This document shows positions 1 through 64,000 of a stretch of DNA of 64,000 nt, in pieces. The stretch lies in assembly GCA_031761405.1 (NCBI GenBank), contig JASEVX010000007.1, positions 57,077,385 to 57,141,384 on the forward strand, given 5' to 3'. The notes below the pieces were generated by a model. The model was not told the origin of the DNA. It searched no databases and saw only the letters and a list, made by a program, of their open reading frames with translations. The first letter of the stretch is position 1, and the number at the start of each line of letters is the position of its first letter. A program made the position numbers and the translations under genes. Source of the DNA: Serripes groenlandicus. Lineage: Eukaryota > Mollusca > Bivalvia > Cardiida > Cardiidae.

Positions 1-1020
1 CTTCTGTGTGTGTATATTTGAAATATACACAGCTTAAACTGGTACTTTTTTGTAAAATTACGCTGTGGCCCGCCTATACCTCAACTAGTTTCTATGACAA
101 CGATTTATAAATAAACTAATTACAATATTAGAAATATTAATTCGCCATAAGGTAGAGCAAAAACAAATATACATATGGTATGAATTTCCGAAATATGTAT
201 TAACTAATACAAGAATCACTAAGAAAGTTCTATTACTTTTTGATTACCTCTCGTATACTAATATATAAACAGATTTCCAAGTATGATTATCCTGTATCCT
301 GTTTTACGTCTATTTATATAGTATATCATTTGCAATAAAATAACTATTCGGGAAGAAATAAATTAAAATATCCATTTTCAAATTGTCAATTTTAATTCCG
401 CTGACTGCGTTTCAGCTAAAATATCGCAATGTGCGACATCGGTAAAACGGCATTCTGATTTACTAAAAATCGGTTACACAGATTTTTATTGAAATTCTGG
501 TAATTTGTAGTAGAAAGGGTGATTGTAATGATATGTATTTGTTTAAAAAATCTCTCGGGTAAATGCTTAGTAAATTAAAAATTATGCAATTACTTCGAAA
601 AAATATTCCAACGAATTTTTCATTAAAAATCGAGTATTTGTATCTGAATCGTCATGGCTGATACATTAAATTTATATCATGAGACAGGTAACTTTATTTT
701 CTATAATTCGGTGCTATTGGTGTTTCAATACAAATTCAAACAAGTCAGTAGTAGTGATTTCTCTGACCACGCTGTTATTATCACAAAACGACGTTATTTC
801 AAAGGTATGATTCCACCTTAAACAGTTTTTTTCGTTCTCTTATGACAGTTGGTATGTTTATATCGTCATTAAGAGACTATATATAGGACTATTTGGCTAA
901 TTCTGGTATCATTATGAAGGTAAAAGGTTGATATTTTAGGAAATACAACAAAATGAAAAAATATTTTTTTGTCACTAATACAGGTTTTGTCGTGGACTGG
1001 CTCATATATATATTGGAACA
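1..1020. other. AT-rich intergenic DNA, nothing recognised
   Basis: No frame on either strand resembles a known family, and I see no tandem repeat or long inverted repeat. It lies upstream of a cluster of decayed transposons and is probably older transposon debris. Confidence 0.5.
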
Positions 1021-1022
1021 GT

Positions 1023-1420
1023 TGAGACCGGAAACAGCTGGAGGAGTCTTGACTTAAACATAGGAAGATATTGGTAAAGTCTTCAATTCGAAAGGCAGGT
1101 TATTCCATAATGACACAGCAGATGGTATGAATGAGTTCGCAAATATATCTATATCATGAGCATTACGTAATGCGTAATCTGTTCTCTCAGCTACGGAAGA
1201 AGGAAATATGTCGGCTAAATAGTTTGGCGTTAGACCGTTTACAATGTTGTACTTTAAAATCCTATTTCATTATAAATGTTCACAAGTGAAGAACACCGTG
1301 TTAAACCCGTTACTATTCGGGCAGCATCAGTTTGGATTTTTGCAAGAGTCTTTTTCAGCGGTAGTACAGTTGTCCCAAATTACAGAAGCATATTCAAGAG
1401 TTGGTTGAAGGAAGGATATA
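1023..1420 (-). pseudogene. LINE (Jockey/CR1-like) reverse-transcriptase C-terminal remnant
   Basis: Minus-strand translation gives the typical end of a metazoan non-LTR retrotransposon ORF2: LEYASVIWDN, then IQTDAARIVTGLTR, then NGLTPNYLADIFP, LRNAHDIDIFANSF and SLWNNLP. In intact elements this follows the polymerase and thumb domains. Here the segments sit in different frames, with a frameshift before the IQTDAARIVTG block and a stop after NEIGF, so it is a truncated, dead fragment. Order and spacing match the family. The exact clade (Jockey, CR1 or a relative) cannot be told from this stretch. Confidence 0.8.
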
Positions 1421-2339
1421 TATATTTGGTTTCAAAGTCATAAACATCTTGGCCTGACTTTTTCTAGCAATGGTAAATGGCGGGATCATATAAATCAATT
1501 TTCTATCAATTTGAATAACATGTATATACTTTCTACACCACTAACAAGACATTTGCAAATGTTCAATACACGTATGGCTTAGCACATCATCTTTCAGTCT
1601 AATTAGTAAAAGTGTCACTTGTTTTGCACACTCATCATTGTAAGCAATGCATGCTCTTTGGCAATCTTAAGTACCTGCTCTGTTGGACAGTAGGAGAATT
1701 TTCAAATGTTGAATGTCCTAGTTTCCCCCTATAATTCCCCGAACATTTCTTACTATTGAGAAAACTCTCTCGGTGTCAGCATTGCTTTGGGGGAGGAACA
1801 GACACTCAAAGGCCAGTTTGTTCAGGTTGAGCCATCTTAATTCGCCAGTTGGGATTTTTGTTTATGAAATGCTTGCCCAGTTCTCCACTAAAGGGTTGAC
1901 TTTATATTAGAATGTAGGAAGTTCTGTGGATTCAGCAATGGCCATGTCAGGAAGTTCGTCGTTGACAGTCTGTCGACTCAGGTGGGGCTGAAAAAAAAAA
2001 CCAGTGCTAGCTTGACAAAAAAATATGTTAATGATTCACCAACTTTGATATTTCAATGTTGTCTTCTTTGAAACAAGGACAAATTGTAGCATTTTGATGA
2101 ACTTATTTATATTTGATTCAAAATTGCAAACATGATTTCTGTGGAAAAGATGACTTGCATGATTAATAACAGTTTTTAAAGTATTGCAGATATTTCAAGA
2201 GTTGTCTTGGCAGGAAAAAGGGTCCTCTAATGTTTAAATTAAATGTTAATTTTGAATAATTGATGAATAACCATGTCATGTTAACTTACCAGAAGCTGAA
2301 CTGACATCACCCATCAAATCTGGATTAAGGATTAATTAA

Positions 2340-2430
2340 TTGATTGGGTTAACGCCGTTTTTAACAATTTCTCAGTCATATCACGGCGACCAGTTCACCT
2401 ACTCATATGTTTCCTGGATTAAGGAAGGCT
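2340..2430 (-). repeat. SINE 3'-core fragment inserted in the hAT remnant
   Basis: It contains the core shared by SINEs in this window: read on the plus strand, a GTTAACGCCGTTTTTAACA block followed by a TCATATCACGGCG block. The same pair recurs near 10.9, 15.1, 15.75, 29.1 and 31.1 kb. No tRNA-like head is present, so this is a truncated copy. Confidence 0.55.
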
Positions 2431-2529
2431 AGATATTTCAGTTGTTCATCTTTAAAGGGGAATGTTTGGACTCTCTGACTCAAATTTGCATTCTTTTTCT
2501 ATAATCATTGATGAACCTCCAGCTAAATT

Positions 2530-2790
2530 GTAATATCTTAAAGCAATGTCCTTCTCGTTTTATATAATACTTTCTTAAAAAAAGGAGTGATTGCTTTTGG
2601 ATCAGTGTCAGAGGGTTATTGTACTGTCTGGCTCAACTTTTCCACTTGTTTTCTTTGATCATTGATTACCCTTTATCGTAGGCAATAATGAACAATTTCA
2701 AGCAATGTCCAATGTGTTAAATAATATATTACTTCTCTAAAAAGGGAGTCAATTGCTTTTGGATCAGTATCAGGGTTGTTATATAAAAAG
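2530..2790. repeat. degenerate ~160-bp tandem duplication
   Basis: AAGCAATGTCC occurs near 2541 and again near 2699. A block ending TTGCTTTTGGATCAGT occurs near 2590 and again near 2750. The two copies have diverged. They lie inside the decayed hAT transposase and could be an internal duplication of it. Confidence 0.4.
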
Positions 2791-3479
2791 TCTCAATTTC
2801 CCACCACAATGGCTAGGTTGTCGTTTTAATGTTGATTTGACCTGTCTCTGCAGTTGGTTGTGATAACATCAGTGGCAATGGTAATGATCCGCATGTTTAC
2901 AAACTTGCTTAGTATTGTGTTTAAGAAACGTTTCATCTCGGAATGTAGATATGGGATCATTGCTTCAGATCCCTAGAATTAAAGAAATCATAACTTCAAA
3001 TGCAATGCAGAAAATAACAAACATATTTCTACATAAAACCAACCTCAGTATAGCTTTTTCATGGCGAATGTCAGACAGGTGTTAGTAACATGACAGATGT
3101 AACCCAGGTCATACACATTTGGGTGTTTCTCACGCAGTCTAGACAAAACTGAGTTGTGTTGGCCAACCAACCATCACGCTGGCTCTGTCACTCGTGTACC
3201 CTACCTCCCTGAAAGATATACAGGGAAAACTGTTTCGGAAAAATATATAAGTTCATAAGATCATAGACATTAAACATTCTGCCCCGAACCTTTGACATGA
3301 AGAATTCTAAAGTTTTGGCTATATAACGTATTAGGAAAACACGCACTAACCTTATTGGCCATCTTTTTTTGACGGATTTGAATAAAGTTTTAACTTGGTT
3401 GCAGATCCCCTAAAGATATTTATGCCAAATCATGTTCAAACCGGACCTGTACTTTATAGTTCGAGATAGATACATTGGG

Positions 3480-4170
3480 CGGCCCATTGGTGCGTGTCAG
3501 GTGCAAGCGCCCCAAACTGACTTCGTGTTGTATTAGGATCCGTTTCACCGAGTGGCGGGATGGGATTTCCCGACAGAGTCCCGTCTTTGCACCTATCCTG
3601 TTCGATAACGAAAGTTTCGCCTGCAGCCTGACATACACAAACCTAGCTTTGAGTCGCACTATGTGACGTTCAGCCGCGCTATTGCAGCCGGCTGCCATGA
3701 GCAGCGGAAGTTTGGATTTTAAAAAAAGTTAACAGGCCAACTCCGACTGTATGTTTCTCAATGAACATGCCAGGGGGAGGAGCCAAACACTAACTTCAAG
3801 TTGCGCTAGTCTTCATTCTGTCGTGTTTTGGCTGCCGGCTACAAAACCCAGTTAGAGTTGGCCCAACAGGATGGCTCCCACCCTCGATTTGGCGTGCCTA
3901 TTATTCGACATAGATGGATTTGGCGGCCTGTTGTTGAGTGGCAGGTGCAAGCGCCTCACACTGACTTATTGCTTATTACATCCCGTTTCACCGATTTGCG
4001 GCAGCAAGCTGATAAACCAAGTCAAGAGTTGGTATTTCTCGACAGAGTCCCGACTTTGAATCCGTCCTGTTCGAGTACGAGGCGACATCCTTACATTTGT
4101 CACCATGAAGTGTCCAGCACTGGCATCGAGTCACACTATGTGCAATTTGCAGCCAATATTTAGTTTCCAG
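3480..4170. repeat. pair of diverged ~230-bp repeats, unclassified
   Basis: Two related blocks (about 3480-3690 and 3925-4165) share GGTGCAAGCGCC, a CCGTTTCACCGA block, CGACAGAGTCCCG, a CCTGTTCGA block and a GAGTCxCACTATGTG block, in the same order, offset by about 440-460 bp. The GC content is higher than the surroundings. Short open frames here (62-164 codons) differ between copies and match nothing I know, so I regard the pair as repeat DNA rather than a gene. Confidence 0.55.
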
Positions 4171-4898
4171 ACAATGTGTTTTTGCACATATGTAATTCAT
4201 ATGGTTTACGCTTGCCCGTATCAACATTTCAGGTTCGCCAGATTTGCCAGAACGATGACTTTTTCGGCTTATTGATACAGCCTGGTTGATCTGAAGTCCT
4301 GCCGTTCTGGCTGGTTGATAGTGGTTGGGATTTACCGAACTTGCAGCCATTTTGTTTGAGTTAAAGAGCTTACCAGACAAACTGTGTTGCGTCTGTGTGA
4401 CGGAATTGCACCCGTCCGGATCGATTTTACAATCGTGCAAAGGCCTTGAAGTTGCACTAGCTGCCTTTCTAGCTAGGTTCATCAGTCGGCAGCAAAATCC
4501 AGCCGAACTAAAATTTCAAGACAACGTATTTGCACATAATTCATGTGGATCAAGCTTGTCTTAATCGACTATTTAGGCCTGCCAGAATATCCTGAACTGT
4601 GTTTTTTCGGCTGGTTATTACAGCCGTAATCATCGGAACTCTGTCTGTTCTGGCTGCTTAATTCAGCCGGAGTTCCGGCTGTTCCGGCAAACTTCAGGTA
4701 CGTAAGTCTCGGCTGGTCAACGCTTCTGACTTTTGTTACTTTAGTCATGCTCTGTCACGCGAAACTTCAACATCTTTCCAGGCTGTATAAGGAAAACAAA
4801 TGTGCAGCGATCGAATCATCGATATAATCGAGGATATGTAATAATACTAATTTATAAAGCATTGTACGAATGTCATGATCAGGTCATTCCCTCGTATA

Positions 4899-6406
4899 CC
4901 GAGCCAAACAAGTTACGATACATGAAATCAATTGGATACACTTTTATCGTGGGTCAGTAATATGAATATGTTTTTAAGCATTTTGAAAATATGGTCTTTG
5001 ATACATAATTTAAATTGATTATTATGCTTCAATTTCATTTAAACCTTTTGAAAATCATTAAGAAAATGGACTGATGAAAAAGTTAAGTTCTGGAATTTGT
5101 TAATACCGGGTGTGACCTCCCTGTGCATTCATTACAGCAGTGCTTCGTCTACGCATATAATTGAAAAGTGTTTGAATATCTCGCTGTGGAATGGCATTCC
5201 ATTCTTGAATAAAAAAAAAAACCTCCAACTGCGCTAATGTTTGGGGATTGCGACGTCTAATCCGACAGTCCAGGGCATCCCAAAGATGTTCTATTGGGGA
5301 CAAATCTTGTGAACAAGCAGGCCAATCTAGAACATTAATGTTTTGTTGGGTAAGAAAATTGTGGCATACATGTGCTGTATGGCACCTAGCATTGTCTTGC
5401 TGGAACAACGTGACGTTAGCGTTAAGAAATGGTACCACAACTGGTGTTAAAATTTCGTCTCGATAACGTTGTCCCGTTAGATTCCCACGCACAATAACCA
5501 ATGGAGTGCGATTCTGGTAAGATATTCCGCCCTAAACCATGATACTTCCACCACCATAACGGTCCACCTCGTGCACACAGACGTCAGCATAACGTTCACC
5601 GACCCTACGGTATACTCTAGCACGTCCATCTCCTCGCCTCAAACAAAAACGCGACTCATAAGTGAACATTACCGTATTCCATTGATTTATTGTCCAGTTC
5701 AAGTGTCCAGTGGCCCACTGACGTCTCAAGACGCGATGACGTTGGGTTAATATAGGCCCATGATACGGACGTCTGGCTCTTATACCACGCTCGGCGAGTC
5801 TGTTTCGGACTGTTTGAGCACTAATTATGTTGTGTGTACGACCATGTGTTACAGCAGCAGTAACAGTAGATGGAAGAAACCGGTCACGTAAGTGTGACGT
5901 CCTTATGTGACGGTCCTGTGCAGGAGTCGTTTCACGGGGCCTACCAGAACGGGAACGGTCATTAACAGAACCAAGGGCACGATAACGGCCAAAAAGTCGG
6001 GTTATAGTCAACCTAGACACTCCAAAGTGAGCAGCGACGTCAGCGTGACGTAAGTTTGCTTGTAGCATACCAATGGCTATAAGGCGTTGATTTGCATTCA
6101 GTCTCGGCATTATTACAGCAGAGAAATATTGAATTTTGCCTATGTTTTCACAATACAGGTACAATATATGTGAAATGCGTATATTTTTATGTCGATACAT
6201 GTTCATCATCATGGGTTTCCCCTGCAGTGCGTGCAAAACGTAAAAATCCCTAGTGCCAGTAACACGATATTCTACAATAATCGATAATGGTCTGTGAAAA
6301 CAGTCATACGTTTAAGCAATCATGTAATCACATTACATATAACACAAGTTTAAGCTTTAAGATTTTACAAATGATCTAAGTATGTATCGTTACTTGTTTG
6401 GCTCAG
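4899..6406 (-). mobile_element. Tc1/mariner-type DNA transposon, complete but inactive
   Basis: The ends are inverted copies of GAGCCAAACAAGTTACGATA (about 4901-4920; the right end 6384-6404 has one mismatch), each next to a TA dinucleotide as expected for Tc1/mariner insertion. The length of about 1.5 kb and a single minus-strand transposase frame fit the superfamily. Both ends survive, so the element was lost by point mutation and not by truncation. It separates the unclassified repeats at 3.5-4.2 kb from the satellite at 6.6 kb. Confidence 0.85.
5100..6110 (-). pseudogene. Tc1-like transposase (DD34E), one nonsense codon and first catalytic Asp lost
   Basis: A single frame of 337 codons runs from ATG (6108-6110) to the stop at 5100. 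It has the N-terminal paired HTH region (DVAAHFGVSRLTITRLFGRY, RSRSGRPRE linker), then the DDE domain. The second catalytic Asp (QQDNARCHTAH, codon 239) and the Glu (DLSPIEHLWD, codon 274) are 34 residues apart, the Tc1 spacing. The first Asp, normally in an F-[ST]-D-E-S motif, is Tyr (FTYESRF, codon 151). Codon 193 is TAG where GGSIMVWGGI is expected, a one-base change from TGG. There are no frameshifts, so death was recent relative to the LINE and hAT remnants. A long A-run near 5211-5221 gives FFF in the C-terminal helix. Confidence 0.93.
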
Positions 6407-6477
6407 TATATATACGTTTTAACCATTAACTGATAGTAATTCATGAAAGGTTAATAATGAACATAAATTCGAATAAA

Positions 6478-6560
6478 GAAAATTTTCAGAAAATATGAAA
6501 AATCTTAAAAAAAGAAAATTTTCAGAAAATATGAAAAATCTTAAAAAAAGATAATTTGTT
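6478..6560. repeat. short direct repeat at the satellite border
   Basis: A ~36-bp AT-rich block beginning GAAAATTTTCAGAAAATATG occurs twice in tandem just outside the Tc1 right end and just before the satellite array. Confidence 0.6.
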
Positions 6561-6574
6561 ATCAACTTATCTTC

Positions 6575-9500
6575 CATAATGCTGATATGACTAAACCCTT
6601 TCCCACGTACACACGCTTTGAAATAACATGTATTAACTTATATTTCCTGATGCTGATATACCTTAACCCTTTCCTCACGTACACACACTTTGAAATAACA
6701 TGTATTGACTTATCTTTCTTGATGCTGATATACCTTAACCCTTTCCCACGTACACACACTTTGAAATAACATGTATTGACTTATCTTCCATGATGCTGTT
6801 ATGACTTAACCCTTTCCTCACGTACACACACTTTGAAATAACATGTATTGACTTATCTTCCATGATGCTGTTATGACTTAACCCTTTCCTCACGTACACA
6901 CACTTTGAAATAACATGTATTAACTTATCTTCCACGATGCTGTTATGACTTAACCCTTTCCCACGTACACATGCTTTGGAATAACATGTATTAACTTATA
7001 TTTCCTGATGCTGATATACCTTAACCCTTTCCTCACGTACACACACTTTGAAATAACATGTATTGACTTATCTTCCATGATGCTGTTATGACTTAACCCT
7101 TTCCTCACGTACACACGCTTTGAAATAACATGTATTGACTTATGTTTATTGATGCTGTTATGACTTAACCCTTTCCCACGTACACACGCTTTGAAATAAC
7201 ATGTATTGACTTATCTTTATTGATGATGTTATGACTTAACCCTTTCCTCACGTACACAAGCTTTGGAATAACATGTATTGACTTATCTTTCTTGATGCTG
7301 ATATGACTAAACCCTTTCCCACGTACACAAGCTTTGAAATAACATGTATTGACTTATCTTCCTTGATGCTGATATGACTTAACCCTTTCCCACGTACACA
7401 CACTTTGAAAAAACATGTATTAACTTATATTTCCTGATGCTGATATAGCTTAACCCTTTCCTCACGTACACACACTTTGAAATAACATGTATTGACTAAT
7501 CTTTCCTGATGCTGATATGACTTAACCCTTTCCCACGTACACACGCTTTGAAATAACATGTATTAACTTATATTTCCTGATGCTGATATACCTTAACCCT
7601 TTCCTCACGTACACACACTTTGAAATAACATGTATTGACTTATCTTTCTTGATGCTGATATGACTTAACCCTTTTCCACGTACACACACTTTGAAATAAC
7701 ATGTATTAACTTATCTGTCTTGATGCTGATATGACTAAACCCTTTTCCACGTACACACGCTTTGAAAAAACATGTATTAACTTATCTTTCTTGATGCTGA
7801 TATGACTTAACCCTTTCCCACGTACACACGCTTTGAAATAACATGTATTAACTTATATTTCCTGATGCTGATATACCTTAACCCTTTCCTCACGTACACA
7901 CACTTTGAAATAACATGTATTGACTAATCTTTCCTGATGCTGATATGACTTAACCCTTTCCCACGTACACACGCTTTGAAATAACATGTATTAACTTATA
8001 TTTCCTGATGCTGATATACCTTAACCCTTTCCTCACGTACACACACTTTGAAATAACATGTATTGACTTATCTTCCATGATGCTGTTATGACTTAACCCT
8101 TTCCCACGTACACACGCTTTGAAATAACATGTATTAACTTATATTTCCTGATGCTGATATACCTTAACCCTTTCCTCACGTACACACACTTTGAAATAAC
8201 ATGTATTAACTTATCTTTCTTGATGCTGATATGACTAAACCCTTTTCCACGTACACACGCTTTGAAAAAACATGTATTAACTTATCTTTATTGATGCTGT
8301 TATGACTTAACCCTTTCCCACGTACACAAGCTTTGGAATAACATGTATTAACTTATCTTTCTTGATGCTGATATGACTTAACCCTTTCGCACGTACACAA
8401 GCTTTGAAATAACATGTATTGACTTATCTTCCACGATGCTGTTATGACTTAGCCCTTTCCCACGTACACACGCTTTGAAATAACAAGTATTGACTTATCT
8501 TTCTTGATGCTGATATGACATAGCCCTGTCCCACATTCACACGCTTTGAAATAACATGTATTGACTTATCTTCCACGATGCTGATATACCTTAACCCTTT
8601 CCCACGTACTCACGCTTTGAAATAACATTTATTGACTTATCTTTCTTGATGCTGATATGACTTAACCCTTTTCCACGTACACACACTTTGAAATAACATG
8701 TATTAACTTATCTTTCTTGATGCTGATATGACTAAACCCTTTCCCACGTACTCACGCTTTGAAATAACATTTATTGACTTATCTTTCTTGATGCTGATAT
8801 GACTAAACCCTTTTCCACGTACACACGCTTTGAAATAACATGTATTGACTTATCTTCCACGATGCTGATATACCTTAACCCTTTCCCACGTACACACGCT
8901 TTCAAATAACAGGTATTGACTTATCTTTCTTGATGCTGATATGACTTAGCCCTTTCCCACATTCACACGCTTTGAAATAACATGTATTGACTTATCTTCC
9001 ACGATGCTGATATACCTTAACCCTTTCCCACGTACACACGCTTTGAAATAACAAGTATTGACTTATCTTTCTTGATGCTGATATGACTTAGCCCTTTCCC
9101 ACATTCACACGCTTTGAAATAACATGTATTGACTTATCTTCCACGATGCTGATATACCTTAACCCTTTTCCCACGTACACACACTTTGAAATAACATGTA
9201 TTGACTTATCTTTCTTGATGCTGATATGACTTAGCCCTTTCCCACATTCACACGCTATGAAATAACATGTATTGACTTATCTTCCACGATGCTGTTATGA
9301 CTTAACCCTTTCCCACGTACACACGCTTTGAAATAACATTTACTGACTTATCTTTATTGATGCTGTTATGACTTAACCCTTTCCTCACGTACACAAGCTT
9401 TGGAATAACATGTATTGACTTATCTTTCTTGATGCTGATATGACTTAGCCCTTTCCCACATTCACACGCTTTGAAATAACATGTATTGACTTATCTTCCA

Positions 9501-10530
9501 CGATGCTGTTATGACTTAACCCTTTCCCACGTACACACGCTTTGAAATAACATTTACTGACTTATCTTTATTGATGCTGTTATGACTAAGGCCTTTCCCA
9601 CGTACACAAGATTTGAAATAACATGTATTAACTTATCTTTCTTGATGCTGATATGACTTAACCCTTTCCTCACGTACACACACTTTGAAATAACATTTAT
9701 TAACTTATCTTTCTTGATGCTGATATGACTTAACCCTTTCCTCACGTACACACACTTTGAAATAACATGTATTAACTTATATTTCCTGATGCTGATATGA
9801 CTTAACCCTTTCCTCACGTACACACACTTTGAAATAACATGTATTGACTTATCTTTCTTGATGCTGTTATGACTTAACCCTTTCCCACGTACACAAGCTT
9901 TGGAATAACATGTATTGACTTATCTTTCTTGATGCTGTTATGACTTAACCCTTTTCCACGTACACAAGCTTTGGAATAACATGTATTGACTTATCTTTAT
10001 TGATGCTGTTATGACTTAACCCTTTCCCACGTACACAAGCTTTGGAATAACATGTATTGACTTATCTTTATTGATGCTGTTATGACTTAACCCTTTCCCA
10101 CGTACACAAGCTTTGGAATAACATGTATTGACTTATCTTTATTGATGCTGTTATGACTTAACCCTTTCCCACGTACACAAGCTTTGCAATAACATGTATT
10201 GACTTATCTTTATTGATGCTGTTATGACTTAACCCTTTCCCACGTACACAAGCTTTGGAATAACATGTATTGACTTATCTTTATTGATGCTGTTATGACT
10301 TAACCCTTTCCCACGTACACAAGCTTTGGAATAACATGTATTGACTTATCTTTATTGATGCTGTTATGACTTAACCCTTTCCCACGTACACAAGCTTTGG
10401 AATAACATGTATTGACTTATCTTTATTGATGCTGTTATGACTAAGGCCTTTCCCACGTAAACACGCTTTGAAATAACATGTATTGACTTATCTTCCACGA
10501 TGCTGTTATGACTTAACTCTTCCCATTTAC
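6575..10530. repeat. satellite array, ~55 copies of a 71-72 bp unit
   Basis: Each unit contains TTAACCCTTTCCCACGTACA, CACACGCTTTGAAATAACAT, GTATTGACTTATCTT and GATGCTGATATGACT. Spacing between GATGCTG marks is 71 or 72 bp; the difference comes from CCCAC versus CCTCAC after the CCCTTT block. Variants (ATATGAC/TTATGAC/ATATACC, GCTTTGGAATAAC) are interspersed, and 9.9-10.4 kb is a nearly homogeneous run of one variant, suggesting recent local amplification. Open frames of 60-90 codons read through the repeats but carry no independent evidence of coding. The TTAACCCTTTCCCAC start matches the terminal repeat of the TTAA-flanked MITE family elsewhere in the window. Confidence 0.97.
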
Positions 10531-10672
10531 ACACGCTTTCTGACGCCTCTGCAGCATACACTTCTTGAACATAATATGACAAAATGAGGAAGTGCTCACG
10601 ATAAGCAATCTCTCCTTTTGCCACCATGTTTTCAACGTTATCTAATAATTATACTTTCATTTAAAAAATAGG
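10512..10672 (+). mobile_element. TTAA-flanked palindromic MITE, partial, at the satellite edge
   Basis: It starts at TTAACTCTTCCCATTTACAC, in register with the last satellite unit, then runs into the MITE interior: GCTTTCTGACGCCTCTGCAG, a weak inner palindrome (GACAAAATGAGGAAGTGCTC and its near complement), then TTTTCAAC and TACTTTCATTT. The distal inverted end is missing. Confidence 0.7.
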
Positions 10673-10910
10673 CGCTAAATGACCTTAGCTGTCGATGAGC
10701 CATAAAATACTTACATTCATTCATTGATTCATTTAAATAAAGTTTCCATAGTTTTGCCTAGATATTCTCAGTCATCTGCCGCCGAATTTGTTTGTGGGAA
10801 ATGGTGAATGGTTCAATTTGCATGAGCCGTTGTCATTGTGATCCAGAAGCACGTTTTGCATTGTTCGACTCGTTCTCGTTCTGCTCATTAAAAGTATTCG
10901 TTTGATTGAG

Positions 10911-11188
10911 TGTAACGCCGTTTTCAACAATGTTACAGTCATATCATGGCGGCCAGTTCATATAACAATTTGTTTTCTGGCTATCTCACTCCAGTACTCC
11001 ACAAAACAGTCTTTCCAAGCAACTGTCTTTTTTTTCCACGCATGCTATTAGCTTTTTTTGTGGAAGAAGAATAACGCTTTGCGTTGACTTTTGTTAAACA
11101 TCGAACAGAATGTTTGCCGAACCGAGGTTCGAGTTCACAACCTTTGGATTAACAGTCCGCGTCCTTATCGCCTGATCTACCGGGGCTC
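10911..11188 (-). repeat. tRNA-derived SINE, minus orientation, full head and core
   Basis: In the minus direction a tRNA-like head (A-box-like TAGATCAGGCGATAAGGACG near 11178-11159 and a B-box-like GTTGTGAACTCGAACCTCGG near 11142-11123) is followed by the conserved SINE core and a tail block ending GGCGTTACAC near 10911. It lies about 460 bp upstream of the start codon of the secreted SH3b-like protein. Confidence 0.7.
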
Positions 11189-11652
11189 GTTTGAACAGGA
11201 TTCCCTCTGTGTAACTGAGTTCACAAATGTATTTATAAATTATCTTTATGCCAGGAAGGTGTATCTACACCTTCTTTTAAGTCACGATACGTCTTTTTAT
11301 ATACAGCCTACCATATCGCCAGACAGCTGTCTTATCTTCGGACATGAACACCACGTCAAGTCATACTGGGACGTACACCTTATGAAATTCATCGAACATC
11401 CATCGCATTATAGTATTGTTACCTAACTCAGTGTGGCTGTACCGCTAGCATTTTGTATTGCGACATTATGATAACCAATATTAGAATGTTAGTATGTGTG
11501 GTCAGATCTTGGCTAAAGTATTCACAATAGGTGATGTTTAAAGTCGTAAATAACATAGTTATATTCAATTTTAATCTATGCTTTTGCCATGACAACTAGC
11601 GAGGAAGTATACGTGCTGTTATTCCTCTAAATAATTTGTTCTTGGATCATTC

Positions 11653-11800
11653 ATGTCCAAATACACAATGTTGTTAATTAATATTGTCCATGTGTTGGCC
11701 ATTTTTGTGTCGTGCAGTCTTGGTGCCAGTATTACTACAGATTTACAACACGGAGTTTGTCTCTGTATAAATGAACCGAATGTCAAAGCTGTTAGTAATC
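11653..11800 (+). CDS. secreted SH3b-like protein, exon 1 (signal peptide)
   Basis: Encodes residues 1-49 plus one base. The start is the first ATG of the frame, placing MSKYTMLLINIVHVLAIFVS directly at the N-terminus as a signal peptide; cleavage probably falls after SLGA. The domain begins with GVCLCINEPNVKAV. The donor is GTAAGT at 11801. The single C left over is completed by CC of exon 2 to give Pro50. Confidence 0.85.
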
Positions 11801-14800
11801 GTAAGTCATGATGTTTTATTATTCGTATAAAAGAGGGATGGGATACGATCTTTTATATTTGTTCCTTTCATTTGTTTCCGTTAACATTAGTTTTTTAGAT
11901 CAACATCTGTCATCAGATGTCTGTCGTCCGATGAAATCAGATTCTCTGAATTCAAAACAATGCCATGGGAGTGTTACCTATGTGTTCCTTCGTCTAAACT
12001 TATTCAAACCGTTCGTGTGCTCTGAACAAGCTAAAAGTAATATAATCTTGAAACGGCATCTCCTCCTAAATCACTGGTCTAAGTACACTATAGTGTTATA
12101 TTAATGCTCTATACAAGTTTGTTAAACACAACTGGTTAGCTCGGCTGGACTAGATGGCTGCTAGAGCTTTTTCACAGACCAAATTTAAAATTAATTGCAC
12201 TCAAATGTTCCTTGTGATGCCCTCTAACAAAACTATTCAAATCGTTCCGATCCGTTAAAAAGAGAACCCACGGAGCTACTTATAGCTTTAATGGTCTTAA
12301 CTCCTTAACAACTAATCCACTTTCAAAATTATTTTACACTAATGTCTTTTAAGCAGTTCTCTATCTCAATGTTCGAACCGCTATGCTCCCCTATACAAGA
12401 TGGCTGTCAGAAGTATATTCATAGGCTTACCGTACATTAAACATGTTCAAACGGTTCCGCACCACTGCACAAGCTAGTCGCTAGGGCTGATAATATATAT
12501 ATATATATATTTTCTTAGAAAGGCATTACCTCCTAAACCACTGGCCCAATTTAAAAATGATTTCACACAAGTATTCCATAGGTAGCTATCTACCAAACGT
12601 TTACACAAGATGACCACCAGAGCTGAAAATTACGGTGTTCCGTTAGGGCCATCGTTGTTTCGCGGTTTCGACCTAGGGTCGACAGTACGATAACGCGATG
12701 CGATAGTACGAAACGCGATGCGATAGTACGAAAACACGATGCGAAAGTTCGAAAACGCGATGCGAGGAGGCGATATTAATATCGTACTTTCGCGTCGCAC
12801 TTTCGCGATTTCGCATCGTGTTATCGTGGTTTCGACCTGGGGTATCGTACTATCGCATGGCCTTTTCGTACTATCGCATCGCGTTTTCGTACTATCGCAT
12901 CGCGTTTTCGTACTGTCGAAACCGCGAAACAACGATGGCCCTAATGGGACACCTAGGGTCGAAAGTACGAAAACGCAATGCGAAAGTACGATAACGCGAT
13001 GCGATAGGACGATAACGTGATCCGATAGTACGATACCCTAGGTCGAAACCACGATAACGCGATGCGATGCGAAAGTGCGATCCGAAAGTACGATATTAAT
13101 ATCGCCTCCTCGCATCGCGTTTTCGCAGTTTTGCATCGTGTTTTCGTACTTTCGCATCGCGTTTTCGTACTATCGCTTCGCGTTGTCTTACTATCGCATC
13201 GCGTTATGGTACTGGCGACCCTAGGTCAAAACAGCGAAACAACGATGGCCCTATCGGAACACCGTAGAAAATAGATTACTCTTTAAATGATGTCACCTAA
13301 GTGATGCGCAAGCCAATCCGGGCCGACACATTCCATCTCAAAGAAATGGAGGTATAGAGTAATGATTCCTGAAACAGAAAATCCACAGAAGGCGATAAGT
13401 GTCTGTCCGGGTAAGCCTGCGTGGCATGCTTAGGCTGGTCCGGGTCGATACTTTACGTAGACTCCACAATGTTGGTTTGCTCGTGGGATTACTCATTATC
13501 ACACTTTCTTCTTCCTTATCTTCAGCCTATGAATCCAGTTCTCAAGTAGCGGTACTATCAAATGGTGCATGTTTCCTTAGCAACGGTGGTATTTACCATA
13601 ACAACGGGGACACCTGGTATGAGTTAGTCGATATGTCGAATGGACAGGTATTTCAGCAAACTTATCCAGTTTAAATTAAAATTGAATATTATGACAGTTA
13701 GAAAGTTGTCAGTGAAATATAATTGGTGTGACGTGTTTAGTACAGTATGTTGGTTTTTACCGTTAAACTGCTTCCGGAATAGTATAATAGAATCGGCTTA
13801 CTTGAATAGGAAAACATTTAACATCCTCCAACAATAGAAGTATACTGTGATCATAAAACATTTGAACACATTTCTATAGAAAGAGTACTTTTTCTTTTCT
13901 AAATAAATTCTAGTTTACCCAGAATGCTTTTCAACAGCCGCTTGCTGCAAAGACATTCAAACATAGTCTGTATATACAAAGATGGTAAAGGATAAGAAGT
14001 TGTATCACGATTCACTAGCTGAACAGTCCACATGCAATTTAATCTCACGAAAGTTTAGAAGAACTTAAAAGAAACAAGTGAATAAGTGCGCATTACCGTT
14101 GTCTCTGGTATACCTCCGGGTTGGTAAATAGCATGGTCATGGTTTTAACCACACACAAAGTAAAAATGAGCCCCTCCATGGGAATATACGTTGACCTTTG
14201 CGAAAAATGTAGATCAAGACCAGCCTGTGACACCACAAGTCTGATCAAGATATAACACAGTTCACATAATATTGAGCCGTTCCGCGAGGAAACCAACATT
14301 GTGGATTATGCGTAAAGTATCGACCAGGATCAGCCTAATCATGCCGCGAAGCCTAACCTGGACAGACACGTTTCGTCTCCTGTGGATTTTCTGTTTCAGG
14401 AATCATAACTATATACCTCTATCCCCCTGTCACGGAATGTGCGGTCCGGATTAGCATGCGCGGACTGCGCAGGATGATCTTGGTCGATATATTCCGTGGA
14501 GGCCATACTGTTGGTTTTCTCGTGGGACGCTCAAATTACTTACACAAATCTGTTAGAAGCTTGTTATCGTGTATAATTTATATTCTGATAAGACTGAGCT
14601 GATTTATATAAACTTACACTGTATATAAAAGGTGACTGAGTCCAATTCCACCAACCTTACTTAGCGCTAAGTAAAACTTTTAAAACACTTAAAATAATAT
14701 TTCATAATTTTTGTTTCCGTAATAAGAGTGCCAAAATATGTCATCTCTTCATAAATGTTGTTAGTCAGCACGGTCACTATTTATGTCAACTTAGTCATTG

Positions 14801-17800
14801 ACATAAATACATTCATGTCATCTTAGTCATTGACATAAATACATTCTACCATTCATGATTTACAACGTATTAGTGAAACAACAATGCTGAAATGTGCTTT
14901 TAGTATTTATATATTAATACGCGCTTATTAAGGTTGGTGTAATTTGACGGTACCTTTCGCACCGGCGGACTCATGTGTCCTAAATACCGTAAAATGCAAG
15001 CTGAAGACTCATGAAAGGACTCCACTAGCACGGCTCACGTAAACACGTAGGTTGTGCAGATAAAAGTATGTTTGAATGGTGTTTTACGCCGCGTTCAGCA
15101 GTATTTCAGTTATATCACGTCGTTTCTAGAGTAAATAAATAGTTCATCCGGTATTATACAACTTCGCAGCCCTGAGCACAATCATTACTTCCTTTATTTT
15201 AAGTATTTGCTTGATCATCATCTATAACGTGTATTCATATTGTCTTAACATACCGAGCAAAAGGGTTTGTGTTTTTTAAAATGGTGGTAAAGTGTATGAC
15301 ATACTTTCTATTTAACCCTTTCCCACTTGCAGACGACATTAGAACATGAGATATTTTACATGACTGTTTTCAACTCTATTAAGTAATTATATTTGCAATT
15401 AAAGAAGGGATTTTGTAAATGTTTGCCTAGATGTTTTAATGAAAGTCATTTGCTGCAGTATTTTTGAATGTGGGAAAGAGTCAACTACATGTTAGTCAGT
15501 TACACGCACTTTTATCAGACGCTGACACTAATATCATCTAATAACACATACATTGTTCATCTTTTGCCTTAATAATTGTCTACGTTTATCCCAATTTCAG
15601 AAAGGTTGGGTAGACAGTTTCTATCTCAGTATATATTTGATGAATGTGTGTAACAGTTCTGCTAACGTCACCCGACAAAACTTCCACATCCCTTCGGGTA
15701 GGTTTGTCTTAAATTTATCTTATAGCATTAAGGTCTAGTCAACAATTTAACCCCATTTTTAACACATATGCAGTCATATCACGGTTGCCAGTTCACCTTA
15801 CTATATGTTTCAAGGCTATCTGACACCAGTCCTCCACACAGTAGTCTTTACTAGCAACTAGCTTCTTTCCACATAGGATGTTAACCCATTGGTGGTTTAC
15901 AAATGACCTAGCTGCGGTTCGAACTCACAACTCCTGGGAAATTTTGAAATTGATGGTTAATACTATTTTAAACGACGCTTATAACCATTGTCCAGCTGCT
16001 TCCAGGTGGTTTGTTAAACTAAATTGAGAACAATCCGGTATTGGCCACTAAATATTCCGCTCAGGATCAGATGATAACTCTCCAAGCAAGAGAACCTGCT
16101 ATTGAGTTTCTACAGATAGTATACCAATAAATACACACAGCAACGTTGATGAAGATTAGAAATAGACTTAACCTTCTCAACACCAACAAGAGAAAGTTGA
16201 TGCAAGGCATCAGTGTCGCCGGAAATGACTGCATTGATTTATTTATGTATTCTTGACTTTCCTTAGTCTATTCAATCATTAGGAACGCAGTAATGAAAAC
16301 ATTTGCTTATAAATTTTATATACATACCTATACATTAGGGTATCTATAAAAAATTAACGAAATGTGTACACATTTATCTGGCTTTAATTTAATTTTGCTG
16401 TTGTTACTTATTTAAATAATAGTATTCATTCATATAATTTCAATGTTTGTCAATCTTATTCGAATCACAAGGTAAATATCCTGGTATTGCTTTAAAGGGA
16501 GGTAATTTGAAGAAAACAAAAGTCTTCAAAAGGAGAAATATATCAGCATTACCGTCTACAGTTTAAATTGTTCTATTGTTTGTGGATTTAAAAATGTTCT
16601 TTTTTTCTTATTTCTACATGTACAACGAAATATTGCGGCTTCTCTTTGACGCTTTGCGTCAAACATTCGTCTTGTACTTGTCTAAAATAAAATAATATCA
16701 CTCGCTTTTTCATATCGAAATGCGCATGCGCGAAAATCGATGTTAAAGGTCACGAAACTACACAACAGAATAGGGTCTATATTTAGCTTAGAAACAGTTC
16801 CTACTTTAGATATTCATGGATTAACATTATTAAATGAATTCTACACAAATCAAGACATCTCTTTGAACATGAAAATAACATTTAGTAAGTTAAAATTGCT
16901 ATTAAAAGGAGAATCCGAAATTGACCTCAATGATGACACATAAGAGTCTGCATTAGGGGATGTTGGTTCACGTCTTGAAGGGACCACTTTTGTCTTCGTA
17001 AATAAGACACAAAACTTAAATGCGAGTGAAATAAAAAAAACTGCAAACATTAAAAAATCGGAATATTTATTTCATTTTAGATGTGTCATTTATTAGTGTT
17101 CGTAAACAATCACAATTGTAATATGTTCAAATCATCTAGATTTGTTTCTTTCTAATAATAAGCCGCCCTCCCATGTGATTTCCGAAAAGCTATTAAAAAT
17201 AGAAGTCGCGGGCTTCTGCCCGGCGACTAATGACAATATTTAGCTTTTTGCAAACAATACAGATTCGAGCTGTCTCATCTGACATCAGCATTGTTTGCCT
17301 TTTAGTGCAGTTAAATTTATAGTTGCAAAATTACCGACATAAAGATAAATTATGTCATAAATAAGTTTGCAATTCAAACAGATTGCTGTAATAGTAAAAT
17401 ACAATTAAATTATACAAGTTCATGTCATCATTCATGACATTCACTTCATATCCCTTTATCTTTTAAAACAGGAACACCTGCTGACTGTGTTATATATGGA
17501 ACGTAAGTCGTTTAAATAATTTAGTTTAAACAAATATGTTTGTATTATATAAAGGTGCATGTACAATACAAGTGAATCAAACACGTGTTTAAAAACTAAT
17601 TTCTCTACTGAAGACTTTATTTAGTTCAATCTTTTTGGAAACAGACACGAAATTATTTGACTTCCACACCTAAACAATGGACGACTTTTTAAAACACTAT
17701 TGGAAAAGGAGAAATGCTCCTAACGTTGTTTCTATTAATGTTAATATATGGTTTGTCTTTAATATTTAAGAATTAATCATGAAGATCTTTGACCTTTGTT

Positions 17801-20259
17801 TGATGTTTCACGTTGCTTTCAACATTTTTATTAATTATTTCAATGCGTTTCCTAGACCTGTAAGTTACCAGTACTGCTGATTAATTTATCCTGACACCAG
17901 CGAGTCAGTTGTAATACTGAGCAGGGGCGTAGCTTTGCAATACTCAATGTGTAGGCCGTCTCGTGAAAAAATCAACATTGTGGACTCTGCGTAAAGTATC
18001 GACCCGGATCAGCCTAAGCATACCACACAGGCCTACCCGGATAGACACTTTTCGCCTCCTGTGGATTTTCTGTTTCAGGAATAACTACTCTATACATCTA
18101 TCCTACTAAGACGGGATGTGTCGGCCGGATCAGTCTGCGCGGACAGCGCAGGCTGATCTGGTCGATACATTACGCAGATATCTATCGGCACAGCTGCATC
18201 TTTGGGCATTTTGAGAAAAATATGTGGAGGCACGCGCCTACAGTGACTAAAGGGAGCTACGCCCCTGCTGAGCGGTAAGGTGGAAAAGCCATTACGACAA
18301 TTTTAATGTGTTGGTATTACGCGGCCAGTGATCGAAATCGTGAGCCTCCTCGACCGCAGCAGACGCTCTACATTCGACCGTCGTAAATAAATTACTATTG
18401 TTAATTGGAAAATTAACATGATTACCGATAAAAAGTTGTAAAATGTTAAGATTATATTCTTTAATCATACCATACGAAAACCGACTTTTAAATATTTACG
18501 TATCAGTAATACTCGGATCATCGGTCAGGCATTTACATGCGTTGTAGGGAGCTATTGTTTTTTTTTAGAACCTAACCATTTCCCGAATGATTTCTGAAAA
18601 AGATTTAACAAAAGGTAAAATTGATAATAACGGGCAATATCTCCTTTTGGCCCAATATTTTTTTTTGTTTTCACTTTATTCAAAATTATACTTTCATTCA
18701 TTTTTTGCCGAGATGAATACAAAGTTGTCTTCTGCAGATGTGTTGTCTGTTGGAGAGGGTTAGTTTTTCCCTTAAATACAACATATAGACGCTTTCTGAT
18801 GCCTCCGCATTAGCCGACTTTGAAGACGACTCGGCAAAAGCACAGAACATCCCTTTAAATGAAAGGACATGGTGACAAAACTAAAAATTGCTCGTTCTGA
18901 ACAATTTCTTCTTTTGTTGTCATGTTTTCAAAAGCCGTCTGCTGCAGAGGCGTCAGAAAGCGTCTTTATGAGGTAAAGGTTAAACTGGCGTTTCTCTTTG
19001 ATAGAAAGTACACTCATGGCCAAGGTTTCTCCTCCCACAACATGGACTGTATTTGTGACGATGGCGCTGCATTGTGCTCACTGGGCGGGAAGCACTGTTT
19101 CTCCGGCGGAGTGTAAGTCTAGCAGAACTATTTTTGTGATGTTTCACTTATATTACTTTAGGGAGTTTAACGCAGTTTTCAATTGTATACCAGTTATGTC
19201 TCCCTGGCCAGTTGACCAATTTATGTTTTGTTCTTGCTCTCTCGCACATGTATTTCATACAATATTCTTCACAGGCAACTGGCTTCCATCTAACCTACTT
19301 TTAGCCCATGTGTAAAGACGAAAGACGCGTGGCCAGTTGACCAATTTATGTTTTGTTCTTGCTCTCTCGCACATGTATTTCATACAACATTTTTCACAGG
19401 CAACTGGCTTCCCTCGAACCTACATTTAGCCCATGTTTAAAGACATTCTTCACAGGCAACTGGTTTCCCTCGAACCTACATTTAGCCCATGTTTAAAGAC
19501 GAAAGACGCGCATCACGCTGACTATTCTCAATCATCGGAAAGAAGGAATAACCGAAAATCTAAACTGGAATATATTGTTATGATTAAGCAGAAAATGGAC
19601 ATTCTAACATGACCCATTTTAGTTTAGTTTATATTACATCGATTGTGAAGCCAGTTCGTACAATTTATACCCTGTCTCACATGCATACGTATTTTTACTC
19701 ATCAACTCATCAATTGAAACGTTGTGACAAAGGAAGAAATAACCCCTCCCTCCTCGATTGTGAAGCCAGTTCGTACAATTTATACCCTGTCTCACATGCA
19801 GACGTATTTTTACTCATCAACTCATCAATTGAAACATTGTGACAAAGGGAGAAATAACCCCTCCCTCGGTTTTAATGTCCAATGGAATTGTACGATACAA
19901 CCAACGTCAGTGATAAACAATCAGCAATCGCAGCTTCTCTATCTCGTTTATGTATATGGGTTATCTTACCTGTTTTCTCTCGAACGATTTGGTTAGCGAT
20001 TGTTTGATTGGCTGACGCAAAGGTCAATCTAAGCTGACCTGTATGGGACAGACATCAGATGCATATACGAGCTAGCAAAGTTTAAGTCTGGTTTTAATAA
20101 GATTGAAACTTCCTCAAAAATATCATGATCTGTACCTTTGTTCTCGTGGATAATTTCAGAGTGTATAAAGACGGACAAACATTCACTACAAACGGAAACA
20201 CATGTGATTGCCAACAGGGAACGTTTAATTGCGGCAGTTCACCGAGTGTAGGAAAATAA
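11653..20259 (+). CDS. secreted SH3b-like / VWC-like cysteine-rich protein, 201 aa, six exons
   Basis: Six exons (11653-11800, 13526-13647, 15601-15697, 17472-17502, 19005-19112, 20160-20259) join in phase into 606 nt ending in TAA, each intron GT-AG. Residues 1-25 form a signal peptide (hydrophobic INIVHVLAIFVS core). Residues about 34-100 resemble a bacterial-type SH3 (SH3b) domain: CLCINEPNVKAVSNP, then a glycine/aromatic block ending GDTWYEL, then NGQKGWVDSFYL. Residues 128-193 hold two copies of a VWC-like motif, C-x(n)-Y-x-[HD]-GQ-x-F-x(n)-C-x-C-x-x-G-x(3)-C. Sequons are at N108 and N112. In other invertebrates secreted SH3b proteins can bind or cut bacterial walls, but no catalytic domain is present here. 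Binding or an extracellular structural role is inference. Family assignment is from pattern only. Confidence 0.85.
11801..11974. other. start of intron 1
   Basis: A short open frame starting in the donor (11808) reads into the intron and has no family resemblance. I treat it as non-coding. Confidence 0.5.
11975..12629. repeat. degenerate ~200-bp tandem repeat in intron 1
   Basis: Recurring blocks are TCAAACCGTTC-like, ACAAGATGGCTGxxAGA and GGCATxxCCTCCTAAAxCAC (near 11990/12060, 12150, 12240, 12400/12440, 12520, 12607). Copies are diverged and irregularly spaced. A (TA)n run lies at about 12490-12510. The CpG palindrome at 12630 is inserted at its right edge. Confidence 0.5.
12630..13264. 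mobile_element. CpG-rich nested palindrome, non-autonomous TIR element
   Basis: The ends are inverted copies of ACGGTGTTCCG followed by GGGCCATCGTTGTTTCG, flanked by TA on both sides. Inside are two palindromic halves (about 12645-12945 and 12946-13264), each centred on CGATATTAATATCG (near 12771 and 13091). Each arm is built from ~20-21-bp repeats of the type TACGAAAACGCGATGCGATAG (one base dropped in some copies). CpG density is far above the surrounding AT-rich intron. No transposase frame exists; the 70-100 codon frames simply read the repeats (CDSTKTR-type periodicity). I cannot name the family. Confidence 0.85.
13305..13488 (-). mobile_element. palindromic GC-rich MITE (CRISP-unrelated, family F), 5'-truncated
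   Basis: Family F recurs at 14.3, 18.0, 43.7, 45.1 and 58.0 kb. Signature blocks are CCAACATTGTGGACTC, GTAAAGTATCGACC, GATCAGCCT, GACAGACACTTTTCGCC, TGTGGATTTTCTGTTTCAGG and CGGAATGTGTCGGCC. This copy is in the reverse direction and lacks one end. Its other end, TTTGCTCGTGGGA, stops 37 bp upstream of exon 2 of the SH3b-like gene. Confidence 0.8.
13526..13647 (+). CDS. secreted SH3b-like protein, exon 2
   Basis: The acceptor is a pyrimidine-rich TTCTTCCTTATCTTCAG. It encodes Pro50 (shared) to Gln90, including ACFLSNGGIYHNNGDTWYEL, the Gly/aromatic strand pattern typical of SH3b domains. The donor is CAG|GTATTT, phase 0. An open frame that continues upstream into the MITE is not coding. Confidence 0.85.
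14274..14532 (+). mobile_element. family F palindromic MITE, near full length
   Basis: It begins GAGCCGTTCCGCGAGGAAAC and ends TTGGTTTTCTCGTGGGACGC, which are inverted relatives. The interior has the family blocks ending GGACTGCGCAGGATGATCTT. This is the best complete single copy outside the giant inverted repeat. Confidence 0.85.
15080..15200 (-). repeat. SINE fragment, minus orientation
   Basis: The plus strand shows GTTTTACGCCGCGTTCAGCA and TTATATCACGTCGTTTC, the SINE tail and core blocks. The tRNA-like head is absent. Confidence 0.6.
15312..15484 (+). mobile_element. TTAA MITE copy
   Basis: It opens TTTAACCCTTTCCCACTTGC and closes TGTGGGAAAGAGTCAAC. The interior holds TTTTCAACTCTATT and TTTGCCTAGATGTTTT. 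The inner palindrome typical of the family is eroded. It lies in intron 2, 117 bp upstream of exon 3. Confidence 0.75.
15601..15697 (+). CDS. secreted SH3b-like protein, exon 3
   Basis: The acceptor CCCAATTTCAG follows a T-rich tract. It encodes residues 91-122: KGWVDSFYLSIYL completes the SH3b-like fold (compare the NGQxGWVxxxYL ending common in this domain), followed by a linker with Cys107 and sequons NSS and NVT. The donor is CGG|GTAGGT, leaving one base. Confidence 0.85.
15745..15990 (-). repeat. tRNA-derived SINE, minus orientation
   Basis: Core blocks TTTTTAACACATATGCAGTC and ATATCACGGTTGCCAGTTCA are followed by a block near 15905 with GCGGTTCGAACTCACAACTC, the complement of a tRNA B-box. 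It lies 47 bp downstream of the exon 3 donor. Confidence 0.65.
15991..17471. other. intron 3 remainder, nothing recognised
   Basis: AT-rich. Two overlapping 66-67 codon frames on opposite strands near 16740-17050 show no family resemblance, and I see no long repeats. Confidence 0.5.
17472..17502 (+). CDS. secreted SH3b-like protein, exon 4 (31-nt micro-exon)
   Basis: The acceptor is TTTTAAAACAG and the donor AC|GTAAGT. It encodes GTPADCVIYG plus two bases of the next codon. It is needed to keep frame between exons 3 and 5 and supplies Cys128, the first cysteine of VWC-like repeat 1. It is too short for ordinary ORF searches. The phase match on both sides is the main evidence. Confidence 0.8.
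17922..18267. mobile_element. hAT-like MITE with CAGGGGCGTAGCT ends
   Basis: The terminal inverted repeats CAGGGGCGTAGCT and AGCTACGCCCCTG are perfect over 13 bp. CAGGGGCG is a common hAT terminus. The flanks share CTGAG, consistent with part of an 8-bp target duplication. The interior is mostly a family F MITE that inserted later, so three elements are nested here. Confidence 0.8.
17953..18188 (+). mobile_element. family F MITE nested in the hAT-like MITE
   Basis: It begins GGCCGTCTCGTGAAAAAATC and has the GTAAAGTATCGACCCGGATC, TTCTGTTTCAGGAATAACTA and GGTCGATACATTACGCAGAT blocks in family order. The distal TTTTCTCGTGG end is lost. Confidence 0.8.
18573..18763 (+). mobile_element. TTAA MITE copy, eroded
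   Basis: CTAACCATTTCCCGAATG at the left and GTTGGAGAGGGTTAG at the right are diverged inverted ends. The interior retains a block reading ATATCTCCTTTTGGCCC and a TACTTTCATTCATTTTTTGC block. Confidence 0.65.
18774..18983 (+). mobile_element. TTAA MITE copy abutting exon 5
   Basis: The left half reads AGACGCTTTCTGATGCCTCC. The right half reads GCCGTCTGCTGCAGAGGCGT, CAGAAAGCGTCTTTATGAGG, then TAAAGGTTAA. The inner hairpin is partly kept (GCTCGTTCTGAACAATTTCT). Its right end lies about 21 bp before the exon 5 start, so its edge is inside the polypyrimidine/branch region of that intron. Confidence 0.8.
19005..19112 (+). CDS. secreted SH3b-like protein, exon 5 (VWC-like repeat 1)
   Basis: The acceptor is TTTCTCTTTGATAG and the donor GT|GTAAGT. 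It encodes residues 134-168 with the last base of codon 133. KYTHGQGF, then MDCICDDGAALC complete the first Y-x-H-G-Q-x-F / C-x-C-x-x-G-x(3)-C motif (Cys148, 150, 157). CFSGG opens the second (Cys164). Confidence 0.87.
19165..19510 (-). repeat. SINE-core fragment with internal tandem duplication
   Basis: It starts with a SINE tail block (GTTTAACGCAGTTTTCAATT). A ~126-bp unit beginning GGCCAGTTGACCAATTTATG occurs at 19207 and 19331. A third partial unit starts at about 19442 with ATTCTTCACAGGCAACTGG. GAAAGACGCG marks the unit ends. Confidence 0.75.
19639..19869 (+). repeat. 115-bp tandem duplication
   Basis: Two near-identical copies start at TCGATTGTGAAGCCAGTTCG (about 19640 and 19755). They end in AAATAACCCCTCCCT. 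Only a few bases differ, so this is a recent duplication. Frames across it are repeat artefacts. Confidence 0.9.
20160..20259 (+). CDS. secreted SH3b-like protein, exon 6 (VWC-like repeat 2, C-terminus)
   Basis: The acceptor is GATAATTTCAG. It encodes VYKDGQTFTTNGNTCDCQQG, then TFNCGSSPSVGK and TAA (20257-20259). The Y-x-D-G-Q-x-F and C-x-C-x-x-G-x(3)-C spacing repeats that of exon 5, supporting the join. AATAAA overlaps the stop (20255-20260), too close to serve as the poly(A) signal; another AATAAA lies near 20680. Confidence 0.87.
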
Positions 20260-20265
20260 AGGGAT

Positions 20266-21313
20266 CAGGCCATTTCCCACATGCAGACGCAGTTTTACAT
20301 TGGTGCAGCAGACGTATTTTGAAAAACATTGTTACAGACTGTCATACGGACAGATTTATCAGTTTGAGCAATGTATTCCTTTTTGACACAATTTTTTAAC
20401 ACTTTTCAAAAATCAATCTTTCATCTTTGGATATTTTTCAAACGTTTGCATATACATTGTTAAGTCGTATGCTATATATATATATATATGTTGATTGTGG
20501 GAAAGGGTTTGATTGAGTCACGTTACGGGAATACCGACCTTTAGGAGTGTGCGACCAGCGAACTGTCAGATAGATATTCTATAACCTCTTCTCATTTCTC
20601 ACCTGCAGCATAGCTGTAGACGACTTTTGAAAACATTGTAGCCAAAGGTGAAATTTCTCATGTTTCAACTTTATTTAACAATAAAACTATCTTTTATGGA
20701 GATTTTTCAGGTTTTTGTCAGTATGTTTTCAAAGTCGTCTGCTGCAGATTGTTTATTGTATGTGGGAAAGTGTTAAGAATGATAAAATAAGCCGTGCTCC
20801 GGGGAATGAACTACTTCCACATTCAGACGCTTTCTGATGCCTATTTTGCAGACGACTTTTGGAAACACTGGCAAAAGGAGAAATTCATCTTTATGGGAAA
20901 TTCCTCCTTTTGTCACAATGTGTTCACTATTATTCAGTAACTGTTCTTTCATCTGTAGAGCGTTTCCATATGTTTAACTACATGTCTTCAAAGTCGTCTG
21001 CTGCAGATTTGTTGCATGCGGGAAAGTGATAACATTGTGTATTTACGGGCTGTCTAATCTTGGACTGCACTGCTCGCTAATATAACAAACAATCTGTATA
21101 GATACCACTTACATACAGTGTACATTAATCCTTTCCCACATGCAGACGCGTTCTGCCGCCTCTGCAACAGACGACCTTTGAAAACGTTATGGCAAAAAAA
21201 GAAATGTCTCATCATATTTTCAGTGATATTTTTTTTATATTGTCCAATATTTTTGCCAAGATGTTTTCAAAGTCGTCTGCTGAAAATGTGTTGTGTATTT
21301 TGAAAGCAATAAG
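20266..21313 (+). mobile_element. cluster of four TTAA MITEs in one direction
   Basis: Copies lie at about 20266-20512, 20583-20776, 20812-21033 and 21124-21313. Each opens with a CCxTTTCCCACATGCAGACG-like block and closes with GTCGTCTGCTGCAGATTTGT, then a GTGGGAAAG-like end. The first has a (TA)n insertion near 20475. The cluster starts seven bases after the stop codon of the SH3b-like gene, so the transcript's 3' UTR probably contains MITE sequence. Confidence 0.8.
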
Positions 21314-23246
21314 CTGAGTGTATTAGTGGCATATCTAATCTAGATCATTGCCGACACTTGCCAAACATACTCCTATTTACGTCTACCTGTTTCGCCATTC
21401 AATTAAAAAACTGAGTTCGCATCAATGATCTTCTTCAGGTCTAGATATGTACTAGTTGCAAATGCTTTAGAGTTGGGATTTTTAAGAATGTTGCTCAAAT
21501 AGATCGAACAGTAATGCCACTCTTTTTGATAAATCATTTACTTTGACAGCTCTGATTGTTGAATTTCTTGTGAAGTGAAGTGGCAAAAATAAAATATTTA
21601 CTGGAATTTAGTTTTGTAGTTTTATGTAAAACATGTAGAAGTAGCAGCGTTAGAGCGTCGGCGTCACGTACCAAAGGTCATGCGTTCGAATACAGATAGG
21701 AGCACATTATGTAGTTTTGATTTATTTTTACCAAAGTTAGCACTTTAAGAAGCAGACAACCAGAGTGATCGATGTAAGATGAAAGCTAAATACACCATAC
21801 ACATTTAAAGTTTTAAACGCACGAACTTTTATTAAGGATGACAATGTGTATGTAATGTTGTAACTTCTGGCCATGCAAATGAAACAGGATATAATGTTGT
21901 ATAATGTTAATAACCAAACAAATGTACACCATTAGTAAATATAACACTGAAACATAGAAAACATACATTTGAAGTGTTTTGCGGTACATGTCTGTGTATT
22001 TCGGTTTTTCTAGTTACCCTCGAAACAACATTGAGCGAAAACACAGGTTCAACTTTCGGTTTTGCATTATGCAAGAAAGAACTCACCAGACGAAAATGGT
22101 TACCGTCATTTTGGTCCAAATCGGGCCCCGGTGTTTAGCATTCTCCACTTTCTCTTTCAAACAAGTCAGCATACTAAAAGTGATCAAATTAATCAATCAT
22201 CAAATCAATGTCATCTATATCTTTATTAGTGATATGACCACCGGCCCAAACACAATACCCATCATAATTATAACAAACTGGTAAGTGACATACATATATA
22301 ACACATTATAAAAGTGACTTTCGTCTTTCTAGTGAATACAAAATATACATTCCTAATATTTTTTATGACATTTCCTTTCGTTTGGTTCATTTAACAGTTG
22401 AATTTTGCAATAGAAGTATAACTACAGAAACATGTCGGTATATAAAAAGTATAAAATGGTACTCTTTCTCAACTGACTGACATCACAAGGGACATACTTG
22501 CTAAGCGCGATCCAATCCAATCTGTTCAATCATGAGGCAATGTAAGGAAGTTCTAAAGGTTGTCAATGGTGAAGATCAGCATGACAGCGGGTGTATTTAG
22601 CGTAATTTGACCAAGAACAATAGGTCACGTGCTCCAATGGCAAATAGTTTAAGCACAGTTTAACTACACGTTTAATAACACTCTAGCAGGTGTGAATACG
22701 AAATCTGTTTCATGTCAGAAAAAACATGAAATACACGTCTAAGGTGTTTCACCTCTTTAAGCCATCTCTTTAAAACCAGACCAAAGCTTCTCTGTGGTAT
22801 CAAACGTTCGTAGAGAGCTGATGACAGGCTATAGCAGGTCGACTCAGAATGACCCGTGTCATCTAATTAAATTAACGCCTACAAAATCGTTATGTAACAA
22901 CAGGGGAGATAACCCATATAAATAAACCAGATAGATAAGCGGTGAAAGTCGAGTGTTCCGAATGTATAGTAATCATGTTGATAGCAAAACCGAACGCTTG
23001 TAGCATCGTGCGATTTCTTTGGACAATACAACCTTCACCTGTTCATGATTATTCAAAAATATAGGGTCAATTTTAAACGACCTTTTATGCGGTGTGTTCA
23101 GATTGAATGTTCGAACTGCGAAGTATTTTGGTCTGATTTTAATGCGATTGCTGTTTACCACGACATCATTCGATGGGAATCCAAGATGTCGGCACATCAC
23201 ATTGAAACTCACCAAATCCTTTCATGAGAGTAAAATTACTGGAACT
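21314..23246. other. intergenic stretch between the two genes
   Basis: AT-rich, no gene recognised. Opposed 70-101 codon frames near 21907-22284 and 22973-23227 look random. The two genes converge here, so both 3' ends face this stretch. Confidence 0.5.
21638..21712 (+). repeat. tRNA-like SINE head
   Basis: A-box-like TAGCAGCGTTAGAGCGTCGG and B-box-like GGTCATGCGTTCGAATAC have tRNA spacing. No folded acceptor stem or full tRNA is evident, so this is a SINE head rather than a tRNA gene. Confidence 0.5.
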
Positions 23247-23411
23247 GATCCTTTCACCGTTTTACACATATAGACGCAAATGTAGCAAACGACATTTGAA
23301 AACAGTGTGACAAAATGAGTAAATTAACTGAGATTTTATTAAAATAGAATAACCATATATTGCCTGCATGTTTAAAAAGTCGTTTGCTGCAAATGTGTGG
23401 AAATGGATTAA
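23247..23411 (+). mobile_element. TTAA MITE copy in the SLC6 3' flank
   Basis: GATCCTTTCACCGTTTTACA opens it and GTCGTTTGCTGCAAATGTGT closes it. TTTATT at 23335-23340 is AATAAA on the minus strand, about 120 nt past the SLC6 stop, so this MITE may supply the poly(A) signal. Confidence 0.65.
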
Positions 23412-23461
23412 GGTTTCGGCGGTAACTTGTCAATGTGTAGCTGCGAATGTAAGTCGTTTAG

Positions 23462-23617
23462 TCAAAACAGACGGGTGTCTTTTGATCCGAGTAGGTTAGT
23501 TTTGAGTCGAGCGAACCATGTTGTTTGATAAACATAAGGGTTTTGTTTGTACAGAAATGCGGCCTTTGGGTCTTTTGGTTTCCATTGATTTGATGGCCAA
23601 AGTGAACTTCTGATTCT
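23462..23617 (-). CDS. SLC6 transporter, exon 14 (C-terminal tail)
   Basis: The acceptor is TTTATTTGCAG. It encodes [20 protein letters not shown] and on to DTRLF, then TGA (23464-23462). The RL(R/K)xxLxPxxxWxP pattern is the usual SLC6 start of the cytosolic tail. 51 residues. Confidence 0.95.
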   Translation of the reverse strand, partial: RIRSSLWPSNQWKPKDPKAAFLYKQNPYVYQTTWFARLKTNLLGSKDTRLF

Positions 23618-26600
23618 CTGCAAATAAACACATAATTTATTACGATAACACATACTTTGGTTATGGTTGAACATAAAAACACAATTTCTGTGTCAACCAA
23701 ACAGACTATTATTTTGAGTACCCACAACATAGGATCTGTATTAATGATATAGAGTATTATGCTCGAACTCGAATTTAAAAACATAAGATTGCCCCTCCCC
23801 CTCACTCAATTGTCAACAAAATGGCGTACACACCTGAATGAAAGATCCATTCTCTTGCAGAAGGGTCACCACAGCACATACACAGAAATTGAATAAAGGT
23901 AAAAGTCCAAAGGCAAAACCGATTGCGATGGCGTATGGCTTATACGTGTAGTTATCGCCGTATGTGGCCTCGTTATACTGGGTCAGCATAAGAATAAAGG
24001 TTATCTGCGGAGTAGACAATACAATATGTAAGAATAATTTATGTATTAAGGTTCCAATAATTTTGTAGACGACGTTCTAAGTTTTGTTTGGAAAGTAAGT
24101 ATGAGACAGACTATGGCTTTAGCTTCAAGTACGTGATGGCTGGACGCCTTCTATAGAGCCGTTCATTAATAAAAACACAATAAGAGCATTGTGGTAAGTT
24201 GTCTTGAAAGATCGTTCATATTAACCTTTGTTCTGTTTTTACTGTGGGACCCTTCGAGATCACGTCAAAAGTGATCTCAGATGTCGACGGCCTTCTGATT
24301 ACTTACCAACTTGCACACTCCTTGAATATCGAGTACGTTTTCACGCAGATAAGCATGAATAGCAAGAGGTTTTAGTGTAACTGGTAAACTTCTCTGAACT
24401 TACTTACCAAAGTTGATATTGGAATAATAATGCAGAATAAGAAGCGAGAGAACTTTGACAATGGCCATCCAGTCATCAAGGCAATATCAACTGAAAATCT
24501 ATCAATACCTGAAGTAAATACAAAACAGTGATGACAGAGTGAAACCTTTTAAGAGACATATACTAAAATTAAATGGTTTTTTTTTAAACGATTATATCGA
24601 TTTTCTCTATATATGAACGATAATATAAGGTTTTTGAAGCTTGCATCAGCTGTACAATTATCAATAATTAAATGCATTGTAGTCAAATGAAAAACCATGT
24701 CTTAAATTGAATATGAACATGCAACGTTCAGATTGTTTTGATGTGTCAATTGGACTCAGGCAGGGTGAGCTATTGCCATTGTTGTTATTTATTCTTTTTA
24801 TGAATGAAGACGAAAATAACATATATAATAGTTTTATCTGATTCAATTTCAAATAGTATGAATATATAGATATATGTTAAATTGAGGTTTGAAAAATCAA
24901 AAGCAAAAAATCTGCGATTTTGGCAAAGGTTATCTACCTAATCGGGAACATTTATTCGTTGACACCGATGAAATAGTTATCAATTTCGTATATCTTTGGT
25001 TATATTGGCAATTGAACCAATGTGTGTTACTGGGTTACATGACTAGGCACTGCACCGCCTGTTGGGAATATTATATTGGTCTGAAGTTTTGGATATTTAC
25101 AACTACAAGTTCATTGGTAAACTTCACCTATGCTTTTGTAAATTTATATTGGGAGAAAGTCAACAGACTCTAAACAATGCAATTTAAGGTTAACCATTAC
25201 GATTTCCCCTTAGCATACTTTCTAAAGAGATTATTTTATAATCTTTTACACAGTTTTAAAATAGCATGGTTCTGTTACCCATTTTACATCTTTTGACCAA
25301 TTGAATAACATGCCCTAGTAATATGAATATTGTTATTGAACATCTAGGCTACGCTTTATGACTCAAAAATACTTACACTAACATTCTCTCTTAATGCATT
25401 ACAAAGCAGATTGACATCAGTGTATACAAGACTGGTCTAGTAATGTCAATCCTACATTAAAGTTGTTATAATTTTGTTTATTCAAAACCGAATTCTGTTT
25501 TGAAGAATATCTTCAATACAAAGTTAAATGATCATTTGAGGATATAGATAAGCAATTCTTTTTGTAAACTATGTTACATGAAAGCCGTCGAGTCAGAATA
25601 TTATTTAATATTAACCTACCCAAAGTATGACATTTTACGCAAACAATACATTGGTAACATTGCAGGGCCCCTTACCGACTTTCACAATATCAAAATGAAG
25701 GAATGACAAAGATAAACATGTATAGAACATTTTTATTGCACAAACAACTTTATATACATTTTCATTGAAAAGATGTGACTTATTACTCATTTTCAAATTT
25801 ATCTAACTAGTCCTTATATTTCTTTTATTTATTTTTGAAATTTATAATAGCGATGACATTTAATCGTAATATTAAACGGTTTTAATACTTACCATAGATA
25901 AGTGATAACGATGATACTTCCAAGCAAGCACCAATAAGCAATCCAAACGCTGAACAATACCAATCCATTAATTGGAACAGATAAACGCCTCCCTGTATAA
26001 CAAATACTGAAAGTTAACCCTTTGCAACAGAGTTTGCTCGCCAAATCGTTCAATTTGCACGGCGAGGGTAAACAAAATCAAATCAGGTTTGCAACAGACA
26101 GACACGTGTTGTTGCATTTGAAAAGATTTTTTCAAAAAGAGAAAATGCTCATTAGCATCTCCTTTTGCCACGATGTTTTAAACTCTTTTCAATTATAAGT
26201 ATAATTGCATGAGTAATATGCTGCATATTTGTTGAATTTTGGGAAGATGATAGATGGACGATGATGTGACAGAAACTGTTGATATATAAGATATATCCGC
26301 AACCTGACTTAGTTCACGCCGACAAACCACATGCGGAGGTATTATAGCGATTACCTTCGTATCGTTCTCATAACCGCCCTCTAGAGGCTTTCATGATTCC
26401 ATTTTGACTAGATGGCGAACCAGGCAGATCCTGTTCAGAATACGCAAATGCATATTCTGATCTGGATGTTTACCGGTTACAAAGTCTCGCACGTAGGTAT
26501 ACTAGCGACGTATCAGATCTGATTTTGATAAAAATATAGTAACTCATACCTTGCTCGGGCTAACTAGTGTTTACATGTGTAAGATAATGAAACGTGGTAA

Positions 26601-29600
26601 GTATTTTCTAAATCGTTTAACCCGAAGCGACCGGATTATGGTTAATTCATGCTTGTATTATATTTATTCAATGAAATAATGTTGAAACGGCGTAAACCCC
26701 AAACAAAACAACCAAAATGTTTATTCAAATGCCAATAAAGTTTGCAAATGTATAACATTTATCATCACGCGCATGTTTGTGCACCGAATTAAAATGTGTT
26801 ACATTTACATAAAACAAATGTAATGCAAACAAAATCAAAGAAAATGCAAATTTATTGATGAATTGCTAAGTTACAGCACTGATACACTTGTTTTCATCGG
26901 TTTTCGACTCTTGAAATTATGGGATTGTGACCTTGAACTTTGAAGTACAGTTGTGGTTATTTGTTATTTAACAATCTGATTGTTGCATTTAAAAGTGACA
27001 GCACTGACATTCTTAAACGCACCACACCAAATCGCTCGACGCAAGCATGCTCGACAAATATGTCTGTATTTGGGAAATGGTTAAGCGAACAAGTTCTGTA
27101 GGTCTTTATATCAAGTAGTTATCTTTTTTTTTTTATTATTTAATATTTATTGCTAAACGCTACTGTTTTGCTACGAAACAAAGGATTACAAGTATTATAC
27201 TTCTCGTACTCAACGAAAACCAGCCATAGTGTATTTACGACCTGTGTATTATAGTGTTTTTTGAAAAGCGCATCAAACTGCGCTGGATCTTAACTATTCG
27301 AAAAGCAGTCACGGAATGACTCAAGGATCTATTGACGAAGATGACTTTAGATCAGATTCGAAGGGTGTAACGGTAGACCTGTATCTACACTTTTCAAAAG
27401 GTACGCTTAGGATGGCTTTCCTAGTGCACGGTTTCTTCTTATGTACATTTGTGGTAAACACCAGGCTGGCTATATACATTACACCTCCAAACACCAGATT
27501 AACGAGTACCCTGTGATGCCCTAAAGTTCTTGGGAATTGTTCCATTAATGCACACACTATTGTTTCGATCATACCAAACTGAAAGAAAAGAGAAAAATTA
27601 GATCAAGAGATTTTATAGACGGTTATACGGGGATACTCAACTTTGGAAACAACAGATAAGCCTTAATATGAGTCCGTCTTCTCGAAAACGGTACTTGTGT
27701 GCAATGTCTACACAAGTTCACATAAGCTTCTAACAAGCTGACGTTAGTATCTAAACGGTCCAAACAGTCAACTTGTATCATTAAGAAAGGACGGAATCAT
27801 AGGTTCACCCTCTTCTCATAACAGATCAACCATAAATTCCATACAGTAATCTATACTATCTGCCTATGCGTAAAGGCTGTACTAACGTCACAGCTTGGTT
27901 AACAGTATCGTGATTGTTTAGAAAAAAAAAGGCTTGACATGGTAAATCACACAACTTTGATAATATATATCTTCCGTTTGAATTTGATTACTGGAATATA
28001 GAATGAACAGTCTGCTTTGTTGGAATCTAGCCTCTTTATATGCGTAAAACTTAGATAAATAAAATGACACAGATCAGACTACGTATCTATGTTTCCGTGT
28101 CCTAATACGAACCAGTCCATGATAATATGAACAAGTTGGCATTTCTGAATAGTGTTTGTTTAGATTACCGTGTTCATCTGATACAGCTGTATCAGGTTCT
28201 ACACAAGTTGATGGACATTTCTAACAAGGTGTTGTAAGTAACATTTGAGTAATGTAGATCTTGTTTAGAAAACCTGTACAGTTGTCCATGGTTAGGCTCA
28301 TATAAAGTGTCTCTTGAATGGTTACGTGGCTAAAAGACAAACCCTGCAGACCTAGACTAGATCGCCTAAGGACATGGTGATCAGGGTCTACACTGATCCT
28401 GTAGCACGGCCCGTGTGTCTAAATATGTTTACTTACATTACTGTCCAAGATGACAAGCATCAACATCAAAAAGAAGAGAACCGCCCATAAGCGCGGAACG
28501 GGCATCATGCTAATTGCCGTTGGGTATGCAACAAACGCCAAACCAGGTCCTTTAACAATACAAAATGTATAAATAAAAGTAAATGTTGTGGTCAAGATTA
28601 TCTGTATTTAGTGAAGGGGCATTTTTCTGGCCTTGTCATAAAAAGATCTGATTTTGATATTCAGCTCAATTTTGAATTGACTTCTAACTTGCCAGGTTCA
28701 GAAAATAGTTTATTTACTAAAGAACGTTTGAGAAGAACATTCTATTCCGAGTGATATTTACACTCGTTTAACAAACGGTTGTGTCTGCACAAGTTTGTTA
28801 TTAGTGGGTAAAATCACGAGGGATACGAACTCTCCTATTAAACGTTCAATGGTAAATACATATATTACATATGTAATAGGTTAAAATTCAAGTTACGTCT
28901 CGTAGATGACGTTATATATGAATAATAATTATAGAAGAAGCTTTATCGTGAGATTTAAGGTAATATGATACCTGATCAACTAAAGCAGGAATTTAAAATT
29001 ACTGATTTTCAGCACTACGAAATTGTCTTTCCATACACTTACATGTACGACTAAGGTAAACTAAATTAGTCCTGTTTTTCTTAGATGTACGTTAAAGAAA
29101 CCCTGGAATAATTGTTTGGTATTTTACGACGCTTTAAAAACTGTTTAAGTTATATCACGGCGTTTCCTGGGTAAGTTACCAGTACTAGTGCTCCATTTTT
29201 CCTGACATCAGCCAGTCAGTCGTAATACTAACCCCGTAACCCTGGGCACCAAGGAAGGCAGCCATTAATACCATTGTTCAAGTCTTTGGAATAACCAGGA
29301 CGGGGATCGAACCCGCAACCATCTGAAAAAAGCTATTCATTTGAATGTTTTGTGAACCAAATCACGTGAGTCTGAAACATATATAAATGTATTACGGAAT
29401 CAACATAGCCACTAATTTGAACAGCCATCGACTTCTAAAACCGATTTCTTGAAGCAAATGCCAACAGAATAGAGCCAGGCCAGCATGGTCATTCGTACGG
29501 TCTAACAGGGCTCTATACCGCTATCTTGATTTTCTATGAACTGTTCCGAATGCAAAAAGGAACTAATTCATTTTAAAAAGTCAGCATTGAAAGTGTTTAT

Positions 29601-32600
29601 ATATTTGTATACTAAATCCAAGACTTGGTTACATAATAAAGAAAATCAACGATTTTGCTCTGTAAGAATATGATGACCATAGCATATTTACCGCTGGAGG
29701 TCGCTATTTCTGCGATCGGTATACCGGATTGCTTGGCCATGAATCCAATAGTGGCAAACACAATCAGCGCTGCATATACCGCTGTGAACATATCGGCCGC
29801 ACAGATGATTATAGTATCTCTGAAAAAAGATTACGAAACTGTTAATCGTGTAAAAAGGTAAGTACGTTAAGATGCCGGACGACGGATGACTGAGGATAAA
29901 CAAAGGGCAATGACAGATGACAGTAACACACCTTCAGTAGTGCAGTAAATGGTTCTCTCTAATATACATATATACTTGGAGAAGAGACATATTTAACGAT
30001 TCTATCTGATCTTCAAAACATATGATTTTGATACTCAAAAGAGTTGTTTTCTCACGTAATGGTAGAAATCAAGTAATTATAAAATTATCAAGAATAAAAA
30101 ATGTGACGAACTTTTAAAATGAGCGGTGCTCCATAATAACCAACCTTATCATAATTTTGACACATGTGAACACATAAAATATCTGACTGTGCATTCATTC
30201 TATGGGGTAAAAAAAGAAGTGTTTTTCAGAACTTTATTAAAACCGTCCATGACTTATTCGCGAACAATGCATAGTAAGATTATACTGGATATATGATGCT
30301 TAAAAAGCCTTAAAGGTGCTGAACTCCAGATGACGAATAATATACATGTAGTCAATGTTTTAAAAATGTTCAAAAGTTGTCATGAAATATTAGAATCATA
30401 ATTCTGAGATAAAATTAGAGTAATAAGTTCACTTTCCAGTACAATAAATATCTAAATATTGATCGTTTATGCTTCCTCTTCACTCAGTAGCCATATTTTG
30501 AACATTTTCATGATTTTTAAATGAATGTTTTTCAGCATTTACTGCCAAAAAGAACTATTTACTACTTACTTTGTTGTCACTATTAGCAATATTTGCAGAA
30601 GTATCAACTTTTCATTATTTTGATCTCCATCTAAAGTTCAGCACATTTAAAGCATTGTTTGGACACTTACTTGAAGGTCTGTTGGTTGAATTTATTGTGA
30701 GATGACATTGTTATCACACCTCCCCATAGTGGACCCAGTGAATAAAATATTTGCACTGATGCGTCCAACCATGTCTAAATAAAGATTATTTGTCAATTTA
30801 CCAAATTTTAAATATATTTAAATACTTCGAATACACTGAAAGGAATATTTGTCAGATGCAATTAATCACGACGTCTATTATAATTTGAACGGAAAAACGA
30901 TAATTAAGGAATATGAATTCAACTCCAATCTTTCTTTTCCTTTTATAGTAAAAGCTTTTAAGGCTCATGGTAAATATGGTAAATAAATAAAGGGCCGTCA
31001 TTCGTGAGAATGGATAGGTTTAACATGTTTCAACACATTAACATAATAATATATGATTAAAAGATGTGTGTACAATGTTCTGGAAAAAGAAAACATTGAC
31101 AATATTTCAACTCTAGCATTGTAATTTGGAAAAGCCGTTTTCAACAGTTTTATCAGTTATAGCATGGCTACAGAAGACATCAACCATTTGTGTCAAACTT
31201 GAACTATGCTAGGAAATGTGCCTTTCCGTTGGGCATTCAGCTATCGACGCCACTTTCAGCGATCGAACCCTGGACGCCGGTATCAAATCTCCGACGCGAA
31301 CTACTATGCCACAATGGACTCATTTAAACCTTTCTCTTTAGTTTATAAGTAGACGGAAGCGTACATAGAAAACACTTTTACCTGATATATGGTTAATCTG
31401 TAACTTTCAAACTTCAGGAAATACAACAATCCATCTACTGCTCCATCAAGAGTTAGGCCTCGTACCAGTAAAATGGTGAGAAGAACGTATGGAAAGAGGG
31501 CTGTCACATAAACTACCTGAATATACAATTATGGTCAATTATTACAAAAACGTGTGTCTTGCAATGAAAGCAATTTGATATAAAATATGCATTGTAAAAT
31601 ATAAATTAATATTATTAGATAAGCTATTTAAATAGGAACTGGAAACTGTATAAATGATCGGCTGGAATACCAGTTGTCTTGGTAAAACTTAACAGAAGTT
31701 TTGAATTTATTTTTAAACATGAAACACGCTGAATGCTGATAACCTTCCACATTACCAATATATTAGGCATTAGTGTATATATAGATATTGCTCCGTCTAA
31801 TTTCTATATGAAAAGAAATGCAGTATCTGTCCATATTTAACTCATTGATATTGCATTAAGATCCTGTTCACGTGCTGCATAGGACGGAACCATTTACAGA
31901 TAGTAACCTTACACAACTCCAATCCAACTTTTGATGATTTTAATGACTTGCTTACAATGTTTACGTCGTTTGTAGATGTTCATCACACAATCTGGTATAT
32001 TCAAATCGATAGCTGTGTGTTTCTAAAAATAATTTGCTAACGTTATATGTGACGCGTACATCAATGAAATCGCTATCCTGTAGATTAGCTACACCTATTG
32101 ACATACGCTTTACATTAGTGGTTTGTAATTTCGTTGGCGTGTTATGTAACTATATCTGCGTAATACATTACCAACACAATACAGAGAGAAATTCCCGCAC
32201 GAAGAAGCAGACTATTGTCTTAAATGGTTCGTCTTCTAATTGTTGTATCATTCACTGAGGGGATTTTTTCAACGGAACAAGAAGACATGTGTTAAAAGTT
32301 CGCTATACTGACCAAACAGTCAGGTAAAAAAATCCTATTTAAGAACAAGAATATCGACATGAAAATATCATACTTATAATCAAAGCACTGAAAGTTCTGA
32401 CTGCCTGAGGGCTGCAGGAAGGTCGGAGAAGAAGTGAAAATGTGAACAGAAATAACAATTACAGCTTATATTTAAGTATTTATTTTATTGTTAAGAAGTT
32501 GAAAAATCATATCAAGAATAGTAAATATTATGAAACTGGCAATTGGAAACAGGAAGACCCCTTGTTGGCCATATATCGCTCACCTGAGTGCAAGAGCTCA

Positions 32601-35600
32601 CAAGTATGACAAGTTAAAGTCATGAAGAATCAAAGGAATATTGGACAACAGGTTTAGACAGAAACATTATGAAGTTTGTGCCTTATTATATTGAAAAATA
32701 TGTCAATGTTAAATCAACTTCCATCAAGTAGTTTCTGTGTGTTTAACAAATAACACCAACTCGAGCAAACTTGGTGGAGGTTCAGAGAAGTTCAGTCAAT
32801 GAACATTTCAGATAAACTATTTTGAAATCCGGCTGGGCCAGGAGTTTCTGACAAGAAGAATTTGATAATTGTTCTATTTGTCGCCATAGAAACATGCTGT
32901 GCACTGAAAGGAATTATGTGAACAACTGTAAAAGTGGGGCCATGTAAGGAACATCGGTTTTTGATGAGAGCTACGGACAGTGAGTGCTTCCAATATATCA
33001 TCTAAAGCATAATTTCTTGTTTAAGGATCAGATGTGGTCGAAACTGATAAGTGTAATTTAGCGTAGTATTGAGTAAAGAAGAAAATATGTATGCAATTGA
33101 ATCCAGCAACTACCATAATGAAAACATTAAAAGACATACACTTATACTTACTAACAACAGTTACAGAACAAAGTTAATGAATGAAAAATAAGAAATTTCA
33201 CAAAGAGCAATATGCTGCACGCACTCCATAAGCATGTGTTACTCCTACACATTCAAAGCATGAATTCATCATTTATCAGTTATGGATTGATTGAGTCCAC
33301 TTTTACGGACATAGAGGAAAATAGTAAGAGTTTAGAAAAATAAGAGCATTTTTAACCCTGAGTAGACCATTTTTAATATCGTGCTGGTAAGGGATTGGAA
33401 AAATGTGTATTTATAAATGGTTATGTTGCATTTGTGTGAAAAATGCACCATGGTCATCTAGTCCCCATGAAACATTATAATGCTTTGACTAATGACCTAG
33501 TTTGAGCAAATTTGACAGTTTAGAACAAGGCCCAAAGTACATGAGAAAATTCTGCACCAATGCAATAAACTGAACTGGTAATGATGTTTGAAAAACAAGG
33601 TTCGCAAAAAATAATCTCCAAACGATAGGCAATAACTATGCATTGTGCAAGTGACCTTGTTATGACACATATGACACATAGTTAACCCTTTGCTCCATAA
33701 GCATTTTCTTGGACTCATCCACATCGAAAGCAGTAATTCACCACTTATCCGAAATACGTGAATTGTGGTTCGATTTGCTGACATAGTGGATAACATTGCA
33801 GGAAGAGTTGCTAGTTAGGAGGAATCTGAATTCTCCCTCCACTGTTTTCAAATGCCTGCTTTATTGGTTACAGGGAAATGCGTTGATGTGGAGCTAAGGG
33901 TTAGACAAATCCACTCGTGACTTCTTTGTTTACCATTTATGTTTCGTCGCAATTTTTCGGGAAAACTTATTTTTGTTTGTTTGTAAAATATATTATGGAA
34001 TATGAAATTAAAGAATATAAAAAAAAAGTAAAATGATACAAAAAAATCGGGCATGATGATTTGTTTCATAATGGCAAATTACACCATTTAAACTGAATTG
34101 GACAATCTTTGTAAATACCCGAACAACAGTTAGAAACTTCGTTCATTGTTTTATGGTAGCATTCAACCACCGCTTTAATATCGCGTCGACACAAAATGTT
34201 ATTTGTCATGATCATTACAACCATCGTAAAAGACAATCAGTGCGCAATAAATTGTAAATGTTAATTAAACATGACAATTCAAATAATTGTTAAATTTCTA
34301 AATGTTCGAAGTATTTAAAAATCATGAAATTGACAATGTTAAATAGCCGATATTAGTATTTACAATAAACAGGTTATTGCATTAATATGGTAACATGTTG
34401 GGACTCTTTCCTTCGGCAGAGGTATACGTTCGCTAGCTCGGGCAACTCTGCCGATGAATCTCATTTAACACAATTGCTTTCCAAGCATATTTAGTTACCT
34501 ATATGGTTGACATATATTAACTTTGAAAACTTATAATTCCACAATGATGACTACATACCTTGCCAAGTGATTTGACACCTTTGATGACCCCAAGTATAGA
34601 TATCATCCATGCTACTAGAAGGCACACTGCGAGATGTAGTTGTACAGAACCCATATTTTCTAAACCATCAGCTTGGTGTAGAACATGGTATCTGCAAGGG
34701 AGTTACATTTTAGTGTTTGGTTCAAAACGGTAAATCCACTACCTAACATGTATATATAAGACTCTCTTAAGATTGCTTTAATGAATGAAGATTGTCCTGA
34801 TCTTGAAAGGTATGTACAGTAAAATCTAAATTTAGCACTTGTCGAATAATACAGCATAAACAGTAACTACAATATCACCATTCGGATATGTATTACGAAA
34901 AAGTGTCAGACAATTTTACATCGCTTGAGTCAATGAGTGAACTCTGGAATCCGCCGTGTCCGAGTGGTTAGCGTCGGGGATTAGGAATGGGGTGTTCCGG
35001 GTTCAATCCACAGTCTTGGCGCGGTGGTCATGGTGGAGTGACCTTGTACAATGTAGATATCCTAGCCTAGAACTGGTTTGATAACCCAGGGCCCTTGAAT
35101 AAGTGAACTGTCGTCATGATATAATTGAAATAATGTTGAAAACGGCGTACAATCTAAATAAAACAGACACACAATGGGCGAGATTGAAATTAGGATACCG
35201 ACGATGTTTGAACAAACAAATGTTTTTGTGTACTTTAACCCTTTCCCACTTGCAGACACATTTCGACGCATTTGCAGTAGACGACGTTTGAAAACATTGT
35301 GGCAAAAGGAGAAATTGCTCAAGATGGGCATTTTCTCCTTTTCCCACAATGTTTTCAACTCTATTGAATGATGAAACTCTGATTTATGAAGATATTTCAT
35401 GTTTCGTTAATATGGTTTGAAAGTCGTCTGCTGCGGAATTGTCGTATGTGGGAAAAGGTTAAAACAATTCCTTAGTTTCTATTGTATATTGAAGAAGTTT
35501 ATTTCAAATATAAATTCAATAGGTAACATGACCCGTGAGAAAAATAACACACACAAATAAACATCACAAATGACATAGCAAGTGGAGCACATTTACCAAT

Positions 35601-38600
35601 TAACAAGTACAAAAATTCGCAAGAGGTAACATGTATCAAAGACGGAGAAGGTGTTGTTCAAACGTAATATCATATCCTCATCACTACTTTATATATACAC
35701 GCTTAACAGGCAATACAATTTAATATAACACAATATAATATAATATAATATAATATAATACAATACAATGTAATATCATATAACATAACATAATAAAAAA
35801 TAATATGATACAATATGTCCAATATAGGCAAGGGGCATATTGACAAAAGTATGACACATTCACATCAATAAATGAAAATTAAATCAGTACATAAAATGTA
35901 AAGACAACACAACATTTATATTTACAACTTATTTGTACAATGTACATTACCACTACGAACCATATCTTAATTGAAAAGCTTTCATTACATGTGTACATAT
36001 ATTTCTAAGTTAAGAAACATTAGTGCATTCGAACAATTGTTTTAGTTTATACATGCTAGAAATATATCTTTTACGGAGGTCAGAAAATAAATTGCATTTC
36101 ATCATAAAAAATGTATTCGTCTTCGATCTGATTACATGTAATACATTTTCTATCTTCACGTAGGATACTGTTTGGGCGATGCCACCTACCAGTTCCAATG
36201 GAAAGATTATGTGCTGAAAGTAGTAACTTTGACATTGCAGCAATTAAATTATTACTGAAATTACAATTTAGATAAAACTGAAAGTTGAAAGGAACAATGG
36301 ATTTGAAGAAGGTACTGCGTGGTGATTTATCAATTCTTGCATTCCAGATCTGTACATTTTTATCACGCAAACGTTGTTTAAAATGACACATAAAAGCAGT
36401 TACGTTAACATTTTACAAGTTTAATTTGGTCTCGTTTATCGTTTGCCAAGTACAATCTAGCTGTATTTAAACTTCGCATATAAACACTGACTACACCTAA
36501 ATATTCGTACAGGTATTGAGAAATTAAGATAGTCAAGTTTTTATCAGGTGATTCAAAAATTGGATTCAACTGAAGACCAAAGGATTTTGGCATTGATTTT
36601 AATATTCAAATCTGTGATATTCGTATCAAATGCACTGTGTGAATCGCTGGATTTGATTGGTTTGAAAAGAATCGCGTGGCTAAAAGGAATTGCGTTTTTT
36701 TCCCGATAAACAGAATTGATCACATGACCAGGTTGCGGAACTACCTTGAAAAAAGAAAGTAGATCCCAATTTTCAATTCATATTTCGCTTTTCAAACAAT
36801 TATTTGGTGAAAGATGACTTTTTCCACCTGAACTGCAATTATATAAGTTAATTTATGTTTTGGTGCAGTTATAAGAGTATAATACGAACTTGCTGACATA
36901 ACGCCCTACGGCATTATTTGCCGAGTAATTTAGCAATTTCCTGTTATGCTCTCATAACTGGACCAAAACATACAGTAAACCCTTTAGTAAACACAAAATT
37001 ACTTACTTCCAAAATTCTACTGCTGGTAGTGAAGTGCCGTCTGTTGTTTTATTGTTCATGTACATGTCTGAATGGGTCTCGTTCGTCATATCAAACCGTG
37101 CTTGGTTCAAACTTTCGTTTATACCAACTGCAATAATGATGAGAATATCACTATTAAAGTACGACTAAACATAATTTAGCATGTGCAGATCAATATCAGC
37201 TTGCAAATTCATACAGTCCCATCTTACACTACAACCTTCGTTACACATTAGATTATTAAATTATCATAACACTCTTTTTACATAACTCTGGCAAGACGCC
37301 GTCGGTAAAACGAATACTTGTCGATGAATGCACATTGTGGATACACAATATCCGCTCAAAGCATTTAGGGATTTAACGGATGTGTTTTTAGATTGTACAG
37401 TTACATAAATACGTATTCAAGTTAAAGCAGTTTTTTCATCTTGAGAAACAAAAGACATTTAGCATTGTACCATATTTATAGTGATTCGTAATGCCAAACA
37501 TTATAATATAACAATCTTGAGACTGCAACAAAATTAATCTTACGTTGACAATTTGGCGTGTTCCATTTGTTGTTACACGTGGACCAGGGTAGTGGTGATA
37601 TGAATGAGTTGTAGAAGTAGTATAAAATCCAGGCGAGTATGATCATGATATACCATACGACTGTCAGTGACATTGTTAATACCAGATAACCAGTCCCTGA
37701 AAGAATGAAATGATCATTACATACCATACGACTGTCAGTGTCATTGTCAATACCAGATAACCAGTCCCTGAAAGAATAAATGATCATTACATACCATACG
37801 ATTGTCAGTGTCATTGTCAATACCAGTTAACCAGTCCCTGAAAGAATGAATGATCATGACATACCATACGACTGTCAGTGTCATTGTCAGTACCAGATAA
37901 CCAGTCCCTGATAGAGTGAATGATCATGACATACCATACGACTGTCAGTGTCATTGTCAATACCAGATAACCAGTCCCTGAAAGAATTAATGATCATTAC
38001 ATACCATAAGACTGGCAGTGTCATTGTCAATACCAGATAACCAGTCCCTGAAAGAATGAAATGATCATGACATACCATACGACTGTCAGTGTCATTGTCA
38101 ATACCAGATAACAAGTCCCTGAAAGTATAATATGATCATGATGTACCTTTCGACTGTCAGTAATATTAATAATACCAGATAACATGTCCCTGAAAGAATA
38201 AAAAAAAATCATGATGCACACTACGACTGTCAGTGACATCGTCAGAACCAGATAACCAGTACCTGAAACAAAGATATGATCATGATGTACCATACGACTG
38301 TCAGGGATATTGTCAATACCAGATAACCAGTTTCTGAAACAAAGATATGATCATTATATAACTTACGAATGTCAGTGACATTGTCAATACCAGATAACAA
38401 GTCCCTGAATCATGATGTACAATACGACTGTCAGTGACATCGTCAGTACCAGATAACAAGTCCCTGAAACATTGATATGATCATGATGTACCATTCGACT
38501 GTCATTGACATCGTCAGTACCAGATAATCAGTCCCTGAAACATTGATATGATCATGATGTACAATAAGACTGTCAGTGACATTGGCAATACCAGATAACA

Positions 38601-41600
38601 ATTACCTGAAAGAAACATATGATCATTATATAACTAACGACTGTCAGTGACATTGTCAATACCAGATAACAAGTCCCTGAATCATGATGTACAATACGAC
38701 TGTCAGTGACATCGTCAGTACCAGATAACAAGTCCCTGAAACATTGATATGATCATGATGTACCATTCGACTGTCATTGACATCGTCAGTACCAGATAAC
38801 CAGTCCCTGAAACATTGATATGATCATGATGTACAATACGAATGTCTGTCTAAATGTCAATCAGTCCATGAAACAATGATATGATCATGTAGTACAATAC
38901 GAATGTCTGTCTAAATGTCAATCAGTCATAGAAAGAATGATGTGATCATAATGAACAATACGATTATCAATTACAATGTTAGTACCAGATAACCAGTTCC
39001 TAGAAAAATGATGTTGTTATGATGTACACTACGAATGTCTGTCACAATGCCAATCAGTCATAGAACCAATGATATGATAATGATTTACAATACGAATGTC
39101 AGTCGCAATTTTAATGAGTCCCAGAAACAATGATTGATGACGTAAGATTATCCGATACTTCAAACTCAAATTTTTGACACACCTTTATAGCATCAAATAA
39201 GATCGGAATGACATGGTAACGGATTCATAATTGACAATTGGATCTTGATCTCTCCAAACCAAACATTTCTACAGAAATATCCTTGTGGATTAGCCCACTC
39301 TAAACAAAACTCGTCTACGCATTGTTACACAACAGCAACTATCACTTAGGACAAATTTCCCCGTTTCCAAGTATAACAGTTTATAAACTTTATAGTTTCA
39401 AGGAAACACTTGAAACATTTCTAGTGTCAATGCTTTCTAATTTGATGACACATAGAAATGTAGAAGTCGTTATGTACGTGAAAGTCAATATTTAAAAGAG
39501 GCAACATGATAAGATTCATAATTTTAGACTTTGTCGTCACCAACATGTCAACACTTTTCCCATGGAACACGCCTTCATGTTTACGTTGATAACTAATTAA
39601 ATTGCACTGCTATGAGCCGAGCCCCGGTAACCAGGTAGTAGCGACGTGGAATGTCAACTCAGAGGTTGTGAGTTTGATCCCAAGCTCGGCCAACATTTGT
39701 TTCGTTCTTGACAAAAGTCAATTCGACAATCGTCATTTGCCTTCCAACAATGGGCTTAAATGACATCTGAAAAGGCAGCCATTTTCTTGGTAAGACTGTT
39801 TTGCGTAGTATTGATGTTGGAAAAACGTGAACCAGTTGCCGTGAAAACTTGTCGATTTCCGACCGGACTTTGAGCGACGAATTTTGCCCGGCGCTTGCCC
39901 GATATGTGTGATGCCCGGCCGGACATCGGCAAGGCAGCAACCGATTAATGTGCGATCAGTTTGCGATGAGGTTTTAAGTCCGAGTTTAAAGTAACTCGAT
40001 GCCCGCGAGTGGTCCAGAAGAGTTCCGGCCGAAAATGCCTAGAAATCCGCCGCAAACTACTCGCAATCCCATCGCAAGGTAATTTTAACTAGGGTTTAAG
40101 TGATAATAGGTAGGCTATATTTCTAATTCATAAATATGCTTTTCAAAACAATATAAATCTGCAGCAGAAGACTTTTGCAAACATAAAAGTATTTCTATGT
40201 GCAGACATAAGGCACATTCCTGTAAGCATTTTCGTCGCCATTGGCGATCTTCAGTCGGACGTCACGAGGCCAATAGTTGAAATTCTTTCTTCGAACTCGC
40301 AACTTGTCACCAGAAAAGTGATCGCTATCCATCGAATAGTGTGGACATTCGGGTCGCTTGACTTCCTTAGTCAAGTCGTCAATAGTTGACTGGTCGGTAA
40401 GATAATGGTGATAAACCACCTCATTTATTCCTCCAGCACTCGATTTACACCTGCCAACTAAGTGCACGACCCCCAGTAAATCCGCCACTGCATTTGTCAC
40501 GTGATTTTATTTGTTTACTATTTATTTTTCGTAGCAATTACCCGGGAATATTCGCAAACTTATTTTTTTGTTCGTAAAATATATTATGGAATGTTATTGC
40601 AGAATATAAAAAGAAAATGTAAAATGCGAAACCATAATGGTAAAATCAGGTATAAAGATTTGTTTCATAATGGAAAATTACTCTATTTAAACTGAATTGA
40701 ACAATCTCCGTAAATACTCGGACATAGTCGTACGTTTCCGTTCCACTTCACGAATGTTAATAAGCTTCCATATTTGACCTCTCGGCGCATTTATTTTTAA
40801 AGCATTTGTTAAATTTATATTGGAGTACTCACGCCTTAAGTTTTTCACTGATGTTCCAAAACCAATATAATGATCTTTTTTTTGTTGAGATCTTAACATT
40901 TTAAATGCTGTTTTGATGAATCCATGATGAACTATTTTGCTCGCGCAGTCTCACCCTAAAATGCGTTGATGGGTGTTAACAGCAATTGGCATGCTGCCAA
41001 CTCCGAAAAAATGGTATTACTACTATGACCAGGGGCTAAAGCCCCAGGGTAAAAACGGTGTTCTGTATTAAAAAAATAACAGTTAACATAAATACAATAA
41101 TACAGCAAAGAATTGCAATTTCGCTAAACAGGAAGCTCACCTTTGAATAACGGGCAGAATTCATAAGCCTTCGTCACGCCCTTTCCTGTAAACTGACCCA
41201 GGTTAATCTCTAAATAATACAGAGGTCCGCCGATCACCACTAAAATCAGACATAGCGGTATAAGAAAAGCCACGCCCCCATTTCTTATACATAGCATGGG
41301 AAATCGCCAAATTGACCCAATTCCCACAGTGTATCCAATTAGTGCAAGTAAGAACTCAAGTCTGTTGCCCCAGGTCTCTCGTGATTCCGTAATCTCTACT
41401 GTGTCTTCGGTGAACAAGAACTTCTCGCCTTCAGGGTCTTTGGAAGAACAAGATTGGTTGTTCAAACCTGGAATAAAAACACTGACAATGTTAATGCACA
41501 CTTGACATTTGATAAATGAATTTAATGAAATTACTTGTGTTTATAAACTTAATTTCAAAAGAAAATTAGGTAGCCTGTAACAGTTATTCCAAAGAATTGT

Positions 41601-42243
41601 GTATCGTTTCTGTTTCACTTGTTACGTAGACAGACTAAACAATATTTCTTTTACGCTATAGTTTACTTATCCCTGGAAAACTATCTTAAAGGTTTCAAAT
41701 TTAGTGAAATATCCCACCGAGTGCAAAGAGCAATGACGTACTTGCTTTTTGACATTAATGTCAAAACTTGTTCCAAAATAGATAAAACTTAGGACCTTCC
41801 TAAGCTTGCATATTTTAAGTTATGATTTATTCAGGGAAGTGGCTCATTCCTGACCTGTTTGAAGTTCAATCCCATCAGAAGTGGAATGTGGCTTATAGGT
41901 TGGTTGAAACATCTTTCGAATTGAGCAATTTTTCGTTTATCAAAGACAGATAAGATTGTCTCTTCGCTCAATTTATTCGAAAACCTATGTGGCTTATTTG
42001 GCTTAAATCCGACATGTCAAGGTGGTTAGCGTTAGGGATTTGGAACCGGCCTCCCGATTTCGATCCCCAGTAGTGGCGCGACGGTCATTTTGGAGTGCCC
42101 TGAGACAAGGCACATTTCCTAGCCTAGTTCTTTATTTTTACCCAGGGAGCATGAATAAGAGGACAGTCGCCGTGATATAACTGAAATAATGTTGATAACG
42201 GCGTAAAACCCAAATTAAACAAGTTAGCTTTCTTACCTTCCAT
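23462..42243 (-). CDS. SLC6-family sodium-coupled transporter, complete, 626 aa in 14 coding exons
   Basis: A plasma-membrane neurotransmitter:sodium symporter fold with 12 TM helices. All 14 coding exons (listed separately, 7-327 nt) join in frame into 1881 nt with GT-AG introns. Family marks: TM1 [15 protein letters not shown]2 [17 protein letters not shown]3 [13 protein letters not shown]2 cysteines C152/C161, TM6 [14 protein letters not shown]8 [10 protein letters not shown] and LDS, TM10 [12 protein letters not shown]. Glycine at TM1 position 51 indicates an amino-acid type carrier, not a monoamine one; the sequence is closest in style to glycine/GABA transporters. Na2 residues (D405, S406) are kept. 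Several Na1, chloride and substrate residues are altered (see findings), so the substrate and ion dependence cannot be assumed. Introns not listed otherwise show nothing recognisable. Confidence 0.97.
23834..24004 (-). CDS. SLC6 transporter, exon 13 (TM11-TM12)
   Basis: 57 codons, phase 0 at both ends, residues 519-575. It begins [20 protein letters not shown], with TYGD a typical extracellular loop 6 motif, then a TM12 hydrophobic run and QENGSFIQ. Donor CAG|GTGTGT. Confidence 0.95.
24408..24508 (-). CDS. SLC6 transporter, exon 12
   Basis: Residues 485-518 with a shared glycine at the start: [20 protein letters not shown] matches the (Y)GxxRFxxDIxxMxG block between TM10 and TM11. Donor TTG|GTAAGT, phase 0. 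Confidence 0.95.
25893..25992 (-). CDS. SLC6 transporter, exon 11 (TM10)
   Basis: Residues 452-484. It starts [20 protein letters not shown], the conserved GGxYxFQLxDxY block, and ends LSLIY plus one base of glycine. A TTAA MITE begins about 20 bp upstream of its acceptor. Confidence 0.95.
26013..26250 (+). mobile_element. TTAA MITE copy in SLC6 intron 10
   Basis: GTTAACCCTTTGCAACAGAG opens it. The inner hairpin is readable as GAGAAAATGCTCATTAGCAT followed by CTCCTTTTGCCACGATG. The right end (TTTTGGGAAGATGA) is diverged. Confidence 0.7.
27447..27578 (-). CDS. SLC6 transporter, exon 10 (TM9)
   Basis: 44 codons, residues 408-451, phase 0. [20 protein letters not shown] fits the QFxxxExxxxxxxDxFPxxL block, then TM9. 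The donor GTACAT is a weaker match to consensus than those of the other exons. Confidence 0.95.
28437..28549 (-). CDS. SLC6 transporter, exon 9 (TM8)
   Basis: Residues 370-407. [17 protein letters not shown] then [19 protein letters not shown]405 and S406 are the Na2 residues of TM8; the usual DSQ or DST is DSN here. Confidence 0.96.
29120..29325 (-). repeat. tRNA-derived SINE in SLC6 intron 8
   Basis: The plus strand shows the tail/core blocks (TTTACGACGCTTTAAAAACT, TATATCACGGCGTTTCCTGG) and near 29300 ACGGGGATCGAACCCGCAAC, the complement of a B-box. Confidence 0.7.
29692..29819 (-). CDS. SLC6 transporter, exon 8 (TM7)
   Basis: Residues 327-369. [20 protein letters not shown] aligns without gaps to the usual DxLIVxxxNxxTSxxAGF TM7 block: the Asn is D336 and the chloride Ser is A340. 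It ends [11 protein letters not shown], shared with exon 9. Confidence 0.96.
30309..30652. mobile_element. MITE with GGTGCTGAACT ends in SLC6 intron 7
   Basis: The ends are imperfect inverted repeats (TTAAAGGTGCTGAACTCCAG and TCTAAAGTTCAGCACATTTA). The interior includes TTCACTTTCCAGTACAATAA. Related copies lie in both arms of the giant inverted repeat (45660-46025 and 57355-57715). It ends 18 bp before the exon 7 donor. Confidence 0.7.
30671..30774 (-). CDS. SLC6 transporter, exon 7 (TM6)
   Basis: Residues 293-326. [20 protein letters not shown] covers the TM6 unwound region; S304 of FYSLG, a shared Na1/chloride residue, is kept. MSSHNKF matches the usual xSSYNKF. Confidence 0.96.
31131..31322 (-). 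repeat. tRNA-derived SINE in SLC6 intron 6
   Basis: The plus strand shows AAAGCCGTTTTCAACAGTTT at the tail end and GCGATCGAACCCTGGACGCC, complement of a B-box, near the head; the head ends ACTATGCCACAATGG. It lies about 60 bp downstream of the exon 6 donor. Confidence 0.7.
31382..31516 (-). CDS. SLC6 transporter, exon 6 (TM5)
   Basis: 45 codons, residues 248-292, phase 0 both ends. [20 protein letters not shown] then [17 protein letters not shown], the family VVYxTAxFPY and VRGxTLxGAxxG blocks. Confidence 0.96.
32560..32990. repeat. low-identity dispersed repeat in SLC6 intron 5
   Basis: AGCAAACTTGGTGGAGGTTC and AATCCGGCTGGGCCAGGAGT blocks resemble, weakly, the repeats at 61.2-61.7 kb. No ends are defined. 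Confidence 0.35.
33925..34130. repeat. dispersed repeat, copy 1 of 2
   Basis: It shares TAAAATATATTATGGAAT, GATTTGTTTCATAATGG and TTTAAACTGAATTG in order with 40505-40735. Both copies lie in SLC6 introns. Confidence 0.75.
34559..34691 (-). CDS. SLC6 transporter, exon 5 (TM4)
   Basis: Residues 204-247. [20 protein letters not shown] leads into TM4 and ends [11 protein letters not shown], the family KGxKSxGK block. The first base completes Lys203. The frame is unambiguous although longer open frames overlap it in another phase. Confidence 0.96.
34950..35165 (+). repeat. tRNA-derived SINE, near complete, in SLC6 intron 4
   Basis: Head: CCGCCGTGTCCGAGTGGTTA (A-box of Ser/Leu tRNA style) and GTTCCGGGTTCAATCCACAG (B-box). 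Core: TCGTCATGATATAATTGAAA. Tail: TGAAAACGGCGTACAATC. Head, core and tail occur in full order. Confidence 0.85.
35234..35462 (+). mobile_element. TTAA MITE, best-preserved copy
   Basis: TTAACCCTTTCCCACTTGCA at the left and CGTATGTGGGAAAAGGTTAA at the right are inverted ends with TTAA at the outside. The inner palindrome is AACATTGTGGCAAAAGGAGA facing its complement CTCCTTTTCCCACAATG. TTAA plus CCC ends fit a piggyBac-type origin (inference). Confidence 0.88.
35712..35815 (+). repeat. (TAATA)n-type pentanucleotide microsatellite
   Basis: ATAATATAATATAATATAAT runs with interrupted continuation (ACAATACAATG, ATAACATAACATAATA). Confidence 0.9.
35816..36900. other. SLC6 intron 4 remainder
   Basis: Minus-strand frames of 62-103 codons near 36010-36593 (with a [18 protein letters not shown] run) overlap each other. 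The region could be a decayed retroelement tail but I cannot support a family. Confidence 0.35.
37007..37127 (-). CDS. SLC6 transporter, exon 4 (extracellular loop 2)
   Basis: Residues 163-202 and two bases of Lys203. Three N-glycosylation sequons (N166-E-S, N178-E-T, N188-K-T) and the loop end LPAVEFWK, matching the PxxEFxxR/K block before TM4. Acceptor ATTATTGCAG, donor GTAAGT. Confidence 0.95.
37544..37696 (-). CDS. SLC6 transporter, exon 3 (TM3), at the edge of the 70-bp array
   Basis: Residues 112-162. [20 protein letters not shown] then [12 protein letters not shown] is TM3; [14 protein letters not shown] has the loop-2 cysteine pair C152/C161. The usual second Tyr of the TM3 YY pair is I128. 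Its acceptor and first ~55 bases are one unit of the tandem array that continues upstream. This is the only unit that runs on into AWILYYF and therefore the functional exon. Confidence 0.95.
37640..39135 (-). repeat. 70-71 bp tandem array made of the TM3 exon's splice acceptor and 5' coding end
   Basis: On the minus strand each unit is a TTCTTTCAG-type acceptor, GGACTGGTTATCTGGTATT, ACAATG, CACTGACAGTCGTATGGTAT and TCATGATCAT. Seventeen clear copies (starts near 37681, 37752, 37822, 37892, 37962, 38032, 38103 and on to 38788) and about five decayed ones reach 39135. Copies nearest the exon are most alike. A higher-order unit of about 271 bp (38330-38600 and 38600-38860) is also duplicated. 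Many copies keep the coding frame of the exon ([15 protein letters not shown]), but 70/71-bp spacing puts neighbours in different frames. Confidence 0.95.
39612..39691 (+). repeat. tRNA-like SINE head in SLC6 intron 2
   Basis: GAGCCGAGCCCCGGTAACCA then GGTTGTGAGTTTGATCCCAA (B-box like) with AGCTCGG pairing back to the start. The following 400 bases are GC-richer than the intron and may be its body. Confidence 0.55.
40195..40500 (-). other. unexplained 101-codon open frame in SLC6 intron 2
   Basis: The frame has a charged composition ([20 protein letters not shown], then [20 protein letters not shown]) unlike random AT-rich translation. I do not recognise it. It could be a fragment of a mobile element ORF. 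Confidence 0.3.
40505..40735. repeat. dispersed repeat, copy 2 of 2
   Basis: Same blocks as 33925-34130, in the same order and direction, with indels. Confidence 0.75.
41141..41467 (-). CDS. SLC6 transporter, exon 2 (N-terminus, TM1, TM2)
   Basis: Residues 3-111. An acidic cytosolic N-terminus ([20 protein letters not shown]), TM1 with [14 protein letters not shown]2 with [20 protein letters not shown], then [19 protein letters not shown]. The acceptor ATTCCAG at 41468-41470 is in phase with exon 1. The open frame that continues upstream to another ATG is intronic. Confidence 0.97.
42008..42220 (+). repeat. tRNA-derived SINE ending 16 bp from the exon 1 donor
   Basis: Head blocks CCGACATGTCAAGGTGGTTA and CGATTTCGATCCCCAGTAGT; core GTCGCCGTGATATAACTGAA; tail GATAACGGCGTAAAACCC. 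Same subfamily as 34950-35165. Confidence 0.85.
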
Positions 42244-42321
42244 ATTGAGTGTTTTAACGTGTTCTGTACTTCTTGAATGTTGTTAAAGTATATGGTCGTG
42301 TATCAACGATAAGTTGTCAAC
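42237..42321 (-). CDS. SLC6 transporter, exon 1 coding part (42237-42243) with 5' UTR
   Basis: ATG at 42243-42241, then GAA G and the donor GTAAGA. Seven coding bases (Met-Glu plus one base of Gly) match the phase of exon 2 exactly. A likely acceptor (ATCATTTCAG) lies just above 42321, so this is probably an internal exon with further 5' UTR exon(s) upstream, not located. Confidence 0.85.
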
Positions 42322-42349
42322 CTGAAATGATATACAGTCCATCCTGTGT

Positions 42350-42525
42350 TTAAAGACCATCCATGGGATGTGAACAATCTGGTCTTTGTTCACAGTTGGT
42401 TTTTAATTGCAGGGTTATTTATACAGAAAATCAGTATCTGGGAAACTAAACGTATGGTCGTTATAGACAGGGAATTTATATTACAAGGTGGTCGTTAGCA
42501 CAGGTTCGGCTGTAGTTCTATTTCT
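42350..42525. mobile_element. MITE-like repeat with AAAGACCACC-type ends
   Basis: TTTAAAGACCATCCATGGGA and a right part with GGTGGTCGTTAGCACAGG-type sequence. Relatives lie at 44545-44715, 48375-48530 and twice at 54700-55046. The interior has CAATCTGGTCTTTGTTCACA. Confidence 0.65.
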
Positions 42526-43050
42526 GATCCTGGTTTACTCCTGCATCCCGTGGTAGGTGTCGGAAGGCGCAGCTACAGGCTGATTTACTGTACATGATTA
42601 GACACGTCTGTCTAACAATGATATGATAAAGGTTATGTAATATCTGAAGAAATAGCAGAATGGTTTTATTATAGATTCATAAAAGTTGTCGAGAAAGGGG
42701 TACTTGCTCATAATGAGGAGATATTTGTTGTCACAGATATAGTTTTGTGTGTTGGCTTTGTTGGCGTCTTACGCCCTCATTTATATCACTGCGACACAGG
42801 TAACGCGTATTGTGTTATCAACCTGCAAATGTCTGGTCTATTAATAGTGTTCAAAACAAGTTGATGAAATGCGCTTGTTCGTGCGATAAGTTACAAAATG
42901 TATTTTTGTGGTTATGGTATATGCACATTGTTCAAATATTACTTACACATGCACTATAGAAGCTTCTGTCAACTTGTCTAGATTCTCATAAGACGGAGCA
43001 GGTATACAAGCTGATCTAAATCTAAACCTTGGAACAATAACCGAGTTGTA
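42526..43050. other. upstream flank of the SLC6 gene
   Basis: No exon or promoter element can be supported. Distal 5' UTR exons of SLC6 may lie here or further right. Confidence 0.4.
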
Positions 43051-43052
43051 TT

Positions 43053-43484
43053 TAACCCTTTCCCAAAGGTCCAGATAAGGAGGGGTATTCAGCTTTTTCC
43101 CCCACAATTTCTCTCTTATTATTAAAGCAAACCCTATGTTGTGGGTACTCAAAAGAATCGTCTCATTGAGACGATTCTTTTGAGTACCCACAACATAGGG
43201 TTTAAGGGTCAAATAAGGATTTTAGAACATGCAAAACGCCCCTTATCTAGAGCCCTGCGGCTTTCCCTCATAAGACAATTCTGCAGCAGACGACTTTGAA
43301 CGTATTTTGTCAAAAAATAGAAAGTCTCCATAATTGAATGGATAACCTGTGACAAAAAGTGGAAAACATTGTGGCAAAAGGAGAAATTGCACGTTTTGTG
43401 CAATTTCTTCTTTTGTCACTATGTTTTCCAAAAGCCGTCTGCTGCAGAGGCGGCAGAAAGCGTCTATATGAGGGAAAGGGTTAA
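43053..43484 (+). mobile_element. TTAA MITE interrupted by a fold-back insertion
   Basis: It starts TTTAACCCTTTCCCAAAGG and ends with GCCGTCTGCTGCAGAGGCGG, then CTATATGAGGGAAAGGGTTAA. The 43069-43250 part is unrelated, with imperfect arms CCAGATAAGGAGGGGT / ACGCCCCTTATCTAG around a perfect palindrome. Confidence 0.75.
43129..43203. repeat. perfect 75-nt palindrome (37-bp arms, 1-nt centre)
   Basis: The left arm begins AAACCCTATGTTGTGGGTAC and the right arm ends with its exact complement. The centre is T43166 inside TCTCATTGAGA. No mismatch in 37 pairs. Confidence 0.97.
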
Positions 43485-43715
43485 CATGTGTTTTCAAATA
43501 GAAATGTTCCACCTGACTTAACCGGTTCAATAGGCGTGTAAGTGTGTATGCCAAATGCATGCTATTTTTAAAATACCTTGACAATTATGTTGGTCGTACG
43601 ATAAACCATGTATTGTTTAAGTCAATTTTATCTAAACATAACTAGGTTTTTAGTTCACCAAAACAAAATGAGTCTATAGATATAAGATTAACTTGGAATC
43701 ATGAGTCGTATATTA

Positions 43716-43968
43716 GCCGCTATGTGAGAAAGCCAACATTATGGCATCTGCGTAATGTATCGAGCCAGATCAGCCTGCGCAGACTGATCAGGACCGACAC
43801 ATTCCGTCTCAGGGGGATAGAGGTATAGAGTAATGATTCCTAAAAACAGAAAATCCACAGGAGGCAAAAAGTGTCTATCCGGGTTAGCCAGCGCGGCATG
43901 CTTAGGCTGATCTGAGTCGATATTTTACGCAGAGTCCACAATGTTGGGTATCTCGCGGAACGACTCAT
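43716..43968 (-). mobile_element. family F MITE, near full length
   Basis: GCCGCTATGTGAGAAAGCCA at one end and TATCTCGCGGAACGACTCAT at the other, with the family blocks between (TCCGTCTCAGGGGGATAGAG, AGAAAATCCACAGGAGGC). Confidence 0.85.
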
Positions 43969-44092
43969 ATGAGACGCATCTAGCAGTTCGCGCAATCGCG
44001 TACTCAAAACTCAAGCGAGCCTTGGCATGCGCGTTATCTCCCCAGAGCATTCACTGTCCCGCTTCGTCTGCATGTAATTTCACCGCCTCGGT

Positions 44093-44311
44093 GGTGTAGT
44101 GGTAAAGCATCCGCCTCGGGTTCCCTGGGAGGTCGCGCGTTCGATCCCCGACCGGGTTATAACACAGACTTTAAACAAAAAATGTTAGCAATGGCTGCCC
44201 TCCGTGGCGCTCAGGGTTGCGGGGCAAGGACAAGTAGTACTAAAACTTACTCGGGAAACGTCTTGATATAACTGAAAACGTGTTGAAAGGGGCGTAAAAC
44301 ACGAAACAATC
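44093..44311 (+). repeat. tRNA-derived SINE with a strong tRNA-like head
   Basis: GCCTCGGTGGTGTAGTGGTA (A-box, Gly/Glu tRNA style) and GCGCGTTCGATCCCCGACCG (B-box) at tRNA spacing, followed by the SINE core (CTTGATATAACTGAAAACGT) and tail (GGGGCGTAAAACACG). The continuation into core and tail shows a SINE rather than a tRNA gene. Confidence 0.85.
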
Positions 44312-44409
44312 ATACTGCATGTAATTTAGTCATAAATGCATCTGTTAACAAAATAACTGGACTAGTTGTATGCCTTTATAACTATAAATAATGTCAAAAC
44401 GGAGTGTTA

Positions 44410-44535
44410 TTAACCCTTTTCCCTCATACAGACGCTTTTTGACGCCTCTACAGCAGACTACTTTTGAGAACATTTTCGCAAAGTGAGATATTGCTCATTA
44501 TCAACAATTTCTCCTTTTTGCACTCTTTCAAATAG
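44410..44535 (+). mobile_element. TTAA MITE, 3'-truncated
   Basis: TTAACCCTTTTCCCTCATAC, GACGCCTCTACAGCAGACTA, then the inner hairpin GATATTGCTCATTATCAACA facing ATTTCTCC. The right end is missing. Confidence 0.75.
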
Positions 44536-44544
44536 TTAAACTTC

Positions 44545-44715
44545 TGTTCCAAGACCACCCATGGGAAGAGAAGAATATGGTCTTTATTTACAAGCTGTCT
44601 TAAATTGCTAGGTCATTTATGCAGATAATAATTAACAGAGAGATCAAAAGTGTGGTTGCTATAGACAGGGACTTGTGATACAAAGTTGGTCTTTAGTACA
44701 GGATTGACTGTACTT
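44545..44715. mobile_element. MITE-like repeat with AAGACCACC-type ends
   Basis: CCAAGACCACCCATGGGAAG at the left and AAGTTGGTCTTTAGTACAGG at the right; same family as 42350-42525. It ends at the AT-rich left boundary of inverted-repeat arm A. Confidence 0.65.
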
Positions 44716-44829
44716 TCATTTATATATAAATTATATATTTATTTATTTTTAAATATATAAATTTTCATTTATATATATTTTCCATTCTTCTGTCTGTATA
44801 TTGTCATCTGTTGCAGAGGTGTTGCTTTG

Positions 44830-44998
44830 TTAAACCGTTTCCCACATACAACAAATATGCAGCAGATGACTTTGAAATCATCTAGGCAAAATATGGGAAA
44901 TCTCTATAAATGAAAATTTATATATTTAAACAAAAGATATTGTGGCGTCTGAATGTTGTTGTCTGTTGCAGATTTGTTGTATTTGGGAAAGGGTAAAA
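44830..44998 (+). mobile_element. TTAA MITE in arm A (arm B partner 58382-58550)
   Basis: TTAAACCGTTTCCCACATAC opens it and GTTGTCTGTTGCAGATTTGT, then TTTGGGAAAGGGT close it. Confidence 0.75.
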
Positions 44999-45055
44999 GC
45001 CAAAATCGCTAGACACAGTTCATTACGTTCTCATCGGTATTGATGGTATCTCTAT

Positions 45056-45403
45056 GAACCGTTCCACGAGAAAACCAACATTATTGACTGCCTAATATGA
45101 CGACCCGCATGCTAATACGGGCCGACACATTCCGTCTATGGGAATAGATGTATAACGTACTGATTTCTGATAGACATCTGCGTAATGTATCGACCAGATC
45201 AGCCTGCGCTGTCCGCGCAGACTGATCCGGCCGACACATTCCGTCTTAGGGGGATAGATGTATAGAGTAGTGATTCCTGAAACAGAAAATCCACAGGTTG
45301 CGAAAAGTGTCTGTCCGGGTAAGCCTTCGCGGCATGCTAAGGCTGATCCGGTTCGATACTTTACGCAGAGTCCATAATGTTGGTTTTCTCGTGGAACGTC
45401 TCA
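45056..45403 (-). mobile_element. family F MITE, extended copy, arm A
   Basis: GAACCGTTCCACGAGAAAAC and TTTTCTCGTGGAACGTCTCA are long inverted ends. A second partial copy of the central blocks (GGGCCGACACATTCCGTCTA and again CGGCCGACACATTCCGTCTT) makes it longer than other copies. Confidence 0.88.
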
Positions 45404-45456
45404 TATGTTATACGGTAATAGAACAGTCATGACTCAATGCTCAAACTAATCTACTT

Positions 45457-45640
45457 CTTAATATTTTCCCCAATACATACACCGACGTCTCTGCAGCAGA
45501 CGGCCTTTTGAAAACATGGTGACAAAAAAAGAAATTGCTTAACACGAAATGTACTTTCATTTAAAGGAAATTTCCATTTTTTTTCGGGTATGTTTTCAAA
45601 GTCGTCTACATCTAATTTGTTGTATGAGGGAAAGGGTTAA
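45457..45640 (+). mobile_element. TTAA MITE in arm A (arm B partner 57738-57920)
   Basis: CTTAATATTTTCCCCAATAC, CTGCAGCAGACGGCCTTTTG, and the closing TGTATGAGGGAAAGGGTTAA. Confidence 0.75.
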
Positions 45641-45659
45641 TCCTTTACCACATATCGAA

Positions 45660-46025
45660 GCTGTTTAAATATGCTGAACTTCAGATGAGATCAAAATTTT
45701 GAAATGTTGAAACTTCTGCAAAAATCGCTAATAGTGACAATAGAGGAAGTAATAAATAGTTCGAAACTATGTTGGCAGTAAATGTTGAAAAACAGTGAAT
45801 TGAATGTCATGAAAACGTACTAAATTCGGCTCGTTGGGTATGTCTACCCAGTAAACATGAAGCATAGATGATCAATATTTAGATGTTTATTGTACTGGAA
45901 AGTGAAAGTATTGCTCAAAATTAATTCCAGAATTATGATTCTAGTATTTCAAGACAACTTTTTAACAGTTTAAAACTTTGACTATAATATCTAGAATCTG
46001 GTGTTTAGCCACTTTAATGCTTCTG
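45660..46025. mobile_element. MITE with TGCTGAACTT end, arm A
   Basis: TTTAAATATGCTGAACTTCA at the left; the interior matches 30309-30652 in reverse (GTAAATGTTGAAAAACAGTG, ATTGTACTGGAAAGTGAAAG). The arm B partner is 57355-57715. Confidence 0.7.
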
Positions 46026-46409
46026 CAGCAGACGAAAGCATTGTCTGGTTTTGACACAATTTTCGAACTTAATAATTATTCTTTCATTTATAGAAGTGTT
46101 TTACTTAATGTTTTCGAAGTCGTCTCTTGAAGGTTTCTTTTATGTTGGAAAGGGTTACCCTACTTTGATCACGTGACCCGTCACTATTGGAGACAAAAAT
46201 ACAAATTATTGTGGAGAATGTTTTCACCTAATAGATAGAAAATAAAATTTAAATCGATATCCTTGTACGAAAAAGTAGCCTAGGGTACCATCTAAAAGTC
46301 CGTTACATTCAAGATGGGATACATTAATACTTTTCCCATAAGCTAGTTTTTGTAGCGACGTGTAGATAGTTCGCCGTTGAGCCAACGATTCTAAGTTTCA
46401 ATCACGTAT

Positions 46410-46640
46410 ATTTATGCCTTTCCTAAATATTGACGCTTTCTGATGCCTCTCCAGGAGATGACATTTGAAAACAGTGTGACTAAAGAAGGAATTGCTCAAA
46501 ACGAGCAATTCTTGCTTTTGTCACAATGTTTTCAACATTTTTCAATGATAATAAATTCGTTTATAGAGATTTTCAGTGCTTTACTTATATGATTTCAATG
46601 TGGTCTGCTGCAGATTTGCTACACTTGTGACAATGGTAGA
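46410..46640 (+). mobile_element. TTAA MITE in arm A with a clear inner hairpin
   Basis: GACTAAAGAAGGAATTGCTC faces GAGCAATTCTTGCTTTTGTC across AAAAC. Outer ends are diverged (CCTTTCCTAAATATTGACGC and CTGCTGCAGATTTGCTACAC). Confidence 0.7.
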
Positions 46641-46739
46641 GCTACATAGGAAACACATCAATAACTGTTCACAAAATTCTGGCAGCACGACGATGCATAT
46701 CAAACTTTGAGGTGATATGTAACCAGGTTTTAAAAATGA

Positions 46740-47293
46740 GGACACAAATGGGTGTCTAGAAAACTAATACATAAGACCTAAGACTTTAAGAATAACTTCG
46801 TTTTGAAGAATTCCAAAGAGTGGTGATTTCTTTATTCATCAGGGATAGATATGTCTCAATATCTTTTGGTTGAAGGAAAAAAAAGAATCGTTAGCATGTG
46901 TAAGGTTTGCCGATGCTTGTCCAATTGTGTCGGCAAATCCGCATTAGGTTGTTACTGTTATCAGGGATTACCAGTTCAGGGGCATTCTTGAAATTCCATA
47001 TCTATCTTCTAAGCTGCCATGAATTCATCAACAGCATCTCTGTAGATCTTGAAATAACGAACAGATCCACAAGAATAATTGTGATTTTGTAAATCTTTGC
47101 AAAATAAAGTAATAATAAAAATAAAAAATGGATCTTAGTTTTCTAGGTCTTAGTTTTCTAGTACAGTGGGTCTAAGTTTTCTAGTACACTGGGTCTTAGT
47201 TTTCTAGGTCTTCGTTTTCTAGTACAGTGCGTCTTAGTTTTCTAGTGGGTTTTAGGTCTTAGGTCTTAGTTTTCTAGACACCCGGACACAAAT
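46740..47293. mobile_element. MULE-like non-autonomous element with 10-bp target duplication, arm A
   Basis: The element proper is 46750-47283. The ends are GGGTGTCTAGAAAACTAA and its complement TTAGTTTTCTAGACACCC. It is flanked by perfect direct repeats GGACACAAAT (46740-46749 and 47284-47293). 9-10 bp target duplications are typical of Mutator-like elements. The right subterminal part repeats GGTCTTAGTTTTCTAG irregularly (47130-47280). No transposase is seen. Confidence 0.82.
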
Positions 47294-47299
47294 ACTAAA

Positions 47300-48370
47300 T
47301 TGCTACTGAGCCAACTTTTGTAGCGACATCGTATATCTCCTTCATACTAAGGTTCCAAACTTTCAAGCCGTCATCAGACCGAGTTTTTTTAAGACTGTAA
47401 CATGAATTTCCGTTTAGTTTGTTTCAGTTAATAGTTTGTTTAAAGTGTTAACTGTATGAGAAATTATGCAGATCTTGTAAGTGTGACATCCTTACTCGGA
47501 CGTTTAGTAACTAGAAGGTCAACAAGGGACATTCTAGGTTCAAACACCGGTTGTTTTGATAAACAGTGTATTTAGAGCTAATTCTTTGGTACTCAATTCA
47601 GCACGAAGCGCTGCACATGGCAGTTTAATATAAGCTTACTTGAAGAAGACATGATATTTTAAAAAGTGAAATGCTGTTGAAAGTGGAGTAATGTGTAATT
47701 CAAGCATAATTATGTTGTTACAATTTAAATTGACGATTCGGTCGCTTATATTGTCCTACGCTTGAACCGTATTAAAGTAAAGGAAAAGGTAATTTGTTTA
47801 GCTTACAATGTTAATGGTTCTAGTTTTTATTATACAAAGCACAAACAACACAGTTCCTTTTCGAAATGAAAGTAGTACAAACAAACCATAATGTTAGTTT
47901 TAGGCTACATTCTATCTATCAACGGATATTTTCAACCGTAATGTGAACTTCGAGGTTCAAAGATTGAAATGTTTTACAAATGTTTCTATCATTCATGCTG
48001 AACGAATCGTGTTCTCCTTAAATTGCATAGTGTTAGACACTAAACATTGCCGCGAAGCAAGATAACCAATTATTCTGCTCCAGCGAAATGCAGTCGGCTT
48101 TCATAAGACATTGGCTGATCAAATGACAACATTCCCGATTATCCAGATATTGGCTTGCCAAATGACAACATATCCGATCATCTAGATATTTCGTCAATTT
48201 ATGTAATTCAGTGACATTGCATTTAGTAAATGTACTTCTCTGTTTTAAAGAGGCAATTATAACAATTACGTAATATGCAAAGCCATACCAAAAATATTGA
48301 GGAGATCATTGACCTTTATCGTATTTTTGACAAAGGTTCTACGTAATGAAAGGGACCTGGGTTTAAATAC
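47300..48370. other. arm A segment without recognised elements
   Basis: It is mirrored in arm B (55060-56090). A short near-duplicate block with TGGCTGATCAAATGACAACATTCC / TGGCTTGCCAAATGACAACATATC spacing lies near 48110-48180. No gene is seen. Confidence 0.5.
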
Positions 48371-48374
48371 CACC

Positions 48375-48530
48375 TATTGGAGGACAACTACCTGGTCTTT
48401 GTTCCCGGATGGGCTTTATTTGCAGGGTCATTTATGCAGAAATGTTTTAATTGGGAAACTAAAAGTATGATTGCTAAGAAATGGAATTGATAATCAAAGG
48501 TGGTCTTTAGCAAGGCTTCGACTGTACATG
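48375..48530. mobile_element. MITE-like repeat with CCACCTATTGG end, arm A
   Basis: ACCACCTATTGGAGGACAAC, CCTGGTCTTTGTTCCCGGAT and AAAGGTGGTCTTTAGCAAGG, the same order as 42350-42525. The 109-bp array starts directly after it. Confidence 0.7.
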
Positions 48531-49955
48531 TATTATGCAAGTTAAATGTATCACGAACTAATAATGAATGGAATGTGATTTAGTATTCCTAGTTCCACAA
48601 CCAGGGTAATATATGATAAACATGTATCTACAGCTGAGGTATTATACAAGTTAAATATATCACGAAATAATAATGAATGGAATGTGATTTAGTATTCCTA
48701 GTTCCACAACCAGGGTAATATATGATAAACATGTATCTACAGCTGAGGTATTATACAAGTTAAATGTATCACGAAATAATAATGAATGGAATGTGATTTA
48801 GTATTCCTAGTTCCACAACCAGGGTAATATATGATAAACATGTATCTACAGCTGAGGTATTATACAAGTTAAATATATCACGAAATAATAATGAATGGAA
48901 TGTGATTTAGTATTCCTAGTTCCACAACCAGGGTAATATATGATAAACACGTATCTACAGCTGAGGTATTATACAAGTTAAATATATCACGAAAAAATAA
49001 TGAATGGAACGTATTGTAGGATTCCTAGTTCCACAACCAGGGTAATATATGATAAACATGTATCTACAGCTGAGGTATTATACAAGTTAAATATATCACG
49101 AAATAATAATGAATGGAACGTATTGTAGTATTCCTAGTTCCACAACCAGGATAATATATGATAAACATGTATCTACAGCTGAGGTATTATACAAGTTAAA
49201 TATATCACGAAATAATAATGAATGGAATGTGATTTAGTATTCCTAGTTCCACAACCAGGGTAATATATGATAAACATGTATCTACAGCTGAGGTATTATA
49301 CAAGTTAAATATATCACGAAATAATAATGAATGGAATGTGATTTAGTATTCCTAGTTCCACAACCAGGGTAATATATGATAAACATGTATCTACAGCTGA
49401 GGTATTATACAAGTTAAATGTATCACGAAATAATAATGAATGGAATGTGATTTAGTATTCCTAGTTCCACAACCAGGGTAATATATGATAAACATGTATA
49501 TACAGCTGAGGTATTATACAAGTTAAATATATCACGAAATAATAATGAATGGAATGTGATTTAGTATTCCTAGTTCCACAACCAGGGTAATATATGATAA
49601 ACATGTATCTACAGCTGAGGTATTATACAAGTTAAATATATCACGAAATAATAATGAATGGAACGTATTGTAGGATTCCTAGTTCCACAACCAGGGTAAT
49701 ATATGATAAACATGTATCTACAGCTGAGGTATTATACAAGTTAAATATATCACGAAATAATAATGAATGGAACGTATTGTAGTATTCCTAGTTCCACAAC
49801 CAGGGTAATATATGATAAACATGTATCTACAGCTGAGGTATTATACAAGTTAAATGTATCACGAAATAATAATGAATGGAACGTGTTGTAGTATTCCTAG
49901 TTCCACAACCAGGGTAATATATGATACATATGTATCTTCAGCTGAGGTATTATAC
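48523..49955 (+). repeat. 109-bp minisatellite, 13 copies, only in arm A
   Basis: CAGCTGAGGTATTATACAAG marks occur exactly 109 bp apart from 48631 to 49939. Units differ by few bases; a subtype with GAACGTATTGTAG recurs in a pattern (48.99, 49.11, 49.66, 49.77 kb), implying multi-unit duplication. Arm B holds one partial unit at 54580-54700. Confidence 0.97.
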
Positions 49956-50320
49956 TCCCTTCCCACTAACATCACATTTGCAGCAGACGAATTTAAAAAG
50001 ATCTAGGCAAATATATGTAAATCGTCTATAAATAAAAGTATAATTGTTGAACAAATGTAGACAACCTTGTGGAAAATGGAAAACATTCTCATTAAAAGCA
50101 ATTTCTCATTTTGCCACATTTTTTATAAAAATCGTCTGCTGCAGAAAGATCTAGGCAAATATATGTAAATCGTCTATAAATGAAAGTATAATTGTTGAAA
50201 AAAGTAGACAAACTTATGGAAAATGGAGAAAATTCTCATTATATGCAATTTCTCATTGTGCCACATTTTTTTAAATTCTTCTGCTGCAGTAAGCGCCTTT
50301 ATGTGGGAAAGGGATGAGTG
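49955..50320 (+). mobile_element. TTAA MITE with internal duplication, arm A
   Basis: CTTCCCACTAACATCACATT opens it; AAAGATCTAGGCAAATATAT and ATGTAAATCGTCTATAAAT occur twice about 130 bp apart; TATGTGGGAAAGGGATGAG closes it. The arm B partner (54455-54595) lacks most of the interior. Confidence 0.7.
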
Positions 50321-50700
50321 AATACAATGCTTGTTTATATAATCTCCTTAAAATATTCCTGGTTGCCTTTCCCACGAAAACCTGTTTTCTGGGTATTTTG
50401 TTTTTATGTTTTTAAAAGTGACGATATAATGTAAAATACGCAAAGCTACATGTATATATATTCACTTGTTCGAGATTTATGCTCACCTGTGAAATCAATA
50501 TGTGAAACTATTTTACCTGCCAAATGATAAATATTAATATCACCAACTATAACACTCCGATTTATTGTCCTTCATGCAGTAAATATGCAATGAGACACAC
50601 ATCATAAGTTTCAAATTACATACGATTTGCTTGCACATTTTCCATTGGTTTGATTGCTTTTAAAATAGATAGGAATCTAACTAAACCACAGTATCGAGGG

Positions 50701-50938
50701 ATTGGCGTAAAACGGTTGTAACTAAAATTAGTATTTTTTTTAACAAGGTTAATCACCTCTACATAGAGTCTTTATAAGAGTTAAATCATTTTTCTTGGAA
50801 AACAATGGAAATTTAGGTGCCATTGCTCGTCCTGAGCAATGGCACCTAAATTTCCATTGTTTACAAAGGGGTCAAAATTGCCCCTTAACCAGGGTTGTCC
50901 AAATTCGTTTTTAGTTACAACTGTTTCACGCCAAGCCC
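50701..50938. mobile_element. fold-back element with nested hairpin
   Basis: The outer arms TTGGCGTAAAACGGTTGTAA (from about 50702) and TTACAACTGTTTCACGCCAA (to about 50936) are inverted with two mismatches. Inside lies a perfect 29-bp stem with a 5-nt loop GTCCT (50800-50862; left arm starts AAACAATGGAAATTTAGGTG). No coding frame. Confidence 0.88.
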
Positions 50939-51214
50939 TCTGTATGAGCGAGGCAAATCCGAATTGATATGTGATGCTCAAACCGCTCAGAGACATACTG
51001 TCCAAAGAATACTCAGAAAAGGGGGGCACTCAAAATCCCATAAGTCAAAATCCTCTCTGTGCGAAAACGGCTCAGTAGTTAAAATCTCTTAATACATTTA
51101 ACAAGGTTAGTCAAAATACCACCGGCAAAATGACTACTTTCGAAAGCATTAACGGTAGAGGAGAAATTTGCTCATTATCAATCATTTTTCTTAAAATATA
51201 TTGCATACATATTT

Positions 51215-51500
51215 CTGCCAACGTCTTCAAAGTCATCCGCTTCAGAGCTTATTTGTTTGTTGTAGAAATATTCATAAAATTAATTTGTTAATTTATATGA
51301 TTTAATCCACATTCTTTTTGCAGCCTGTTTTCCATTTTCTTTCAGACTTATTTTGTTAAGAAGGATCAATCAAAAACATCTTCCAACGTCTTCAAAGTCA
51401 TCCGCTACAGAGCTTATTTGTTTATTGTAGAACAATTAATATAATTCATTTGTTAATATTCTTTTCCGCAGCCTGTTTTTCATTTTCTTTGAGACTTATT
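51215..51500 (+). repeat. ~164-bp tandem duplication
   Basis: CAACGTCTTCAAAGTCATCC occurs at about 51218 and 51382, each followed by GAGCTTATTTGTTT and, further on, by GCAGCCTGTTTT and TTATTTTGTTAAG. Confidence 0.8.
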
Positions 51501-51625
51501 TTGTTAAGGATGATCAATTAAAACAAGACTCTTTACAAAGAATCCTTTTTATTATTTTGTTTGTCATATATTTCAGTATAAAACAGTTTACTCTTTTCTT
51601 TTATATTATTCCCTTCGACAACTGA

Positions 51626-51854
51626 AGTAACCCTTTCCTACATATATACGCTATATGACGCCTCTGCAGCAAACGACTTTTAAAAACAATGTGACAAAAG
51701 TGGAAATTGCTCAAAACGAGCAATTTCTCCTTTTGCCATGATGTTTTCAACTTTGTTCAGTAAATAAACCTTTATTTATAGGGATTTTACATGTTTTAGC
51801 CTAGATGTTTTCAAAGTTGTCTGCTGCAGATTTGTTATTTGAGGGAAAGAGTTA
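51626..51854 (+). mobile_element. TTAA MITE with intact inner hairpin
   Basis: GTAACCCTTTCCTACATATA opens it; GAAATTGCTCAAAACGAGCA is the hairpin centre, followed by ATTTCTCCTTTTGCCATG; GTCTGCTGCAGATTTGTTAT and GAGGGAAAGAGTTA close it. Confidence 0.82.
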
Positions 51855-52226
51855 TATTTAAACGGTGTACTGCTTTGTAACAGCTAATCTATAACTCGGG
51901 CAAGCTTAGTCCATGATCCAATAGGGACTGGTCAATAAAAATAAATGATCCACACAGGGACACTACATTGTATATTACATGTAATATAGTGTCTATGATC
52001 CACAGCAGGCGAAAATGTGTCTCAATGCATCTCCGTCTCGTCATCACAGCTAAAAGGTTTATAACTTTTAACAAACTTGGGACTACGATTCTAACGTATT
52101 ATCAGCAGTTACATCGTGCAAGTGGTACGTCAGGAAACCAATCATTTAGTCTGGAGTTCCTTAACCTTATTACTGCGTAAAGGATCATATGAAGTCGAGA
52201 TCCAGATTACAAATCATTGTTCGCAT

Positions 52227-52416
<190 letters not shown>

Positions 52417-52689
52417 CAATGATTTTTATGCGGGGGATTCAGCGATTTCAGCTATGCTGAATACCTCCGTATATTGTCATGCCCAGCTTCCAGGAAGTGT
52501 AAAATTTTGTAAAATATGCAATTATACAAAGTAAACGTACACAATGTAAAGTTTTAATCCATGAAGTTGTATACATAATTTAGAAATTTAAGTTAGACAT
52601 AAGGATCTTAAATGTTTCTTTTAAATATATGGAAAACGAGTAGCTTGAAAGCGGGTAGCTCAAAAACCTTTAGAGAAAATCCCTGCAAT

Positions 52690-53790
52690 GAAATGTCGTG
52701 CATCGTCAACATTTTCCCTTGTTAACACTCAACAGGCTACATTTTGCATCGGATCTTCATGAAAGTTTATCAGAACATTCATCTCCATCAAATTTTGGAC
52801 AAGTTCGAAACTGGGACATTTGAGATCAAAAACTAGGTCACTAGGTCAAATTGAAGGAAAATCTTGTTAACACTCTAGAGGCCAAATTTTCAACTTGAGT
52901 ATTTTGAAACTTTATCAGCATGTTTGTCTTGATGATGTAAGTCAAGTTCCAACACGAGTCATGTCGGGTCAAAAAGTAGTTCACAAGGTCAGATTGAAGG
53001 AAAAGCTTGTTAACAATCTAGAGGCCGCAATATTTGCTTCAGCAGTTTGAAATTTTGTCAGAATGTTTGTATTAATGATTTCTAGGTCAAGTTCAAATAT
53101 GGAAATGTTTATCTAAATGATATCTAGGCCATGTTCGAATACGGGTCAAGCCGGGTCAAAAACTAGGTCACTAAGCCAAATTGAATGGAAATCTAATTAA
53201 CACTGTAGAGGCCTTATTTTCAACTTGAGCATGTTGAAACTTTATCAGAATGTTTGTCTTGATAATATGTCGGTCAGTTCGAACAGATTATGATGGGTCA
53301 AAAAGTAGGTCACTAGGTCAAATTGAAGGAAAAGCTTGTTAGCAATTTTTGCTTCAGCAGTTTTTTGAAATATTGTCAGAATGTTTGTATTAATAATATC
53401 CAGGTCAAGTTCGAATATGGGTGACATTGGGTCAGAAACTATGTCACTAGGCTAAATTGAAGGAAAATAGTGTTAACTCTGCAGAAGCATCTTTTTTGAC
53501 TACAGCAGCTTGAAATTTGGTCAGAATCCTATCTAAATGATATCTAGGTCAAGTTTGAATATGAGTCATGCCGGGTTAAAAACTAGGTCACTAGGTCAAA
53601 TTGAAGGAATAACTTCTTAACACTCTGGATACTGTATTTTTAGCTTAAGCATGTTGAAACTTTATCATAATGTTTTTCTTGGGTGATATCTAGGTCAAGT
53701 TCTAACATGGGTCATGTTGGTCAAAAAGTAGGTCACTAGGAATATCTTGGTAACACTCTAGAGCCAACATCACCCGCAATTTAGTACTTT
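52690..53790 (+). repeat. degenerate ~140-bp tandem array, about 8 copies
   Basis: The recurring AACTAGGTCACTAGGTCAAA block is found near 52834, 52973, 53157, 53300, 53432, 53577 and 53720, followed by TTGAAGGAAAA, TTAACACTCTAGAGGCC and later TTGAAACTTTATCAGAATG. Spacing is 130-185 bp with strong divergence, so it is an older array than the 109-bp and 71-bp ones. Confidence 0.9.
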
Positions 53791-54720
53791 CAGTACTTTG
53801 ATTTTTAAATCCTAATACAAGAAGAAATTATTTATTATAGTGACTTGTGAATACGTTAACAAATACGAAGCAAAATTACAATACAATTCGCCACTCCCGG
53901 TCCAACGGGCCTATAAATCACATGAAAATAAACATAACACAATGAATATATACATATAAATATCATAGGAATATATACAAATATTTGAGTGGTTGTCTAT
54001 GACGGCTGGTTATATAAGGAATTCCGGCGTTTTAAGTAAGCTTAAACAAGAAGGCCAAATGTCCCTTTATTTTAAAGAAGAAGGCTAAGATGTGCCGATG
54101 TTGCTCAGCTGGCTACCATAGCCTATAATAAAAGGTTACCAAGAGCAGAAAGGGCCAATTTTATTTTACTTAATTTTAGATGCCCATGTTATTCTACCCG
54201 ATTCTTCCAAAGACTGTAACATGTTATATTAATATTAATATTTATCATTTGGCAGGTAAAATAGTTTCACATATTGATTTCACAGGTGAGCATAAATCTC
54301 GAACAAGTGCATATATATACATGTAGCTTTGCGTATTTTACATTATATCGTCACTTTTAAAACATAAAAACAAAACACCCAGAAAACAGGTTTTCGTGGG
54401 AAAGGCAACCAGGAATATTTTAAGGAGATTATATAAACAAGCATTGTATTCACTCATCCCTTTCCCACATAAAGGCGCTTACTGCAGCAGAAGAATTTAA
54501 AAAAAATGTGGCACAATGAGAAATTGCTTATAATAAGAATTTTCTCCATTTGCTGCAAATGTGTTGTTAGTGGGAAGGGAGTATAATACCTCAGCTGTAT
54601 ATACATGTTTATCATATATTACCCTGGTTGTGGAACTAGGAATACTAAATCACATTCCATTCATTATTAGTTCGTGATACATTTAATTTGCATAATGCAT
54701 GTACAGTCGAAGCCTTGCTA

Positions 54721-55046
54721 AAGACCACCTTTGATTATCAATTCCATTTCTTAGCAATCATACTTTTAGTTTCCCAATTAAAACATTTCTGCATAAATGA
54801 CCCTGCAAATAAAGCCCATCCGGGAACAAAGACCAGGTAGTTGTCCTCCAATAGGTGGTCTTTAAACCCAGGTCCCTTTCATTAAGACCACCTTTGATTA
54901 TCAATTCCATTTCTTAGCAATCATACTTTTAGTTTCCCAATTAAAACATTTCTGCATAAATGACCCTGCAAATAAAGCCCATCCGGGAACAAAGACCAGG
55001 TAGTTGTCCTCCAATAGGTGGTCTTTAAACCCAGGTCCCTTTCATT
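54721..55046 (-). repeat. 163-bp tandem duplication, only in arm B
   Basis: AAGACCACCTTTGATTATCA occurs at 54721 and 54884; each copy runs through TTGTCCTCCAATAGGTGGTC to CCCAGGTCCCTTTCATTA. Each copy corresponds to one AAAGACCACC-type MITE, so the duplication equals the element plus a few flanking bases. Confidence 0.93.
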
Positions 55047-56109
55047 ACGTAGAACCTTGGTCAAAAATACGATAAAGGTCAATGATCTCCTCAATATTTT
55101 TGGTATGGCTTTGCATATTACGTAATTGTTATAATTGCCTCTTTAAAACAGAGAAGTACATTTACTAAATGCAATGCCACTGAATTACATAAATTGACGA
55201 AATATCTAGATGATCGGATATGTTGTCATTTGGCAAGCCAATATCTGGATAATCGGGAATGTTGTCATTTGATCAGCCAATGTCTTATGAAAGCCGACTG
55301 CATTTCGCTGGAGCAGAATAATTGGTTATCTTGCTTCGCGGCAATGTTTAGTGTCTGTCTAACGCTATGCAATTTAAGGAGAACACGATTCGTTCAGCAT
55401 GAATGATAGAAACATTTGTAAAACATTTCAATCTTTGAACCTCGAAGTTCACATTACGGTTGAAAATATCCGTTGATAGTTAGAATGTAGCCTAAAACTA
55501 ACATTATGGTTTGTTTGTACTACTTTCATTTCGAAAAGGAACTGTGTTGTTTGTGCTTTGTATAATAACAACTAGAACCATCAACATTGTAAGCTAAACA
55601 AATTACCTTTTCCTTTACTTTAATACGGTTCAAGCGTAGGACAATATAAGCGACCGAATCGTTAATTTAAATTGTAACAACATAATTATGCTTGAATTAC
55701 ACATTACTCCACTTTCAACAGCATTTCACTTTTTAAAATATCATGTCTTCTTCAAGTAAGCTTATATTAAACTGCCATGTGCAGCGCTTCGTGCTAAATT
55801 GAGTACCAAAGAATTAGCTCTAAATACACTGTTTATCAAAACAACCGGTGTTTGAACCTAGAATGTCCCTTGTTGACCTTCTAGTTACTAAACGTCCGAG
55901 TAAGGATGTCACACTTACAAGATCTGCATAATTTCTCATACAGTTAACACTTTAAACAAACTATTAACTGAAACAAACTAAACGGAAATTCATGTTACAG
56001 TCTTAAAAACTCGGTCTGATGACGGCTTGAAAGTTTGGAACCTTAGTATGAAGGAGATATACGATGTCGCTACAAAAGTTGGCTCAGTAGCAATTTAGTA
56101 TTTGTGTCC

Positions 56110-56637
56110 GGGTGTCTAGAAAACTAAGACCTAAGACCTAAAACCCACTAGAAAACTAAGACCCACTGTACTAGAAAACGAAGACCTAGAAAACTAAGAC
56201 CCAGTGTACTAGAAAACTAAGACCCACTGTACTAGAAAACTAAGATCCATTTTTTATTTTTATTATTACTTTATTTTGCAAAGATTTACACAATCACAAT
56301 TATTCTTGTGGATCTGTTCGTTATGGCAAGATCTACAGAGATGCTGTTGATGAATTCATGGCAGCTTAGAAGATAGATATGGAATTTCAAGAATGCCCCT
56401 GAACTGGTAATCCATGATAACAGTAACAACCTAATGCGGATTTGCCGACACAATTGGACAAGCATCGGCAAACCTTACACATGCTAACGATTCTTTTGTT
56501 CCTTCAACCAAAAGATATTGAGACATATCTATCCCTGATGAATAAAGAAATCACCACTCTTTGGAATTCTTCAAAACGAAGTTATTCTTAAAGTCTTAGG
56601 TCTTATGTATTAGTTTTCTAGACACCCATTTGTGTCC
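56110..56637. mobile_element. MULE-like element, arm B partner
   Basis: GGGTGTCTAGAAAACTAAGA at the left end and TTAGTTTTCTAGACACCC at the right, flanked by ATTTGTGTCC on both sides, the reverse of the arm A target duplication. The subterminal TAGAAAACTAAGACC repeats are somewhat fewer. Confidence 0.82.
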
Positions 56638-57354
56638 TCATGTTTAACACCTGGTTACATATTACCTCCAAGTTTGATATGCATCGTCGTGCTGCCGGAA
56701 TTTTGTGAACAGTTATTGATGTGTTTTCTATGTAGCTCTACCACTGTCACAATTGTAGCAAATCTGCAGCAGACCACATTGAAATCATATGAGTAAAGCA
56801 CTGAAAATCTCTATAAAAGAAGGTATTATTATTGAAAAATGTTGAAAACATTGTGACAAAAGGAAGAATTGCTCGTTTTGAGCAATTCCTTCTTTAGTCA
56901 CAATGTTTTCAAATGTCATCTCCTGGAGAGGCATCAGAAAGCGTCAATATTTAGGAAAGGCATAAATATACGTGATTGAAACTTGGAATCGTTGGCTCAA
57001 CGGCGAACTATCTACACGTCGCTACAAAATCTAGCTTATGGGAAAAGTATTAATGTATCCCATCTTGAATGTAACGGACTTTTAGATGGTACCCTAGGCT
57101 ACTTTTTCGTACAAGGATATCGATTTAAATTTTATTATCTATCTATTAGGTGAAAACATTCTCCACAATAATTTGTATTTTTGTCTCCAATAGTGACGGG
57201 TCACGTGATCAAAGTAGGGTAACCCTTTCCAACATAAAAGAAACCTTCAAGAGACGATTTCCAAAACATTGAGTAAAACACTTCTATAAATGAAAGAATA
57301 ATTATTAAGTTCGAAAATTGTGGCAAAACCAGACAATGCTTTCGTCTGCTGCAG

Positions 57355-57715
57355 AAGCATTAAAGTGGCTAAACACCAGATTCTAGATATTATAGTCAAA
57401 GTTTTAAACTGTTAAAAAGTTGTCTTGAAATACTAGAATCATAATTCTGGAATTAATTTTGAGCAATACTTTCACTTTCCAGTACAATAAACATCTAAAT
57501 ATTGATCATCTATGCTTCATGTTTACTGGGTAGACATACCCAACGAGCCGAATTTAGTACTTTGTCATGACATTCAATTCACTGTTTTTCAACATTTACT
57601 GCCAACATAGTTTCGAACTATTTATTACTTCCTCTATTGTCACTATTAGCGATTTTTGCAGAAGTTTCAACATTTCAAAATTTTGATCTCATCTGAAGTT
57701 CAGCATATTTAAATA
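57355..57715. mobile_element. MITE with TGCTGAACTT end, arm B partner
   Basis: Mirror of 45660-46025, ending CTGAAGTTCAGCATATTTAA. Confidence 0.7.
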
Positions 57716-57972
57716 GCTTCGATATTGGTAAAGGATTAACCCTTTCCCTCATACAACAAATTAGATGTAGACGACTTTGAAAACATACCCGAAAAAAAAA
57801 TGGAAATTTCCTTAAAATGAAAGTACATTTCGTGTTAAGCAATTTCTTTTTTTGTCACCATGTTTTCAAAAGGCCGTCTGCTGCAGAGACGTCGGTGTAT
57901 GTATGTGGGAAAATATTAAGAAGTAGATTAGTTTGAGCATTGAGTCATGACTGTTCTATTACCGTATAACAT

Positions 57973-58323
57973 ATGAGACGTTCCACGAGAAAACCAACAT
58001 TATGGACTCTGTGTAAAGTATCGAACCGGATCAGCCTTAGCATGCCGCGAAGGCTTACCCGGACAGACACTTTTCGCAACCTGTGGATTTTCTGTTTCAG
58101 GAATCACTACTCTATACATCTATCCCCCTAAGACGGAATGTGTCGGTCGGATCAGTCTGCGCGGACAGCGCAGGCTGATCTGGTCGATACATTACGCAGA
58201 TGTCTATCAGAAATCAGTACGTTATACATCTATTCCCATAGACGGAATGTGTCGGCCCGTATTAGCATGCGGGTCGTCATATTAGGCAGTCAATAATGTT
58301 GGTTTTCTCGTGGAACGGTTCAT
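57973..58323 (+). mobile_element. family F MITE, extended copy, arm B partner
   Basis: ATGAGACGTTCCACGAGAAA at the left and TTTTCTCGTGGAACGGTTCA at the right. It has the same partial internal duplication as 45056-45403. Confidence 0.88.
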
Positions 58324-58655
58324 AAAGATACCATCAATACCGATGAGAACGTAATGTACCGTGTCTAGCGATTTGGCCTTCTACCCTTTCCCACATACAA
58401 CAAATCTGCAACAGACAATAACATTCAGACGCCACAATATCTTTTGTTTATATATATAAATCTTTCATTTATAAATATTTCCCATATTTTGCCTAGATGA
58501 TTTCAAAGTCATCTGCTGCATATTTGTTGTATGTGGGAAACGGTTTAACAAAGCAACAAATCTGCAACAGACGACAATATAGAAGACAGAAGAATGGAAA
58601 ATATATATAAATGAAAATTTATATATTTAAAAAAAATATATATATATAATTTATA

Positions 58656-59032
58656 TATATATATATATATATTCACATATCGCTACTTACGGGGACCTGG
58701 ATTGAGACCCCTAGTGTGGGGCTTTTACAAACCCCGTAATTGTATATATAGACTCTATAAAAGTGCCCCTTAACCATATACTTTTACTTTGTATATATAT
58801 ATGTGTATAAAGTAACGGGTTCTTAGACAACCCCGCAAAAGATTTATATATATATATATTCACACATATAGCCAATAACGGCGACCTTAATTGAGACCCC
58901 TTGTGTGGGGCTTTTTCAAACCCCGTAATTGTATATATATACTCTATAAAAAATGCCCCTTAACCATATACTTTTACTTTGTATATATATATATATATGT
59001 ATATAAAGTAACGGGTTCTAAGACAATCCCGC

Positions 59033-59068
<36 letters not shown>

Positions 59069-59235
59069 CATATCGCTACTTACGGGGACCTGGATTGAGA
59101 CCCCTAGTGTGGGGCTTTTACAAACCCCGTAATTGTATATATAGACTCCAAAAAAAATGCCTATTTACCATATACTTTTACTTTGTATATTTGTATAAAG
59201 TAACGGGTTCTTAGACAACCCCGCAAAAGCTTATT
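58656..59235 (+). repeat. three tandem ~165-206 bp units with GGGG/CCCC hairpins between TA runs
   Basis: Units start near 58671, 58859 and 59065. Each has GAGACCCCTAGTGTGGGGCT (a small stem-loop), TTTTACAAACCCCGTAATTG, CATATACTTTTACTTTGTAT and AAAGTAACGGGTTCT, and is separated by (TA)n. The 107-codon frame across it repeats CIYxLxKKC and is repeat-derived. Confidence 0.93.
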
Positions 59236-61190
59236 GATGATAATTTGTGATTTCTCAAGTGATTAAAATTTAGTTTCTCATCTTTTCCGAAAAATATTTT
59301 AACTTACTGTATTTTGTAGGTATATATATACCCTTTAAAGTCATATGTAATATATCGGTATTTAGGTGTGGGGTAACGCAATTACATCGGCAGGGGCGAT
59401 CGACTTTCAGAATGTTCACTAAACATATGATATAAAGATATGATTTCTCGAGTGATAAATATTCAAACACTCCACTATGCCTCAACATATTTTATTCTCC
59501 TTAACCTCATTTCGTACGTGTTGTATACTCTTTTAAATGATATATAATGTAGGTATTTGATTTAGCAAAACTCCATATAGTCAGAAAACTAACATGTTGA
59601 TATATAACCTACTGAAACCAGTTTGTAAGCTGCCATTATTGTCTTAATATCTGCTTTGGTTGCAGAATGATTTTATTTAGACAGTGAGTTACTGAAACCA
59701 TAGTAAATGATGTCGTTTTACCGAATTGGCGTCATGCCGACTTTTGGCGAGTTTCAGCAGACGCGGTCACATATCACTTTCAAATCTTTACTATTTTTGG
59801 GAAACTCAACGCCCATCGCCTCAATTTATCGAACGGTACCTTTCTGCAACAAGTTATGAAAATGCCATCAGTAGAACTAGTTTTATTATATTGACTGGAA
59901 CAATCTTGGTAAAATGACATTCTAACACAGCTTATTTCTTATAATCGGGTCAACCATTGTTTGCACCGGTTATATGCACACATTGCTGTTTCTAGTAGTT
60001 CACAACAGAACTGCAAATGGCATTGTCTTGTCTATTGTAATTAAAAGAAAAGCAATATATCTAGATACTTGAATATTTTGAGTGTAATATCAGTAAAAAC
60101 TTGTTGGTGATGTTGAGGAACCAAGTCAAGCTTTTGCATGTAATGGGAAAATGACAAACAATAAACAATATTGAAAATCAATTGGACAATTGTTTAATTA
60201 TTGTCAATAATGAACCCAAATTGTATGTTTGTTTCCACTTTTTCTCATATTAGCCTGAACAACATACATGATTAGTCCCTTTTTAAACAATTGCAAAATG
60301 TATCTCCTTAAAATCTGAATAAAAACATAGACAAATTTGACAGAGACTCAAATATCAAATATTATGCACGCAAAACTACAAACTCATAGCTTTGCTGAAT
60401 GGCAAAAGAAACAAAATAACTATGCTATGTGTACAAGAGGGCCAGGCTGGCTATATCTCATCCAAGTTCACAAGCAATATTAATCATTAATTTATACATT
60501 GCATGTACAGCATTAGTATCTGCAAAATATCAGGAGTAACATAATTATGATACACAGAAATAATGATTTACATAACAAAAAAAACTATATTTATATAAAG
60601 AACTATAACTGGATCCATTACCATCCCCACCAATGTATCTGAAGCCTATTGTTTTTATACATGCATGTTAAAAATTAATGCTACATCTTTTCTATGATAT
60701 TTTTAACCCTGTTATATCACATACAGCTTGTAAACATTGAATTCTTTTAATGCATAAAGGTGTTCTTTAATTTTAGTTTTGCATTTTAGATATATGAAAA
60801 TATCAATTTGACCCTTCAATGTTTTCAATGGTATAATTGAGGTAAAATGGCAGCTTTAAAGTGCATCCATCAGATTAATAACATTTGTAATCCTTATAAA
60901 TTAAATGAACAATTAAATAATGACATAGCAATGGAACATTTTCTGTGTCAGTTCTGGTGTTGTGTCATATAAGATGATTTAATCATTAATGAAGAAAAAG
61001 CTATGAGCATTCTAAATTTGGAAGGCTGTGTTGAAAACAAATCAACGCACAATTCTTCTCCTTTTACAGTAAAGTGAGGCTGAGGCGGGAGTCAATCGTA
61101 AATCTCCGGCAAAACTCGGAAATACATTTACACAAATTGTGGGGAACCGGTCGATATGAGACCATAACTATGAGGCCTATTTAATATCTG
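59236..61190. other. AT-rich stretch, nothing recognised
   Basis: A 72-codon minus frame at 59270-59488 and a 63-codon plus frame at 59726-59917 have no family resemblance. A GC-richer patch at 61060-61170 could be part of an old element. Confidence 0.45.
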
Positions 61191-61194
61191 TGGG

Positions 61195-61720
61195 TTCTTT
61201 TATATACATAAAACTAGAGACCCAAGAGGGCAAGTATCTCTACACAGCTATTAGGCAAAAATTAAATCTCCAAATAGCCATGTTTTTTTGACCAATCAAC
61301 TTGGCTTGAAGGAATCTGATAAAGATTCACCAAAGGAACATTTCAATAAACTTATTTGAAAATCAGTCCGACATATTCAGAAGAGACGTTTTTTAAGTTT
61401 TCACTATAGCCATAAAAGGCAAAATATCCCTGCCCCCTGGCGGCCATTTTTTACCTACCTCCAATCAACATGGCTTGAAAGAATCTGATAGAGGGTCACC
61501 CAAGAAACATTTCTACAAAATTATTTGGAAATCAGCCAGACACTTTCGGAGAAGAAGAGTTTTCAAGTTTACACTTTTTCTTCTGTTGCCATGGAAACCA
61601 GATTTGTGCATGGATCCAAAAAAGTTAAAGGAATTTAGGAGACGACATGGAGAGGATGCTTCCTATGAAGTTTCATTCTAATTGGCAAGTCATTAGGGAG
61701 GAAAAGTTGTTTGAAGTAAA
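61195..61720 (+). repeat. two diverged ~165-bp units
   Basis: TGGCTTGAAGGAATCTGATA near 61305 and TGGCTTGAAAGAATCTGATA near 61470, each followed by a TTCACCAAAGGAACATTTC-type block, a GAAAATCAGxCxGACA block and TTTTCAAGTTTxCAC. Confidence 0.75.
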
Positions 61721-61727
61721 CAGTTAA

Positions 61728-61794
61728 TGGACGCATGCCGGACAATTCGCCATGACATAGGCTTTCAGCCAGTAAAGATGACAAGAGGCCCATG
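61728..61794 (+). repeat. terminal fragment of the 160-bp-array element
   Basis: It carries ACAATTCGCCATGACATAGG and TTTCAGCCAGTAAAGATGA, related to the right end of the next element (AAATCGCCACTACATAAGCC ... GGCCAGTAGAGCTAA). Confidence 0.6.
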
Positions 61795-62873
61795 AGGGTC
61801 TATGCTCTACTGGCATTGATCTGGCTTGTTTCAAAAGGAACCAATGTCATCAATTTTCAATTACATAATTTCAAGGACCATAATCCAGTCATGCATGGGC
61901 AGATCTTAGTTTTCGAAAAAACCAAGTTGTCATGGATATCTAACTACTTAATAAAATACAATCGAAAATAAACACTGTAATGTGTTAACAAGCTCTATTA
62001 TAGCAATTTTGACAATTTCAAGGGCCATATTTCCAGTAATTCATTGGCGGATCTGGCTAGTTTTCGCAAGGATCCGAGCTCTCATAGATATCTAACTACT
62101 GTATAAGTTTGGTTGAGATACAATCAAAAGTGAAGACTGTATCGTGTTAACAAGCTCTTTTATAGCAATTTTGACAATTTCAAGGGCCATAATCCAGTCA
62201 AGCATGGGCGGATCTGGTTGGTTTTCGAAAGGAACCGAGCTCTCATGGATATCTAATTACTGTATAAGTTTGGTTGCGATACAATCAAAAATAAAGACTA
62301 TCGTGTTAAAAAAATCTTTTGTAGCAATTTTGACCATTTCAAGGGCCATTATCCAATCATGCATGGGCGGATCTGGCCGGTTTTCGAAAGGAACCGAGCT
62401 CTTATGAATATCTAACTACTGTATAAGTTTGGTTTAGATACAATCAAAAATAAAGACTGTATCGTGTTAACAAAATCTTTTATAGCAATTTTGACGATTT
62501 CAAGGGCCATAATCCAGTCAAGCATGGGCGGATCTGGTTGGTTTTCGAAAGGAACCGAGCTCTCATGGATATCTAATTACTGTATAAGTTTGGTTGCGAT
62601 ACAATCAAACATAATGACTATCGTGTTAACAAAATCTTTTATAGCAATTTTGAACATTTCAAGGGCCATAACCCAGTCATGCATGGGCGGATCTGGCCGG
62701 TTTTCGAAAGGAACCGAGCTCTCATAAAAATCGAACTACTGTATAAGTTTGGTTGCAATACAATCAAAAATAAAGACTGTATCGTGTTAACAAGAAATTG
62801 TTTACGGACGCACGGACGACGGACAAATCGCCACTACATAAGCCCTTCTGGCCTTTGGCCAGTAGAGCTAATA
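61795..62873 (+). repeat. ~160-bp tandem array (about 6 copies) with CTCTACTGGC / GCCAGTAGAG borders
   Basis: TTTCAAGGGCCAT marks lie near 61871 (variant), 62019, 62181, 62340, 62501 and 62660. Each unit has GGGCGGATCTGG, TTTTCGAAAGGAACCGAGCT and ACTGTATAAGTTTGGTT. Units at 62181 and 62501 are nearly identical, as are 62340 and 62660: a 320-bp dimer has been duplicated. Border sequences CTATGCTCTACTGGC and GGCCAGTAGAGCTAAT are inverted, so the array may be the inside of a mobile element. Confidence 0.9.
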
Positions 62874-63777
62874 CAAATGAAGCATTCCAAATGGAATACT
62901 CGCAGGGTTGTTACCTGAAATGAACGGAAACAGCCAATATTCTAAGGGCGACAAATCTAATTTCGATTTAAAACCCATTTGCGCAGGAGACCTCAAGTTC
63001 GTGTCCAGTGAGGATATTATGAATGTAAGGCCACCTTTCTTGTGAGGTTCTATATATAACCCGTAATTTATATGGACCCCGCAGGAAAGGTTGAGATTCG
63101 ACCAACTACCCACAAATCATAATATGTGACTGTACAGTGACAAAAAATGTATAAAATAGTGCTCATTGTGACTCGAGTTGAATAATTGACCAAACATAGA
63201 TAGGATCAAACACAGCACAGTCGTGTATTTGGTTTCTTAGCATTATTCTACATTTTGATAATGTCTCTCAACTTGCTGATGTTACACTGTTGATACATAA
63301 GAAATGTACATACAAAAAATCATTCTTGGCTGAAGGAAGTTCAAAAAATATTCATACTTTTAGCAAAAAAGGGTTGATTTAACACATTACTTCAGGCCAA
63401 TATAACTGGGGACATATAAAACTAATGCACAAAATTAATACAAAACATAAACATTACATATTGCATTATGAGCTGAAGTTTGGCTTCTACAGGTCAACAA
63501 TTCAAATGATAAAAATGTTTAAAGTATTCAAGAAAATGCTGCTTTAATTCGCTGTTAGGAGCAGACTCATGTGGACCTTAAGGGACACTACAGCAGAACT
63601 GTCTAAAACATGGCTAAAAGTTGAAATTAATGTTAAAATTAGCGTAACATATAAATCAACTTAAACCTGTACCATTCTTCAATCAGATCAGTCAGAAAAG
63701 GGAATTTGAACAAAAATAAATCATAAGAGTTCTCATCAAGTAAAGTATCCTTCAAATGATGACTTTTGTTAATCAAT
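62874..63777. other. probable 3' flank and 3' UTR of the minus-strand end gene
   Basis: No element is recognised. TTTAAT at 63543-63548 reads ATTAAA on the minus strand and is a possible poly(A) signal about 230 nt beyond the stop. An 81-codon minus frame (62868-63113) has no family support. Confidence 0.4.
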
Positions 63778-63875
63778 TTAAAGTGCATCAGCCACATATT
63801 TCACAGCCACCTCTTCAAGTAATCCAGTATGAGGATCGTTTTTAAACCACCTCTCCAGTTCACTGACATGAGGAT
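63778..63875 (-). CDS. last coding exon of an unidentified gene (C-terminal 31 aa)
   Basis: A 3' splice site (CATTTTCTAAG) is followed by AT, then PHVSELERWFKNDPHTGLLE and EVAVKYVADAL, then TAA (63780-63778). The helical, charged, protein-like composition with no internal stop in 31 codons, and the acceptor in phase, suggest a real terminal exon. I do not recognise the protein. The exon is very close to the window edge and the rest lies to the right. Confidence 0.55.
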
Positions 63876-64000
63876 CTTAGAAAATGTGCTTCACACTAGA
63901 ACAAGTATACACTTCCAGATATTTGATTTATCATTTTTCATCATTTCTGAAAAACAGTAAACTTTACACCGAGTGTCAGTTTATGTGATATCAGTCAAGA
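63876..64000. other. intron of the unidentified end gene (inferred)
   Basis: AT-rich; the minus strand leads into the acceptor at 63876-63877. No further exon fits before the window edge. Confidence 0.4.

Follow-up and report, generated by a model that had tools for sequence, protein, structure and literature searches.

The SLC6 host gene and the tandem array at its TM3 exon

The window, that is, the whole 64-kb stretch of Serripes groenlandicus DNA that was analysed, carries on its minus strand a gene encoding an SLC6 transporter (gene A), the features of which are collected in Table 1. When seven pieces of the gene were compared with PF00209, five scored above 27 bits (TM1-2, TM3, TM5, TM7, and TM8), the TM9-10 piece reached 15.1 bits, and the TM11-12 piece gave no match; the TM3 exon matched with an E value of 5.9e-14. 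Joined to the TM1-2 exon, TM3 aligned without gaps to the two dopamine transporter chains for which alignments were displayed, and all 12 blocks of gene A that were read are free of stops. No EL2 exon was recognized in gene A between TM3 and TM4, where one would be expected. In a full-length protein search, the best named matches were mostly bivalve SLC6 proteins.

Table 1. Coordinates of gene A features and of the array upstream of its TM3 exon
Feature	Position	Strand	Remarks
SLC6 exon TM1-2 (upstream)	41141..41467	-	Donor AAAG|GTGAGC; start inferred from the AG before the first matched block
Distal degenerate copies -17 to -21	38807..39133	-	Subfamily of ~62 bp; AG (TAG) before copy -19 only
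Copy -13 start, CAG|GTAATT	from 38605	-	Pattern only
Copy -8 start, CAG|GTACTG	38260..38265	-	Acceptor fused to donor-like GT (dual-specific or ratchet-like); pattern only
Core mirage copies -1 to -16 (16 copies)	37697..38806	-	58-59 nt exon-like plus ~12-13 nt intron end (shorter in two)
Copies -1 to -6 with donor-like ATG|GTATGT	37697..38118	-	~43 nt past acceptor, conceivable 43-nt pseudo-exons; pattern only
Authentic SLC6 TM3 exon	37544..37696	-	153 nt, phase 1 in and out; PF00209; donor GTAAGA at 37543-37538
SLC6 exon TM4 (downstream)	34559..34691	-	SLC6 block match
SLC6 blocks TM5 to C-terminus (nine)	23474..31519	-	No stop

The intron preceding TM3 (3,444 bp, 41140-37697) contains a tandem array that abuts the authentic exon. 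By wrap-around alignment, 21 copies lie upstream of the exon start, 16 of them core copies (14 of 70-73 bp and two of 59 bp) and five distal and degenerate, the outermost being partial. In each unit, 58-59 nt from the start of TM3 are joined to 12-13 nt of intron end, which bears out the initial annotation of a ladder of about 20 copies grown from the TM3 acceptor and some 55-60 coding bases. TRF called positions 37638-38846 with a period of 71 and 17.4 copies, followed by a degenerate continuation reaching 39138; altogether, the array extends from about 37697 to 39133, 5' of the exon, with its distal edge about 30 nt past the last aligned copy. It also holds a higher-order repeat of ~272 bp, the block of which recurs nearly exactly.

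Ungapped matches to the exon start of at least 45/59 were found at 18 places on the minus strand of the window, all within the array or the exon, and nowhere on the plus strand, and lowering the threshold to 40/59 gave no further matches. A dispersed satellite was rejected as an explanation, as all 40 DNA-search matches listed, from a search that skips very common words, fall in the three SLC6 loci described below. PMC3087553 describes minisatellites over an intron-exon boundary in amphioxus, termed mirages, in Adh3 and the globins BflGb6 and BflGb9; the tandem unit here likewise straddles a genuine boundary, taking in the end of the intron and the start of the exon.

Decoy acceptors and constraint on the copies

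An AG directly precedes 17 of the 21 copies in gene A (16 CAG and one TAG), giving 17 decoy acceptors, and CAG stands before all 16 core copies as well as before the real TM3 exon. The AG signal is thus kept in many, but not all, copies, as in a mirage, and the claim that many copies retain a usable CAG acceptor holds once it is corrected to these counts. Excluding the real acceptor, the decoys number 17/21 in gene A, 3/10 in its paralogue B, and 15/18 in its paralogue C, the outermost edges being without AG. At decoy -5, 40 nt (21 nt upstream and 19 nt downstream) match the real site exactly, so local acceptor sequence cannot choose the site, and position and wider context alone can decide.

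Splicing to most copies had been expected to shift the frame. By length this applies to 12 of the 17 gene A decoys and not to the other five, but all 17 meet a stop before the end of the TM3 exon, and none provides an open in-frame extension. All three gene B decoys also bear a stop; in gene C, two of the 15 decoys, -2 and -4, read through in frame. No protein of S. groenlandicus was among the best 120 in each of two protein searches (top identities 40-49%), so isoforms with decoy residues cannot be judged from annotation.

The donor-like ATG|GTATGT of gene A recurs in gene C copies -1 to -5. Tandemly duplicated, mutually exclusive exons were rejected, the copies comprising the first 58-59 of 153 nt without the real donor, even if some have ATG|GTATGT. 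An array of dual-specific or ratchet splice sites was likewise rejected, AG|GT occurring at only 2/21 A, 1/10 B, and 2/18 C copies. One further gene C copy starts with GT and has no AG before it.

Copy by copy, the TM3 reading frame can be followed through the array as had been proposed, but it shows no sign of conservation: parsimony steps per column at codon positions 1, 2, and 3 were 2.74, 1.65, and 2.21 among the array copies. As there is no third-position excess, maintenance of the copies as coding sequence was rejected. The TTTCAG hexamer required four parsimony steps, where six-column windows averaged 13.4 (p 0.005 on random columns; Poisson 0.0014). Among 71 contiguous windows, however, it ranked 4th, and the 8-nt window TTTCAG|GG ranked 12th, so that strong selection on the decoy acceptors is not established.

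Paralogues, age of the array, and other SLC6 exon edges

Two paralogues of gene A, located 78 and 114 kb away and inverted, carry the same array, with 10 copies in B and 18 in C against 21 in A, a difference between paralogues of one assembly. Compared block by block, the three genes mostly share 82-92% identity (range ~75-96%), and the array copies in the three loci are each 71-95% identical to the exon start and individually mutated. In a copy tree based on 39 of 52 aligned rows (degenerate A17-A21, B4-B10, and C18 left out), in which several deep nodes are poorly supported, copies from different genes join according to their position in the array (A7-C6, support 95; A8-C7, 85; A9 with B2/C17, 89; A3 with C2/C4, 86). 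The distal edge of the gene A array lies at the same position as in both paralogues. Because copies group by position across genes and share this edge, the array is older than the gene triplication. The exon starts of A and C pair together, away from their own arrays (support 97).

Between the paralogues, dS is 0.085-0.13. Gene A is constrained: its dN/dS is 0.33 when compared with B over 12 blocks, and 0.20 when compared with C over 10 of the 12 (without the TM4 block with a deletion and one unmatched block). Gene C has a 4-nt deletion in its TM4 exon and may therefore be dead. In gene B, block 127790-127900 contains one stop, in a codon added past the matched part that is probably intronic; this gene has mostly lost its decoys, and its coding sequence is still constrained.

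The array might, as the initial annotation allowed, have predated the exon or been unrelated to it. At 20/20 other TM3 loci of this genome (two pairs near-identical), AG is present at the homologous phase-1 boundary, and an upstream exon-start copy of at least 62% ungapped identity was found at none of them in 1.3-7.0 kb of upstream DNA each. As these loci have the homologous acceptor without the array, the exon precedes the array in age, and the array was rejected as its source. Of 236 aligned relatives, 167 have no gap in the junction region; the others are gapped or partial there.

A survey of 208 exon edges in 91 SLC6 loci of this genome, using a partial exon list (114 of 609 first-look candidates scored) and flanks that were longer in 20 loci than in the other 71, found five edges spanned by TRF arrays. 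Tandem repeats are common in these loci, TRF arrays covering 1170 of 13165 sampled positions outside exons (8.9%), a control with unmatched flank lengths. On inspection, two of the five were mirages (L037 and L084); L061 and L063 were rejected, their 40-bp array adjoining the TM6 acceptor without crossing it, and L100 was rejected as low complexity. An alignment test (z > 5) selected 10 of 101 acceptor sides and 4 of 98 donor sides. On inspection, L028, L032, L074, and L089 were doubtful, with matches of 21-29 nt, and L042 was rejected as a dispersed repeat, judged by likeness to many ORFs. Three clear independent cases were recognized at other SLC6 exons, namely L037, the C852 paralogues L075/L081/L082/L084, and, on the donor side, L024/L025. 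L098 is a plausible donor-side mirage; its repeat begins at the donor and includes few exonic bases. In the C852 SLC6 cluster, the TM5 array repeats AG|GTAA. Other SLC6 genes here have boundary repeats of two to several copies.

Explanations and comparison with known systems

The array is probably a mirage-type minisatellite that is tolerated rather than used, the last acceptor being chosen by exon definition. A stretch of about 71 bp, comprising the intron end and the TM3 exon start, would have been duplicated in tandem in the ancestor of the three linked SLC6 genes, and the array would then have expanded and contracted through ordinary minisatellite turnover, leaving the present 21, 10, and 18 copies and the ~272-bp higher-order repeat. 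The copies would be non-coding passengers, as the missing codon-position signal suggests. According to PMC9225289, a proximity rule applies under exon definition, whereby the spliceosome pairs whichever sites lie nearest to each other across the exon; in an intron of this length, the last acceptor is therefore most likely the one used. Rare use of a decoy would yield a stop-containing transcript that would then be degraded, so that the array would be tolerated. Two observations run counter to the tolerated reading: the low change of TTTCAG could hint at selection keeping decoys, and the array has persisted in three paralogues over a dS that is long for junk, although gene B has mostly lost its decoys.

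The stop-bearing decoys of A and B could also mean that decoys are kept so that unproductive splicing and transcript decay lower the transporter, copy number setting the fraction. The low-change acceptor hexamer, retention of the gene A array throughout paralogue separation, and the two open decoys of the possibly dead gene C are consistent with this, but it is quite unlikely: the stop can be read as largely inherent in the unit, whose 71-nt step leads to a frame reading TAT-TGA or TAT-TAA, and poison decoys therefore need no selection; moreover, hexamer conservation is weak once window choice is allowed for, and B has just three decoys despite its constrained coding sequence. A broader reading, in which the 17 near-identical poison acceptors form an inherited, copy-number-adjustable dial of unproductive splicing, and similar ladders on acceptor and donor boundaries keep arising in the SLC6 family and serve generally to supply variable splice sites and new introns, we regard as very unlikely. 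Alternative or extra exons producing protein variants, either 43-nt pseudo-exons from CAG to ATG|GTATGT or an extended TM3, are highly improbable. The donor-like motif in A copies -1 to -6 and C copies -1 to -5 and the open C decoys -2 and -4 would suit them, but open in-frame extensions are absent in A, the copies show no codon-position signal, and a second partial TM3 would be expected to disrupt the transporter fold.

Exchange between copies and exon, through which the array would have altered the TM3 start and driven exon evolution, is unlikely. Residues 2-20 match 159 relatives at 0.284 against a mean of 0.378 (sd 0.071), with 7/159 as low or lower, and 5/159 relatives equal or exceed it in the contrast with the remainder of the exon. 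This contrast was examined post hoc, however; relatives such as P0065, P0122, and P0136, which lack the TM3 tyrosine, also match below the mean in this segment, and in the copy tree the exon starts of A and C group apart from the arrays. Finally, tandem arrays are prone to errors of assembly length, and the nearly exact recurrence of the ~272-bp block in A could reflect a copy number inflated at one locus. Such an artefact, which had been named as a possible refutation, is extremely improbable, since three paralogous loci carry the array with different, individually mutated copies, the older ones common to them, and since their blocks are too diverged for haplotypes.

With 18 acceptors in one intron, the locus is a natural experiment in how splice sites are chosen. 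Genes A, B, and C, with 17, 3, and 15 decoys, and the other SLC6 genes form a graded series, suited to tests of exon definition, of poison-transcript decay, and, beyond the lancelets, of intron gain as the mirage model has it.

The primary paper on the amphioxus Adh3 mirage is Canestro 2002. The IFI6/G1P3 minisatellite, said to consist of short 12-bp units, provides multiple splice donors (Nucleic Acids Res 1995); it resembles the SLC6 array in multiplying a splice site of a transcript but differs in that the site is a donor, not an acceptor. UBC has a tandem array of dual-specific AGGT splice sites (PMC10809524), likewise tandem repeats with splice-site motifs and comparable with the AG|GTAA of the C852 TM5 array; that repeat delimits ubiquitin monomers and is spliced stochastically, whereas the SLC6 array is intronic and mostly CAG|GG. 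In intron gain or gene change through internal tandem duplication, splice signals are carried along as they are here (PMC2812944; PMC4974935; PMC2891723), but no new intron is shown for the SLC6 array.

The closest likeness is to the amphioxus mirages, which also include PGBD5, with TnC mentioned (PMC3902484). Like them, the SLC6 array is a minisatellite-like tandem duplication of an intron-exon boundary with splice signals in many, not all, copies and with a copy number that varies, here between paralogues; BflGb6 has the same geometry (intron 3' end plus exon 5' part), and the ~71-bp unit is similar in length to the 10-72 bp of Adh3 (PMC3087553). The claim that a minisatellite seeded on an exon boundary is unusual must therefore be tempered, given these mirages and the other SLC6 exons here. 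The reported range of mirages, which is no mechanistic criterion, is cephalochordates, and none in a mollusc was found in the literature searched, among the 12 of 70 bivalve or mollusc matches listed. The copies are more numerous here, 21 in gene A against 6 and 3 in the BflGb6 haplotypes, and amphioxus splicing was checked by RT-PCR (PMC3087553). Unlike the amphioxus examples, it lies in an SLC6 transporter gene of a mollusc and is common to three paralogues, its copies related by position, which makes it datable relative to gene duplication.

Gene A and its TM3 array

The window, from a 1.76-Gb assembly, carries an SLC6 gene, gene A, whose top named protein matches among the best 120 listed were SLC6 transporters of heterodont bivalves (such as Mactra, Mercenaria, and Ruditapes; 40-49% identity); no S. 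groenlandicus protein was found among the best 120 matches listed in each of two protein searches. Twelve recognisable blocks were identified, none containing a stop codon, and five of seven gene A pieces passed the PF00209 cut-off in a Pfam search. Joined together, the TM1-2 and TM3 exons aligned without gaps with two dopamine transporter chains (the two alignments shown), and the 3,444-bp intron between them holds the array at its 3' end.

Features of gene A and related loci (window positions, or contig C with coordinates; L, other SLC6 loci of the same genome)
Feature	Position	Strand	Basis
Window	G000:C1407:57077385-57141384		
SLC6 gene A	at least 41467 to 23474	minus	PF00209, recognisable blocks
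TM1-2 exon, donor AAAG|GTGAGC	exon end 41141	minus	sequence
TM3 exon	37696-37544	minus	alignment to dopamine transporter chains
Codon ATC (Ile) in TGG-TAT-ATC of TM3 exon	37647-37649	minus	
Paralogues B and C	G000:C1407:57191385-57246000 (from L014 on)	plus	neighbouring sequence
L037, TM3 acceptor duplication	C1518:26186500-26189000		
L098, donor repeat	C1407:81182470-81183320		
71-bp array, 56 copies	6565-10539		
109-bp array, 13 copies, 97% alike	48530-49955		
21-bp arrays, several	12680-13213		

Wrap-around alignment resolved 21 copies upstream of the TM3 exon, each unit consisting of the exon's first 58-59 nt and, after them, 12-13 nt from the end of the intron, which confirms the tandem array of acceptor and coding start described in the initial annotation. 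The CAG acceptor claimed for many copies is present directly before all 16 exon-proximal copies, which are 80-95% identical to the exon over the shared stretch; the five distal copies form a shorter, degenerate subfamily (73-87% identical to the exon), one of them preceded by TAG. A repeat of about 272 bp, comprising four units, lies inside the array, and the rest of the window, on both strands, contained no ungapped match of at least 40/59 to the exon start. Among the other window arrays, the 71-bp array has the same period as the TM3 array and a different consensus, the 109-bp array has relatives near B and C, and the 21-bp arrays are related in sequence and occur in both orientations.

At the TM3 position that we take to be the substrate-site tyrosine, Tyr or Phe is found in 149 of 159 relatives, while ten, including the proteins P0065, P0122, and P0136, likewise lack both; Ile in gene A and Val in paralogue B may indicate an SLC6 subgroup whose substrate is altered.

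Origin and age of the array

A protein search of the same genome gave at least 114 SLC6 matches, and the TM3 exons of 20 other loci (two near-identical pairs, about 18 genes) were compared with 1.3-7.0 kb of upstream DNA. AG occupies the homologous phase-1 position in 20/20, and 0/20 have the exon start copied upstream at an ungapped identity of at least 62%. These counts rule out the array as the origin of the exon, the order that had been named as refuting growth from the exon, and make the TM3 exon its source rather than its product.

In a DNA search of the genome, all 40 matches listed fell in three places on one contig: gene A and the SLC6 genes B and C, whose TM3 exons lie 78 and 114 kb from that of A. 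The three genes occupy about 150 kb, with A inverted relative to the others, and most homologous blocks have 82-92% identity to their counterparts in A (by block about 75-96%). Gene B has 10 upstream copies with three decoys (copies directly preceded by AG) and gene C 18 with 15; all three genes share the position of the array's distal edge. A tree was built from 39 of 52 rows, the other 13 being degenerate or partial. In it, copies from different genes pair according to position (A7-C6, A8-C7, A9-B2/C17, A3-C2/C4, named by gene and copy number), with low support at several deep nodes, and the exon starts of A and C form a pair of their own. The array is therefore older than the separation of A, B, and C. 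Synonymous divergence is 0.085 for A-B and 0.13 for A-C, with dN/dS of 0.33 and 0.20, the latter over 10/12 blocks. Gene C may be a pseudogene; its TM4 exon has a 4-nt deletion and the donor GTCTGT in place of GTATGT.

Splice choice and selection on the copies

Gene A offers 17 decoys in addition to the real acceptor. The predicted frame shift at most copies holds for most of these, yet five of 17 keep the length in frame, and from all 17 a stop is met before the exon end. The same applies to 3/3 decoys in gene B and 13/15 in gene C, where the two at +141 and +270 nt stay in frame and meet no stop; the +141 nt decoy of gene A is spoiled by a TAT-to-TAA change within copy -2. Stops in the decoys need no selection: stepping by 71 nt places the following copy in a frame with a stop at TAT-TGA or TAT-TAA.

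Before copy -5 lies a decoy that matches the real acceptor exactly for 21 nt on the upstream side and 19 nt on the downstream side, so local sequence offers no basis for choosing between them. According to PMC9225289, among alternative sites in large introns those nearest across the exon are favoured, a preference that predicts use of the last copy's acceptor. From the donor-like ATG|GTATGT in copies -1 to -6 of gene A, 43-nt pseudo-exons are conceivable.

Parsimony steps per column number 2.74 at first, 1.65 at second, and 2.21 at third codon positions and reveal no coding signal in the copies. The acceptor hexamer TTTCAG required four steps against a mean of 13.4 in six-column windows (random columns, p 0.005); among contiguous windows it ranked 4 of 71, and the 8-nt window with GG added ranked 12 of 71, giving only a hint of selection to keep the hexamer. 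That the array tunes transporter expression, as had been suggested, is improbable. The most probable reading is a passive minisatellite, seeded on the boundary and tolerated because splicing would go to the last acceptor.

Boundary repeats in other SLC6 genes and known systems

Across 91 SLC6 loci (20 TM3 loci and 71 further SLC6 exon regions), boundary-spanning tandem repeats recur. L037, one of the 20 TM3 loci, has a two-copy, 34-bp duplication across the TM3 acceptor, different from the gene A array and possibly the first step of such an array. Four paralogues of the C852 cluster (L075, L081, L082, L084) share an approximately 45-bp array spanning the TM5 acceptor, in which AG|GTAA occurs three or four times, once as the real site; these copies are potential dual-specific splice sites, since the TM5 exon starts with GT. 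In the near-identical genes L024/L025, the TM3 exon end and donor are duplicated into the following intron, and their contigs (C963, C1230) could represent either uncollapsed haplotypes or a recent duplication. L098 has a short-period repeat from an SLC6 exon donor onward, with several CAG|GTAAC-like intron sites, and L061 and L063 have a 40-bp array directly before the TM6 acceptor, exon not included, which differs in its visible copies from one contig to the other. TRF arrays spanned 5/208 exon edges (two of the five genuine on inspection), against 1170/13165 (8.9%) of the non-exon positions sampled from these loci, a rough control given differing locus lengths. Arrays thus hit exon edges more rarely than introns, which fits a random origin followed by partial weeding out.

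The initial annotation called a minisatellite at an exon boundary unusual. This needs qualifying: such repeats recur at other SLC6 exons here and belong to a known kind, the mirages (minisatellites spanning intron-exon boundaries), described in amphioxus for Adh3 and the globins BflGb6 and BflGb9 (PMC3087553); PMC3902484 gives PGBD5 as a further case and mentions TnC. No mollusc case was found in the literature searched, which is weak evidence of absence. The array is real, well preserved, and informative, and it has the structural features of the amphioxus mirages.
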